This document shows positions 1-64,000 of a stretch of DNA of 64,000 nt, one piece after another. A program made the position numbers and the translations under genes. This stretch comes from Spirodela intermedia (taxonomy: Eukaryota > Streptophyta > Magnoliopsida > Alismatales > Araceae): NCBI GenBank assembly GCA_902729315.2, contig LR746276.1, positions 3,702,169 through 3,766,168 on the forward strand, in the 5' to 3' direction. Each line of letters starts with the position of its first letter. Position 1 is the first letter of the stretch. The notes below the pieces were generated by a model. That model saw only the letters and a list, made by a program, of their open reading frames with translations, was not told the origin of the DNA and ran no database searches.

Positions 1-257
1 CACAATCTTTAATAGTTTATGTATAAGTTCTTGCATGATCTCATCACTGTTGTGGAATGAATTGCGTTGTCATCTGATTGGATTAATATATGTATCTCTG
101 TGCTCGCATTATCCTATCGATATGATGAAATGAATTTCAACCATGTAAGATTGATATAAGCACATTTGTGACTGTATAATCCTCCCACCTTTAAATATGG
201 AATCAATCGTCTTGGTTTGATGGAGAATGGCTCTGATCATTCATCCCCGCCGGCAGG

Positions 258-448
258 TTCCCGACAACGGCCCGTGGAACTACAACTTCATGGGGGTGAA
301 GCACACGGCAAGCATGAAGTACGGGATGAAGCTGGGGACGCCGAGAGAGTACTACCACGAGGATCACCGCCCGACCCACTTCCTTGAGTTCAGCAACCTG
401 GAGGAGGGTGAGGCCGGGGAGGGCGACCGTGAGGATACCTTCACCTGA
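258..448 (+). CDS. C-terminal exon of an unrecognised protein (5' part outside window)
   Basis: An open frame runs from a good splice acceptor (pyrimidine/GC stretch ending CCGGCAG at 252-257) to TGA at 446-448. It encodes about 63 residues rich in aromatic and charged amino acids, including [20 protein letters not shown] and [16 protein letters not shown], and ends in an acidic tail. Codon use is GC-rich against AT-rich DNA on its left, as expected for an intron/exon border. A start at the ATG at 227 is possible but would put the acceptor inside the coding region; I prefer a terminal exon because the composition changes at the AG. I do not recognise the family. Upstream exons would lie left of the window. 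Confidence 0.55.
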
Positions 449-1237
449 GCAGAGATCTGAGCCGGCCTGTGAGTAGTAGATGTTCTCCCCCCCCCCCCAT
501 GAACTTGCCTTGGGTTTCTTCTTCTTTTTGTCCTTGTTGTATATGTTAAGATGAGAGTCTGAAAGCTTTGATGAGATGATGTGATTCCTGGAGATGATGC
601 ATTTGTAAAGTATGTAGCCTAAATTACTACCTACCCCCCCCCGTTCATTAGAATGATGCATGAAATGTTTCTAGGTTTAATTGATGCATGAAGGCTTTCA
701 AGGTTTGAAGTCAAATGGGTTTTTTATCTTTGATTCAAATGGGCGATTACACCTGGTTTGTTAGACGGATGCCGATTAGAGTTAATAATGTCCTGGGTTT
801 CGAGTGGAGCTTCTCTCTCTAGTCGCATGAAAGTTTTGGATGAGAAATGGGTCTCATCAGGGTTCACACTAATGCTTTATCGGTCTCTGGGTTTAGGGAT
901 GATTGCTGTATTATTTATCTGAGAAGAAATACACATAAATGCATTTTTCTTAAATAAAAAAAAATCTGCGACGGAGCTGTGTTTTATTATTTTTTCTTGT
1001 CAGATGGTGGGTTTGAGGGAGTTTTCTTATTTTGAAAATTCTCTTCTGGAGAATGAAGAAATAAGTTAGTTTTATCCGGATAATATTGTAAAGCTTGGCA
1101 ATACTACAAGTAAAAGTGAAATGTGATCATGCAGATGGAGATGATTGTCGTTTGCTTGAAATGTGACCATCTCTTCAAGTAAATCGGATTTGGTTTTGGA
1201 GGCTGCGGCGGCATTCTACGTGTACTCCCCCTTTTAC

Positions 1238-1281
<44 letters not shown>

Positions 1282-1886
1282 AATTGCGTGTGTATCCTTC
1301 CTTTTTTAGTGGGAGAGCGAGAGAGAGAGAGAAAGGATGATTGATATTCACGCCAGAGCTCAAATATTCGTCCACATTGTCATTTTGACATTCCACGTGT
1401 ACCCTTTTCATGAACCTGGGGCAAGAGATTTAGAGGGAGAGAGAGAGTTGCATGGTGACAGAAGGAAAGGTGGGACCGGAGAATAAGTCGCTCTCTCTGG
1501 AAGCACGGAAAGCCTCGCCCACTGCGTGTAAAGCAGCCGCGCGAGAGTCTACCCCACACCAGACGAAGCCTCCTCACCGACGCCCCCCTGGCCCCCAGGA
1601 AACCACCTCCCACTTCTCTCTCACCTCGAAGAACAACAAGGAGAGACATATCTAGAGAGAGAGAAAGAGAAAGAAGCAAGAAAACCAACACAAATCTTCC
1701 CAGAGAAGACAGTTTAGAGAGATTTCAGACTGGGAATGGAGACAATCCATAGAGAGAGAACAGAGATGAATTGTGATGGCGCGCTGTACATACCTGACGT
1801 AGGCAGCGACCGTGAACTCTCCGCACCCGCCGAGGACTGCACCCTTCTCCCCCTCGCCGTCGCCGCCACCGCCACCGCCGCCGCCG
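449..1886. other. Intergenic region with GA microsatellites
   Basis: This holds the 3' flank of the partial gene (C-runs at 487-498 and 637-646), then AT-rich DNA to about 1,180 and a GA/CT-rich stretch from 1,240 to 1,700. I see no convincing coding frame. The GC-rich ORFs overlapping 1,450-2,500 on both strands are mostly compositional, apart from the Ser/Pro-rich gene at 1,887. Confidence 0.6.
1243..1279. repeat. (GA)n microsatellite
   Basis: An uninterrupted GA run of about 18 units. Related GA runs recur throughout the first 33 kb, often near gene starts. Confidence 0.95.
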
Positions 1887-2102
1887 TTACGACCTCCGCC
1901 GGCCGACCCACTTGTAACCCCTTCGGTGCTTCCGGCAACGGAATGACCCGGGGTGGCTCGTCGGCGAACAGATGCACCCACCCTCCGCCTCCCGCGACGG
2001 TGGCGGCGGCGCCGTCCCCTCGTCGGGCACCGCCGCAGCGTACGGACGCGGCGGGGGCAGGGAGGGGAAGGCGGTGGCGGGGCGGAACTCCGGGAAACAC
2101 AT
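1887..2102 (-). CDS. Small Ser/Pro-rich protein with HPGSFRCR motif
   Basis: The minus-strand frame ending at 1,887 contains CICSPTSHPGSFRCRKHR followed by GYKWVGRR. That is the signature of a family of short plant proteins (serine-rich protein-related; CxCxPTxHPGSFRCRxHR, then a YxW patch). The function of the family is unknown. Upstream of the motif is a Pro/Ala-rich stretch. I chose the ATG at 2,102 (71 residues, beginning MCFPEFRP), which gives a typical family length. The frame stays open to an ATG at 2,273 (128 residues), but that extension is low-complexity and its start lies inside a cluster of CACGTG boxes that look like promoter. Overlapping frames on both strands are GC-driven. The motif makes the family call good; the start is uncertain. 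Confidence 0.62.
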   Translation of the reverse strand: MCFPEFRPATAFPSLPPPRPYAAAVPDEGTAPPPPSREAEGGCICSPTSHPGSFRCRKHRRGYKWVGRRRS

Positions 2103-2216
2103 CTTCGGTTTCTCTGTGACGAAGGAATAATGACGGGTGGGGGGGGGGGAGGAGGTGGAGGGAGACGTGGAATATTTCCTCCTCGGAAACGTTTCAGATT
2201 TTTTGTGGTGGGAAGA

Positions 2217-2298
2217 CACGTGGCCAGGGGTGGGGAGAGTGAGGATAAGGGCTCGGATTCCATCATTTTCCACGTGGCAGCCACCTGCTTTCCACGTG
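2217..2298. promoter_or_regulatory. Triplet of G-boxes (CACGTG) upstream of the HPGSFRCR gene
   Basis: Perfect CACGTG palindromes lie at 2,217-2,222, 2,271-2,276 and 2,293-2,298, that is 115-200 bp upstream of the preferred start at 2,102. G-boxes are bound by plant bZIP and bHLH factors, and ABRE-type copies mediate ABA and stress responses. Binding here is inferred from sequence only. Confidence 0.5.
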
Positions 2299-2679
2299 TA
2301 CCGGCGGCACTCTCTTTTCCTTCTTTTAAAATATTAAAATATCAGGGTTGTAACTGTTTTTTCACTACAACCGAACCCGCCCAATGGGCCCACTTTTTGT
2401 CCTGCTTGGGCCTCAAAAAAAAGCCAAATAAAAAAATATCTGAAACGTGGGGCCCAGGGGAGGAGCAAATTTGCAATATATATTCATTTAATTATACGCG
2501 CAGATAAAATCAAATGTGAAATCGATGCTTCCCTCGGAGATGCCAAATATCAAGAGACATTTCACCAGCGAAAATTAAGAAAACATAGCTCTCGAATCGT
2601 CAGTGTCACCTAGAATGGCAGCGTAGATACGATAGTACGATCAGTATGTACAGGCATCCACACATACTCACTCACTCAC

Positions 2680-3677
2680 CTACTCATAGCAATTCTGATG
2701 AGCGATGGTCTGATTTTCTGTGTTCACACCAATTGTGCAAGATTTTTTTCCCTGAAAAGGAAACAGAAGATATTGTCGCATCTCAGAGGATGAAAGTCTC
2801 AAGATTAGATTAGATTCGCGGAATTTAATTCTGCGTTTACTTAGATTTGAAAAGAATGAAAGACTCTCGGGAACAACATCCAAAATAGGCATCTGGTGTT
2901 CTCCAATTGGTATGAACAGCGCACCACAGAGGCATTTATTTTGTCATCTTTTTTGTTTTTTTTACAAAAAAACTTGAATGATCGAGGTGAGAATGAACGA
3001 CACTTTGGAAAAAATACACATGAATTACTGTCAATGAGATATTTTTTATTTTGAATAAACGAATATATCTATATAGGAGGCCGGGGGATCGATCCTCTTA
3101 CCTCGACGTAGATGTTGAACATTAGAAATTCAAATTCTCCACCAACCGCAATGGCCAGGCCAAGATCCGCCGTTCCGTTCGAGGAAGTCGTATTCAGACT
3201 GAATTGAATCGGAAGAAGCACAGTTGACGAGTTTCGCGGATCCAGAGATACCGCGTCCGCCGTCGCATTCGCGAACGACGCCCCTTCATAACTCACCGAC
3301 GCCGAGATCGTGCTGTAATTCCGGGAGACGAGATCCGGATTCCGGATCTCCGCTTGAACGCTCAGAGAGATGGTGGTGGCGGCGGCGGCGGAGGAGGAGT
3401 AGTCTCCGGCTGCGGAGGATGTGGCCCCGGACAACTTGAGGCCGATGACGCTCACCCGGGGCTTGGAGGGCCAGAGGAAGGCTCCGACGGCGGTGAGCAC
3501 GAGCAGAGCGATCAGAAGCAGAAACACGGTGTCGTAGTACATGCAAGAGACGGAGGCGGCGGCGGAGCTCCAGCGCCGCCGCCGGAGACCGGCGACAGCG
3601 TAGGGATGGGAGTCGTACAGGGAGCGGACGCCGAGTAGGACCTCCGTTGCCTCCCCTTCATCTAGCTTCGAGGCCAT
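2680..3677 (-). CDS. NDR1/HIN1-like (LEA_2) membrane protein, two exons
   Basis: Exon 1 is 3,677-3,102 and ends TACGTCGAG before GTAAGAGG. Exon 2 is 2,751-2,680, after the acceptor CCTTTTCAG; both are phase 0, giving 215 residues. The N-terminus has a basic patch (LRRRRW, 31-36), then a membrane anchor at about 50-69, then a LEA_2 beta-rich domain with five Asn-X-Ser/Thr sites (NYS, NAT, NSS, NTT, NGT), consistent with an N-in/C-out topology. Exon 2 supplies the C-terminal strand (GKKSCTIGV) and the end HQNCYE, as expected for the family. Reading past the donor gives a false tail (VRGSIPRPPI). NHL proteins sit in the plasma membrane or plasmodesmata and are often stress- or pathogen-responsive; nothing more specific is visible. 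It is divergent from the PV42a-like gene. Confidence 0.88.
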
Positions 3678-4924
3678 GGCTGCTCAGGTGGATTGCAGCT
3701 CCTCCTCGTACCTCCCCGATTTAAGGGAATTTCAAATGAAATATTAATGTTTTTTTCCTATAGTTCTCATTAATGTCAAATATATCCCCCTTCCAAACAT
3801 ATATTGTATTTGTACTTTAGCACATTGTTTCGAGGCATCAACGGGCCGACACAGAGAAAAAATAGTTTAAAAACGGGCTTAGGCCCGGTCCCTTTCGCTG
3901 AGAGAGAGCCCGAGAGAGATGGGCCCCAAAAGCCCAAACTTTATGAAAATCGTTGGGGCGGGGCAGATTTTCCTCTTTTTTTGTCTTGAGGAAAAGAAAA
4001 CAAAAAATAGCATTATTCACGCAAAAAATATGGATAATAATCATTTAATTAAAAATACTAAAAATGATTCGTCCTGTTTTGACGGGTTGGATAAAAATCC
4101 AAAATATTACTATTCACGGGATTCTTCGTGCGAGAAATGTGCACGCACTAGTTTGACCAATAATATTAAAAATAATAAAAACAAGAGTATTATTTCTGGG
4201 CAACTTAACCTGGGAAACGTGGCACGAGAAGTAATATCACGTATAAAATCCATATAATCATAAAATCACTTATTTTAGTCTGAACATTGCATCTCATGGC
4301 AGGAATATTTCACGAAATTATCTATCTCAGAAGATAATGGGCCCAGCCCAATCCACACCCCCGCCCCAAATTATATTTCTCTTGATAGTAAGTCAGCTCT
4401 CTCTCACACACCTTATTAGCCAACTTTTTGGCCCTTTTCGGCCCACGAAAATTTGGGCCCGATCAGCATAAAATGGACAATTGGGCCCTTGGGAGACGGT
4501 TGGGGCCCACGAGGGAGATAGTGTTTGGGCCGGGCCAGATATTATTTTTGGGCTGGAATGCAAAGCCCGAAATGAGAAAACGGGCCAGAATTATATTTTA
4601 ATCACTTTTATTAACCATTTTCAGAATCCACGTGGATATCGGGTAGGGACGAACTCTGAAACCCACGTGGCAGATGGAAACCCGGGGAGCGCGGAAATCA
4701 GACGGCGGCGGCGGGAAAACGGTGGCAGTTTTCAGGAACTCCGGCGCCACGTGGGCAAAGGACGTGCCTATCCACAACCTGCCAGAAGTCGTACGGCGCG
4801 GACACGCCCCCCCTATACATACCGAGAGAGAGAGTAGCTACAGATGTAACCGTCGTTTCTAGAAGCGAGAAAGTAGAGAGAGAAAGTAGAGAGAGAGTAG
4901 AGAGGGAGAGAGAGAGGGGAGAGA
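3678..4924. promoter_or_regulatory. Bidirectional promoter region with G-boxes and GGCCCA motifs
   Basis: This region separates two divergent genes. Between 3,840 and 4,570 it carries many GGGCC/GGCCCA/AGCCCA motifs (for example around 3,918, 4,340, 4,440, 4,480 and 4,500), the core recognised by TCP-type factors in plant promoters. Three perfect CACGTG G-boxes lie at 4,629-4,634, 4,664-4,669 and 4,748-4,753, with a TATA-like CTATACATA near 4,812 and a GA-rich leader just before the ATG at 4,925. No convincing coding frame is present. Confidence 0.5.
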
Positions 4925-7900
4925 ATGATGGGGATGTCGAAGGCGGTGGAGGGGAGGAGGGCGGCTTGCAGGTGGCTGAGGGAGACGAAGGTGGGAGATC
5001 TGGTGAAGGAGAAGAGGCGGATGGTGGAGGTGCCCTACACCGCCACCCTCCGGGATACGCTGAACGCGCTCGTGGCCAACAACGTGGTGGCAGTCCCCGT
5101 GGCAGCGCCGCCGGGGCGATGGATCGGCGCCGGCGGGACCTCGATTGTGGAACTTGACAGGGCCACGGGGGCGCCCCGCAAGCACTACATCGGCATTGTC
5201 ACGATGCTCGACGTGCTCATCCACATCGCCGAGGAAGAGGGCGAGGACACCGCCAGCAGCCCGCGGACGGCGGCGGCCGCTGCCAGGGGGTTCGACCTGG
5301 AGCATAGGATGTCCGTGCCGGTGTCGTCCATCATCGGGCACTCCCTGGAGGGGCTCAGCCTCTGGACCTTGAACCCCAACACCAGGTCTCCTCTTCCTCT
5401 CCATGGAAGTTTTCTTTCAGATTGTCTACTTGCTTGGCTTCAACCTTTTTCTCTCTCTGGTTTACTCAGAAATTCGTTCCTTATTTCGATCAAGTTGCTA
5501 CATTCTTTCGCTAGGTTTCCCCATCTTGTTGATTGCAGGGAGCGCACGTGTTTCGATCTTCGATTCATTGTCTTCCTCCTTCCTCCCTTAACATTCACCC
5601 ATAATTGTTTCTTTGAGCTTCTTGTTTTCTTTCCTGATCTGGATAATTCTATAGCTTTAATTTTCTTATGATCCCGATTTCTTGAAATTCCTTCAAAAAT
5701 CATTCCCATATCCCTTGTGGTTTTTCCTGTTGACCACCGTGATTCTGGGGGATTTTCCTTATTTACTGGCCGTGTTCTTGGCTGACTCTGAAATTCTGAA
5801 AACGACCTCTCTCTGGGTAGGGGAAAATCTTTGTTCAGCTGATGATCTGTATGTGATGGGAATTTTCATTCCATTTAATCTAAAACCTCGAGTATAAGTA
5901 AGCTTGGTGCTATTATAGTCACTCATCTCTTTGAGTTGCAAATATTTCAAAATTTTGACTGAAATATATCGCAAATAATCGTAAAAGTAGCATATTGAAA
6001 TTGTCCTGTCATTCATTTAGGAATTTCCCGATGACAGCGTCATATTTGTTACGGTTGTTTGAAATCTTGAGGATTTATCATCTGCTCATAATGGAAGAAA
6101 ATCCCGAAAGAACAAAAATGGAAGAAAAAAGGATGAGAAGTATTTTTTCAGAAGAGCATTTGAGCATTGGAATGAATGGCTCCGTGGAAAGGCCCTCACA
6201 GAGTAAGCATTAACTATTCAAAACGTCTATAAATAGACACAAAATCCAGCATTCCCCACTGAGAAAGAATCTGAAATTCTACGAAATTACTCATAATCAG
6301 AGGTTTCTTCTAAGCTTGAACATTTATATGGTATGTATTGTCCTTGATTCCGGGTATGCCAGTTCATGAGATGTTCTTTTTGGTACTCTATAGACCACCT
6401 GCTTGAAAAAATTTCGTTTGTATTTAATCCCAGACATCATATTTTGGAAACCCTCTTCTGGTATCTTTATCCTGTTGGACAAGTTAATTGGTTTGATTTT
6501 CAGAGGTTATTCTTTTCTCCATTCAGAGATTATCGGTGCATTTTATCACCGAGATCTAATTAAATCTATGAATACTGTGCCATAATGCCGTCATCATGCG
6601 AAGGTTCCAATTGGATAATGGAAAATATGGAATTAAGGCCACTGTGAGTATACAGAATCGAAGTATTTTTTTCCCGTGGAATGCAAACTCCGATCTCCGA
6701 CATCGCCAGAGTTCATACCAATCTTGTTCTAAGAACTGTTTCCCTCTTTGGTGCTGAAACTCTCTCCGAGAAGACATGATGAGCCCACATTATTTCTCCC
6801 CTCTCGCCAAATGAGGGCGTTTTTCTGATGAAGATCAGTCCTTGGGTTCTCGAAAATGCCGGGGTTTCTACTTACATAGTATGAATGCTTCACTCACGCC
6901 CAATCCCTGGAGCTTCTTTTGGGATTCCTAGAATCTTCCCGAGGTGGAAATCTCATCCAATTTAATGCATTGGGTTCCTATTTGCACCGTTTTCTCCTCC
7001 CTGGTCTGTTCCATTCCATCCATCCATCCATCCAAGTCAAGTGAAGTATGGTCCCAACGACTGAACATATGCTGGTGCAGATCTCTAAAGAGTTTTGCCA
7101 TTCTTCCAACCAGCTGATACTCTCGAGACATACTTAATCCGAATGCGTTCCTCTGTTTGATCGATGCCCTCCGTCGAATGCAAGTGCTGGCTGGTTGTTT
7201 CCGTTTGAGCGGAAAAATATTCCCCATCGTTCCAAGGGCAGTAAACTCCTGGTAAAAAAAAAAGAAGAAGAAATGCTTGATCTCCGTTCTAAGATCATCA
7301 TCAATACGTTCCCCGTCGTTCTAAGATCTTTGTTTTTCATTCAATACGTTTTGTTGAATGCCAGTGGCGATGCCATCATGATCATCATCATCATAAATTT
7401 CTAGTTTTTTTTTTGTATTGATTGATTGATTGATCGATCGATCGATCGTTCCTCCGATGTTCTTTGTGTTCTTGGGGGGTGTTGTTCTACAGCCTGATGG
7501 ACTGCATGGAGGCGTTCAGCAAGGGGGTGCACCGGGCAATGGTGCCGGTGGAGAGCCGGGCGGAGCACGTGGTAGCGGCGGAGCTGGAGGAGGCCTCCCC
7601 GGGGTACCGCATGCTCACCCAGAAGGACCTCCTCGCCTACCTCAGCGCCTCCCGTGACCGCCTTGCCGCCGTCCTCACCCCCTCCGTGGCGGAGATGGGC
7701 GCCCTCAACACCGCCGTCTTCTCCGTCACCGCTGCCGCCCGCGTTATCGACACCCTCAAGGCCATGAGAGCCGCTTCCCTCTCCTCCGTCCCCATCGTCG
7801 CTGCCGCTGACGACGACAACAACGCCGGCGGCGACGTCCTCGCCCAGGTGAATTTTCCTGGTTTCCCTCTCTCTCTATATCTATCTATATATTCTCAGGT

Positions 7901-8317
7901 GAATTTTCCTGCTCTCTCTCTCTCTCTATATATATATATATCTCTCTCTCTGACAGTGACGGGTGGTGGTGTGGGCAGAGGGGAAGGAGGAGGCTGGTGG
8001 GGACGTTGTCGGCGACGGACCTGCGGGGGTGCCCGGCGGAGCGGCTGCAGTCGTGGCTATACCTGACGGTGGTGGAGTTCCTGGATCGGGCGGCGACGGC
8101 GGCGGGTGGTGGCGGTGGCGGAGGGGCAGAGAGGCGGCTGGTGACTTGCCGGAGGGAGAGCAGCCTGGGGAAGGTGATGGAGGCGGCGGCGGCGGCGAGG
8201 GTGCACCGCGTGTGGGCAGTGGACGGGGAGGGCCTCCTGGTGGGGCTCGTCTCCCTCTCCGACATGCTGAGGGCCGTGAGGGAATCACTTCTGGCGGCGG
8301 AGCAGGAGTTGCCCTGA
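4925..8317 (+). CDS. CBS-domain protein, SnRK1 gamma-like (PV42a type), three exons
   Basis: Exons are 4,925-5,385, 7,493-7,847 and 7,979-8,317, giving 384 residues. The first junction rebuilds LNPNT-SLMDCMEAFSKG, a conserved stretch of PV42a-like proteins. Other family landmarks are VEVPYTATL...ALVANNVVAVPVAAP, YIGIVTMLDVLIHIA, VPVSSIIGHSLEGLSLWTLN, RMLTQKDLLAYL, LVGTLSATDLRGC and the closing CBS repeat VHRVWAVDGEGLLVGLVSLSDML. CBS repeats bind adenosine ligands; PV42-type proteins belong to the plant gamma-like branch around the SnRK1 kinase, and seed/reproductive roles are reported for family members. Intron 1 is long (2.1 kb). Intron 2 is short and starts with a duplicated donor (see 7,845). 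Glycine- and alanine-rich insertions (about residues 297-304 and 323-327) are local oddities. Upstream G-boxes suggest stress or ABA input, as inference. Confidence 0.92.
5386..7492 (+). other. Intron 1 of the PV42a-like gene
   Basis: A 2.1-kb AT-rich intron with donor GTCTCC at 5,386 and acceptor TTGTTCTACAG ending at 7,492. It contains a short ATCATC run (7,376-7,395) and a GATT/GATC run (7,419-7,448). I see no coding exon or mobile-element signature in it. Confidence 0.75.
7845..7911 (+). repeat. 51-bp tandem duplication of the exon 2 splice donor
   Basis: CAGGTGAATTTTCCTG occurs at 7,845 and again at 7,896, each followed by CT-rich sequence. The two GT donors (7,848 and 7,899) are 51 bp apart, and the 51 bp contain no stop in frame. 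Using the second donor would add 17 residues between exons 2 and 3 without changing phase. Confidence 0.85.
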
Positions 8318-8452
8318 GAGGAAGAAGAAGAAGAGGAACTAGCCAGCCGGGCCCGGTCCATCCAATGTACAAATTTGGGTAATTTCTCTCTCTATTCTCT
8401 CTATAGGCAGGCCTAGCCGTTGGTCGAACTTTTCCTCTAAAGTAGGCTCTGC

Positions 8453-8453
8453 T

Positions 8454-8481
<28 letters not shown>
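8453..8481. repeat. (GA)n microsatellite
   Basis: A GA run in the 3' flank of the PV42a-like gene. A similar CTCTCTATTCTC...GGGCAGGC phrase appears near 8,384-8,410 and 8,548-8,575, suggesting a small local duplication. Confidence 0.85.
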
Positions 8482-8484
<3 letters not shown>

Positions 8485-8640
8485 GACCAACGACGAGGTG
8501 GAGGCGGGGGCAGCCCCCACTTGCGCAAGGTGGCTACTTTTTCTCTTTCTCTCTCTATTCTCCCTCTGGGCAGGCGAAGCCGGTGGTGGTCATAAGCGGG
8601 CTCTTCTACCGCTAGAGAGAGGGAGAGGGAGAGAGGGAGA

Positions 8641-8943
8641 CTAGAAGGAGCGTAAGATGGCGACGATGAGGCGGAGGAGGTAGGCGTCGCTGCGGGGGAG
8701 GAGTAGATCGTGATGGACGAGGCGCTCGAGGGCCCGGCTCCTGGGGAGGAGGCCGGCGAAGAAGAGGAGGGTGGTGACCGTTGTGGCCGGCTGGCGAAGC
8801 AGCAGCACCATCAACCTCACCGACGACCTTACCAGCAGCGGCGAGAGCGACTGTGTGGGAAAGAAAGAAGAACAACATGAGAGAGATTAGACTGCCGTAA
8901 TGCCACAGTTAGAGAGAGAGAGAGAGAGAGAGAGACGTACCAT
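8641..8943 (-). CDS. Candidate 70-residue hydrophobic protein with an ATG-only first coding exon
   Basis: On the minus strand the sequence CACACCATG is followed directly by the donor GTACGT (8,940-8,935). A 90-nt CT-rich intron ends at the acceptor TTTCCCACACAG (8,851). Exon 2 (8,850-8,641) is open to TAG. The joined protein has 70 residues, beginning MSLSPLLVRSSVRLMVLLLR, with a hydrophobic segment VTTLLFFAGLLP, a middle RSRALERLVHHDLLLP and the end LLRLIVAILRSF. I prefer this frame over the longer Pro/Arg-rich one because both splice sites are good and the composition is that of a membrane-associated small protein. I do not recognise the family. It lies tail-to-tail with the PV42a-like gene, with 323 bp between stop codons. 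Confidence 0.5.
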
Positions 8944-9108
8944 GGTGTGAAGGAGAGATGGAGAGGGGGGAGGGATGGTGGGAGCTTATGTTGAACTGGA
9001 GATATAAGATATTCTCGTTCTCTCTACCGGTGATTCAGACCTAACCGTCCATTCGGAGGGTAGCTGACGAGCCGACCGGCGAAGAGATCCAACTGCCAAG
9101 TCCCCCCT

Positions 9109-9151
<43 letters not shown>

Positions 9152-9712
9152 CTCTCTCATCTCACTCCCTCTAGAGAAGATTCCTACAACCTTGAAAATA
9201 TCTCATAAAATTAACATTCAGCCTAGATCCTTCTCTCTCTGATTCTCTCTCTCTCTCTCTCTCTCTCAAAAGTTGACCTCGGCGGCCCAATGGAACATGA
9301 GGGCGTTTCCTTCCATCAAATGTGATAGTCATCATCGTCCTCGGTCTGCCTAAAGAATATAAAGCATGAAATATGATGGTACAATAAAAATATATTTTTT
9401 CGCTAGGTAAAATAATCTATAAATGGGATTCAACGAGAACCATCAATTATGATGGCATAGATCGAAATGTTCCTCGTCAAAACTTCTTCTCAGATCTGCA
9501 TACATGCATACATATAAGCTTCAAATCTACGATAAAAACCAGCTCAGATTCAATCGGGCGTGATTTAATTAAATATCTGAGATATGAACTCTCATTCAAT
9601 ATCGTTCTGAGATTATTATACTTTCCCAGATCTCAGCGCATGCATGAACCCTTCAAAAAAAAACAAAAAATCTGACTGGAGAATAGGGAGAGAAAATGCT
9701 TTTAAAAAACAT
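8944..9712. other. Intergenic region with CT microsatellites
   Basis: This contains the presumed promoter of the 70-residue candidate, a (CT)n run at about 9,114-9,148 and another at 9,244-9,267, then AT-rich 3' flank of the histidine kinase gene. No coding frame is seen. Confidence 0.6.
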
Positions 9713-12700
9713 TTAGATTTTATTAATCTGACGAACTGCATCCATCAACAGTGCAGGCTGCAGCGGTTTCATCAAGTGGAAGTCCATTCCTGCTTGACGA
9801 AAGTCCACTCCCTCTTCTCCCAGAGCGTGAGCCGTAAGAGCTACGATTGGAATGTGGAACCCATGCTGCTTTTCCTCGTCTCGGATTTGCTTTGTGGCCT
9901 GGTATCCATCCATGATCGGCATCTGGGACATGCAGAGCGCAAGAAATCAATGGCAGCTAATAAATAAATATAACTATATATATATATATCGAAATAATCC
10001 CCTTCATTATTAATCTTAAAGCTATAAGCATTCTATGCTGATTGCAACAATTTCTCAATTTCATAAAAATATTATATTTAAGTAAATCAGACGGACGAAT
10101 AAGAGACCACAATTACCTCGCAGTCCATGAAGATAATGTCAAACGGAGGACGTCGCAGGAACCACCCGCTCTGCTGGCGTTGCTTCTCGACTCCCCCATC
10201 TTCTCGGAACCATTCTCCTCGCATGGTCCTTCGAACTAGCTCGACGGCCTCTCTCCCATTCTCGCATGATTCAGCAGTCGCACCAAGCCGGGAGAGAGTG
10301 GCCGAAGTCAGGCGACGCAGCACGGGATTATCTTCGGCAATCAGGACTCTCAGCCCAGACAGCGGCTTATCATCCCTGTGGAAAGGAAGATCCGGATCGC
10401 CTTTCTGGCCGGAGAAAGAAAGAGAAGCTGTTGGTGAATCGAGAAAAGAATCGAGTTTGATCGGATGCATGGATCAGTACAACGCCCCGGCCTACCTCTG
10501 GCAAGATCGGATCCATGGGTTCGCCAAACCCCTGAAGAAGGTCCAGAATAGCCTGAAGACGAGAGCCATGCAGGGGCTTGTGCAGCAGCAAATCACATGG
10601 GACCTCCTTGTTCTTCAGGATTGCTATCTCTGCGGTGGGAGTGTTTGAATTGGCCAGCCAGACGACCCTACATTCATTATGATTGATGCTCTTCAGCAGA
10701 CTGTTCAGTGAAAGATGTGAATTCCGGTAGAATTCAAAACCCATATCGACGATAATCAAGATACGAGCTGCTGATGTGCCTGAGAAGCTCGTCATCTTTG
10801 TGTGAGGGTCATGAATGGCAGCGGGAGCTTTCAGTGGCAGAAGAGGATCTGGTTGGATTTCGCTTGCATTATCGGCGGCCGACGGATCTGATCCTATTCC
10901 AGGTGCTACTGCTGCGTGAGACCTTTCGAAGATGCTCAGGTGGCTAAGAGAAGGCTTCTGCTTTATCTTCTCCAGTGTTGGGGTCAGAAGTTCCCAGTGA
11001 TCGACGACCCACACTCTAACTCCGAGACCCTCCAGCCATCTTGCTAAGATCTTCCTCGTTTCCTCACCCTGGATCAGAAGAACGCCATGCGTGGCTTCGT
11101 GTTTCAAGCCCCTCATGGCTCTGCTGCCGGACTGGACAACCCTGTGGTGGTGCCTGCGTTGGAAGGCCGAGGCAGAAGCGCTTGAGCTGGGTAGGTCTGC
11201 TGGTACTTGGTCCTCAGGAGAGAGAAACTCGACTCCCCCCTCGGCGGCAGCGGCCGCGGTGGACTTGAGAAAGACGTTGAACCTGAAACAGGTCCCTTTC
11301 TCATCCAATCCTTTATCTATGATGTTAATCTCTCCACCCATCAATCGCACCTAGGAATCAAACAATAAAAATAAAAAAATAATACGAAATGGGTCAGAAG
11401 ATTTACGCAGTAATCACGAAACATGAACTTCATAAGATCATGTACTTACATAGGATTGAACTATACCAAGGCCTAGGCCTGTACCCCCCTGTCCATTCAT
11501 CGACTCCTTGACTTGAACAAAGTTCTCAAATATAGACTCCCTCTTATCCCTTGGTATTCCTACACCCGTATCATCTACCTCGAATACGAACTCAATGGCG
11601 TTCGGGTCAAAATCAGCGGAATAGATGGAGCTGCAGTGGCCAAAGACATCTTGGTTCTTGACAGAAAAGCAAGACAGAAGACTCGGGACGGTAGAGAAAT
11701 TGCAGTCGTAAGCATGTGGGTTTGTGAGAGCTTCCAAGTTTAGCCGCCGGGCCCAGGCTCGAACCAAAACATGCCCTTCAAGTGTGAACTTGACGGCATT
11801 ACTTAGTAGGTTGTCGAGAATCTGCTTGAGCCGTCCGGAATCTCCCTTAACACGGGATGAACTCAGAACAGAGCCGTCACAAGGATCCCAGATCACCTCC
11901 AGACCCTTTTTCAGAGCAACAATATGAAAAATATCAACGGACTCTTCGATCACTTTTGCTATGTCGAATTCTGCCTCTTCTAACTGCATCTTTCCAGCCT
12001 CCACTTTACTCATATCAAGCACAGAATTCAATATCCCTGAAAACAAAAACGCATGAAGAAGGCAATTGTTGGAGGGGAGTCAACATTTTCAGAGAAACAA
12101 TCATCCGAATGAGAGACTATAGTTAAGTTGAATCCACAAGTTGGATATAAATGGGGTTGATTTTATATATACTACCAAGTTGAATAAGTACAGCTCAATT
12201 TACATCTCATTATGCACATAAAAGATGAAAACTATGAACAGAAATCCATGTCCCCAGGAAAAGCATCCGACAGTGATGCATTGCTGGGATGATTATCTGA
12301 GGGGAATCACAATTGCAAAGACACAATAATCCCAGAAGGCAGTATAATACAATTGAAGTATAAAATTTCTCAAACATATCATTATTTCTTAAACATGTAA
12401 AATATGACAATGATGCACATCATTTATAATAATATCAAGAGAAATCTCTCTCCATACTGACCATAAAGTTTTGACGCACAGACGTTCATTTGGTCAAGAT
12501 TTTTGTCTAGTTCAGAATGCGGGGAGACCTCTGCTTGGCAAAGCTCTATTAGACCTATAATACCAGCAAGAGAAGTGCGAACATCATGACTTGCACTAGC
12601 AAATGCTAAGCTCTTGTTCATGCTTTTCCTCTCCGCTTGTTGAGTTGCTTCCTTCTGTTTGATTAGAGAGGAATGGAGGAATGTATCTCGTCTTTGATAT

Positions 12701-15006
12701 TTTATGATCCATTGGAATACGAGGACACACGTAACCACTGCCATAAAAAGAACAGATAACAAGAGAAAATATGATATGGTGCCGAACTTGTGGGCATGAC
12801 TAATCAAGCTCACATGTGGGAAGGCTAGCACAAAAACCTAAAAAAAAAAAAAGACAAGTTCAAGATTTATGATCAATATCAAGTAATAGCAACTGAATTA
12901 AAGAAACTTTTGATTACAAACCGTAATTTATCAGCTAATAATTCAATATCAAAAGAATTGTTTATGGACAATCCAAACAAAACCATGGAATGGTGACACG
13001 TAGGAATCTAAAATTTAGTGGAAGGAATCTAAAATTTAGTCTATACTTTACTATCAACAAGTACCCATTTAATATTCAAAAAAAATAAAATAGGGAGACC
13101 AAATCAATTATAAACTATGAAAAAGCAGCATTTAATGGTATTCGAAATATGCCGTAAGAATATGAAAGACAACACCATGAAATAAGATTATCACCCGGTT
13201 CCACTAAAAAATCAAAAAAAATACTGATAAACCAGTATTTACGCATTTGACGGATGGATTCTGCTATGATAATTACCATTTTATGTCTTTTTCTCCTAGT
13301 AACAACCAGAACATTCGTTTTGTTTCTCCTTGAGGCTCTACCCTTATATTCCACTCTTGAAGCTGAAATTAAATCACAGCTATGAAACATTTCCCTCTGA
13401 AATTTCTGAAGGATTCTAAACATGTATTCGTCCATACATGCATCTGTTGAAAAAACTATTTCTCTGTCTGCCGATCTGTGCATTGGTTATGTACAGATGT
13501 GCATGTATGTAGTAAGGAAAATAAGCAATTCAATCAAAAATGTGGTTTTAGACTCTTTTAGTGATTATATGAATCACTTGTGGTTAATAGACAGTGACAA
13601 CGATAGACATTGTTCACATGCTGAATTTAAGCAACCTCCACAAAACACAAAAATCCAGAAGCAAGACAACTTAAATAAATCCATTCGAAAAAAAATTAGT
13701 CATGTAATGAAACAGTGCTTAATAATAGGCAAGTAACCTAGAGGCTTTAAGGCAATCAATTAGCACATCTTACAAATACCGAGATCAAAGACATCAAGTG
13801 ATTATCATTAACTGAGAAACACATAATACTACGCATCGAGCATGGCTGCTATCAAGTGAAATATACGCACCACATTTATTCCAACGTGAAGAGAAGCACA
13901 ATAGAACTTGAATGATTGGCCGCCAATATCCAATATGGTGACATCAACAAAGCCATTTCCAGCATTGCAAGAAACGGCAGACTCCTTTGCGAAGTTACCC
14001 ATTTTTGGGCTCTCTATGTGGATAGAAAGTGTTCCATTGTCAAGGGAGAGGAGGCCATTTGGAATAATTCCGCCTTTTTGTAGGACTTGACCATCGTCCG
14101 TGACCAAGAAAAAGCTCCCACCATGAGCTCCCAAAATGTCTATCATATCCACGAGACCTTGTACAGAAATGCCGAGAGATAAGATTGCAGAAAGAGTCTT
14201 TTCCAAACCCCTGACCTTCACGGGAGCTGTGACAAGGATTAGACGATCCTTAGCTTCATTCCACTTTGACCCCAAGGAAATGAAACTGAAGGTATGAGAG
14301 AAGGCATCATTGAGCCATGTAGTAGTACTGGGAACCACACTTGCAGCAACTGGGTTCCCCACGTGGGTTCCAGTGTCATGATCCACAACTTGAGAATAGT
14401 AGCAAGAGGGCACTGAGGAGCCACTATGAGAAGCTGATCCGTTTGAGAATATCGCAGAAGTTGTGCCATTTCCTTGGCCAAAATATGAGAAGAGGAGGCC
14501 ATCTTCTCGAAAGAACGATACTTGGGTCACAATGGGGTAGAATGCCATGTACGTGAGAAACAGAGCACGAGACACCTGCGTCATATCAAGCAAAATATTC
14601 GCATTCAGGAGAGAGAGAGAGAGAGAGAGAGAGAAGAGAGAGAACATTTAGTCGAGCACCTGCTGATCGGGGGCAGAAAAGGAATTGTTGCTGAAGACCT
14701 TGGCAAGGCTCGAGGAAGAGGCATTCATGTGGTGAAACAAAGACAGGGTCCTGTCACGGGCTGTTCTTAGGGCTGCTTTGTGGACATCATCAGAGGCCTC
14801 CATCACCAGTTGCCCCACCTGGTTTAGGGTGGAATGCCACACGTAAAGCACAAACCCGAGTGATCCTGCGAGCATCTACAATGAAGAAGGTTATGAGTAA
14901 TGCACGTAATGGCAAAAGACAGATGAGGAAGAGTAAGGGTCGCTCAGCTCTTTGTTACCAAGAAGGATAAGAACAAGACAAGCTTTGAGACTGTAGGCTT
15001 TATCAT
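9713..15006 (-). CDS. CKI1: Hybrid histidine kinase, CKI1-like, eight exons
   Basis: Exons (minus strand) are 15,006-14,959, 14,875-14,660, 14,575-13,871, 12,837-12,462, 12,036-11,450, 11,350-10,496, 10,404-10,117 and 9,922-9,713. All join in frame, giving 1,094 residues, close to Arabidopsis CKI1. Order: an N-terminal membrane segment (about 8-28); an extracytoplasmic sensor region with Asn-glycosylation sites; a second membrane segment (about 344-366); the H-box FASASHDVRTSLAG (His about 407); the N-box LKQILDNLLSNAVKF; G-boxes EVDDTGVGIP and GTGLGLGIV; and a C-terminal receiver with VLIAEDN, phospho-acceptor Asp about 1,023 in FMDCE-MPIMDG, and Lys about 1,077. CKI1 activates the cytokinin phosphorelay without binding cytokinin and is needed in the female gametophyte. 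The receiver Asp lies two codons before an intron. A 5'-UTR intron probably precedes the ATG (acceptor TTTTAG at 15,021-15,016). Confidence 0.95.
14609..14636. repeat. (GA)n microsatellite in kinase intron 2
   Basis: A GA run between the second and third kinase exons; on the coding strand it is a CT run. The reading frame continues through it only by chance. Confidence 0.8.
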
Positions 15007-15933
15007 CTCCTCTCGTGCCTAAAACAAAAAATTAAAGTTTTAATCAAGTTCTGCAATTACTATGAATCAAGGCGAACCTTATCAGCGCAAAGTGCACATT
15101 CCACCGATTATTTTTCACAAAATGGATCGCTACGTAGAAGGGAGATGGAGACGAAGAGTTCGGGATGAAGATGAGGAGAGGAAGATTACCCACGGCGGCA
15201 GCAACGACAGCGGAGGGAAGAGTGGGCACCAGTAGCTGGGAGAAGTGGCGGTACAGGCGTCGGTTCCGGCGAAGCCTGCGGTTGGAGGATAGCAGCGGTG
15301 TCGGCGTCGGCGGCGGCGGACAATGGAGGAAGGGGACAATGAGAGGAAACAAGGGGAATCATCAAAATTAGGTACTTCTAAAACCGCATCCAGGGCAGTG
15401 ATTTATATGGGGTCTAGCGCGATATGGAAACCAAAATTGGAAAGAAATAAACCTCAAATTCCAGTCCCTGCTCGATTGCACCCTCGCCGTCCCTGCCTTC
15501 TTTGCCCCCAGCCCTCTGCTCTGTCGCGGCTGGTTTCGCCGCCCACCTCCGGTCCCCAGGCTGCCGCCATTCGCCTTCCCTGTATCTCCGCCACCCACCT
15601 CGGGTCGCCGGGCTTCTGCCGGTCGCCGTCGCTGGATGGCCGCCGCCCATCCGGCCGGATTGAGGCGGCAGTTCTGCGCCTCCATGGAGACGATGGAAAG
15701 TGGCGGGGAGGAAAACACTTTCAATTATTTGGTCTAATTTGGAAATAAAAATTTACTATGGGAGGTTTTGAAAATACATTAAAGTATAGGGGTTTCAAAG
15801 TCAATATCTAGGACGGCTATTTAAATACCATTTTCTTGCTATGATTTGGCTTGCGATTGGCCTTCGTTTTTCGAAGCTTGTTAGGGTTTCCCCTGCCCCT
15901 CCGCTTCGCTCCTCCCTTCCTGAAATCCAGACC
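15007..15933. promoter_or_regulatory. Bidirectional promoter between the CKI1-like gene and TMA7
   Basis: About 930 bp lie between the kinase ATG (-) and the TMA7 ATG (+). On the minus strand a GC-rich, Pro/Arg-coding leader near 15,190-15,350 probably forms a 5'-UTR exon of the kinase; possible donors are GTAATC and GTGGGT near 15,190-15,196. The TMA7 side has TTAGGGTTT (15,881), a telobox-type motif common in translation-related genes, just before its start. Confidence 0.5.
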
Positions 15934-17493
15934 ATGTCGTCCAAGCAAGGTCGGCGTCGCTCCGATTCCCGTCTCATTTTTTTTGGTGTGCTGCTATGAA
16001 TATGTGCTTACGTGCGTGAATGATCGATGTGTGCAGGCGGGAAGGCGAAGCCGCTCAAGCAGCCCAAATCGGAGAAGAAAGATTACGACGAGGTATTTTT
16101 TTCTTCCGACCTTTTCATCTGTTATCATTGACAACTGATTGCATCCGTTTTTCGGTTCTTGGCATGATCGTGAGTTGTACTGTTGTTCCCTGATTATGTA
16201 TTCGGAGATGTCGATTTGGTGATTAGACCGGGATGGCTTTTCTCACATCTGTCCGTATTTTTTTCCGTTAATTGTAAAGGTGATTGATTTCTGTCTAACG
16301 AGCACTTGCTGTAGTTTAACCTCGGCCTTTTTTCCTGGGGCGGAAGATTACGTTCGGACGTCATTTTTTTCTATAAGATGTTTGGAAAAAATAGCTGTTG
16401 TTTTTATTGACTGCCAATGATTGACGCCATTATTTTAATGGTTAGTAGGGTAATGGATTATTGGGCAGACTTGAATGGCGGACTGAATTCCCAGCCGCGG
16501 AGCTTATACATGATTCCAGGAAGTCTTATAATCTAATTTTTATAATTTAATTTATTGATTCTATACGCGGATGGATGGATGGATGAATAAATGGATTTTT
16601 ATCCCTACTTTTGCCCAACCTATTCCAAAATGGTGTGACAGTTTCCTTCTTCAAAGGATTAACCCTATCGGAATCATATTGATCACCATTGAATCGCAAT
16701 CATTGAGCTGCATTTCGAATAATTGCGGTGAGTGCTAGACACCACTTGCATCTCTTTTTAGCTGTTTAAGATTCTAAAAGCAGCCATACCGGATATGCCT
16801 TTCGTGTTTCCACCTCGCCTCTATCTGAATCAGATGCTTTTCGATTCCCATATATTTATCTCGACATCTCCTACAGCTGCATGAGCAGAGATCCTGCCTG
16901 AATTAAGTATTGGATCGAGATCATGGTATTTTCTGTCAATCTATGAAGACATTTGTCATCCCGAAGTTGAATTTGTGCCGAGTTCAACCGCTCAGATATT
17001 TATTCTCCAATCATTTTTATTATCCTGCCTTTTCTCACTGATATTCTGACTCAGCTCTCATTTATGTGGATCTGTCATCACATTTATCTCATTAACTCTT
17101 TTCATGTTTCCAGCAGAATATAAACTTGTATGGCCTATTTGTAAAACTCGCAATAAGCCATTTTTTTCATGTTATTGATAGATTTTGATGCTGCTTAATT
17201 TCATTCGACCAACTTTCACTTTTATTCCCCTTAGTGTTCGAAATGACCCTTATATCGGTTTTCGTAGGCGGACCTTGCCCATCTTCAGAAGAAAAAGGAT
17301 GAGGAGAAGGTAAACAACTCTTCACTCACTAACTAACCCAGACTTCCGCTTAAATATACTTCATTTTTTATTATTTACGGTCCAATGATCAAACCTTTTT
17401 GTGGGAAAACAGGCCCTCAGAGACCTGAAAGCCAAAGCATCACAGAAGGGATCATTCGGCGGATCTGGGCTCAAGAAGAGCGGAAAGAAGTGA
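15934..17493 (+). CDS. TMA7: Translation machinery-associated protein 7, four exons
   Basis: Exons are 15,934-15,949, 16,037-16,092, 17,268-17,309 and 17,413-17,493, encoding 64 residues. The protein starts MSSKQGGKAKPLKQPK, has the acidic/basic helix KKDYDEADLAHLQKKKDEEK and ends with the near-invariant GSFGGSGLKKSGKK, so the match to eukaryotic TMA7 (CCDC72) covers its whole length. TMA7 associates with ribosomes and is linked to translation; its exact step is unclear. Exon 1 codes only five full codons and every exon is tiny, so the gene is easily missed. Introns are 87, 1,175 and 103 nt. It is head-to-head with the CKI1-like gene. Confidence 0.96.
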
Positions 17494-18668
17494 GGGGCTC
17501 TTCTCTCTTGCCTCTCTTTCCTCCCTCTTCTCTCTCTAAGTATGGTGTGATGGTCTCATATCCGAAGCATGATTTGGATTAAAGTCCAACCGCCCATCTC
17601 ACTTTGCCCTCTGCATAGTCCTGTACCGTGTCCTTCATCCTTGGCGCTGCTAGCGTTTTCTAACCATTATATATGGGGTATAATTGACTATGCACTGTGA
17701 AATAAATGTGTGTGCTTGCCTTCTATTCTCGTGCTTCTACTAAAGGATGCGGGTCGGTCGAAGCCCAGAAGCCGGAAAGCCCGACCCGACCCATTTACCC
17801 TGTTCCCGGGCCCTAAAATCTTATGTGAAAAAAGCCCGGATGATTATATGGCTCAATCCTGGACTCAGGAGGTTTGGCCCGCCTCGTGGTCCTCTATTAT
17901 ACCTGTGGAAGGTGTTTCATGAGGGCCGAGTCAACGCCTAACTTGTACTTCTCCGCGATTTTGTGCCCATCTGTGAATTTTACTATTTTCTTGTTCATTT
18001 AAATAAATTAATTAAGAGACTATGCATCATCAAGCAGCTGAGAGCTAGTCGCATGTATTCGGGCGTATATATCGCATTTGATCTTCTTATGTTCACATTG
18101 AAACTGGTAATTATGACATTTTTCCTTTCAGACAGCGTTTTATTTTTCTAATCTTTTAGATTAATCCTGATTTGTGGGGTTTTCGGTAGTCAGTAATGTA
18201 TTTATTTATTTATTTTACTTTTTTTATTTGGTAAATTTTACCGTAGTTTCCAAGTACTCGATAATTATTTGAAAAATCTCCGTCGGGTATATATACTTGT
18301 GAAGCACGAGGCATCGAATAGGCGGCTCCCCGTATTTTCTCAAGAGAGCAGATGTTTTTATACTAACTAATTGGGACGAGAAATTACCTTTCACGAATAT
18401 CACGATCAACATCGTCACAGTCGCCATCTCAGTCTCCATCCCCGTTGAATGCTGTGAAGTTATGGAGAGCCCGCGTGAAGATCTTGCCTTGGACTCGGAC
18501 CAGCTCCCTTCCTCTCCACAACCTTGTTAAGCTAAACTACTGTGAAACTGAACGCTGCTATCGTCCAAATGATAGGCCCAAGCCCTGCACATTCTCTCTC
18601 TACGAACAAGGACACAGAGAGAGAGAAAGAGAGAGAAAGAGAGAGAAAGGGGAGGGGAGATGGGTAGG
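17494..18668. other. Intergenic region 3' of TMA7
   Basis: This holds the 3' UTR/flank of TMA7, then mostly AT-rich DNA with a GC-rich patch at 17,740-17,940, and a GA run (18,616-18,650) next to the DUF3511 stop. No supported gene was seen. Confidence 0.6.
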
Positions 18669-18974
18669 TCAGGCGTAGCGGGCGTCGGAGAAGAGCTTGC
18701 TCTTGAGCCACCTGAAGCTGGTGCGGACGGAGGATTTGAGCTTGTTCTCGGCGACGAACGAGTTGTAGGCGGCGACCCGCTTCTTCCGCTGGTTCTCCGG
18801 GTCGGCGGTATATGAGAACCCGCCGCCGCCGCTGCCGCCGCTGGGCCCGTTGAAGCTGTAGGCGCCGGCGGAGGAGGAGGAGCTCGCCGCTGCGCCCTCG
18901 TCACCGAGACCCACGTACCCGGCGGCGGCGCCGCTCCTCCCCGGCGACATCAGCGGCGGCCTCCTCTTCTCCAT
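18669..18974 (-). CDS. DUF3511 domain protein
   Basis: A single exon of 101 residues. The N-terminal half is Gly/Ser/Ala-rich low complexity. The conserved C-terminal part (about 60-101) reads RKKRVAAYNSFVAENKLKSS, then VRTSFRWLKSKLFSDARYA, the hallmark of the plant DUF3511 family (basic KR patch, VAAY, K-x-S-x-R-x-SFRWLK). Members are short, plant-specific proteins of unknown biochemical function, often stress-responsive. The start at 18,974 gives MEKRRPPL, typical for the family. The CT-rich presumed leader lies beyond the ATG, and no intron is needed. Confidence 0.88.
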   Translation of the reverse strand: MEKRRPPLMSPGRSGAAAGYVGLGDEGAAASSSSSAGAYSFNGPSGGSGGGGFSYTADPENQRKKRVAAYNSFVAENKLKSSVRTSFRWLKSKLFSDARYA

Positions 18975-20768
18975 CCCTGCGATAAGGCGCAGTGGTGAGT
19001 GGTGGCGGGCCGGTTAAATCACCGGCGAGTGGTGGTGGTGGGCGGCGCAGGCTGGTTGGAAAGCGACACCTGCGCCATCATTGCGGGCCCCGCCGGTGAG
19101 CCACTGCAGTCCCTGTCCTCTTCGTCCAACCACCGACCCACCCACCGACCCACTCACCACCCAATGCCGCCGCCGCGACCGGCGGCGCCATCACCAGCTC
19201 TTTACAGGATATCCAGAATGGATACGGAATCCGGCGACCACTCACCTGCCCGATAAAGATGCGTAGCTTGTTTCAACGTGTCAAATCAAGTAATAATGTA
19301 ATGATTCTTTCTCCCGTTCGCCAAATGTAAATTACTATTTTCTCCGGGTCTAACCAGAACCTTTGAAGTGACTTCATTATTGGACCACGGACGGTACACG
19401 TGGCGGTGATTTCTGGTGGGCCCGGCCCGAGGCCCCCCCTTCCCCCCCCCTCTCTCTATCTCTCTCTCTCTCTCTCTCTCCATAGAAATCTTTTTTTCCT
19501 TAATGGAGATGGAGATATCTTTATTTGAATGTGGACCCCGACGAAGTGGGGGCCGACGTGGATTCCACTCCTTGGTGGGGATCGGGCGGGAGCAGATACT
19601 CGTGGGCGCTGACAGAGGTGGGCCCGAAAGCCCGCCGACAACCCGGGCCCACGCCGAGGTGCAGAAGTGACGACTTGGCTTTGACTCCCAGAGTTTCTGA
19701 CTAAAACAGGACAAATCTTGGTTGTGGGTATTGTCGGAAGGAGGAGGACGTCGGAGAAGAATCTTCATTCATTTTGCATCTAGGATTTATTTTTTTAATG
19801 GATAAATAATAATTTCAAATAAACCCGCCACAATTCTATAAACCCTAATTATTATACTCATTTTCATTAAAATAAAGGAAAATATACACCTTTAACGCCC
19901 TTTAATTTTTTTTTTAAGGGACGGATATCCCTTTTTAATTCGCCCTAAAAAATATTAAATGGGACGGTTTTTAATTCTTAATTAGGGCATCATAATGAGG
20001 TATGGGGCCCAAGAAGCCCATTAAAAAAAAGGGAAGCATGAGCAATATTATGTGCACAAATGAGGATTTAAAGAAAAATAAAAAAATGGTCAGGAGTGGG
20101 TTCTTCCGTCACCAATGACTCCATGAGAATTCCGTGATCTCTTAATGGTCAGGAGTGGTAGTTCCCTTGACTCTGCTCAAGGTCAAAGCGGAGTTCGCCA
20201 CATTTTTTTCTTTCACAACTCATAAACTCTGAAGCTCATAACGTTTATGGAAGTAATGGGGTATGATGATGGATTGTGCGTAGGAGGTCTGTGACTCATT
20301 CTTGTGGACCCCAGAAGACTTCCTCTCATCATGGGAGGTGGGGTCCCACTCTACTTCATTTTGTAGAACCCACCACCCACCACGCCAAGTCAAAACGTTT
20401 ACCTCTCGTGAGGAGGATCTTAGCATAATGCCCTCTGATTCCTCCCTTTTCCCTCTCATCTCACAGATCGGAAGAGCTCATAATATTTATTTATTCATCA
20501 TCCCGGATCTAATCTATAGATATAACCTCCCCTCCTCTTAGGCGGGGGTAGACAAACTGATGAGAAGAACGGGCGTTGACGTTGGAGGGATTCCATAACA
20601 GGAAAAATGATTTGACTTTCAAGAATTTCAGTGAATTTCGGCTCCCCCCCAGAATCTTAGCTCGCCCCGGTGGTCATACGATCTGACTCCGTACCGTTCA
20701 CGTTGAGCAAGCAGAGCGATTTATTATTGACTTCGTGCTCGTTGAGAAAGGCGAAACCGGGCTGGGAG
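18975..20768. other. Intergenic region, promoter side of two divergent genes
   Basis: This holds the GC-rich 5' flank of the DUF3511 gene (to about 19,250), a region with GGGCCC-type motifs and a CT run near 19,440-19,480, an AT-rich centre (19,780-20,060), and the 5' flank of the HARBI1-like gene. ORFs here are low-complexity and unsupported. AATGGTCAGGAGTGG is repeated at 20,083 and 20,142. Confidence 0.5.
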
Positions 20769-21989
20769 ATGGAGAACCGGGCGGTCGCCGCCGCCGCGAC
20801 GGCCGCCGTCTCCCAGGCCCTCGTCCTCCTCTTCTCCCTCCCTTCATATTCGTCCTCCTCAGCCGACGACGATCCCACGGCCCTCCTCTTCCACTTTCTT
20901 TCCTCTTTTGAGATCGCCGCCGCCGGGGACCTATTCCTGCCCAGAAATCGCAAGCGGCGGCGACACTTGGACGATCCCGGAGATCCTCCGCCGGGGGCGG
21001 CGGTGGCGGCGGCTCCGATCAGCGTCCGCCGGCAGCCGGATCACTTCAGGCTGGGCCTCGGTGTTGGGGCCTCCACCTTCGAGTGGCTGGCGGGGCTCCT
21101 CGATCCCCTCCTCGACTGGCCCGGCGGGCCACAGGAGCTCCCCGCCGCCGCCGCCAGGCTCGCTGTGGGGCTCTCCCACCTCGCCACCGGAGCTTCCTAC
21201 GGGGACCTCGCCGCCCGCTTTGCCGTCTCCGCCGCCGCCGCCCGCTCCTGCGCCCGCCGCCTCCGCCGCGTCCTCTGCACCAACTTCCGCTTCTGGGTCG
21301 CATTCCCCTCCCCCTCCAGCGAGCTCTCCGCCGGCTTCCGCCACCTCCCCGGCTGCCGCGGCGCCGTCGCCTGCGCCCGCTTCGACCTCGGCGGCAGCGG
21401 TGGCGCCGCCGCCCAGGTGGTCGCCGACGCCTCCTGCCGGATCCTCAACATAGCCGCCGGCTTCCCGAAAGACCAGCCGAGCTCCACGATCCTAAGACGG
21501 TCTTCTCTCTTCCAGGAAGCCGGGAGGCTGATGGGCCCACCGGAGGAGTACTTGGTCGGCGGGGAGGAGTACCCGCTTATGCCGTGGCTGATGGTGCCCT
21601 TCCTGGACGCCAGCGCCGCTTCGCCGGCGGCGTTCAATGCGGTGCACCGCCGGATCATGGCCCGGACGGTGCTACGGACCATCTCGAGCTTGATGAACTG
21701 GGGAGTTCTCAGCTCCGCCATGGAGGGGGAGGAGGACCCGAGGGCGGTGGCGGCGTGCGTTGCTACCTGCGCCATACTCCACAACATGCTACTGTCCAGG
21801 GAGGACTTCTCTTCTCTGACGGCGGCGCCACCGGAGGAGGAGGACGACGACGACGATGGCGATCGCTCGGGCAGCTCCGGCGAGAATCCGCCGGGCGGCG
21901 CCGCCCCTGCGGCGGCGGCACTGAGGGACGCTTTGGCCGACAAGGTCAGAGGAATCCTGACCCAACGGCATCCATCCAGCAGAGGATAA
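20769..21989 (+). CDS. HARBI1/ALP1-like transposase-derived protein, intronless
   Basis: A single exon; from the ATG at 20,769 it encodes 406 residues beginning MENRAVAAAATAAVSQALVL (an upstream in-frame ATG at 20,670 is less likely). PIF/Harbinger landmarks are GVGASTFEWLAGLLDP (about 99-113), a helix-turn-helix-like stretch ATGASYGDLAARFAVSAAA, RILNIAAGFPKD, YLVGGEEYPLMPWLMVPF (261-278), FNAVHRRIMARTVLR and CAILHNMLL (334-342). The DDE residues are gone: the DGT(H) position reads ACAR, GDSGYP reads GGEEYP, and the VERAFG glutamate position reads VLRT. That is expected of a domesticated gene such as plant ALP1, which joins PRC2-type complexes, not an active transposase. The ORF is long, intact and high-GC, supporting selection on the protein. 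There is an acidic run near the C-terminus (EEEDDDDDGD). Confidence 0.85.
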   Translation: MENRAVAAAATAAVSQALVLLFSLPSYSSSSADDDPTALLFHFLSSFEIAAAGDLFLPRNRKRRRHLDDPGDPPPGAAVAAAPISVRRQPDHFRLGLGVGASTFEWLAGLLDPLLDWPGGPQELPAAAARLAVGLSHLATGASYGDLAARFAVSAAAARSCARRLRRVLCTNFRFWVAFPSPSSELSAGFRHLPGCRGAVACARFDLGGSGGAAAQVVADASCRILNIAAGFPKDQPSSTILRRSSLFQEAGRLMGPPEEYLVGGEEYPLMPWLMVPFLDASAASPAAFNAVHRRIMARTVLRTISSLMNWGVLSSAMEGEEDPRAVAACVATCAILHNMLLSREDFSSLTAAPPEEEDDDDDGDRSGSSGENPPGGAAPAAAALRDALADKVRGILTQRHPSSRG

Positions 21990-22269
21990 CCAGAAGAAAT
22001 AAAGGAGCTCCATTTTTCCCACCCGATCATCCCCATCTCGCTGCAAGCGGGTACGAGACCAAGAGGAAGTGGAGTTGACTCATCTTCAGCTCGTCTTAAG
22101 TATGTCATACTTCCAATCCATGAGAGGTTGTTCTCGGGCAATCATGTTGTCTATCCCCGTCCTATCTCCTCACCCCATCGTTTATTTACACAAACCTATG
22201 CCTCAGAACCTATGGCTTGAGTGGGAAAAGGGTTTACACAAACCTATGGCTCAGAACGGGTAAGAAGCT

Positions 22270-23530
22270 TTTGTCCCCGCCGCAAAAGTCAACTCTGTGT
22301 TAGGGATATCTTTTCACCAGCTGATCAATATCAATGGAACCTCCACCAATTTGATGGGAAAAATGCCTTCTTGAGTAGAGACCTTCAAGAGGAAATTATT
22401 ATGCAGTGCCCACCTGGCTACCCTACTCAAGGAAGGAATCTCTGTACTACTTGGAGAAATCTCCACAAACCTAGTTTGAAAAAAAATTAGATGAGTCATG
22501 ATCACTATCAACTATAGAGAGAGCAGTGGTGGTGATCATACCCTGTTCACAAAATGGCAAGAAGAAAGGCTTTGTATCCTAGTAGTTTATGTTGGTGATA
22601 CAATGATCACAGGTGATGATGCAGAGATTAAACTATTAAAGATAAAGGGACTAAGGAATTTGAAACCAAAATGTCTTGATAATCTCAGGTACTTCCTTAG
22701 CAACGAAGTGCCTGAATCAAATGAAAGGGTTTGCATGTGTCAGAGAAAATATGCATTTAATCTTTTACCAGAGACCAGTAGACTCGAGTGCGTGAACCAT
22801 ACTGAAACTCCTGTCAATGTAAATCATGACCTGCATGAATAAGAAGGCATACTTCTCTCTGATTGTGACAACAGCATATATCAAGGCTTGTTGGTAAACT
22901 TTTCTTTCTAACCTTTACTCAACCTGGCATTACCTTTGCCGTGAGTGTAGTCAGTCAAATCGTTCATCCTCCAAGGGACTCCCATATGAAAACTGTGGAT
23001 CAAATTCTATTGTACATCAAGTTATATATGCAAGCGGAGGTATATATTGTATTCCAAATTTCACCACTTGCAAATTGCTACTACAGGTCATTGTGCCTAT
23101 CTTGGAGGGATTCTTACGACATGGAGGAGTAAAAAACAAACAATTATGACCAGCTCTGGCGCTGATGCAGAATACAAAGTTATAGCACATTATTTGACTG
23201 AGCTACACTGGCTTCAACTACTTCTTCAAGATATTCGTATCCATATCTGTCCTCCAACGAAGCTTTAAATGTTTCTGGGAAGTCTTATTGTGATAATAAG
23301 GCTTCAATAAATATTGTTAATAATCCAACCAACACAATAGATGCAAGCATAGTAAGATAGAGTGTCATTTTATCAAGGAGAAACTTGACTCTGGAGGTCT
23401 TCGTATTTCCTATGGTCACTTTGGAAATCATGCAACAGATGTGTCTTCAAAAGGTTTCATGAGAGAGTAACTAAATTCTGTACCAAGTAAATTACGCATA
23501 CATGACATATATGCAACGCTTGAGGGGGAG
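22270..23530 (+). mobile_element. Decayed Ty1/copia pol fragment (RT to RNase H)
   Basis: Plus-strand fragments in several frames match Copia reverse transcriptase (WNLHQFDGKNAFLSRDLQEE, then MQCPPGYP), the catalytic region with YVDD changed to YVGD (about 22,588), LRYFLSNEVPES, QRKYAFNLL, AVSVVSQIVHPPRDSH, and RNase H (TWRSKKQTIMTSSGADAEY; then YCDNKASINIV). Frameshifts and stops break it throughout, and about 200 bp of RT is missing near 22,480. It ends CTTGAGGGGGAG, a polypurine tract directly before a TGTTGAG LTR start. A repeated phrase (TTTACACAAACCTATG) at 22,186 and 22,231 lies just upstream. Confidence 0.9.
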
Positions 23531-23740
23531 TGTTGAGAAATATTGGGAAGTAGTAAGGGTCTTTTGAGATCATTAGACCTTGTACCCACTTGGGCCACCT
23601 TTGAGTCCACTAAGCATGTATCCCTTATAGCATTAACCTAGGGGGTGTCAGAAGATGAGATGAAAATTCTTCTCCACAGAAGGCGCCTGCGGTTTCTGGG
23701 CATCATTTCTGCACCATTTGTTCTCTCTTCAATCTGAACA
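23531..23740 (+). mobile_element. Probable Copia 3' LTR (right boundary uncertain)
   Basis: TGTTGAGAAATATT starts immediately after the polypurine tract at 23,522-23,530, which is where a Copia 3' LTR begins. A CA terminus at about 23,740 (ATCTGAACA) is plausible but unproven, because no second LTR or target duplication is visible. Confidence 0.5.
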
Positions 23741-24309
23741 TCTGTGGTCACTAGGTGTCACTCAATCTTCTCCACAATCTATGAAACTTTTCACTAATAA
23801 AGCACCAAAGATAGGACATCCTAAAAATCTGATGGAAGGGCAACTAGAGAGCTTCTCTTCCAATTCCTACACACATGGTAATGGGTTTTGCAATTATCCA
23901 GTCAACAGCAGTTTGGGAAGATCTGTATTAAGAAAAAAAAACAGTTAATAAATAAATTGATGATGTGTAGCTCATATTGCTGGCTGGAATGGATTCCAAA
24001 ATGGGTGAAATACGAGTCAGCTTAAACAGGGTATAACCTCCAAGTTCCCAGGTCTAATCCATATAAAACCAATTTCTGGATCCAATCCAAACTTGCGAAC
24101 AGTGTCATAATGGCCCTTGTGTCTAACAAACTCTCCAGAAAGAATGCGCATAAGTTGGCAGTGCTAAGCAGGAAGTGTGGTTCAACTGTACAATCCTAGA
24201 CATATGACTTTGTGAAATTCACAGAAATCGCACATGTTTACTTAACAGCACCATCGATTACCCAACGACGTCCCGGACAGGAAATGAGGACAAATGAAAA
24301 ATAATAAAA
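23741..24309. other. AT-rich stretch with no gene seen
   Basis: Unassigned sequence between the Copia remnant and the candidate at 24,310. No coding frame above background was seen. Confidence 0.5.
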
Positions 24310-24700
24310 TTATACAGTGGTCGCCATATCCGCCCTCCTTACCAACTCGTCCGTCATCTGCTCGCCATCGGCGACACTCTCCACTTGCACATCCCTCACC
24401 ACCATCCCTCCTCGCCCGCTCGTGTCTACCTCGAGTCGCCGTACTGTTTCCCGCAATGCAGCTTTCATGAGGTCGATCTCGAGAGAAAGCCCTCCCGCCG
24501 GCATCCGAATCATGAGCGTTCGCGGACCAACACGACGGCGAAGAAGCCGGCGACAAGGCTGATGTCTCTGGTTCCTCCCCGTGATCAACCTCCCAGGGCC
24601 AGGCGGAGGCAAGCGCGCGAACGGCGCTCCACCACGCCTTCGACGACGCGGATGCCGGCGACATTGTCCAGCTTCAGGACCCACTCCACTCGCCGCAGCC
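24310..24700 (-). pseudogene. Candidate gene or frameshifted remnant, unrecognised
   Basis: The minus-strand frame ending at 24,310 has a convincing amphipathic, charged C-terminus (LSLEIDLMKAALRETVRRLE, then MVVRDVQVESVADGEQMTDE). Upstream, a different frame reads AAAIHRLRRVEWVLKLDNVA and GIRVVEGVVERRSRACLRLA before a stop. The two pieces look like one protein split by an indel near 24,520-24,590; an intron there would be implausibly short. I do not recognise the family, so either a pseudogene or a mis-phased short gene is possible. Confidence 0.3.
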
Positions 24701-25263
24701 GGTGGATCGCCGCCGCCGTGTCCCGACCCCGCATTCCATTATCCGCCGCGGTCGCTGGCCACTCGCTCCTCCTTCATTCCCTCCGGCGACCCACGATTTT
24801 GTGTTCCCGCCGAAGATTTATCGGCGGACTAGTGCTAACGGGTCGGCCTGGCCGAATCCTCGCTCGGCCCGGTTATTTCCGTATTTGGGCTTTTTTCATG
24901 GGTAGATGGGCCTGCTCGTCCCTGGCCCGCTTAGACCCGTATTAACAACATTTAGCAAGACGCCGCAACACATTTTGAATGAGTAGTTAAAAAAGAAAAG
25001 TTATGTTCATCAATTGATCGATTATTCACGATAAAACAACAGGCTACGCTTATTTTGATGACATATTATTAAATTTAATTTTAAAATTAGGATGATGGCA
25101 TTATTATGACTTTTTAGCATGCGATAAAATGTTCATAATTAATGTGGGTAAATGCCGGGGTAGGGTTATGACAATAAATATTGAAAATAAAAGGGGTGAT
25201 ACGAAATGATGTGGAAATTCCGAAATATTCCCCCAGGCTTTGTACTTTATTTGGTGCCACTGT
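24701..25263. other. GC-rich flank grading into AT-rich DNA, no gene seen
   Basis: The GC-rich part to about 24,950 may be the promoter side of the minus-strand candidate; GGCCCG/GGGCC motifs are frequent. The rest is AT-rich and unassigned. Confidence 0.45.
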
Positions 25264-25267
25264 ACTA

Positions 25268-25302
<35 letters not shown>

Positions 25303-25306
25303 GTAG

Positions 25307-25359
<53 letters not shown>

Positions 25360-25366
25360 TTATTAC
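25264..25366. repeat. (TTA)n trinucleotide microsatellite
   Basis: About 34 TTA/TAT units interrupted by AGTA variants over 100 bp. The apparent Ile/Leu/Asn homopolymer ORFs on both strands here are artefacts of this repeat. Confidence 0.95.
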
Positions 25367-25758
25367 ACGGAAATTCCCCCACGTTAAAAACTGCTTCGCG
25401 AACAACTTGGAAACTATTTTCTCTGGTAAAATATGAAAATAAATGAATGCGAGAAAAATATCGTTCAAATTTCCCACCCCGGTTTTTAATCATATACAAA
25501 ATACGGAATGCAAACATTGGGCAAGCAGGTGTGAAGAAAATACATTTAAACATAAAAATACTGACTAAATAGGTGGCTTAATTATTAGAAAAGAGCAAAT
25601 TGGATAAGTCAACACATTCCTCGTTGAGGATGCAACGCGCTTATCAGACATTTGACTCGTGATAGCTTACCCATCTGGATTAGCTTGATGAGCCGCCAAA
25701 ATAAATAAATCCAGGAACATTCGAATATAAAACAATAAACGTAGGTCACAAAAATTGA

Positions 25759-26046
25759 TTACGAGCTAACAACAACAGCAGCCTCATCTAACCCGGAACC
25801 TCTGGTAGTTATCAGGAATGAGGTTACGGGTGACGCAGTTCTCAACTTGTCATATTGTAGACATAAAGTCAATCTCTTAACTGTTTCCTGATCATCCATA
25901 CCCACGGCCGTTGACCATTCCACAAGCCAAGTTAGAAATGATTTCTCGTTGTCCGGATAACTAAGGGAATGATCAGACAATGGAGACAACCTATGATGAT
26001 CATCTAACAATCGAGGAACATCCCTCCTGTAGCCTGATACCCATTT
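25759..26046 (-). CDS. Candidate terminal exon, unrecognised
   Basis: The minus strand is open from a possible acceptor (ACCGAAGCAG, ending 26,047) to the stop at 25,759. It encodes about 95 residues with normal complexity, including KSFLTWLVEWSTAVGMDDQE and VKRLTLCLQYDKLRTASPVT. The longer frame to 26,214 passes through a CT microsatellite coding SLSLS, which I treat as non-coding. A matching upstream exon was not identified, and no family is recognised. It may be the end of a gene whose other exons lie between 26,130 and 26,500, or a chance frame. Confidence 0.28.
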   Translation of the reverse strand, partial: KWVSGYRRDVPRLLDDHHRLSPLSDHSLSYPDNEKSFLTWLVEWSTAVGMDDQETVKRLTLCLQYDKLRTASPVTSFLITTRGSGLDEAAVVVSS

Positions 26047-26070
26047 CTGCTTCGGTACCAAAACGAGGAA

Positions 26071-26125
26071 TTTAGAGAGAGAGAGAGAGAGGGAGGGAGG
26101 GAGGGAGAGAGAGAGAGAGAGATAG
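26071..26125. repeat. GA/GGGA compound microsatellite
   Basis: GA units with an internal (GGGA)n block. Confidence 0.9.
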
Positions 26126-26812
26126 AGAGAACCTGGGATGAAGGGGGCGGCGACCTGACATGGCCTTCTTTCTTTAATGGGGGTCGACCACCGGAACACA
26201 CCCACCGTGACCATGATCCCTCAACTCCCCCATCTCTCTGTTAACCCGCCCTTTCTCTCTCTACTGGTAGACGGCAGAGAGCCACCAGAGGCCGGCACAG
26301 GGTGGCGACGAGAGGACGGCCAGGATGGAAACCCTAGCTAACACTTTCCCTCTTCCCCGTGCAGGTGCTGCAGAAATGGAATGGAACAGTGCCCCCACGT
26401 CTCCCCCCCAAGTGAACATCACTCTCTCTCTCTCTTTCTCTCTCGTGCCTATCAAATCAGCAGAGATGGTGGGCGGCGGAGCCATGTGCCAGCCTCCCTT
26501 TCCCTCTCTACATTCACGGCTCTCTCTCTCTCTCTACGCACTTCTCCTTGGGCCGCCTGTCAGGACTCCGCTTCCAAGACGACGACGCCTGATCGGCGAT
26601 TAAACTACGAGAGAGATCGCCGCAGAGCCGCCCCCGAGGGGACGGAGCTCGTAAGAAAGGGGAAATTGTACAGAATTCAGACACGAACCGGGGGAAGATT
26701 AACGACAACCTTCGTCGGTTTTCTCTGATGGCCGAGTCCTCCGCTCACTTTCTGCTGCTGTACAGCTTCCTCCTGATGCCCCCCCGCCGCTACCACCGCC
26801 GCCGGCCGGCGC
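26126..26812. other. GA/CT-rich region 3' of the ERF gene
   Basis: Contains CT runs near 26,420-26,450 and 26,518-26,536 and the presumed 3' UTR of the ERF. ORFs here are low-complexity. Confidence 0.5.
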
Positions 26813-27430
26813 TCAGAACTCATTGTCGGAGCTCTCAGGGCTCGGGCGCCGGTTGAGGTCCGGATTCATCGGCCTCCTCTCCCGATCCTCCTCCGCCGCC
26901 TCCGCCTGCGGCTGGTTCCGCCGCGGCCGATTGTAGACGTGGTGGTGGCGCCGCCCTAGGGTTCCGGCGTGCATCGCGTCCACCCTGGCCCCAACCTCCG
27001 TCGCCTTCTTCCGGATCACGGCGGCGGAGAGCGCCTCCGACTCCCCTCCTCCGCCGCCGTGCCTTTGGCCCCCGGCGCCTCCTCCCTCCTCCCCCTCCAC
27101 CGGGAGCTCATTCGGGAAGTTCAGCCTGGCGGATCTCCCCCGGAGGTGGTAGACCGCGATGTCGTAGGCGTGCGCTGCGGCGACGGCGGTGGAGTAGGAC
27201 CCAAGCCAGATCCTCGACCTCTTGTTCGGCTCCCTGATCTCTGCCACCCACTTCCCCCACTTCCTCATTCTCACCCCTCTGTACTGCCTCCCTCCTCCTC
27301 CTGCCGCCGCCGCCGCCGCAGCCGCCGCCGCCGCTCCTCCGATCGCTTCCCCACCGCCTTCCAACTTTCCCTCGCTTGGCGACGATCTCCCCCCTGAATC
27401 CTCGCTCGTCGAGCAGCAGTCCCCTACCAT
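26813..27430 (-). CDS. AP2/ERF transcription factor with DLN-type EAR motif
   Basis: A single exon of 205 residues. A Gly/Ala-rich leader with an 11-Ala run (33-43) precedes one AP2 domain at about 49-106 ([20 protein letters not shown], then [17 protein letters not shown] and GRSARLNFP). A single AP2 domain with WVAEIRE and WLGSY is typical of the DREB A-5/ERF group II branch. The C-terminus has DLNRRP (191-196), an EAR-type repression motif characteristic of that group, so it probably acts as a transcriptional repressor binding DRE/GCC-like elements. It is intronless, as usual for ERFs. Three G-boxes lie upstream, suggesting stress or ABA control. The Ala run is coded by a GCN repeat and may vary in length. 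Confidence 0.93.
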
Positions 27431-27652
27431 CCCTCCCCCTTCTCCTGTCTCTCGCTCTCTCTTTCTCTTGAATTCTGGTCTGTTATCGCTGCCCGGGTGG
27501 AACTTATATGGAGAAGGAGATGGTTGAGGAGGGAGAGGGGGGGAGGAATCCGGATTCTAGGTTACTGTTTGGTTTGTCGGGCTTTCATTAGTCGGCGATA
27601 TTGGAGACGGCGGGAGAGGGGAGAGAGAGAAGGGGGAGGAAGGAGGGATCGA

Positions 27653-27774
27653 CACGTGGAGGTCAGAGAGGCGCCCACCTTCGCCAGCGCTAGAACACCG
27701 CCCCGCCGACATAGAAAGGCGGGAGGAGTGAAGGAGATTCGTCTTTTTGTACCACGTGGCATCGGGATCACGTG
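27653..27774. promoter_or_regulatory. Triplet of G-boxes upstream of the ERF gene
   Basis: Perfect CACGTG at 27,653-27,658, 27,753-27,758 and 27,769-27,774, about 220-345 bp upstream of the ERF start. Two of them are 16 bp apart. Confidence 0.5.
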
Positions 27775-29550
27775 ATAGCCGCCGACGTGCGGTTTGCACA
27801 TCGAGTACGGCAGCGTCCCTCCCACTCGCCGTTATTTTATCCACAATTTTCTCTTCGCCCCCTAATCAACTCCGAAAGTACGAAATTAACTTCCTATTTA
27901 GGCCCTTACGTTAATGCCTTCTTCAAAGTGACCATTTCGTAATTGTGCGCAATCGAGCCTGGCTACTGAACAAGCCATTACAGCGGTAGCCACCCCCCCA
28001 GCCCCCCGGCGGGGCTCTTGGACGATAGTGGGTACTTATAAAATACTTACAGATACAAGGTTCAATTTTTTTGGGACATTAAATTTACCCATAAATAGCA
28101 ATATTAAATTCCCAGCTCGCCATTTTATTAAATTGCCAGACACAAACCTAAGCTGGGGAGAGAGAGAGAGAGAGGAGAGAGAGAGCGAGAATGGATATAA
28201 ATGGTAGGGGGCAGGCAACTGGGCGTGGACGTTGACAGGTAGACTAGGCGAATGGTTGGTTGAGGTGGAGTTGTGGGTCCCAGGTACTTCGTATAACATC
28301 AATCATCAGCTGTCGATTCGCAGACCGTGCCCATGAGAGAAAGAGAGAGAGAGAGTCACTCTAGAGAGAGAAAAGAGGTGAGACGGAGAGAGAGAGTGAG
28401 AGAAGAGGGAGAATCAACTGTGCTAGAGCGAAAGAGGGAAGAATTATGCGGGGGCAGAGAGGAGAGAAAGATAAAGTCTTCAACGGAGGAGAGAAGGGGG
28501 AGAGAGGGGGGGAGGGGACACGCTGGTTGGGTCAAAGTGGTGACGTGGACAACCGATGCGGGGCCCACATCCAATTATTTGTCCGACGAAACCTCGAATA
28601 CCAATTAGTATAAATAATCCTTAACCAGATAACTGGGTATAAATTATAGAGAAGTCTTCGATAAGATGTATACTTTTTTCTGGGGTATCCCGATGGTGCC
28701 TCGTAGACCGAAGCGCCGCCCTCTTTTTGACCACTGACGTGGACCGGTGACGGGAGCCTGCTGTCGTCAACTTCGATGGCACGCCGAATAAATCCATGCC
28801 CAAAATAAGAGCAAATATTAAATCCGATATATTCCACAAATACCAACTCGACGACTGGAACCCGCTGTCACAATCGATGAAGCGGGTTGACTTGTCAACG
28901 GCACAGCACAATGACGTGGCAGATGCCAGAAATATCGTCTATTTTCCAAAGGGGAATATCGTTGATGATTCGCAAGGATATAATTCTTACATGCTCGTTT
29001 CCGACAATAGTTCCGTTTGATATATATATATGTAGAGAGAGAAGAGAGAGAGAGAGTATAGAATTTGTAAGCAGCCAGCAAACCATATCCACACCTCTCT
29101 CTCTCTCTCTCTCTCTCGCTACTTCTCTCTCCGCTTCTTTTTGTTATTCTATCACTCACAGCACGTCCACACACCCCCCCTCTCTATCCTGTCTTATCGC
29201 CCATGGCAAGGAGGAATCGGAGGAGGGAAGGAGGGAAGGAGGGAAGGAGGGAGGGAGGGAGGGAGGGAGGGAGAGAGAGAGAGAGAGATGACCGTTGACT
29301 GGGAGGGTAAAAATTTAATGACACAATCTATGAGGGGTTCTCTTGGGGACAAAAACAGACGACTTCACGGAGGTAAAACGTCAGGGAAGCAGTCAAATGA
29401 CGAGAGAGAGAGAGTTGACTAGGGACGGGAAAAATTCGGCAAAAAGGAGGGTTTTTTTTGACAAGGATGACGACTTCAGGGCGACGTAAACCATAGGGAA
29501 GCAGTCCTCGAATGACAGAAACAAGATAGAGAGAGAGAGAGAAGGGGTCT
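27775..29550. other. Gene-free stretch rich in GA/CT repeats
   Basis: Long purine tracts (28,150-28,190, 28,330-28,520, 29,030-29,060), a CT tract (29,094-29,130) and a (GGGA)n/(GA)n block at 29,220-29,290. The ORFs are mostly Arg/Glu or Ser/Leu repeats made by these tracts. I find no supported gene. Confidence 0.55.
29220..29290. repeat. (GGGA)n-(GA)n microsatellite
   Basis: About a dozen GGGA/GGAA units followed by a GA run. Confidence 0.93.
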
Positions 29551-30907
29551 TTACGTTGGCCCAGAAGACGGAGGGGGGAGTAGCTCGTCGGCACGGAAGA
29601 TGGTGACGTTCATGTGTTGGTTACTCCGGCTGGCGGCGAACTCGAAAACGAGGATGTCTCCAATATCGAGATGGTTGCCGACGACGAAGCTCCTCCATCC
29701 ACGCTGGAAGTGGGAGAGCTTCCCGTAGCTCCGGCAGCCGACTTCCCACTCCCCGGCAGTGCTGCGGAGGACGACACTCCGTTCCTTACCGGGGAAGAAC
29801 TCCGCCGCGAAGCGCCAGGGGACCGTCTGAAACAACCAGGTCTACACATCGTCAACCCCCAGACACACTCTTCCGATCCTATAACGGCGAAGCTCTGGTT
29901 CTAATTCGGCGGCGAGAGAAGACTCACCAGGAAGGGCTTCCGGGAGATGTGGCTCCGCTTGATGACGCACAGGAAGGACGGGTGAACTGGTTTGACCGTC
30001 GTGGCAAGCCGCAGTGTCCTCTCTCTGTCCCCCGCCGAAACGGGACCTCTCTGGGAGATTAGATGAAGAGGGTAGGAGCTGCACGTCTTCTTACGCGTGG
30101 TATCATCGTCTGCAAGCTCTTCTTCTTCGGCGATGGTCTCCGTTTCTCCTCTCTTCCCCCACTGCCGCCACCGCCACCGCCACCGCCTCCCATCTCCTCC
30201 CGAGAAGCAGCGCCGAAGCTCGCCGCACTCTTGCGGACTGTCCTCTGGCTCGTCCAGGCCGACGGCCATTTTGGGGACGGAGACTGAACATGCTCCGGTG
30301 GGGGTTTCTCTCTCTCGAGCTCCAGGGGGGAAGCTCTCGCCGGCGGCGGGGGAGCACTTCTCGCACCCGCTGGGGCCGAACACCAGGACCTTGAAGCGCG
30401 ACACGCCGTTGAATCTGAAGACCAGGAAGTCGCCCGCTTCAAGAGACTGGGCTCTGGCAAACTCCTCCCAGCCTTCCTCAAGGAAGGTGGTGCAATCAGT
30501 CTTCTTTAGACTGACCCGCCATCGACCCTCTGATGGGTCCTTGAGCTCCACCGTCTCCGGCAGCGCCCCACGGAGACGAACCACAAACTTCCTGGGAACG
30601 CTCTGAGAACCCAGAAAGACGAATCTAGGTTGGAAATATAAATCATAGCATAATCCGTCATTCATCGTCATTTCCTTTGTCATTTCCCTATCGTCATTTC
30701 CGGCTAGATAGGGAAAGCAGACGAGATAATTGACTCCTATTTTCATTCTCATTTTTACTTTTTAATACATTCGGCAAGAGAGAGAGGAAGAGGAGAAGCC
30801 TACGATGAAGCCTGAAACATGGAAAGATGTACGTGTAGGGGAGAGGTAGTAGAAGTCTGCAAAAAATGTCCCGTCGCAGCTTCTTATTTCTACATTAGGT
30901 GCAGAGC

Positions 30908-30948
<41 letters not shown>

Positions 30949-31323
30949 TCCTACTGAGTTGATCTGAAGTAAAAATCACCTTGTTTGAGGGTAAATAGAT
31001 AGATATAAATATACTTAAAGAGAGAGAGAGTGAGTGAGAAAGAGATAGTAAACTAGGAGGAATGGACCCAACTTCCAATATCGGAAAAGTAATCTCAGCG
31101 AGAAGATGAAACGGAGAAAAACTAGAGTCACCGATCTCACTTTCTATTTCCACAAGTAAATCTAAGAAGGCTCGATGAACTCACAGAAGCACACGTAGAA
31201 GGCTCTCCGGAAAACACTTACCAGACGCCGCGAGAAGTCGCCGAGAAGGACCTTGAAGAAGTGGGGCTTATGCGTCCTCATCGGGTAGTTGGAGTAGTAG
31301 AGCTCTGGACTTCCTCTTCCCAT
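29551..31323 (-). CDS. REM-type transcription factor with two B3 domains, three exons
   Basis: Exons (minus strand) are 31,323-31,222, 30,602-29,928 and 29,826-29,551, all phase 0, giving 350 residues. The first B3 domain spans about 20-115: HKPHFFKVLLGDFSRRL in exon 1 joins SVPRKFVVRLRGALPETVEL, then WEEFARAQSLEAGDFLVFRF. A low-complexity linker with an EKCSP stretch and an acidic patch (EEEELADDD) follows. The second B3 domain spans about 240-345: HPSFLCVIKRSHISRKPFL joins TVPWRFAAEFFP, then WEVGCRSYGKLSHFQRGWRS and GDILVFEFAASRS. B3 domains bind DNA; REM proteins are nuclear regulators, several linked to reproductive meristems. Both internal junctions fall at the same place within each B3 domain (after the first strand, before the xVPxxF motif), as expected from domain duplication. 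A tandem repeat field lies 500 bp upstream. Confidence 0.9.
30909..30943. repeat. (GA)n microsatellite in REM intron 1
   Basis: A GA run within the intron 30,603-31,221 of the REM gene; it is CT on the coding strand. Confidence 0.88.
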
Positions 31324-31824
31324 CCCTGCATCAGTGATATCCCTCCGCCACCGGGGAAGCTCTTCAGGCCCAAGAAGACGCACAGAAACCCTAAGCGACT
31401 GCCAACAATTGTTTCCAGTAGATGAGTGCGGGTAGGGGAGAGGTGGTAGATAAAGAGAGCGGTAGGTTAATGGTGATAAGATCGGAAGTTGGGGTGAGCT
31501 ACGCTTGGTTATAGTCAGAAGGAAACGGAAAAATCGACGTGAGCGAGCGCGCGCGCGTGCGAGAGAGAGAGAGAGACAGAGAGACAGAGTCAGAGACAGA
31601 GAGAGAGAGACAGAGAGACAGAGAGACAGAAGAGAGAGAGAGAGATAAGAGAGAGGACTGAGAGAACAGTATGGTACTCTGTCTGAGACAACGGAGTGAT
31701 GGTGTGGGCTAGCCTTGGTATAGCTGGGACTTCCCATAATGTCACGCTCATTCTGAGAAAACGGAGGTAGTGTGACGTACCATCGGCATGGCTGGCACGT
31801 CCCATAATGTCACGTTCAAGGGAT
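31324..31824. promoter_or_regulatory. 5' flank of the REM gene, CAGA/GA-rich
   Basis: This holds the likely leader/promoter of the REM gene, including a GCGC run (31,544-31,556) and GAGA/CAGA repeats at 31,560-31,650. From about 31,665 it already contains degenerate copies of the repeat phrase that follows (CTTCCCATAATGTCACG at about 31,729; again CCCATAATGTCACG near 31,801). Confidence 0.5.
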
Positions 31825-32132
31825 CCGGAAGGAGTTTGAAGCCTGGCTCTATTGGGCGTGGGGATAATTGATAGAGAGGGGAAGAGAGAGAGAGAGCAAT
31901 ATGCTAATTCTGAGACAAATGAGTGCGTTTGAACTAGCCTCGGCATGCCTGACACTTCCCATAAGTTGATGCTTAAGAGGATGCAGGAGGAGTTTGAAGG
32001 CTAACTCTATCGGGTGTGGGGATAAAAGTGAGAGAGAACAGTATGAGACAAATAAGAGAGACTGTGACTTCCCGTAATGTCATGCTCAAGAGAGCCGTAA
32101 GGAGTTTGAAGCCTTGCTCTATTGGTTGTTAG

Positions 32133-32165
<33 letters not shown>

Positions 32166-32576
32166 CCTATTAGCATGCATATGCGACGGAGGCCTCTTGT
32201 GAGCCGGAAGGAGTTTGAAGCCTGGCTCTATTGGGCGTGGGGATAATTGATAGAGAGGGGAAGAGAGAGAGAGAGAGCAGTATGCTAATTCTAAGACAAA
32301 TGAGTGCGTTTGAACTAGCCTCGGCATGCCTGAGATTTCCCATAGGTTGATGCTTAAGAGGATGCAGGAGGAGTTTGAAGGCTAACTCTATCGGGTGTGG
32401 GGATAAAAGTGAGAGAGAACAGTATGAGACAAATAAGTGAAACTGTGACTTCCCGTAATGTCATGCTGAAGAGAGCCGTAAGGAGTTTGAAGCCTTGCTC
32501 TATTGGTTGTTGGGATGAGAGAGAGAGAGAGAGAGAGGCCTATTAGCCTGCAGATGCGATGGAGGCCTCGTGTGAG
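31825..32576. repeat. Tandem duplication of a ~376-bp unit with internal sub-repeats
   Basis: Copy 1 is 31,825-32,203 (379 bp) and copy 2 is 32,204-32,576 (373 bp). Both start CCGGAAGGAGTTTGAAGCCT and end GGCCTC-TGTGAG, and they differ mainly in GA-run length. Each copy has three sub-repeats of the phrase GGAGTTTGAAG-C--CTCTAT-GG, roughly 110-150 bp apart. Decayed extra copies extend left to about 31,665. Confidence 0.92.
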
Positions 32577-33939
32577 CTACGTTCGATACGCCCCCTCACT
32601 TCATAACTCAACGAGCAACAGGGTCCCTCTCCCCTTCCCTTGAACCTTTTCTCCCTTCTACCTCTTCTTTCTGCCCTACTTCTTGACCTCTTTCCTCCCC
32701 CTCATTGTCATCTCTCTCTCTCTTCTCTCTTGTCTTCTCCCCCTCTCCCCTTCTTCAGGTTGCGGACCTGAGCACCTCCCACTCCCACTTCCATAAATGC
32801 GAGCCTTCTACGTCCGCGATTGACGCGATTGACATCGATTCGACCCGCCTCCTTACACACTGGCGGTAAATCGACTCCCCAAGAAACAGACGGGGGAGGA
32901 GCTCGACGTGACAGGCAGGTATTTACGGTCGATCAGAGCGGCTTGAAACGCTCTGCCCAATCCATCTTTTGCAAGATCCGCATATGAGAGGGTACTACCA
33001 AACCGTCCATATCAGGAAAGGCCGCCCTTTTAAGTAAAGTTCCCTTTTAACGAGAAAAGGCTCCATTAATAGACACCTCGTTGACCAATAAAAAGCTCAC
33101 CATTCGTAGCGTTCTGAAGTCTAGACGTTGACCTCCCCCCGTTTTCTCTTTCCTTGCGACCATCAGGCTCCACTCGGGAAGAAATTTCTGTGATTTATTT
33201 TTTCAAGGAAAGTTTTTACGAGGTGCTTGATTTTTAATTACCCATCCCGTGCGCTGAATCCAAAACCTGTTATTACTGAGTGTACCTTAATCTTCGATTT
33301 CTTATCCATACATTTTTCAAGACCTGATTTTACGTTTATTTTTTATGATTTTTTATATTTTATGCTTATTTAGATTCTAATTTTTTGAGTAATGTTTTTA
33401 CATTTAGTTTATTAAATTTATAATGTTAAAGTTTTTAAGATTTTATATTTCAATGTGTAAACGAAATTTGAAAATTCATGCAAGAAAATATGATTTTGAA
33501 GTTTTAAGTTTTCCTCACCTGGTGCTACATTTGCAAAAACATTACTTTTGCTTGTACTTCAAAAAAAAAAAATTCCTGCATTTAAGTTGTTCAATTCCTT
33601 ACTAGATCTAAGGTGGTATTTTTAATGAAACATCTAAGTATGACCACATCAAAAATCCAAAGTTGGCAATTCAACCCAAGTCCTTAATATGATGATCAAC
33701 TCTACAGACCCGATGAGGAATTAATTACATTGAAGAGAAAGACATCTTAGAGTAAATTTTTGGTGAATGAAATCCAAGAAAACATCTTGATGCTAAGAAC
33801 TTATATTAATATTTAAAACTAAAAGTACTTTTAATAAAACAAATTAATAGTAATTTATGACACTTTGGGAAATAGGGGTTATTTGCATTGAATTGTAAAG
33901 ATACCATTGTCGTTAATGAAAGGATGTTAATGATGCATC
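32577..33939. other. Unassigned region across the GC-to-AT boundary
   Basis: To about 33,200 the sequence is mixed, with CT tracts. From there on it becomes strongly AT-rich and stays so for most of the window. No supported gene or recognisable mobile element. Confidence 0.5.
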
Positions 33940-34300
33940 CGATTGGATCTTTTGGACATTAATAATGAGTTGAATTGTACATTAATGACGTGATCAGATC
34001 TTTTGGATATCAAATCCACATATAAGCCAAGTACCATATAATCTTATTTATATGCCTTACCTCACAATCTTATATAAGACACCAGTCATAGAATGTTTCT
34101 AGCACACAAGATGCTACCCTTCACTTCTCTTTCTTCCCAAAATTACAATTGCCTGATTCAAGCATTATGGTAAGATTGTTCGTCCTAATTGCTAACACTA
34201 CTTTATATTCATGTTCCTGAATTTCTTCCTTTTAGTGTTACAACAAAATTAGCAGAAATCCTTCAAATTATGTCTAACATTAACACAAAAGTCTTTTAAT
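33940..34300 (+). promoter_or_regulatory. Putative promoter/leader of the mini-AP2 locus (plus copy)
   Basis: Contains GATCTTTTGGATATCAAATC, CACATATAAGCCAAGTA, a TATA box in ATCTTATATAAGACAC (34,069-34,084), then TCTAGCACACAAGATG and a CT-rich leader. The block is homologous, in the opposite orientation, to 50,290-50,640. Conservation of the TATA box and nearby bases suggests a promoter. A first exon ending at ATGGTAAG (34,168) is possible but is not conserved in the other copy. Confidence 0.45.
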
Positions 34301-35456
34301 CTTCTACAAGTCAATATCACTTATGAAGAGAAACCTATTTCCCACACATTTTTTATTCTTCAAGGTAATTTATCCAGAATTCAAATTTATATCATGTTAA
34401 ATGTAATGGAACGTCTTTGAATATTAATCTTATTTTCTACACTTCACTCAACTTATTATAGAACTGATCATTTTATTTGTTGAAAATAATACTTGTACTT
34501 CAAAGTTCTAGTATTTTTTATCTAATCATCATTTCTTACAATTTAACATCTTGGAAATATATTCTAATTTTTTTCTTGTGTTGAATCTGACATTTTTCTA
34601 TTATATATCTTTCTCAATGATTTTTTTCACTATATTTTGGTTGAAAGACATAAGGAATCAATGAATGGACTAGATCTGATAATTTAGATTCTCATTTCAG
34701 CATTAGTACAAGAATGCCATATTTATGATTAATTTTTCATTTTATCATTATTTTTTAGCATCAAAATTCCTAAACCAATGACTCTATCTTACAATTATGA
34801 TTGCATCCTAATAATTTTAATGTGCTGATTACAATTATGATTGCATCCTAATGATTCAAAACTCCTTTATTAGGGTTTATTAAAATTCGCATAGACTTTC
34901 TTTCTTTAGATGACAAAATAAAGAACGTGTATTTCTTCAAATTATGTACCAAGCAGCTATTAATTATAAAAACTTTAATACACAACATGATAGGTTTCAT
35001 CTTGACTGCTACTAATTAGAAATGTTTGGTACTGTGGCTTACTTATTTGATTTATGCTACAAAAATAATGCCTACATAGACGAGAAATATATAAAGTGAT
35101 GTAGATACAAATTTATTTAAATCATTTTTGTGTAAATGAAAGAAATATTTAATAAAAACACACCCGACATAGTTATGAATGCATATCGTGTACAACACAA
35201 TGATAATTTGCATAGTGAGTTATGCCTCATAATTCAAAAAACATGTAGTTTCTCTTTTCCATGTCTTCTTCATTAATTGAGACAAATACATTATTGAAAT
35301 ATGTAATTTATGTAAATGATTTATGAAATGATAAGATATGTAATTTATGAAAAAAGAGACAACTTTATTGAAATGATTTAATTTCTTAGAATATCATTTT
35401 AAAGTTAAAAATTAGTCAAATACTTATTTTCTTGAAATTTCGCTGAGGTTGACTTC
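34301..35456. other. AT-rich stretch, no gene seen
   Basis: No open frame of note. TACAATTATGATTGCATCCTA is repeated at 34,791 and 34,830. By position it would be intron or leader between the putative promoter and the mini-AP2 arms. Confidence 0.5.
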
Positions 35457-36032
35457 TTTCAAATGTAATATAAATATTACAAAATTCTACAACATCAAAA
35501 AGCCAAACTTTGTTCTAGAGATTTTGTGGTTAGTAGAGTTTAAATATTTCGGAAAAAACAAACTACAAATGCCATTTGCATGCAATTTATTACTCAATCT
35601 CTCTTCAAAGTTTTCTTAGGTGCGATTAGTTTTCTTACTTCATTTATGATTTAGTGATTCCTCTTTGTGAAAAAAATGTAAAGCCCTAAGTATTACTTCA
35701 CTATAATGATGTATAAAAATAATATATTTTTTTTCCAAAGAGAAAATTTGCACAAAAATAGAAATGGACATAATGTAGACATTATGTGATCCCTCTCTCT
35801 ATTTATATATTAATGCACATTCAAAGATTTTATTAAAGAAGATGGAGGAAACTTAGGATCACATTTCACTATAAAATATCATATCAATTGGCTTCATTGA
35901 GAAATTATAACTAAAATCTCATAAGAACCAAAACTTGACTAATAGAATAAATTTACAATGCATTTGATTGATTAACATGGCATGAATACATTTTCCAGGT
36001 GATGACAAAGAATAACAACAAGTCTGCTATTC

Positions 36033-36338
36033 TTATAGATTCTTGATGACTCTTAGTACTCGGAGGTACTCCACCAAGTCCATGTCATGCATGTTGCTTG
36101 ATGTTGAACATTCAGCCTTTTGGGAAAGGTCACCAGCAACATTGTTGTACATAGTAGCAGCCTCATCTAGAGTATTAAAGATACCTAAATGGTAGATGTT
36201 CTTCACGGGATCAATAAGCTCCACAGTCCACTTACTAGAGGAAGGTCGCATTACCCATTTATAGCTCTTGCCTCTTGTTGATGATTCTCCAATTATTTCT
36301 GCTGTTTGTACCTGATGGCATTCTTCATTATTTTCCAT
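36033..36338 (-). CDS. Mini-AP2 protein, left palindrome arm
   Basis: 101 codons, intronless, translation identical to the right-arm ORF. Residues about 26-73 form a divergent AP2/ERF-like domain (YKWVMRPSSSKWTVELIDP, then LGIFNTLDEAATMYNNVA) against the usual YRGVRxRPWGKWxAEIRDP and WLGTFxTAEEAAxAYDxAA. Changes at key sites are RGV to KWV, the loss of the RxR basic pair, and WLG to HLG. The flanks are short: an acidic N-terminus (MENNEECHQV) and a C-terminal helix (DMDLVEYLRVLRVIKNL). It has no activation or EAR motif, so a DNA-binding-domain-only microprotein is one possibility; a decayed fragment is another. A TATA-like ATATATAT (36,390-36,398) lies upstream. Confidence 0.6.
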   Translation of the reverse strand: MENNEECHQVQTAEIIGESSTRGKSYKWVMRPSSSKWTVELIDPVKNIYHLGIFNTLDEAATMYNNVAGDLSQKAECSTSSNMHDMDLVEYLRVLRVIKNL

Positions 36339-36687
36339 GTTTAAACTTCAATAATAGAGAAGAAAATGAGGATACATTCATCAAGCTTATATATATATGT
36401 ATGTCAAAGAAATGAAATTAGAAAGGTTATCCTTTGTGATGTTCTCCTTGATTTTCCTTCTTAAGAGGAATGTTTTGATAGTCAAAGGTGCACTATGTAA
36501 ATTAGAAAGGTGCACTTCCTTGAAACTAGAAAGTGCACCTTTGACTATCAAAACATTCCTCTTAAGAAGGAAAATCAAGGAGAATATCACAAAGGATAAC
36601 CTTTCTAATTTCATTTCTTTGACATACATATATATATAAGCTTGATGAATGTATCCTCATTTTCTTCTCTATTATTGAAGTTTAAAC

Positions 36688-36993
36688 ATGGAAAATAATG
36701 AAGAATGCCATCAGGTACAAACAGCAGAAATAATTGGAGAATCATCAACAAGAGGCAAGAGCTATAAATGGGTAATGCGACCTTCCTCTAGTAAGTGGAC
36801 TGTGGAGCTTATTGATCCCGTGAAGAACATCTACCATTTAGGTATCTTTAATACTCTAGATGAGGCTGCTACTATGTACAACAATGTTGCTGGTGACCTT
36901 TCCCAAAAGGCTGAATGTTCAACATCAAGCAACATGCATGACATGGACTTGGTGGAGTACCTCCGAGTACTAAGAGTCATCAAGAATCTATAA
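36688..36993 (+). CDS. Mini-AP2 protein, right palindrome arm
   Basis: Same 101-residue protein as the left arm, read on the other strand. It lies in the same orientation as the putative promoter at 34.0 kb, so it is probably the original copy, with the left arm the inserted inverted duplicate. A TATA-like ATATATATAA (36,629-36,638) precedes the ATG by about 50 bp. A transcript starting near 34.1 kb and reading through would contain both arms and could fold into a 1-kb hairpin. Confidence 0.62.
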   Translation: MENNEECHQVQTAEIIGESSTRGKSYKWVMRPSSSKWTVELIDPVKNIYHLGIFNTLDEAATMYNNVAGDLSQKAECSTSSNMHDMDLVEYLRVLRVIKNL

Positions 36994-37569
36994 GAATAGC
37001 AGACTTGTTGTTATTCTTTGTCATCACCTGGAAAATGTATTCATGCCATGTTAATCAATCAAATGCATTGTAAATTTATTCTATTAGTCAAGTTTTGGTT
37101 CTTATGAGATTTTAGTTATAATTTCTCAATGAAGCCAATTGATATGATATTTTATAGTGAAATGTGATCCTAAGTTTCCTCCATCTTCTTTAATAAAATC
37201 TTTGAATGTGCATTAATATATAAATAGAGAGAGGGATCACATAATGTCAACGTTATGTCCATTTCTATTTTTGTGCAAATTTTCTCTTCAGAAAAAAAAA
37301 ATTATTTTTATACATCATTATAGTGAAGTAATACTTAGGGCTTTACATTTTTTTCACAAAGAGGAATCATTAAATCATAAATGAAGTAAGAAAACTAATC
37401 GCACCTAAGAAAACTTTGAAGAGAGATTGAGTAATAAATTGCATGCAAATGACATTTGTAGTTTGTTTTTTCCGAAATATTTAAACTCTACTAACCACAA
37501 AATCTCTAGAACAAAGTTTGGCTTTTTGATGTTGTAGAATTTTGTAATATTTATATTACATTTGAAAAG

Positions 37570-38680
37570 AAATCACATATAAATGCATAGGCAACATCGG
37601 CATCACGCATGGCGCGCTATGGAAGGCAGATCGCTAACAAATGCATGCATGCTTATGCGATGGTAGGAAAACAAGGAAACAATAGATAACCCTTTTGCCT
37701 CATTTTTGGACATCTCCATAAAATCTACAACTCATTATTAGTTGAAACCTGATTTTAGCTTTGATCTACTCCAAGCAAGTCAAGGATGCTGCCCCCAGCA
37801 GATGGAGGCTTCCGAATCAATGCTCGTGCTCTCCAATGCTGCACTAAAGCTTTGTTTTTGACGGTATAAGCCTAAATTTCGATTTTGTTTCTCTGTGAGG
37901 CCTCCTGTTGCTGGTAGGAAACCATTTTAATGGTGAGTACTTGGGAGAGCACCCAAGCTTTTCTAAGGCCATGAAGAACAAGAAACTAGTACCAAGATCC
38001 TGGTGACTAGCCCCCCAAGGCCATGAATCAAAAGGAGGCAAGTATGGCTTCTCTAATTTTTGCTTCTAAGAACCTTGAATCAATAACCAAGCATCGAGAG
38101 AAATTGGCCCCCCACTAGAGCCATAAACCTAACAGAGGCAAGATGATGCCTTTGCTTTCAAATTTTCTGATGGCTAGTGGAAACCATGATCAACTCAAGA
38201 GATCCATTGAAAAATTAGTACGCTGAGGAGAAAGAGCATTTTCAAACTACAATTTTGGCAAATGGAGACCTAAACAGCCCCTCCAAGAAACCATCTTGAT
38301 GGTATAATTTTGTTCTCTGGGCCGTCAAAATTCCTCAGCTCAACTGGGGGGACTCTGATGTGGCATCAATCCAGTCGCATCTTCTCTTCCATCTTCCATG
38401 ATCTGGTCCAAAAGTGTGCTGATGAGCACAGGTAAAGCAAACGGTGGTCAATCTCCCATGTACCTGTGTCAAGCCTTATGTGATCCTGATGCATTGTAAA
38501 AAAAAAGAAAAAAGAAAAGAATCTGACGTTATAATTTTGTTCTTCGGTGTTATTTTTGATCCTCAAAACTCCCCACCAGCTTGATTCCATCACTGGTGCA
38601 ACTCTGACGGGGCATTAACCCGGTCATATCTTCTCTTCCATCGTCCATGATCTTCTCCCAAGTCAACTATTGGTGATCTG
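37570..38680. other. Intergenic region between the palindrome and the TFIIIC gene
   Basis: No supported gene. The phrase TCT-CCATC-TCCATGATCT is repeated near 38,383 and 38,634, together with similar GGGG-ACTCTGA-G-GGCAT text, suggesting a roughly 250-bp local duplication. Confidence 0.5.
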
Positions 38681-40066
38681 CTAATGGGTATCTTTCTTCC
38701 TGGCTGCTGGTGGCTGAAATTCTTCTTCAGTTGCCATCCTGAACTTCAGAACCTTGTTGAGGCCCCCAAGGGGCTTCACCTGTCGGCATGGGGATTGATT
38801 ATGGCCCACAATGGATTTGTCCTTGAAGAGATTCGCCTCAGATGGTCCAGTTTCTTGGTGGGCCAGGGCCGTTGAATTCTCTGCCAGAACAAATGGAGGA
38901 GGGATTAGACTAGGCTCTTTCCCCAACGAAACTTACCAGATCTTAGATTAATTGATCTCAAACCAAGATTTCTCAGCGAGATATTTTTCTCTCATCATTC
39001 TGTTCTGAATACGATTGTTAATATTAGAGCATAGGCGGAGGAAATTGCAGACTCACCGGTTTCAGAAAAGATATAGCATGTGCCAACGGTTTCTTCGTAT
39101 TTTCCAATCTGTTGGGGAAGGAGATATCCAATAATTAGTATAGTGGTAAGTAGGAGATATGACATCCCCAGTGCTAAAACTTTACCATTCAATTAAACCG
39201 TTATACACCATACGATCGACCCAGAGAGTCAAAATAACACACCCAGTCAACATCCAGGAGGGCCATGATCACAGTTGATGCCAAAAACAGAGTGCTGATC
39301 AGAGAAGGATGCAGGAGTTGACTTCTTCCGGAGAATACATAAGGTCAGAAGCGTTCATAAACAATATATCAATTTTTATCCAGCAATTCATGAGTTTGAG
39401 AAAACTATGGATGATAGGAGTAATAAACTTCCTCATCATGATCAGGTTATTACAAAAGCTGTATTTACTTCAACAAGTCTGCATTTGAGAAGCCCCCCCC
39501 CCCCCACCCCCCCAAGGTATCGAGCTTTAAAGATAAAGGAAGTACTTACCAGTTTCAGATTGTCATCGATAATCAGCAGAGGATTCAGAGTGTCCAGACC
39601 CTGCGAGAATCGGAAGATCGAATCCATTATTAGCCTCCCAATGAAGCTATTTTAAACGTAACATCATAAATGATGATTGAATTCCATTTTATAATTAATC
39701 AAAATTATCGAAGCCATTATATTATCCCAGGGATCGAGCTCATCATCAGCCCAAGAGAGTATGAAGAAAGGAGTTCGAAAGAAAAAAAACTTGGAATGTG
39801 ATGAACAGGAAGGATGACTTCATAGCTCCATGCAACTGAAGCTAGTAAATTATCCCAACAAGAAAGCATGAGAGCTGGTTACTCACAGAGAGCACATATG
39901 GTACATTTTCTGGTATATGGGCATGTTCATAAACGTCGTCCAAGTCAAGGAAAAGAAACTCTTCTTCTTCTTCTTCTTCTTCTTCTTCTTCTCCCTCCTC
40001 CTCCTCCCCCTCCTCATCCTGTTCTCTCTCATCACCCTCCTCTCTTGCCGCCGAACTGACTTCCAT
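38681..40066 (-). CDS. GTF3C6: General transcription factor 3C polypeptide 6-like (TFIIIC tau55), four exons
   Basis: Exons (minus strand) are 40,066-39,887, 39,600-39,550, 39,108-39,057 and 38,880-38,681, giving 160 residues. Joining them gives FLFLDLDDVYEHAHIPENVP-YVLS, then GLDTLNPLLIIDDNLKL, then IGKYEETVGTCYIFSETG/E, the conserved core of TFIIIC subunit 6 (triple-barrel domain), followed by a variable C-terminus ending ARKKDTH. TFIIIC binds A/B-box promoters of tRNA genes and recruits TFIIIB for RNA polymerase III. The N-terminus has a run of Glu (about 17-36) coded by a GAA/GAG microsatellite (39,961-40,010), so length variation is likely. Exons 2 and 3 code only 17 codons each. Upstream 5'-UTR exons may lie between 40,100 and 41,050. 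Confidence 0.9.
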
Positions 40067-41300
40067 GTCCTGTAATTCTTAAAAAGAACTAAGATGAGTA
40101 CGATGATCCAGGAAGGTAATCAGGTCCCAAGAAACTCAGAGAGTGAAAGGAAGAAAGGGAAGGAGGGAAGAAATAGAGGGCTTGAGAGTGGCAAATGGGA
40201 AGAATAGCTTGGAGAGGGATGATCACACATCCTAACTTTCCTTCTGCTCTACTTGGGCAAGGCAGTAGGATGTAGATCAACAATCAACAATGGTAGCAGA
40301 TTTGGCGAGAAATGATGGACGAGAAGGGATACCACAACGCATTAACCTCACATCGCGGAATCATACCATCAAATAAACTGCAAGATCATAAACGCCGATC
40401 GGGCAGGATTTCTCCTGAGAACTTTCACAGGACTAAGACAAAGGAAGCTGAGCGAACCCCAGAAGCAGACTCAGGCCTCGACAGCTGAGACTGGAACGCA
40501 GGGGAAACTAAAGGGTGACCGATACAGAAATCTCCCTCTTCAGTATCTTCCATGGACGTAGGCAGGCCTAGGGGTGCAAATCTTCCGCTAAGTTCTGCAG
40601 AACGGATATGATCGAACTGACCGAACAAGAAATACACGCACTCTTTCCATTCACAGGGCAAATCTCTGGCGCTAGATTTCAAGGAGAGTTTAATCGAAAG
40701 CAGAGGTGCACTAGAGACGAAGATATGAGCAACATCGTTCTCCCGGCGAGATGTTATGTGCCATACAGAATGCCAAGAAAATCAATGACATGAAGAAAAT
40801 ATAAAAAATTTGGCAGAAAGAGGAACTCAGCGGTGAGAGCGGGAGGAGAGGACAGGTATGCGATCCAGAAGAGGAAACCTCGAGCCGGCTGAACCCACGG
40901 CAGCTCCCGTCGCGCTGATTGATTCTCGCCAAGGAGCGAGAGCCGGAGCCGACCTAGAAAACTGCGAAATCCTCACGCAGCCGGATCCCTCTCGCTTAGG
41001 AGGAACAGATGAGGAGAACAAGCAGTTACCCACAATTCTCCTCTGTGCAATACGGTCGCAGCCAAGCCTTCTCAGGTCAGATACTCATTTCTCCGATACT
41101 GTAACATCTATTCATGGATTTTCGTATGGGAGACCTTGGGTTCTTTGTTACGGGCCTTACTCTTCTGACCCAGCTTCGCGGAGTCCTTGTGTTGACTATT
41201 CCTGTTTCCGCGAGAATGAAGGCTGGTTGGTGCTGATGAGGGCGACCAAGGCCTGTCCGAGGCTAGAACCGAGGTAAGTTCGGTCCTAACCCTGTGAAGC
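40067..41300. promoter_or_regulatory. 5' flank or leader region of the TFIIIC gene
   Basis: A mixed-composition, moderately GC-rich block amid AT-rich DNA, with several minus-strand frames (for example 40,682-40,425 and 41,033-40,827) that could be untranslated exons or an unrecognised short gene. None shows a family I recognise, so I treat it as the promoter/5'-UTR side of the TFIIIC gene. Confidence 0.35.
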
Positions 41301-43009
41301 TCTTCTCCTGAGATTACATCCATCCAAGATATTTGTGATGGTAATTTAGATATATCAGATAAATTAATTTAATTTGTTTCATTTTTCTGAAATTTTAGTA
41401 AAACTTGGACCCAATAGGATTGACCCGATGACATATTAAAGGTTATCCACAAGTTGTTAGCATGGTCATGAAGATGCTTTTTTGTAGGATGATTGTGGTG
41501 CTCCTCATTGACTAGGTAATCCAAGATCTTGGCTAGAGTCTCTTCTTTTTCTTCTTCTTCTTCTTCTTCTTGATTATGAATTACATTATTATTTCTATTA
41601 ATCCAAGTTACTTGTACCTTATAATTGGGTTGACATGAGCCAATTATAATGCTTTGCAACTTTCATTTTGTACATTTTATTGATAGATTGTTTAACCTTC
41701 CAAACCTTGTTCATCTTTCAGAATCAAGGTGATGGTGTGGCATCACAAGCTAGACTACTTTGTTTATATTTCTTGTTATTGCTTCTATTAGTAATCTTGG
41801 CTCATGTCTATTGGTAGGTGCATTAGGATTTCTTCTTAGTTGTGTTGTGTCGTATATAAGTTTTTAAAATAATCTCAACCCTATTGTCATGTTAGTCCTC
41901 TTCAAATTGATGAATATATTTAAGATTATCTAAAAAGGATAAAATCTCACATTTCTTCCTCTTCATATTTTTCTTCAATAGTTCTCTTATTAATTAACAC
42001 ATTATTACCTCATTCTTGTATAGGCTAGTCTCACTTGACAATTAGAAGTATGACCTATTTTAACGAATAAATAGTGTGTGAACATATTTTATTACCTCAT
42101 TTGTTATCTTCCCTATGGATTCAACCTAAATTCAATGTGGTTACTAGATTTATCTTCACGTGAATTCTGTTTTATAAATTTTTACATTTGATGTCTCTTA
42201 AGACAATGACTAAGAAGGTTGATTTCAGTCGTTTGCCTGTAAACATCAGAATTAAATGCTTCACATATTTGAAATGCAGTTGTGTACTGTAAGCCCCTTG
42301 AGTGACTTAAGAGTCTAATATAAGGCTCACACACTGTCACGTTATGATATAAATAAATTAAGAAAAGATCTAGAGGACACTATAAATCATAATCTGTTTG
42401 AAACCATCCTATAATGTCTCTAACTCCCAAGGGCACATAAAATGCATCTCATGATATCTTACCACCATAGAAATGGGACCAAACAAAGAATTTAAAACAC
42501 TAACCTAAAAATGAATTCAGGGTGTCAAAATGAAATCCCCAAAATTTCAGTTGTAGATTAATCTTGCTTTTTGCACATTCAAAATTTCATCTACTCATGT
42601 GTGAAACATATCGAGAACAAAAATTATACTGAATACTTTAAGCTCAGGATTCTTCCAACAGTTGTTCAAAATAGTGAAACATTTTCAACATCTTAAAACC
42701 CTTTCAGATTAATGATAAGAGCAAGTGCAATGTACGTCATCAAAATTAAAATAAAGTTGAATTTACTATTTGGTATGTTATGCTATGCACCATGTGGTGC
42801 TAGAGCTCAAAAGACAAGAATTCATAGTTCATCATTATGTATCCTAAAATTCAAAAATATATATCCATGTTCATTTCAACTAGTAAAGAGATATTCAAGA
42901 GACTATTTTATTTTGAACATATTCAAATGACTAAGGGAGTAAATAAGGACATTCATTTATAAAAGTGTCAAACTATGGAACTTTTGAAGTTTGAGATCGT
43001 TACTGAATG
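41301..43009. other. AT-rich intergenic DNA
   Basis: Contains a (CTT)n run at 41,546-41,571. No supported gene or mobile-element signature. Confidence 0.5.
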
Positions 43010-44480
43010 GTTATGATGCAGGACGGGCTTGTAAACCCGCCCTGACAACTAAATGTGGGTGAGATAACAAAGGAAGGGAACCCTATACACCACGAATAAT
43101 GCTAACCAGGGACTCTAGATGATGAATGCCGAACTCAACTAAGTGCAGGCAGTAGCCGAAGTGCCGTGACGCCGACGATCCATCGCGTCTGGGCGTCACC
43201 AAGTGGTGCTGATGCAGGATGATCCTCCAAGTCTATGTCCAAAAGGCGAGGGCTTAGTAGCGTCGAAGCGGCTCCATCGCAAGTGCTTGACGACCAACGT
43301 GACAATTCTGGCGCGTGCGTCAGAATCGCACAGTGGAGAGTCCTAATCCGTTCTAACCTAGCTAGACTCGACGTGGAGCAAGTGCGAGAAGATACTGAAC
43401 GTAGTAAATGACTCGGTGGAAAGGGGATAAGAGCTAACCTGCGGGGCTGAGGCCCGGTTGGTGTGCGACAGGGCGCACAGCTGACCTGAAGAAAGGCGTT
43501 CTGGTGAGGTTGGCGCTCTCTGGGGCAAATCGTCGAACATCTGGTGGGCGTCGGCTGAGAACTCGGCTAGCCTCAGCAATATGGGCTCGGACGGGGTCTG
43601 GAGGAAGGGGCACGGCCAAGCGGCTGGAGCGCTCAGGTGGGCGCCCTTGGTCAGGCGCAATGGCGAGCTCCGAGGGGCAGGCACGGTGGCGCGCGACGTG
43701 CGCGCGGAGGCGCTGTAACGGCCGCGCGACGGGCGCGCTGGCGGCGGCGCAGCGGGCTGCTGATCGCTGGTAGCGGCGACGGCGACCTGGCGCGGCGCGG
43801 TGGGCTGCTGACGGCTTGGTAGCGGCGGCTGCGACCTGGCGGCGCCCCCTTCCTCTCCTATCCTCTCTGAACGAGATTCTCAATCAAAACACGCTCTCCT
43901 ATAAATGATGGCTTTGTCTCTTGGGGGTGGCTCTCCACCCCTAATGTAGGCCCCAAATGGGTCAAGGGTGGAGGGCCACGCTTGAGGCCCAAGACGCCAA
44001 AGCCCCAAAAAGGAACACACACAGAGTCCAAAATGGGCCCTCCTCTTCAATTGGGCCCAGACGAGAATGGCCCAAAAGAGAAGAGAAGCGAGGGAAAGAA
44101 GGACGCCCCCTTCTCCAATTGAGCCCAAACACATATGGCCCGAAAGAAGAAGAGAGGAAAGAAAAGAAAACAAAGGGAAATGGGCTTTCCCATCCCTGCC
44201 ATGGGCCCAACACAGACCCTAGGTATGGGACGCCCCACACGGAGCAAAACTAGAACCCACACAGTTCATGGACAAGGGAAACGAGTGAAGGGAAACATAA
44301 GATGTGGAAAACATAAAGGCACCTCATGCTGTATAGCGGAACTTGGGGTCCTTCGTCTTCACTTGTGCTCCTTGATCTGATTGGACATGTAAGGGCGGGG
44401 TCTCCTTTGTCGGCTCAAGCTTGTGCAGTGGTGGAGATGGGTCCCGTTCGCCACCAGATTATACTACAAGCTATGAGTTA
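43010..44480. other. GC-rich insertion-like block, possible repeat element
   Basis: CpG-rich sequence (especially 43,140-43,860) sits abruptly within AT-rich DNA. It starts with an imperfect inverted motif (GGGCTTGTAAACCC at about 43,024) and has short inverted repeats such as ATTCTG-GCGCGTGCGT-CAGAAT (43,304). From 43,930 to 44,240 it is rich in GGGCCCA/GGCCC motifs, and it ends near GGTCCCGTTCGCCACCAGAT (44,442), whose complement resembles a retroelement primer site. ORFs are Arg/Ala-rich and shared by all frames, so I call none. A leader/LTR of an unrecognised retroelement is my best guess. Confidence 0.35.
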
Positions 44481-44639
44481 CTCAAAAGGAATAAAAGCCA
44501 CATCATGAACATCACAATTCATTTTTGAAGGGTTCGATATGGCTAGGCGAAACATGAAGAGGGGGAGGGGGAAAAGGGATGAATTAGTTTACTATAATTT
44601 TTGATTTATTTTATTTTCTATGTGTGAGTGTATGTGTTG

Positions 44640-44862
44640 ACATAAGTTCTCGCACAACTTATGGATGTCGATTACATGTTTAGATAGGTAGAAGCAATCC
44701 CTACTAGATCTAATGATCATAAAATAGTACTCAAATTCATTCAGCAAAATATCTTTTCAAGGTTTGGCTGTCCAAGAGCCATCATTAGTGATGAGGGGAG
44801 TCATCTTAATAATTATCATTTTTGGTCCTTATTAAAGAAAACTAGAGTACAACATTGTCAAG
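44640..44862 (+). mobile_element. Ty3/gypsy integrase fragment
   Basis: Plus-strand translation across 44,676-44,858 gives VEAIPTRSNDHKIVLKFIQQ, then NIFSRFGCPRAIISDEGSHL, then FWSLLKKTRVQHC, the DDE core of gypsy integrase including the conserved PRAIISD aspartate. An in-frame TAG stands where the conserved Trp precedes VEAIP. Only about 60 codons remain, so it is a dead fragment. Confidence 0.88.
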
Positions 44863-46600
44863 ACCAGGCAGTTTTCTTCTTCGAGTAGCCTCTCTAGGGA
44901 TCTACACTTTGAATCCACACTTAAATCAATAAAAAACGCATCAAAATTTGATGTGAAACCTCAATGTTGTTTCACGTGAGCCAACGAAATGTCGGGGCAT
45001 TCGAAGTTAAGTTCCTCTACCCTTAAACAGTAGCTTAAATGTGTACAGGTTTACACAAGAGGTTGGGAATACATGTGTAGGGTTGTGATTAAATGAGGGC
45101 ATTTTTGTCCTTTTGGCTAGGATAAGATTAGGCAAAAATTGTTTCTTCTTGAGTTGATCTGAACCATTGGATTTGGAAGTCTTATTCGTAGCTGTAGGAT
45201 CTTCTCAAAAGTTGCAATCTGTTGCACCCTCGGTAAGTATGCTCCATCTACCATTGATTTTGTGGATGTTCTCGACAGCTTTCGATATCCTCATTTGATG
45301 ATGCCACATGTCAACACCTCAACCTTTAATTCTATCATCTCATTTCCATAGATCAGATCTTGTCTGTCGAGGCATATATTGGCTTCCTAAAAATCATAAA
45401 AAGATATAAAAAATTCTTAAAATTCTCTCATATTAATAAAAAATCAATTATGACTATAAAACTCAAATAAAAATTCGAAAAAAATTCTCTAAAATATTAA
45501 ACTTCATGAAATACTCAAAGAAATAATAAATGTTTATTTTTAATATGATAACATGCTATATTATAAGATTTACGCCTTTCATGTCATAATCATCATGTTA
45601 TCACTCATTGAATACTGCTGAATTATATTGTGCTCTAGATTGTTGTGTTGAAACTGACGAAAATGGTTAGTCACTCATCGGAAGTTTGTCATTGTTTAAG
45701 TTGAATATAAATTAAAGTTTCTCTCTCTCAACAGAGATCCCCTCTCCCCAAATAAAATAATGTCTAGACCATCTTGGGAGAAGGCAATAAGGTGGTCTAC
45801 CCTTGCATGCGCACGTGTGTACATGTGTTCCTTGCCCCACGACTGGTTGGTCACCCGGACATGGAAGGGGAGTGATGCACATGTGTGCAGAGTGAGGCCT
45901 TTGCCACTTGAGCCCAGCTCGTGGCTCCCCTAGTTTGGGTCTACCCGCTCGACTGTTGTCCCCCCTTCGAGTCAGCTTCCAAGTGCCAACTTGCTAATAG
46001 ATAGAAGATTTTTTTATATTTTATTCTTTGTATTTTAATAATAAAAAAATACGCTAAGTATTTTAACTTCAGACTTTTAAAATTAACAATATATCTTATA
46101 TTGGGGAAGAGGGGAAGGGGAGGAGGATCGAATCTGAGAGGGGAAGGGGAAGGGGAGGAACACGAACTGGACGAAAGAGGGGAAGGGGAGGATGATCGAA
46201 TATGAGAACTTCCCATCAAAACTCTTCTAATATTGGGGAAGAAAGGAAAGAATAGAAGGATATTGGATCAGAACTAAGTGAGAACGGGAGAGAAGCAGGC
46301 AGACTTACCATATGTGGGATTCCCATCAGCCTGTTCGTCAATAGAACATGACCCCCCGATATACGTGCTAAAATAAGGTTTCAAAACATGCTAATAGTTA
46401 TTAATATTTAGAAAAATCCTTCAATATAGGCTCATGGTATATATCAATATTACCATCTATGGTAGCTAAATATAAATAATAATAAAATGTGAATAGTGAA
46501 ATCATAAAATTACTTTGCATAAAGTTCATCCATGGTATAGAGCTTCCATGATTGATTTTTTTTTTATGACTTCAAATAATCAGATCAATAACCTTGAAAA
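44863..46600. other. AT-rich DNA with a decayed LTR-like patch
   Basis: At 45,825-45,925, CTTGCCCCACGACTGGTTGG followed by GACATGGAAGGGGAGTG resembles the core of the LTR family that dominates from 48.5 kb. The rest has purine-rich tandem phrases (GGGGAAGGGGAGGA, 46,105-46,195) and no supported gene. Confidence 0.4.
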
Positions 46601-46810
46601 ACATCGATATCTGGAATATTAATATCTGATAAAATAAAGAAGATTGACAAAGCTTATGTTCACATTGAACTATAAAATATCCTATGTAATGGGCTTAAGT
46701 GATGGCCTGTAAGAATTGTGATAAAGAATTATAATTGTATTTCACTCGTAAACGATCCTGTGGATACATTATTCAGGTGGTGACAAAAAATAAGAAATAA
46801 TTTTCTATTC

Positions 46811-47113
46811 TCATTGCTTCTTGATGACCTTGAGTGCTTCGAGGTACTCCACCAAGTCCATGTCATGTAGGTTCCTTGATGCTGAAGGTTCAGCCTTTTG
46901 AGACAGCTCACTAGCAATGTTGTTGTAGATAGTAGTAGCCTCATCTAGACTATTATAGGCCCCTAAATGATACCTATTTTTGAGGGGATCAATGAGCTCC
47001 ACAGTCCACTTACCACCAGAAGGTCGCATTACCCCTTTATAGCTGCTCCTTGTGAATGACTCTCCGATCGTTTCTCCTGTTTGTACTTGATGGCATCCTT
47101 CATGATTTTCCAT
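46811..47113 (-). CDS. Mini-AP2 protein, single diverged copy
   Basis: 100 codons, homologous end to end with the palindromic ORFs (start MENHEGCHQVQTGETIGESF; end DMDLVEYLEALKVIKKQ). Its AP2-like domain is slightly closer to consensus: YKGVMRPSGGKWTVELIDP keeps the Gly that is Trp in the palindrome copies. HLG replaces WLG here too. Flanking homology covers about 46,600-47,255, ending at GAGGAATGTTTTGATGG, exactly where the palindrome approaches its central loop. That a small ORF stays open in a clearly diverged copy argues for past or present selection. Orientation is minus, with the putative promoter near 50.5 kb separated from it by a solo LTR. Confidence 0.6.
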   Translation of the reverse strand: MENHEGCHQVQTGETIGESFTRSSYKGVMRPSGGKWTVELIDPLKNRYHLGAYNSLDEATTIYNNIASELSQKAEPSASRNLHDMDLVEYLEALKVIKKQ

Positions 47114-47255
47114 ATTGAAACTTTAATAATGCACAGGAAAATCAGTATACACCCATCAAGCATATATACATGTCTATCCACATAATGAAATAAGAAAGGT
47201 TATCTTATGGGATATTGTACTTGATTTTCTTCCTTAAGAGGAATGTTTTGATGGT

Positions 47256-48518
47256 GAGATTATTTCTAGAATCATTTATGGAATATGATCTGATTGTGAG
47301 ATTCATCTAATAAGTTTGTTATGACAATTTCATTGATTATGCTAGATTATAGGTATTTATTACATGCTGATTTTGATAAGACTTTTTCCCAAGTATAACC
47401 TACTTCTTATTCAATCTTCTAGAATCATATTCTCAAGGATTTCCTTTCTACATGTAGTGAATTTTATCAGACCAGTGATGAAATCTTATAAGTTTGTTTC
47501 CTTAGTGATAGCCACTCCTTTATCTTAATATCTTAGAAATATGTAGGAAATCACTCAAAGAGAGATTTTCTTGTAGGGAGCTTGGAGATCTAGAAAAATA
47601 AATATAGAAATGGATCTAATGTGCCTCTTGATACTTTGTTAATAATGTCATTGACATCCAAATGGCATCAAATGATTTTAGTAATGACCAATTTTCTTTT
47701 TGTATCTCACTTGGTTGTTATACTGTGAACTTAAACATTTTCTTTCCACCATTTACCTTTTTATGATCTTGGTTATTCAATTTACGATCTTTAATCATGA
47801 TATTTTTAAATGGCAGACTAAATCATTAAGGTAATTTATATGAGAATAAAATAACATAGATCATGCTGCTACTTTTGAAAATTAAAGCATGTTCATGATG
47901 TTTACAAACATTATGATGGTGTAAAATGTTTGATTGGACATAATTAAATGGTAAAAAACCTTATTCAAATTTTATCCATAACTTAGACAGTTTCTTTCCA
48001 CCTTTTGAAATTTTTTAAATTTATAATATTTAATCCTCATTATTTTAAATGGTGAACTAAATCGTGTAGTGAAGCCAATCACAATTATGTGGGAATTTTT
48101 CTAACCTGAAAAATTTTATAGGAAGCAAATTTATTTACACACGTTAAGGATAATATTGACCATAGTTTGATGGTGGAAAATGTGTAATTGGGCATATTTT
48201 CAAAGTTGTAACTAAATGACATTCCATGCATGGAAGTATGTTGCATTTTGACAATTAATGATAAGCTCTAGATTATCCTTCAAGTGATAAATCATAATTA
48301 TTAATGGTTAGATCCATAAAATTAGAACATTGATGTACATTTATTATTTTTAACATAATCACAAAATATTGATTCTATAAGAGGCTAGCTACAGATATAT
48401 AGAATGTAAACAAGATTAATGCTCAAAAACATCTAATTACATATTATATCATAAATATTTGAATGCAAGATAAGCTCCCTTCAAGAATAGAGAATGTGTT
48501 TACAATATGTTTCTCTTG
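47256..48518. other. AT-rich DNA upstream of the single mini-AP2 copy
   Basis: No supported gene. If the promoter-like block at 50.5 kb belongs to this gene, this stretch is its leader or intron. Confidence 0.4.
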
Positions 48519-48523
48519 ATAAG

Positions 48524-50271
48524 TGATAAGTCTTTATTATCATGAGTTAATAATTAGTAAATAATATAGTTTTAGCCGTAACTTATGATAAATAGACTTA
48601 TATTTGTGTTAAAGTGTGAAAAGTGGTTTTTAGTTGATTAACGTAATTTTTTGGGTAATTATGTGATTTTATATGAATTTATATGATTTTTGCAGTCTTA
48701 CTTTTGAAATAAATGAAGAAAAAGAAATAAAAATAAAAATATAGCAAAATGGGGGAGACCCGCCGGCTAGCTGGGCCCACAAAGTGGTCGGAAGCACAAT
48801 CAGGGAGGAGCCGTGAGTAGAGGCTCGAGCGACTAGGACCGATAGGAGCATGTATGCGTCACTCTCCTTCCACGTCACTAGTGACCAATCGGTTGTGGGG
48901 CAAGGAGTGGTCGTACTCACGGGAGAAAGGGACTTATTTGCAAATGTAATATTACTATATATTTGTCCGAAACTTCGGCGCACAAGCGATGTGGGACTAA
49001 ACCCGCGTCACACCTTCCCTAGAAAAGGTTTGATGTTTTGAATACCTAAACTACCCCTTATTTATAACAGAGAGATACCATGATGACGTTATTAGATAAG
49101 GGCATTAGAGTATGTATGTCAATCTCTCTCATGTAGGCGAGCAATCGGCGTGGGTTTGAATCCTCTCAAGAGCCAAAACTCATAATTTTTATTTGATTAT
49201 TGCGACTTTCTTGCAGATTACCGGTGAAGGATTAAGCCACCAGAATCGCTAGATCATTGACGAAAATCTTGTCAACGTAATTCTCAGAGCATTGTTACTA
49301 AAATTGTTGAACAATTCGCGATAAAAGGATCGTAAATCCATCGAGTAAAGGATCTCCGATTGATCGACGAACAAGCCATCGTTGGGAAGAGGACGATCCA
49401 CCGAGAGACAAGTCGCCACCTCCTGAGAGCATACCAGGTGTGATGAAGAGCCTCCTCTTGCTGCGCGGACTTGAGGATGAAGCTCCCTAACATGCGCCCC
49501 ACCTCCATCTAGCTCTTCTCTGTCAGGTGACAGTCGTCAAGAGTCCCAAAGTCGCCATTTTTTCGCTTCACCGAGTGACAGCCGCCGGAGATGATTTGAC
49601 GACCCCTTTCATTGATCTCTAGACTTCGTAAAGAGATCTAGAGATTGCCCACGTTGTCCTTGTCCAAGGAAAGCCCTCGAGGTTGTGGACACTACATGAC
49701 AATCCTCCCGAACGCTCAAGATTCTAGTGCATCGCTGACGCATCGCCGCCGTGACATCAGATTTTTATTTTCCTGCTTTGAACTTACTTTTCGCTTCATT
49801 TAGTGATAATTTGTGTGATTTAAATTTACCAAGATATACTTCATTCAATTATGATTCTTCCCGCTTTTATAGATCTAAATTTGATCAATTAAATCGTCTA
49901 TAATCGCTTACGTAAGAATTGTTGGGCAGAACTCTATTTCCACTCAATTTGCGTTCGTCGGGTGCTGATGTCATCTTGACGTCCACACCCTTATTTCCCT
50001 TTTTCGTAAATTTTAAATATATTTTATTTTTATTTTCTAGTATAAAATTTAGAAAAAATAATATTATTTGAGGAAAATTTTGAATAATTACCTGATATTA
50101 TATTACATCCCTATGATCGACTTGTAAAATTACCGCTATTTTTAGAAGTTTAATTGAATTATAATTGATATATTTGTTCAGAAATACTTCTAAATATCCA
50201 AAAAATTATATTTTCTAGTTTAATAAATTTTAAATTTACGTGATTTACTATACAACAACTAAGTCACATCA
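48524..50271 (+). mobile_element. Solo LTR 1 (1,748 bp) with 5-bp target duplication
   Basis: Starts TGATAAGTCTTTATTATCAT and ends CAACTAAGTCACATCA, flanked by the direct repeat ATAAG at 48,519-48,523 and 50,272-50,276. No primer site or gag/pol follows, so it is a solo LTR, presumably of a gypsy element. Inside are a tRNA-like B-box phrase (GGTTTGAATCC near 49,154) and GACGTCA-type motifs. It lies between the minus-strand promoter-like block and the mini-AP2 copy. Confidence 0.93.
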
Positions 50272-50289
50272 ATAAGAGACATCAACTCC

Positions 50290-50640
50290 TAGAGGAATCA
50301 ATAATTTTGTGCAATGTTAGATATAATTTGGAGTTCTAATAATTTTCTTTTTCACATGAAGAGGAAAAAATAGAGGATCATGAGTACAAAAGAGTATTAA
50401 AAAATGAGTATTAGGTGATCCTCAACTGAAGGGGTTGTAATTCAAGAAAGAAACAGAAGAGAAATCACCTTGTGCACTAGAGACGTTCTAGGACGCCTCT
50501 TGTAGTATCTTATATAAGATTACATAGATTAGATTCTTTATTACTTGGCTCTACATGTGGATTTGACATCCAAAAGATAAAATCAACTTAACTTCATTTC
50601 ATAAGTAACCATATCTACGGAACGACAACCACATCTATAA
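50290..50640 (-). promoter_or_regulatory. Putative promoter/leader of the mini-AP2 locus (minus copy)
   Basis: The reverse complement reads TTTTGGATGTCAAATCCACA, then GAGCCAAGTA, a TATA-type ATCTTATATAAGAT (about 50,510) and GTCTCTAGTGCACAAG, matching 33,940-34,300 on the plus strand. It points toward the mini-AP2 ORF at 47.1 kb. Confidence 0.45.
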
Positions 50641-52093
50641 AATTCAATCAGTATAATCCTTATTTCTCATAATTTATAAATTACTATCAAGTTATCTATT
50701 GAAAGTATTAATAAATTTAAATTTTAGCATTAGGTTATATGATTAATCTAAATTTTAATAATGCATTTATAAATCAAGAGAGTGTTGAAATTTTTTCATA
50801 CTAGTTATACCCCTCATTCAATGTAGTTGGATTTGTTTTGGTCATTAGTTTTTTTAATCATAAAGCACATGAGGTGATGTCTTCATTATCATGAGTTAAT
50901 AATGAATAAATAATATAGTTTTAGCCTTAACTCATGATAAATAGACTTATATTTGTATTAAATTATGAAAAATAATTTTTAATTGATTAGTGTGATTTTT
51001 TGGCTAATTATGTGATTTTATATGAATTTATATGATTTTTATAATCTTGTTTTTGAGATAAATGAAGAAGAAGAAAAAAGAAAAGAAAAAAAGGGGGGAC
51101 CTGCCGGCCAGCCAAGGGTCTACAAGTGGGTCGGAAGTATAGTCAGGGAAGAGCCATGAGTGGGGGCTCGAGCGGCTATAGACTGATGGGGGCACGTGCG
51201 CGCCACTCCTCTTCCACGTCACTAGAGGCCAGCCAACTATGGGGCAAGAAGTTGTCGTACACACAAGAGAAAGTGACTTATTACTTGGAAATATGATATT
51301 ACTATATATTGGCCCAAAACTTTGACGTACAACTAATGTGGGACTAAACCCGCATCACACCTTCCCCAAAAAGGCTTCAAAGATTTTAATCACTACCTCT
51401 TATTTATAACAGAGATATATCATGATGACGTCACTTTATAAAGACATTACAATATTTATTTCAATCTCTCTTATGTAGGCGAGCGACTGAGGGGGGTTCG
51501 AATCCTCTTCGAGCCAAAACTCTTATTTTTATTTGATAAAATCGTAACTTTTCTGTAGATCACCGGCGAAGGATTAAGTTGCTAGAATCACTGAATCAGT
51601 AGCAAAAATCTTGTCAACATGATTTGTAGAGGATTGTTACTAAAATTACTGAACGATTTGTGATAAAAGGAATATGAATCTATCGAGTAAATTATCTTCG
51701 ATTGATTGACGAACAAGTCGTCGTTGAGAAGAGGACGATCTGCTGGGAGATGAGTTGCCACCTCCTGAGAGCGTACCAAATGTAATAAAGAGCCTCCTAT
51801 TGCTGTGTGGACCTAAGGATGAAGCTCCTTGACATGTGTCCCACTTCTATTTAACTTCTCTTCGCTAAGTGACAACTGTCGGAGAGCCACAAAGTTACCA
51901 TTTTTCTACTCCGCCTGGTGATAGTCACCGGAGATGATTCGACGACCTATTTTACTGATCTTTAGACTTCACAAGAAGATCTAGAGATTGCTCATGTCGT
52001 CCTTATCTAAGGAGAGCTTTTGAGGTAGTGAACACTACACAATAATCCTCTCAAATACTCAGAATTTCAGTACATCATCAACGTATCACCACC

Positions 52094-55000
52094 TGACGTG
52101 ACTTAGTCGTTGTATAGTAAATCACGTAAATTTAAAATTTGTAAAACTAAAAAAAATATAATTTTTTAGATATTTAGAAGTATTTTTGAACAAATATATC
52201 AATTATAATTCAATAAAAATTCTAAAAATAGTGATAATTTTCCAAGTCGATCAGAAGGATGTAATATAATATTAGTTAATTATTCAGAATTTTTCTCAAA
52301 GAATACTATTTTTTATGAATTTTATGTTAGAAAATAAAAATGAAATATATTTAAAATTCACAAAAAGGGAAATAAGGGTGCGGACATCATGATGAGGTCA
52401 ACATCTGGCAAATGCGAATTGGGCATAAACACAATTCTTCCTGGCGATTCTTACGTAAGTGATTACAAATGATTTAATTGATCAAATTAAGATCTATAAA
52501 AGCTGAAAGAATCGTAATTGAATTAAGTATATCTTGGTAAATTTAAATCACACAAATTATCACTAAATGAAGTGAAAGTTAAATTGAAAGCAAGAAAACA
52601 GAGTTCCGGTGTTGCGGCGACGATGCGTCAGCAATGCACCGGAATCCTGGTTTGGGAGGATTGTCGTGTAGTGTCTATGGCCTCGGAGGCTCTCTTTGGA
52701 CAAGGACGACGTGGGCAATCTCTAGATCTCCTTGCGAAGTCTAGAGATCAATGAAATGGGTCGTCGAATCATCTTCGGTGGCTGTCATTCAGTAGAGTGA
52801 AAAAACAGCGACTTTGCGACTCTTCGGTGGCTGTCACCTGATAGAGAGGAGCTGGATAGAGGTGGGGCACGTGTTAGGGAGCTTCATTCTCAGGTCTGCG
52901 TAGCAAGAGGAGGCTCTTCATCGCATCTGGTACGCTCTCAGGAGGTGGCGACTCGTTTCCTAGTGGATTGACCTCTTCCTGACGACGGCTTGTTTGTCGA
53001 TCAATCGGAGATGTTTTACTCGATAGATTCACAATCCTTTTATCGTGAATCATTCAACAATTTTAGTAGCAATGCTCCGTGAATCGCATTGACGAGATTT
53101 TCGTCGATGATCTAGCGATTCTAGCAGCTTAATCCTTCACTGATGATCTGCAAGAAAGTCACGATAATCAGATAAAAAATATGAGTTTTGGCTCTTAGGA
53201 GGATTCGAACCCACGCCAATTGTCCGCCTACATGAGAGAGATTGACATATGTACTATAATGCGCTTATCTAATGATGTCATCATGGTATCTCTCTATTAG
53301 AAATAAGGGGTAGTTTAGGTATTCAAAATATTGAACCTTTTCTGGGGAAGGTGTGACGCGGGTTTAGTCTCACAGTACTTGTGTGCCGAAGTTTCGGGCG
53401 AATATATAGTAATATTACATTTACAAGCAAGTCCCTTTTTCCTACGTGTACGACCACTTCTTGCCCCACAGCTGGTTGGCCACCGGTGACGTGGAAGGGG
53501 AGTGGCGCACACGCGCCTGACGTGACTTAGTTGTTGTATATTAAATCACACAAATCTAAAATTTATAAAACTAGAAAATATGATTTTTTAGATATTTAGA
53601 AGTATTTATGAATAAATATATCAATTATAATTCAATAAAACTTCCAAAAAATAGCGATAATTTTCCAGGTCGATCACAAGGATGTAATATAATATCTGGT
53701 AATTATTCATAATTTTACTCAAAGAATACTATTTTCTATAAATTTTATACTAAGAAATGAAAAGGAAATATATTTAAAATTCACAAAAAAAGAAAAATAA
53801 GGGTGTAGACGTCAAGATGACGTCAGCGCCCGGCGAACGTGAATCGGGTGAAAACAGAGTTTTGCCTGGTGATTCTTACATAAGCGATTATAGACGATTT
53901 AATTGATCAAATTAAGATGTGTAAAAGCTGGAAGAATCGTAATTGAATGAAGTATATTTTGATAAATAAAAATCACACAAATTATCACTAAATGAAGCGT
54001 AAAGTAAGTTGAAAGTAAGAAAACAGAGTTCCGGCGTCGCGGCGGCAATGCGTCGACGATGTACCAGAATCTTGAGCGTTCGGGAGGATCGTCATGTAGT
54101 GTCCACGGCCTCGAAGGCTCTCCTTGGACAAAGACGACGTGGGCAATCTCTAGATCTCCTTGCGAAGTCTAGAGATCAATGAAATGGGTCGTTGAATCGT
54201 CTCTGGCGGCTGTCACCTAGTAGAGCGGAAAAACGACGACTTTGCGGTTCTCTGGCGGCTGTCACCTGACGGAGAGGAGCTGGATGGAGGTGAGGCGCAT
54301 GTCAGGGAGCTTCATCCTCAAGTCCACGCAGCAAGAGGAGGCTCTTCATCGCATCTGATACGCTCTCAGGAGGTGGCAACTCGTCTCCCGGCGGATCGTC
54401 CTCTTCCCGACGATGGCTTGTTCGTCGATCAATCGGAGATGATTTACTCGATGGATTCACGATCCTTTTATCGCGAATCCTTCAGCAATTTTAGTAACAA
54501 TGCTCTGTGAATCGCATTGACGAGATTTTCGCCGATGATCTAGCGATTTTGGTTGCTTAATCCTTCACCGGTGATCTGCAAGAAAGTTGCGATAATCAGA
54601 TAAAAATATGAGTTTTGGCTCTGGGAGGATTCGAACCCGCGCCGGTTGCCCCCCGCCTTTTCTGAGGAAGGTGACGGGTTTAGTCCCACATCGGTTGTGC
54701 GCCGAATTTTTGGGCGAATATATAGTAATGTTACATTTCGAAGCAAAGTCCATTTCTCGCGCTTGTACGACCACTCCTTGCCCCACAGCCGGCTGGCCAC
54801 TGGTGACGTGGAAGAGGAGTGGCGTACACGTGCCCCCATCGGTTCAAGCCGCTCGAGCCCCTACTCATGGCTCATGCCCGACTGTGCTTCCGACCCACTT
54901 GCGGGCCCGGTTGGCCGGTGGGTCCCCCTGATTTTGCTACATTTTTATTTTAATTTCTTTTCCTTCATTTATCTTAAAAGTAAGACTGTAAAAATCGTAT

Positions 55001-55471
55001 AAAATTAGATAATTACCCAAAAATTCATGTTAATCAACTGAAAACTACTTTTCACACTTTAACAAAAATATAAGTCTATTTATCATGAGTTAAGGCTAAA
55101 ACTATATTCTTTACTAATTATTAACTCATGATAATGAAGACTTATCACCCCATCAGTCCTAGTCGTTCGAGCCCTTGCTCGCAGCTCCTCCCCGACTGTG
55201 CTTCCAATCCGCTTGTAGACTCGGCTGGCCGGCGGGTCCCCTCTATTTTGCTATATTTTTATTTTTATTTCTTTTTCTTCATTTATCTCAAAAATAAGAC
55301 TATAAAAATCATATAAATTCGTAGAAAATCACATAATTACCTAAAAGTTCACGTTAATCAATTGAAAACTACTTTTCACACTTTAACACAAATATAAGTC
55401 TATTTATCATGAGCTAAGGCTAAAACTATATTAGTTACTAATTATTAACTCATGATAATGAAGACTTATCA
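52094..55471 (-). mobile_element. LTR copy B, inserted in A and itself split by C
   Basis: The pieces 52,094-53,517 and 55,148-55,471 sum to 1,748 bp, a full LTR in minus orientation (TGACGTGACTTAG at left, CTTATCA at right). It lies inside copy A. Target duplications at the junctions are eroded. Confidence 0.9.
53518..55147 (-). mobile_element. LTR copy C, innermost insertion
   Basis: A 1,630-bp minus-oriented LTR with both termini (TGACGTGACTTAG and GAAGACTTATCA) and an internal deletion of about 110 bp near 54,650. It interrupts copy B at the CCCC of its GTGCCCCCATC-type motif. Confidence 0.9.
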
Positions 55472-56079
55472 CTGCACAATGTTGGAATTTTGTTTTCATG
55501 CTTTCAACTTAATTTTTGCTTCATTTAGTGATAATTTGTATGATTTAAATTTACCAAACTATTTTTCATTTCATTACAATCATTTCGGCTTTTATAGATC
55601 TTAATTTGATCAATTAAATCATCTATAATTGTTTACATAAGAATCGAGAGTTCTGCTTGATTCGACTTCGTCGGGTGGTGATGTCATCATGACATCCACA
55701 CCCTTATTTTCCTTTTTTGTGAATTTTAAATATATTTCATTTCTTTTTCTTAGTATAAAATTCATAAAAACTCATATTCTTCGAAAACAATTCTGAAAAA
55801 TTATTCGATACTATATTACATCCTTATGATCGACCTAGAGAATTTCTAATATTTTTGAAACTTTTATTGAATTAGAATTAATATATTTGTTCAGAAATAC
55901 TTCTAAAGATCTGAAAATTAGTATTTTATAGTTTTATAAATTTTAAATTTGCGTGATTTATTATACAACGATTAAGTCACATTCTAGCCTACATCACATG
56001 AAATAAGAATTTTATTGAGATATTTGAAATACATACAAGTCTTTGACTATAAATTAAGATGACAACTGTGTTTTGACTA

Positions 56080-56185
56080 CAGCTTCAAGAGGTAGAGCTC
56101 CAGTTTTACAGCGACGATCATCAGAATTTTGTGTTCGGAAGGATTTAGCCTCAAAGGCTCTCCTTAGACAAAAACAATGAACCTA
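56080..56185 (-). mobile_element. Small LTR-family fragment
   Basis: GCGACGATCATCAGAATTTT, then TTCGGAAGGAT and CCTCAAAGGCTCTCCTTAGA, match an internal part of the 1.75-kb LTR in minus orientation. It abuts the gag remnant. Confidence 0.7.
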
Positions 56186-56830
56186 CCATTTTGATTTAAG
56201 GCATAATGATGTGCACTTTTTTCAGCTAATGTTTTAATTAATTCAATAGCTTCGTCCTCATATTTATTCATAAATGTTCCACTAGAAGCTGCATCAATTA
56301 GATGCCTATCTTTCTCATTCAATCCCTCATAAAAAAATTGAAATAATTGCCAATTTTGAATGCCATGATGAGGACATTGCCTAGTATAGTCCCTAACTCT
56401 TTCCCAAGCTTCATAAAACGATTCTTGCAGGCTTTGCACAAATCTCTAATTTCTCTTCTAATTGAATTAGTCTTACCCACATAATAATTTTTTTAAAAAA
56501 ATACTACCTCCATTTCACTCCAAGAACTTAATTCTTGGGCTACTGCACGCAGCCAATCTTTGGCCTTAGCCTTAAGTGTAAATGGGAATAATCTCATCTT
56601 CACAGTTTCTATAGAAACATTTGGGTAGTGAGAAATGGCACACGAGAGAATTCTTTTAAGTGTTTGTATGGTTCTTCATGAGGCATTCCATGAAAATGTG
56701 GAAGCATCTGCACCAGATGATGGTCAACTCAAAAATTAACATCATTTCCTATAGGTTCATTGATCCTATTTATTGGCCGATATTGGAGAGGTGCTGAATG
56801 ATCTTTTAAGCGCATTCTTCTATCTCCCAT
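56164..56830 (-). pseudogene. Ty3/gypsy gag remnant
   Basis: The minus-strand frame 56,439-56,164 reads EAWERVRDYTRQCPHHGIQN, then QFFYEGLNEKDRHLIDAASS, then EDEAIELIKTLAEK, the retrotransposon gag domain of plant gypsy elements. Upstream (to about 56,620) KMRLFPFTLKAKAKDWLRAV and SWSEME continue the same domain with frame breaks. No protease, RT or integrase follows, because LTR-family sequence adjoins the 3' side. Confidence 0.9.
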
Positions 56831-57514
56831 TGATTTTCATCCATTCTTCTCTCTTTTTTTGGATTTTCTTCTACGTTTCTACTGTTTTCTAAATTGTCTT
56901 CTTCTCTTCTCTCATTCTTAGGATTCTCTTATATGTGAGAGGTGTTTTCTCATCCTGAATTTGGTAGAGGTGCTGTGTTTCTAACTAATCTTCTTTCGTG
57001 CATGAATTTAACTTTCAATAAAACTCAAGAAAATAAATGGCTACGTTTTTTTTTTTATAAAAACAAGTGATAAATCAGGTCATTAATTTTTCCTGAAACA
57101 ATGAGAAAAAAGATTATGATTAACTTTAATTCAATGCTTGTAATAATTTAATTCAAATAAGTACTGAAATACTTTGAAACTTTGCAAGACATGTCACCAA
57201 TTCAATTTGATATTCAACAAAGTCAGTATCATTTAAATATATTCCTTATTGCTGGACATGCTAAACACTTAAAACAATATTTATTTAATAAAGAAAGTAA
57301 AATACCAAGAATTTCGTGAATAATATTTCAAATCAATTTCTTTAAACAAATTCTTAAGTATGATTTAAGATAAGATTTCAGATCACGTAGCTTGATCTCT
57401 TAAGTTCTAATGATTTTACTAACTTGTATCCACTAAAATACTTCTCTACTAATGATCAATCTCAAAAAATGAAAAGAATTATCACCTTAAAACAATGAAG
57501 ATTAAATCTAACAG
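56831..57514. other. Gypsy leader, non-coding
   Basis: AT-rich sequence between the gag remnant and the primer-site region, as expected for the 5' leader of the minus-oriented gypsy element. No other signal was seen. Confidence 0.5.
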
Positions 57515-57545
57515 CACTCAATTCCCCAACAATGGTGCCATTAGA
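57515..57545 (-). other. Primer-binding/leader motif of the gypsy element
   Basis: The reverse complement reads TGGCACCATTGTTGGGGAAT, a variant of TGGCGCCGTTGCCGGGGA, which follows the 5' LTR in many plant Tat/Athila-type gypsy elements. Confidence 0.65.
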
Positions 57546-58767
57546 TTGTCTTAGATTGGAGGTGTCGTTAGGCCTCAATCTGCTCAATCAGAATATAGAT
57601 ATAGATGCACGATTAAATGTTGATTCACCAAAATGAATGTAGACAAGATGAGTTAGGTTGTCTCCTCAGCAAATTAGGATGTAAATTTAATCAGTTATTG
57701 ATTAGAGATGACAAAGATTTGAATGTGGGAAAATAAGAAGAAGAAACTTGAGCATGGGGTTGCAAATGATGGACAATGAGAAATAATAGATGATGGAAAA
57801 GAAGATGATTACACAATCTCAGGGATTATGTGATATGAACGAACCCAATAAAGCTAAATCTTATCTATAACATCCAAATCATAAGTTTCCTTGAAGCCAA
57901 CCTGATTATCACCACATCTCCATCCTTATTTTCACCAAGAGGAGGCGATCATTGTTAGCCATGGGAGGGAATCTCGTTCAGGGCAAAGAACTTGAGGATC
58001 AATGGATGAACTCATCTCTTAAGCACGAGATGAGGAGCTTGGAACCCTTCAAACCCTTATGGGACAGCTGCTGCCTGAAGTTCTATTCCATAGAAGCTAA
58101 CCACAAAATTTGTAATTACATGTTTAAATAGGGTGGCTGCCCACTCTCCTTCCCTCTCTCTCACTTACAAGAGATTAGGTTAAGAGATCCAAACGCTTTG
58201 CACCCTTTAACCTAAAAATAAACCATTGGATCTTCACGCCTCCAATAATAAATCTTGGCCCTTGGATGGAAATTAGGTCTTCAATCTTTTAATCTCCTCC
58301 CTTGGATCACTTCTCCTTATGGTGTGTCTCTCTTTAAGTTTTAATCTCCACCATTGGATGAGTGCTCCTCCTCTCCTCCTCAAGTAAAAATGGACGGTGG
58401 ATCTTCTTTCACTTATGAACGCCCTCTTTAAGTGATTATGGGCCAAAGGTCCAAAATTCCTTTTAGGCCCATAACCCCTCTTCTGGACCCATGGATGTCC
58501 TCAGTCACCTAGTGGCCTGCTAAAGCATAACCTCAACACAAAACATTAGGCAGCAAGGTTGATTGTCAATCTTGTTACATGATATAAATCAAATCTTCTA
58601 AGGAAGACATAAAACCAACACAACTAAAGAGAAATTTATCAAAGGTATATAAATATCCATGTATCTAATATTGTAGTAATATCGTGATGACCTATATTTT
58701 CATGTCCTAAATGAGTCATACTTGACAGAATAATCTATGTTTATACATGGTTAGTGATGACTTATCA
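57546..58767 (-). mobile_element. Probable 5' LTR of the gag-bearing gypsy element
   Basis: On the minus strand this starts TGATAAGTCATCACTAACCA at 58,767 and runs about 1.2 kb to the primer-site motif, then leader and gag. It shares the first nine bases with the 1.75-kb LTR family but is otherwise different. The exact 3' boundary of the LTR is uncertain. Confidence 0.6.
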
Positions 58768-61556
58768 ATGCCCTACAATGAGGGAGGAAGAGAATATAAA
58801 TAGGGGTCCTAATTTCTCAAAGTGAGAAACCCATGATGTGTGGCCTCTCCTTAATTTTAGATTTGGGCCTTTCTTGTTGGGCCTTGAACGTGGGTTGGCT
58901 GCTTCTCTCCTCCACATTTAATATCCAAGTTATCTAGGCCTTGAAATTCAATGTAACTCTAAGAAAAATGTGAGAATAATCCACTTGATTCAAAAGAATC
59001 AAGTAGGGTTAGTTCACAAGTCAATAAATACTCAAAATAGGGACTAGATAAATAAGACATATTTATTTCATTTTAATCATAAATAAGTGATAATTACCAT
59101 GCTCATGAAAATATAAATAATTAATTAAAGCATAAAAACATATAATTATTACTACATATTTAATATCATCAACAGCTAAGGAGGCATCATGGTACCGAAG
59201 ACTTAAGTTCTTGATCGGTAGTGGTTCATGACGGATTGATCCTACGTTGTTCAACGTGCCACGTGACTAAGCACATTTAATCCAGTGACTGTTGAAGCAC
59301 CACAATATCAAAAACTTAAGTTCTCCCACATATCATCATTAGGGATATAAAGACAATAATTAATTATTATCTAGTAAAATAGATATTATCAATTATCTTT
59401 AAAATCTCGTCTGCAGCCGTGAATACAACAATTCATTCTTCCCTCCTTTCATGCGATCAACGTCTTCAACAATCGGCGAGTTCATTCTTTCCTCCCCTGA
59501 CTACATTCAAGGCCTTCAGTGAGTGGTTAGCTCTTCCCTTCTGATGACGGTGATATTGTGTTCGACTCTTCCTTTTGGCAGATTTCTTTGGCAAGGGATG
59601 CAATGCTTCCAGATAATACTTTTGTGACTTCTGACGTGGTGGTCGGCACGTCCAGACAAAATAAAGTCACCACACCGATGTCTCCAGTTACCCTAGAGGT
59701 AGACTAAATTTTGACAATGACTTATTTTCTACTTTCAATATTTACTTAGTTTTGTTATTTATTTATATTTTACATAAAGTTATTTCTATTTTATGTATGT
59801 TCTAATAGAAATGAGTAGAACTAATTCAAAACTTGATGAATGATATTCATTCTTCTTTTAAATCCTCCAAAACTCTTCTGAGACTAAGCTAAGATCATTT
59901 TCAACTTATTTTCTATTGATTTTCGTAGTCGAATCTTGACATATTCATGCTCACAATGTTATGTAAATAATTGTTATTTTTCTATTTTCAAATGTAAAAT
60001 TAGTGAGATTAAAAGCTATTTAATGATTGTTAAATTGTTAAAATAATGTGGAGACATTCATGGCTGACCTCATATCATGTGTGTGAATTCTCAAGCACAC
60101 ATTCATGGCTGATCGTATTTCTCTCATTCTTTATTGTCATCTTATTTCTCTCTCTCCCTCTCTCGGAAGACCTCTTCTTCTCTCTCCATCTCTCTCGATC
60201 GATCTCCCTTTCTCTCGTGAGATGTTTCTCTTTCTCCATCTCATGTGAGATTTCTCTCCTCTTTCTTTCTCTCTATTTCGTGAGAGTTCTCTCCTCTCTC
60301 CTTTTTCCTCAATTTCTTCGCTTCTCTTCTTTTATTCTTCTCACCTCATCCTTCTATTTTATTATTTCTATTAAAATTAATAAAATATAAAAATCACTAT
60401 ATATATATAAATTAAATTAGTTTTCATGATGGATTAATCAATCTCTCTATGTTCGACTTGAAACTTACTTCTATACTAATATTTTATTAAGTCTTAGTTA
60501 TAAATATTATTAGATAATATACATTTAAGCACAACGACAAATGCACATCAATGGCCCTATGACACAAATCACTTGTGGACATTTCCCATCAACAATGGTA
60601 GCCTTAATTCAATTCACTTCCATTGTGCATAGGTTGTTCCTCAACTTCATCCAATCATTGGGCATGCTCTAAAGACTAGTTGACTTAAGGGAGACTAAGT
60701 ACAAGAACCTCTAGAATTCGTAGTAGCTTTCTCCTTTGGGAAGAATCCTCAGCTTCTTAGTCTGACTTTGTGCCCCCTTCTCTTTTTTACCTTGCTAGCA
60801 CCACCTTGGAATGCCCAATCGAAGGAGATTGGCTAGTTGGTCCTTGCAAGTTTGGCCATCATAGTTGTTGATGCCACCATTAGATGGTACAATTGCAAAT
60901 AAAGGCTTACATAGTTCTAGTTGACATGCATGGGGATGGGCATAAGCCAAAAAGAGGAAAGCAATGTTGCACACTCCCATGGCAAGAAGGACCAGAGAGG
61001 AAGGGAGGAAGGAAGGGAAGAGGGCATCAAAGGTGATGACAATAATGGGTCTTCAATAGAGGGTTATGGTATCCGACCTTCAAGAAGAACTATATTAGTT
61101 GTTTAAGCATAGTGGATATGTGAATCTATAAAGGTTCAACCACAATGATCTTTGAACATTCGAATTTATATTTGTTAATAAATAAATAAATAAATTAAAT
61201 TTAGATTTTCTCCTCACCACAATGAGTTGAGCAAATCTTGATTGAAAATTAATTATGATCAGCTGATTTCAACGATGGCATCTTCAATATTTAGATTTCT
61301 TCTAGACATGATGCAGAAGCATAAAATCAAACATAATTAAATTTCTTCTCATCAAATTTAGAGAAACATTGTTAGTGATTTTTTTTCTTAGTTTCTTATG
61401 ACAAAATGCCATTCAAAATCCCCTTCCTATGTATAGAAGCACCTATTATCAAAATAGAAGACTACCAAGAAGACATGAGGTTTTATAAACTTAGCCTAAA
61501 ATGGACACTATTAAAATTTATCTATCAATTTCATCATGAGTAGAAGTCATATCATG
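58768..61556. other. AT-rich region, probably decayed repeats
   Basis: Contains a CT-rich tract (60,140-60,310) that creates a Ser/Leu-rich ORF, and purine repeats near 60,990-61,020. I see no gene I can support. Confidence 0.45.
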
Positions 61557-61561
61557 AGCAT

Positions 61562-63302
61562 TGACATGACTTAGTCATTGTATAATAAATCACGTAAATT
61601 TAAAATTTATAAAACTAGAAAATACCAATTTTCAAATATTTAGAAGTATTTCTAAGCAAATATATTAATTATAATTCATTACAATTTCCAAAAATAGTGT
61701 AAAATTTTCATGTCAATCATAAGGATGTAATATAATATCGGATATATTTCAGAATTTTCTTCAAAGAATATGAATTTTTATAAATTTTAGACTAAAAAAT
61801 GAAAATAAAATATATTTAAAATTTACAAAAAAAGAAAATAAGGGGGTGCGGACATCAAGATGATGTCAATGCCTGACGAACACAAATTGGGCAGAAATAG
61901 AGTTCTGTCTAGTGATTTTTACGTAAGCAACTACAGATGATTTAATTGGTCAAATTAAGATCTATAAAAGCCAAAAGAATCGTAATCAAATGAAGAGTAG
62001 TTTGAAAATTTGAAATCACACAAATTATCTCTAAATAAAGTGAAAATTAAGTTGAAAGTAAGAAAATAGAGTTCCGGTAGCACGGCGATAATGCATCGAC
62101 GATGTACTAGAATCTTGAGTATTTGGGAGGATTTTCAGGTAGTGTCTACAGCCTCAAAGGCTCTCCTTAGACAAGGACGACATGGACAATCTTTAGATCT
62201 TCTTGTGAAGTCTAGAGATCAATAAAATAGGTCGTCGAATCATCTCTGATGGCTGTCACCTAGTGAAGTGAAAAAATAATGACTTTACGACTCTTCAACG
62301 GCTGTCACCCAACAGAGAAAAGTTAGATGAAAGTGGGGCGCATGTTAGGGAGCTTCATCCTTAGGTCCACGCAGCAAGAGGAGACTCTTCATCGCATCTG
62401 GTATGCTCTCAGGAGGTGGCGACTCGTCTTCTGACAAATCATCTTCTTCCTGACGATGGATTGTTTGTTGATCAATCAAAGATGATTTACTCAATGGATT
62501 TGTGATCTTTATCGTAAATCATTCAACAATTTTATTAACAATACTCCATGAATCACGTTGAAGAGATTTTTGTCGATGATCGAGTGATTTTAGCAGCTTA
62601 ATCCTTTATCAGTAAGCTACAAGAAAGTCGTGATTTAATCAGATAAAAATACGAGTTTTGACTCTGGTAGGATTCAAACTCGTGCCAGTCACCTACTTGT
62701 ATGAGAGAGAGTAAAATACATACTCTAATACCATTATAAAGTGACATCATGATGGTATATCGTTGTTATAATTAAAGACTATTTTAGGTATTGAAATCAT
62801 TGAAAATATTTTGAAAAGGTGTGATTGCTGGTTTAGTCCCACATCGGTTATACGTCAAGTGTTGAGACAGATATATGGTAATGTGAGATTTGTGAATCAA
62901 TGAGTCCCTTTCTTGCATGTGTATGACCACTTCTTGCCTCACAATTGGCTGGCCACTAGTGACGTAGAAGGGGGGTGATGTGCACATGCCCCCATCAGTC
63001 CATAGCTACTCGAGCCCCTACTTGTGGCTCTACCCCGACTGCACTTCCGACCTGCTTGTGGGCCCAGCTAGCCAATAGGTCCCCTTTTTTAATTTTATTT
63101 TATTTTTCTTTATTTATCTCAAAAATAGGATTATAAAAATCATTTAAATTCATATAAAATCACATAATTAGTTAAAAAATCACATTAACTAACTAATAAT
63201 CACTTTTTATAATTTAACACAAATATAAGTCTATTTACCATGAGTTAAGGCTAAAACTATATTATTTATTAATTATTAACTCATGATAATGAAAACTTAT
63301 CA
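61562..63302 (-). mobile_element. Solo LTR E (1,741 bp) with 5-bp target duplication
   Basis: Minus-oriented member of the 1.75-kb family, from TGACATGACTTAGTC to GAAAACTTATCA, flanked by AGCAT at 61,557-61,561 and 63,303-63,307. Confidence 0.93.
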
Positions 63303-63407
63303 AGCATCTTAATTCTTCTCAACTTTGCATAGGCTTCTTATTTATTTCACATTTGCTCACTTCTTATATTTCAATTTTACCTCATTCTTGACATTTGTCT
63401 ACCTACA

Positions 63408-64000
63408 TGATGTGACTTAATTATGGTATAATAAATCATGTAAATTAAAAATTTATAAAACTTGAAAATACTATTTTTGAGGATATTTATAAATATTTCA
63501 AAATAAATTTATCAATTATAATTCAATAAAAGTTTTAAAAATATTAGGGAATTTTCAAATAGATCACAGGAATGTAATATAATATCGGGTAATATTTTAA
63601 AATTTTTCACAAAGAATATAATTTTTTTTATAAATTTTAGACTAAGAAATGAAAATAAAATATATTTAAAAAATTATGAAAAAAAAATAAGAATGTGGAG
63701 ATTAAGATGATGTCATCACCTCGAAGAATTTAATTTGAGCGAAAATAGAGTTCTACCTAACGATTCTTACATAAGCGATTACAGATGATTTCATGGGTCA
63801 AATTAAGACCTATAAAAGTCAAAAGAATTGTATTTGAATGAAGAAGGTTTTTGAAATTTGAAATCACATAAAGTATCACTAAATTAAGTAAAAATTAAGT
63901 TGAAAGTAAGAAAGTCAATGTTTCGGCCTCGCGACAGTGATTATTAGAATTTTGTATGTTTGATAGGATCATCGAATGATGTTCATAGCCTCAAAAGCTC
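63408..64000 (-). mobile_element. LTR F, cut by window end
   Basis: TGATGTGACTTAATTATGG starts a further minus-oriented copy 106 bp after copy E. It continues through the segment matching AGTTGAAAGTAAGAAA and runs off the window. Target duplication cannot be tested. Confidence 0.85.

What the first reader, a model, noticed from the sequence alone, without database searches (positions are those of the whole stretch)
35457..37569. Palindromic mini-AP2 locus: a 1-kb-arm hairpin carrying two identical divergent genes
Two 1,037-bp arms around a 39-nt loop are nearly perfect reverse complements, and each holds the same 101-codon AP2-like gene. Such young inverted duplications of a gene are the proposed origin of plant MIRNA and hairpin-siRNA loci. 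A read-through transcript would be self-complementary over the whole gene and could act in trans on the diverged copy at 46.8 kb. The same DNA also keeps two intact ORFs, so protein output and RNA silencing may compete.
Basis: partly seen in the sequence, partly recalled or inferred. Interest (0 to 1): 0.9.

Follow-up and report, generated by a model that had tools for sequence, protein, structure and literature searches.

The report
Head-to-head duplicated mini-gene palindrome in duckweed
A small plant gene in a duckweed sits next to its own mirror-image copy, forming a near-perfect 2-kb DNA palindrome, and a decayed version of the same arrangement lies on another chromosome; this is real and unusual, but whether it makes silencing RNA is untested.

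Summary
The palindrome is real. Arms 35450-36494 and 36532-37575 are 98.85% complementary around a 37-nt centre; both carry the identical 101-codon ORF, head to head. The genome is the duckweed Spirodela intermedia (source names). Artefact is unlikely: the outer flanks differ and both arms seem to carry their own substitutions. It is a low-copy gene duplication, not a transposon: six copies found. A second head-to-head pair, on contig C11, is a decayed palindrome (main arm block 77%, stop codons). The protein is a remote AP2 derivative: no Pfam AP2 match, 97.7% profile-profile probability, and three positions invariant in 13 of 13 compared AP2 stretches lost only in the palindromic member of four. 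A 663-bp difference-free block spanning the gene fits arm-to-arm gene conversion (P=0.00045). Silencing is possible but unshown: the genes' own promoters should point outward, yet a head-to-head Arabidopsis palindrome (VIM4-VIM2, Cvi) does make siRNA (PMC13213937, passages). Best reading: a young or conversion-refreshed inverted gene duplication, hairpin RNA being an untested by-product.

The parts
35450..36494 (-). left arm of the palindrome (reverse complement of right arm, 98.85%)
36495..36531 (.). 37-nt non-palindromic centre, flanked by AGGTGCACT/AGTGCACCT and holding a further GGTGCAC copy (filler-like)
   Evidence: the filler reading is inference
36532..37575 (+). right arm of the palindrome
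36033..36338 (-). 101-codon AP2-derived ORF, left copy
36688..36993 (+). 101-codon AP2-derived ORF, right copy, nucleotide-identical to the left copy
36339..36687 (.). 349-bp shared, nearly symmetric region between the two ATGs, presumed to hold both promoters
   Evidence: promoter role inferred
36586..37248 (+). 663-bp difference-free stretch between arms (right-arm coordinates) spanning the ORF; conversion-tract candidate
   Evidence: P=0.00045 under uniform placement
36937..36963 (+). 27-nt exact match to the 46.8-kb copy; 36939-36963 also exact in the 81.4-kb copy
34593..35449 (.). left flank, homologous (with a gap) to the flank of the right arm of the C11 pair, L008 to 6898
37576..38700 (.). 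right flank, single match in the genome search
   Evidence: query 37570-38700, 1 match
46811..47113 (-). diverged single copy (S46), 100 aa, intact
38616..38648 (-). site matching exon 1 of public gene model P0004, outside the right arm; that model would cross the whole palindrome
   Evidence: the S. intermedia paper's gene models are similarity-based, no RNA data named (PMC7645714)

Best explanation
A genuine head-to-head inverted duplication of a small single-exon gene descended from an AP2/ERF domain. Proposed origin (inferred): a fold-back or end-joining event about 160 bp upstream of the ATG, leaving a filler-like 37-nt centre. Shown: both ORFs are intact and identical, and the arms are nearly identical. 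Inferred: the two genes fire outward from the shared 349-bp region as redundant copies of a degenerate protein; arm-to-arm gene conversion keeps the inner two thirds identical while the distal third drifts; any hairpin RNA from occasional crossing transcription is a by-product, not an established function of the locus.
For: Arms 98.85% with 10 merged difference events, 9 of them in the distal 327 bp, and a 663-bp clean run (P=0.00045 under uniform placement, 200,000 draws). At nine substitutions, the left arm departs from C11_R at 36585, 37290, 37452 and 37572, the right arm at 37249, 37252, 37289 and 37370, and 37300 is unresolved; that suits mutation in both arms after duplication. The right flank has a single match and the left flank is shared with C11, so this is a duplication at a fixed locus. 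Six copies found (6 of 6 candidates scored). Unrooted tree: C11 pair together 98%, S46+S81 100%, C13 arms together; pairing each C13 arm with its C11 counterpart is rejected (p-AU 2.1e-34). dN/dS to S46 0.52.
Against: Coding constraint is weak: the dN/dS interval 0.27-1.11 includes 1, and simulated chance survival of the ORF under substitutions alone is 0.14 for palindrome to S46, 0.073 with S81 added. The palindromic protein has changed 10 of 18 AP2-invariant positions against 7-8 of 18 in its three relatives. S46 agrees with the right arm at all four sites counted as right-arm changes, and S81 at two; the distal region of S46/S81 aligns poorly and the alignments were made to the right arm, which biases towards it, but the direction of those four changes is not secure. 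Clustering of differences could be uneven mutation rather than conversion. No expression data, so outward transcription is assumed.
Confidence: 0.62

Rival explanations
1. Hairpin-siRNA locus working like VIM4-VIM2 (Cvi) or PAI1-PAI4: a transcript starting in or beyond one arm crosses the centre, folds, is cut by DCL4 into 21-nt siRNAs and silences the mini-AP2 paralogues in trans.
For: Same geometry as VIM4-VIM2: head-to-head, 50-bp centre there against 37 bp here, identical first exons, siRNA seen there (passages and section 7 of PMC13213937). A Dicer_dimer search finds a DCL4-like and a DCL1-like exon plus one unassigned. 7 of 1,024 arm 21-mers match S46 exactly and 187 with up to 3 mismatches; 0 with up to 4 in one control stretch, either strand. 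Public gene model P0004 starts outside the right arm and ends in the left arm, so its pre-mRNA would cross both arms.
Against: Own promoters should read outward. The published S. intermedia gene models are similarity-based (GeMoMa; the methods name no RNA data), and the sister model P0001 has its first exon in a high-copy repeat, so the short exon of P0004 is doubtful. DCL2 missing and DCL3 unexpressed in S. polyrhiza (passages). A word search for Spirodela intermedia with small RNA gave 3 papers, seen as a listing only, none of which is by title a small-RNA study.
Confidence: 0.22
2. History variant, compatible with the best explanation: an old head-to-head palindrome that predates the C11/C13 split, kept young on C13 by gene conversion and centre shortening, and decaying on C11.
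For: Both loci are head-to-head pairs with the same flank on one side. C11 arms differ from each other (K2P 0.244) nearly as much as from C13 (0.27-0.30). The outer ends lie within about 100 bp of each other.
Against: Centres differ: C11 arms hold about 230 bp more upstream sequence. The best tree joins the two C11 copies, so conversion would have been needed there too (98% bootstrap), although alternatives are only marginally worse (p-AU 0.046 and 0.079). Two independent inverted duplications explain the tree as well.
Confidence: 0.3
3. Assembly or chimeric-read artefact.
For: Inverted artefacts occur in long-read data (recalled). G000 fits the Nanopore/Illumina assembly of clone 8410 by size (136.5 against 136.6 Mb). 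The reads themselves could not be seen.
Against: Nine substitutions between the arms, at least four of them apparently in the left arm; different outer flanks, the right one with a single match; public model P0004 carries the glycine codon found in the left arm only, though it may rest on the same reads; the palindrome is 2.1 kb while the 8410 assembly used Nanopore reads of at least 10 kb.
Confidence: 0.04
4. Fold-back transposable element with 1-kb terminal inverted repeats.
For: Shape: long inverted repeats with a short centre.
Against: Only six copies of the coding part found genome-wide; C11 homology runs past the left arm end to 34593, so the arm end is not an element end; no target-site duplication seen by eye (no formal test).
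Confidence: 0.04

Closest known systems
VIM4-VIM2 inverted repeat of Arabidopsis Cvi-0 (PMC13213937; passages and section 7 seen)
   Same: Head-to-head gene pair, near-perfect palindrome, very short centre (50 bp there, 37 here), identical first exons
   Different: VIM4-VIM2 has measured siRNA, crossing 5' RACE tags and trans effects; here nothing is measured. VIM genes are methylation regulators; this gene is a degenerate AP2 derivative. There a deletion between neighbouring genes shortened the centre.
PAI1-PAI4 inverted repeat (Arabidopsis Ws, Cvi; as described in passages of PMC13213937)
   Same: Inverted gene duplication with related copies elsewhere that are silenced in trans
   Different: Tail-to-tail there, so genes read inward; head-to-head here
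Proto-MIRNA loci born by inverted gene duplication (concept recalled; PMC5223194 only seen in the listing)
   Same: Long fold-back sharing sequence with its source family
   Different: Arms here keep intact ORFs over 1 kb; no precise duplex known
AP2/ERF domain (PF00847)
   Same: Remote profile homology over 60 columns, 35% identity
   Different: No Pfam match; 10 of 18 positions invariant in 13 compared AP2 stretches are changed
Gene-conversion palindromes (e.g. human Y; recalled)
   Same: Near-identical arms with a difference-free block
   Different: Far smaller; conversion inferred only

Membership tests
Hairpin-siRNA inverted-repeat gene locus | Near-perfect inverted repeat of a gene with short centre | tested here: met
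   98.85%, 37-nt centre
Hairpin-siRNA inverted-repeat gene locus | Transcript crossing the centre | not testable with these tools
   No RNA data; only a public gene model, P0004, implies it
Hairpin-siRNA inverted-repeat gene locus | siRNAs from both arms | not testable with these tools
   No small-RNA reads on hand
Hairpin-siRNA inverted-repeat gene locus | Dicer able to cut long hairpins present | tested here: inconclusive
   DCL4-like and DCL1-like Dicer_dimer exons found, third unassigned; whole genes not read
MIRNA gene | Precise miRNA/miRNA* duplex | not testable with these tools
   needs small-RNA reads
AP2/ERF transcription factor | Pfam AP2 match above cut-off | tested here: not met
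   0 families for the palindromic protein at E<=1; no AP2 for S46
AP2/ERF transcription factor | Profile homology to AP2 domains | tested here: met
   hhalign probability 97.7%; ATERF1 best solved relative, E=0.0026 by profile, 0.011 by the single sequence
AP2/ERF transcription factor | Invariant AP2 positions, among them DNA-facing Arg/Trp, kept | tested here: not met
   Of 18 columns invariant in 13 of 13, three Arg and one Trp are changed in all four family proteins; two Gly and one Arg more are changed in the palindromic one only. DNA-facing role recalled.
AP2/ERF transcription factor | AP2 fold | tested here: inconclusive
   Model pLDDT 73.6 has strands then helix, but Foldseek gave no match at E<=0.001 and no AP2 among the 50 shown of 458
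Fold-back transposable element | Element ends coincide with arm ends; dispersed copies | tested here: not met

The most novel reading that the evidence does not exclude
A degenerate AP2 mini-gene family that repeatedly, or ancestrally, adopts head-to-head palindromes, with one palindrome kept near-identical by gene conversion because its hairpin RNA (21-nt, DCL4-made, in a lineage short of DCL2 and DCL3 activity) represses its single-copy relatives: a protein gene turning into an RNA silencer while both ORFs are still open.
Probability: 0.1. Interest if true: 0.75.

Novelty: new member of a known kind. Interest (0 to 1): 0.45.

Why it matters
If it makes siRNA, it would be a natural hairpin locus in a clonal plant genus whose sister species lacks DCL2 and DCL3 activity, a clean test of whether DCL4 alone suffices. 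Even without RNA, the fresh and decayed palindromes of one gene family let one study how inverted gene duplications form, convert and die in a clonal plant.

Tried and rejected
Rejected: fold-back transposon, assembly artefact (reads not seen), and plain descent of each C13 arm from its C11 counterpart without conversion (p-AU 2.1e-34). Foldseek on the model from a four-sequence alignment gave nothing usable. Dicer assignment stayed incomplete for L076. The tblastn listing was cut in the output; the placing of P0004 rests. Literature, seen as listings: 20 of 793 papers, 4 of 4, 10 of 1,249, 6 of 6, 5 of 5, 3 of 3, 2 of 2; in what was listed I saw no report of inverted-repeat siRNA in Spirodela, which is no proof that none exists. 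One extraction script recovered only 2 of 13 AP2 stretches and the next printed the minus-strand loci in the wrong orientation; all 13 were then aligned on the right strand.

Full report
OBSERVATION. Reverse-complement comparison gives arms 35450-36494 and 36532-37575, 98.85% identical over 1,046 columns with 9 mismatches and 2 gaps, and 37 nt between them. Each arm carries the same 101-codon ORF, 36033-36338 (-) and 36688-36993 (+); the 306 coding nucleotides do not differ. The ORFs are divergent, with 349 bp between the ATGs. The diverged copy at 46811-47113 (-) exists.

WHERE IT IS. Proteins P0001, P0003 and P0004, named Spirodela intermedia by their sources, match the family. The held assembly has 136,496,439 bases in 32 contigs, which fits the published clone 8410 assembly (136.6 Mb; section 4 part 1 of PMC7645714); that identity is inferred from size. 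P0001 and P0004 lie on a 6,676,301-base contig and P0003 on one of 9,247,472, close to but not equal to the C13 (6,666,668) and C11 (9,241,439) lengths here, so another version of an S. intermedia assembly also holds the left-arm gene. Whether it is independent of the reads behind this window is not known.

COPIES. A DNA search of the whole assembly with the ORF found six places: the two arms, the 46.8-kb copy (S46), one at 81.4 kb in window terms (S81; L007 4616-4915, intact, 99 aa), and two on C11. A protein search at E<=10 listed 48 matches; seven rows belong to these six copies and 41 are weaker; 13 of those 41 were aligned and all 13 read as AP2 stretches. The C11 pair is itself an inverted repeat: L008 4899-5512 against 4636-4002 at 77%, with further blocks out to 6245 and 3564 at 72-86%, around a 262-bp centre. 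Its coding parts contain stop codons. So a decayed head-to-head palindrome of the same gene exists on another contig.

NOT A TRANSPOSON. The left flank of the C13 palindrome, out to 34593, is homologous to the flank of the C11 right arm, while the right flank 37570-38700 has a single match in the genome. The left arm end therefore does not behave as an element end.

PROBABLY NOT AN ARTEFACT. Of nine substitutions between the arms, comparison with C11_R puts the odd state in the left arm at 36585, 37290, 37452 and 37572, and in the right arm at 37249, 37252, 37289 and 37370; 37300 is unresolved. Against this, S46 agrees with the right arm at all four of the latter sites and S81 at two; but S46 and S81 align poorly in that region, and the alignments were made to the right arm, so only the left-arm changes are secure. 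Public model P0004 ends with a peptide that has the left-arm glycine codon. Long reads could not be inspected.

HISTORY. The unrooted tree of six copies groups C11_L with C11_R (98%) and S46 with S81 (100%). A topology pairing each C13 arm with its C11 counterpart is rejected (p-AU 2.1e-34); making C13 sister to C11_R (0.046) or C11_L (0.079) is only marginally worse than the best tree. The C11 copies are about as far from each other (K2P 0.244) as from C13 (0.27-0.30), against 0.012 for the C13 arms in the same six-way alignment. Either each locus made its own palindrome, the C13 one much later, or an older palindrome has been homogenised on C13. Differences between the C13 arms are clustered: one near the centre, then 663 bp without any, then the rest in the distal 327 bp; with uniform placement of the 10 merged events a run that long has P=0.00045. 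The clean run includes 255 bp of 3' noncoding sequence, so coding selection alone does not explain it. Gene conversion is the preferred reading, uneven mutation the alternative.

PROTEIN. Pfam finds nothing in the palindromic protein at E<=1 and no AP2 in S46. A four-sequence profile finds ATERF1 as best solved structure (E=0.0026), and profile-profile comparison with 13 AP2 stretches of this genome gives 97.7%. Those 13 were found with S46 as query, so they are not an unbiased sample. Of 18 columns invariant in 13 of 13, the palindromic protein changes 10, S46 and S81 8 each and P0002 7; three arginines and one tryptophan are changed in all four, and two glycines and one arginine in the palindromic protein only, while it alone keeps one alanine. 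Several of these residues face DNA in ATERF1 (recalled), so GCC-box binding is doubtful for the whole family. The AlphaFold2 model (mean pLDDT 73.6) has strands followed by a helix, but Foldseek found no match at E<=0.001 and no AP2 among the 50 shown of 458. The best-scoring full AP2 proteins of the genome, L019 for one, look like ERF group VI by eye (group recalled). dN/dS: palindrome-S46 0.52 (0.27-1.11), palindrome-S81 0.48 (0.25-1.00), S46-S81 0.59 (0.25-1.99). Simulated survival of the ORF by chance under substitutions alone is 0.14, or 0.073 with S81. Coding constraint is thus likely but weak.

HOW IT MIGHT WORK. Head-to-head genes fire outward, which yields two identical sense mRNAs and no hairpin. 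A hairpin needs a start inside or beyond the other arm. There is evidence for this in Arabidopsis Cvi: VIM4-VIM2 is head-to-head with a 50-bp centre, 5' RACE tags cross the centre, and siRNA comes from the stem with trans effects on VIM relatives (passages and section 7 of PMC13213937). The present locus matches that geometry closely. Public model P0004 has its first, 12-residue exon matched at 38648-38616 (-), beyond the right arm, so its pre-mRNA would cross both arms; but the published S. intermedia gene models come from a similarity-based predictor with no RNA data named in the methods, and P0001's first exon sits in a high-copy repeat. Target potential is real: 7 of 1,024 arm 21-mers match S46 exactly and 5 match S81, 187 and 172 with up to 3 mismatches, and none with up to 4 in one control stretch, either strand. 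The genome has three Dicer_dimer matches, one DCL4-like, one DCL1-like, one unassigned. In S. polyrhiza DCL2 is missing, DCL3 is not expressed and DCL4 is expressed (passages of PMC10989885). The testable prediction is 21-nt siRNA without 24-nt siRNA.

VERDICT. Observation confirmed; interpretation partly supported. The most likely reading is a well-preserved inverted gene duplication in a degenerate AP2 family, with hairpin silencing a live rival. The fresh and decayed palindromes in one genome are the most useful new fact.

Noticed in passing
48522-55980 and 61560-63913: High-copy repeat of about 1.5 kb in both orientations: 70 matching stretches listed genome-wide, a lower bound (40 of 3,599 candidates scored), with many inverted pairs at 76-87% in the window. 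Public model P0001 takes its first exon from it.
   Followed up: partly
34565-34800: Dispersed repeat of about 200 bp next to the palindrome, with 13 further places in the genome besides C11:5.05 Mb.
   Followed up: no
20769-21989 (+): 406-aa ORF with a DDE_Tnp_4 endonuclease domain (E=2e-09), possibly a domesticated Harbinger-type nuclease (recalled).
   Followed up: no
26813-27430 (-): Canonical AP2/ERF ORF (PF00847, E=3.2e-11) about 8 kb from the mini-AP2 palindrome.
   Followed up: no
29901-30752 (-): ORF with a B3 DNA-binding domain (PF02362, E=4e-17).
   Followed up: no
L008:834-1962: Overlapping direct repeats (71-81%) beside a 419-aa protease-like ORF near the C11 pair (protease reading by eye).
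   Followed up: no
46441-48526 and L007:4270-6323: S46 and S81 lie in a shared 2.1-kb segment (87%), each bordered by the high-copy repeat but on opposite sides.
   Followed up: partly
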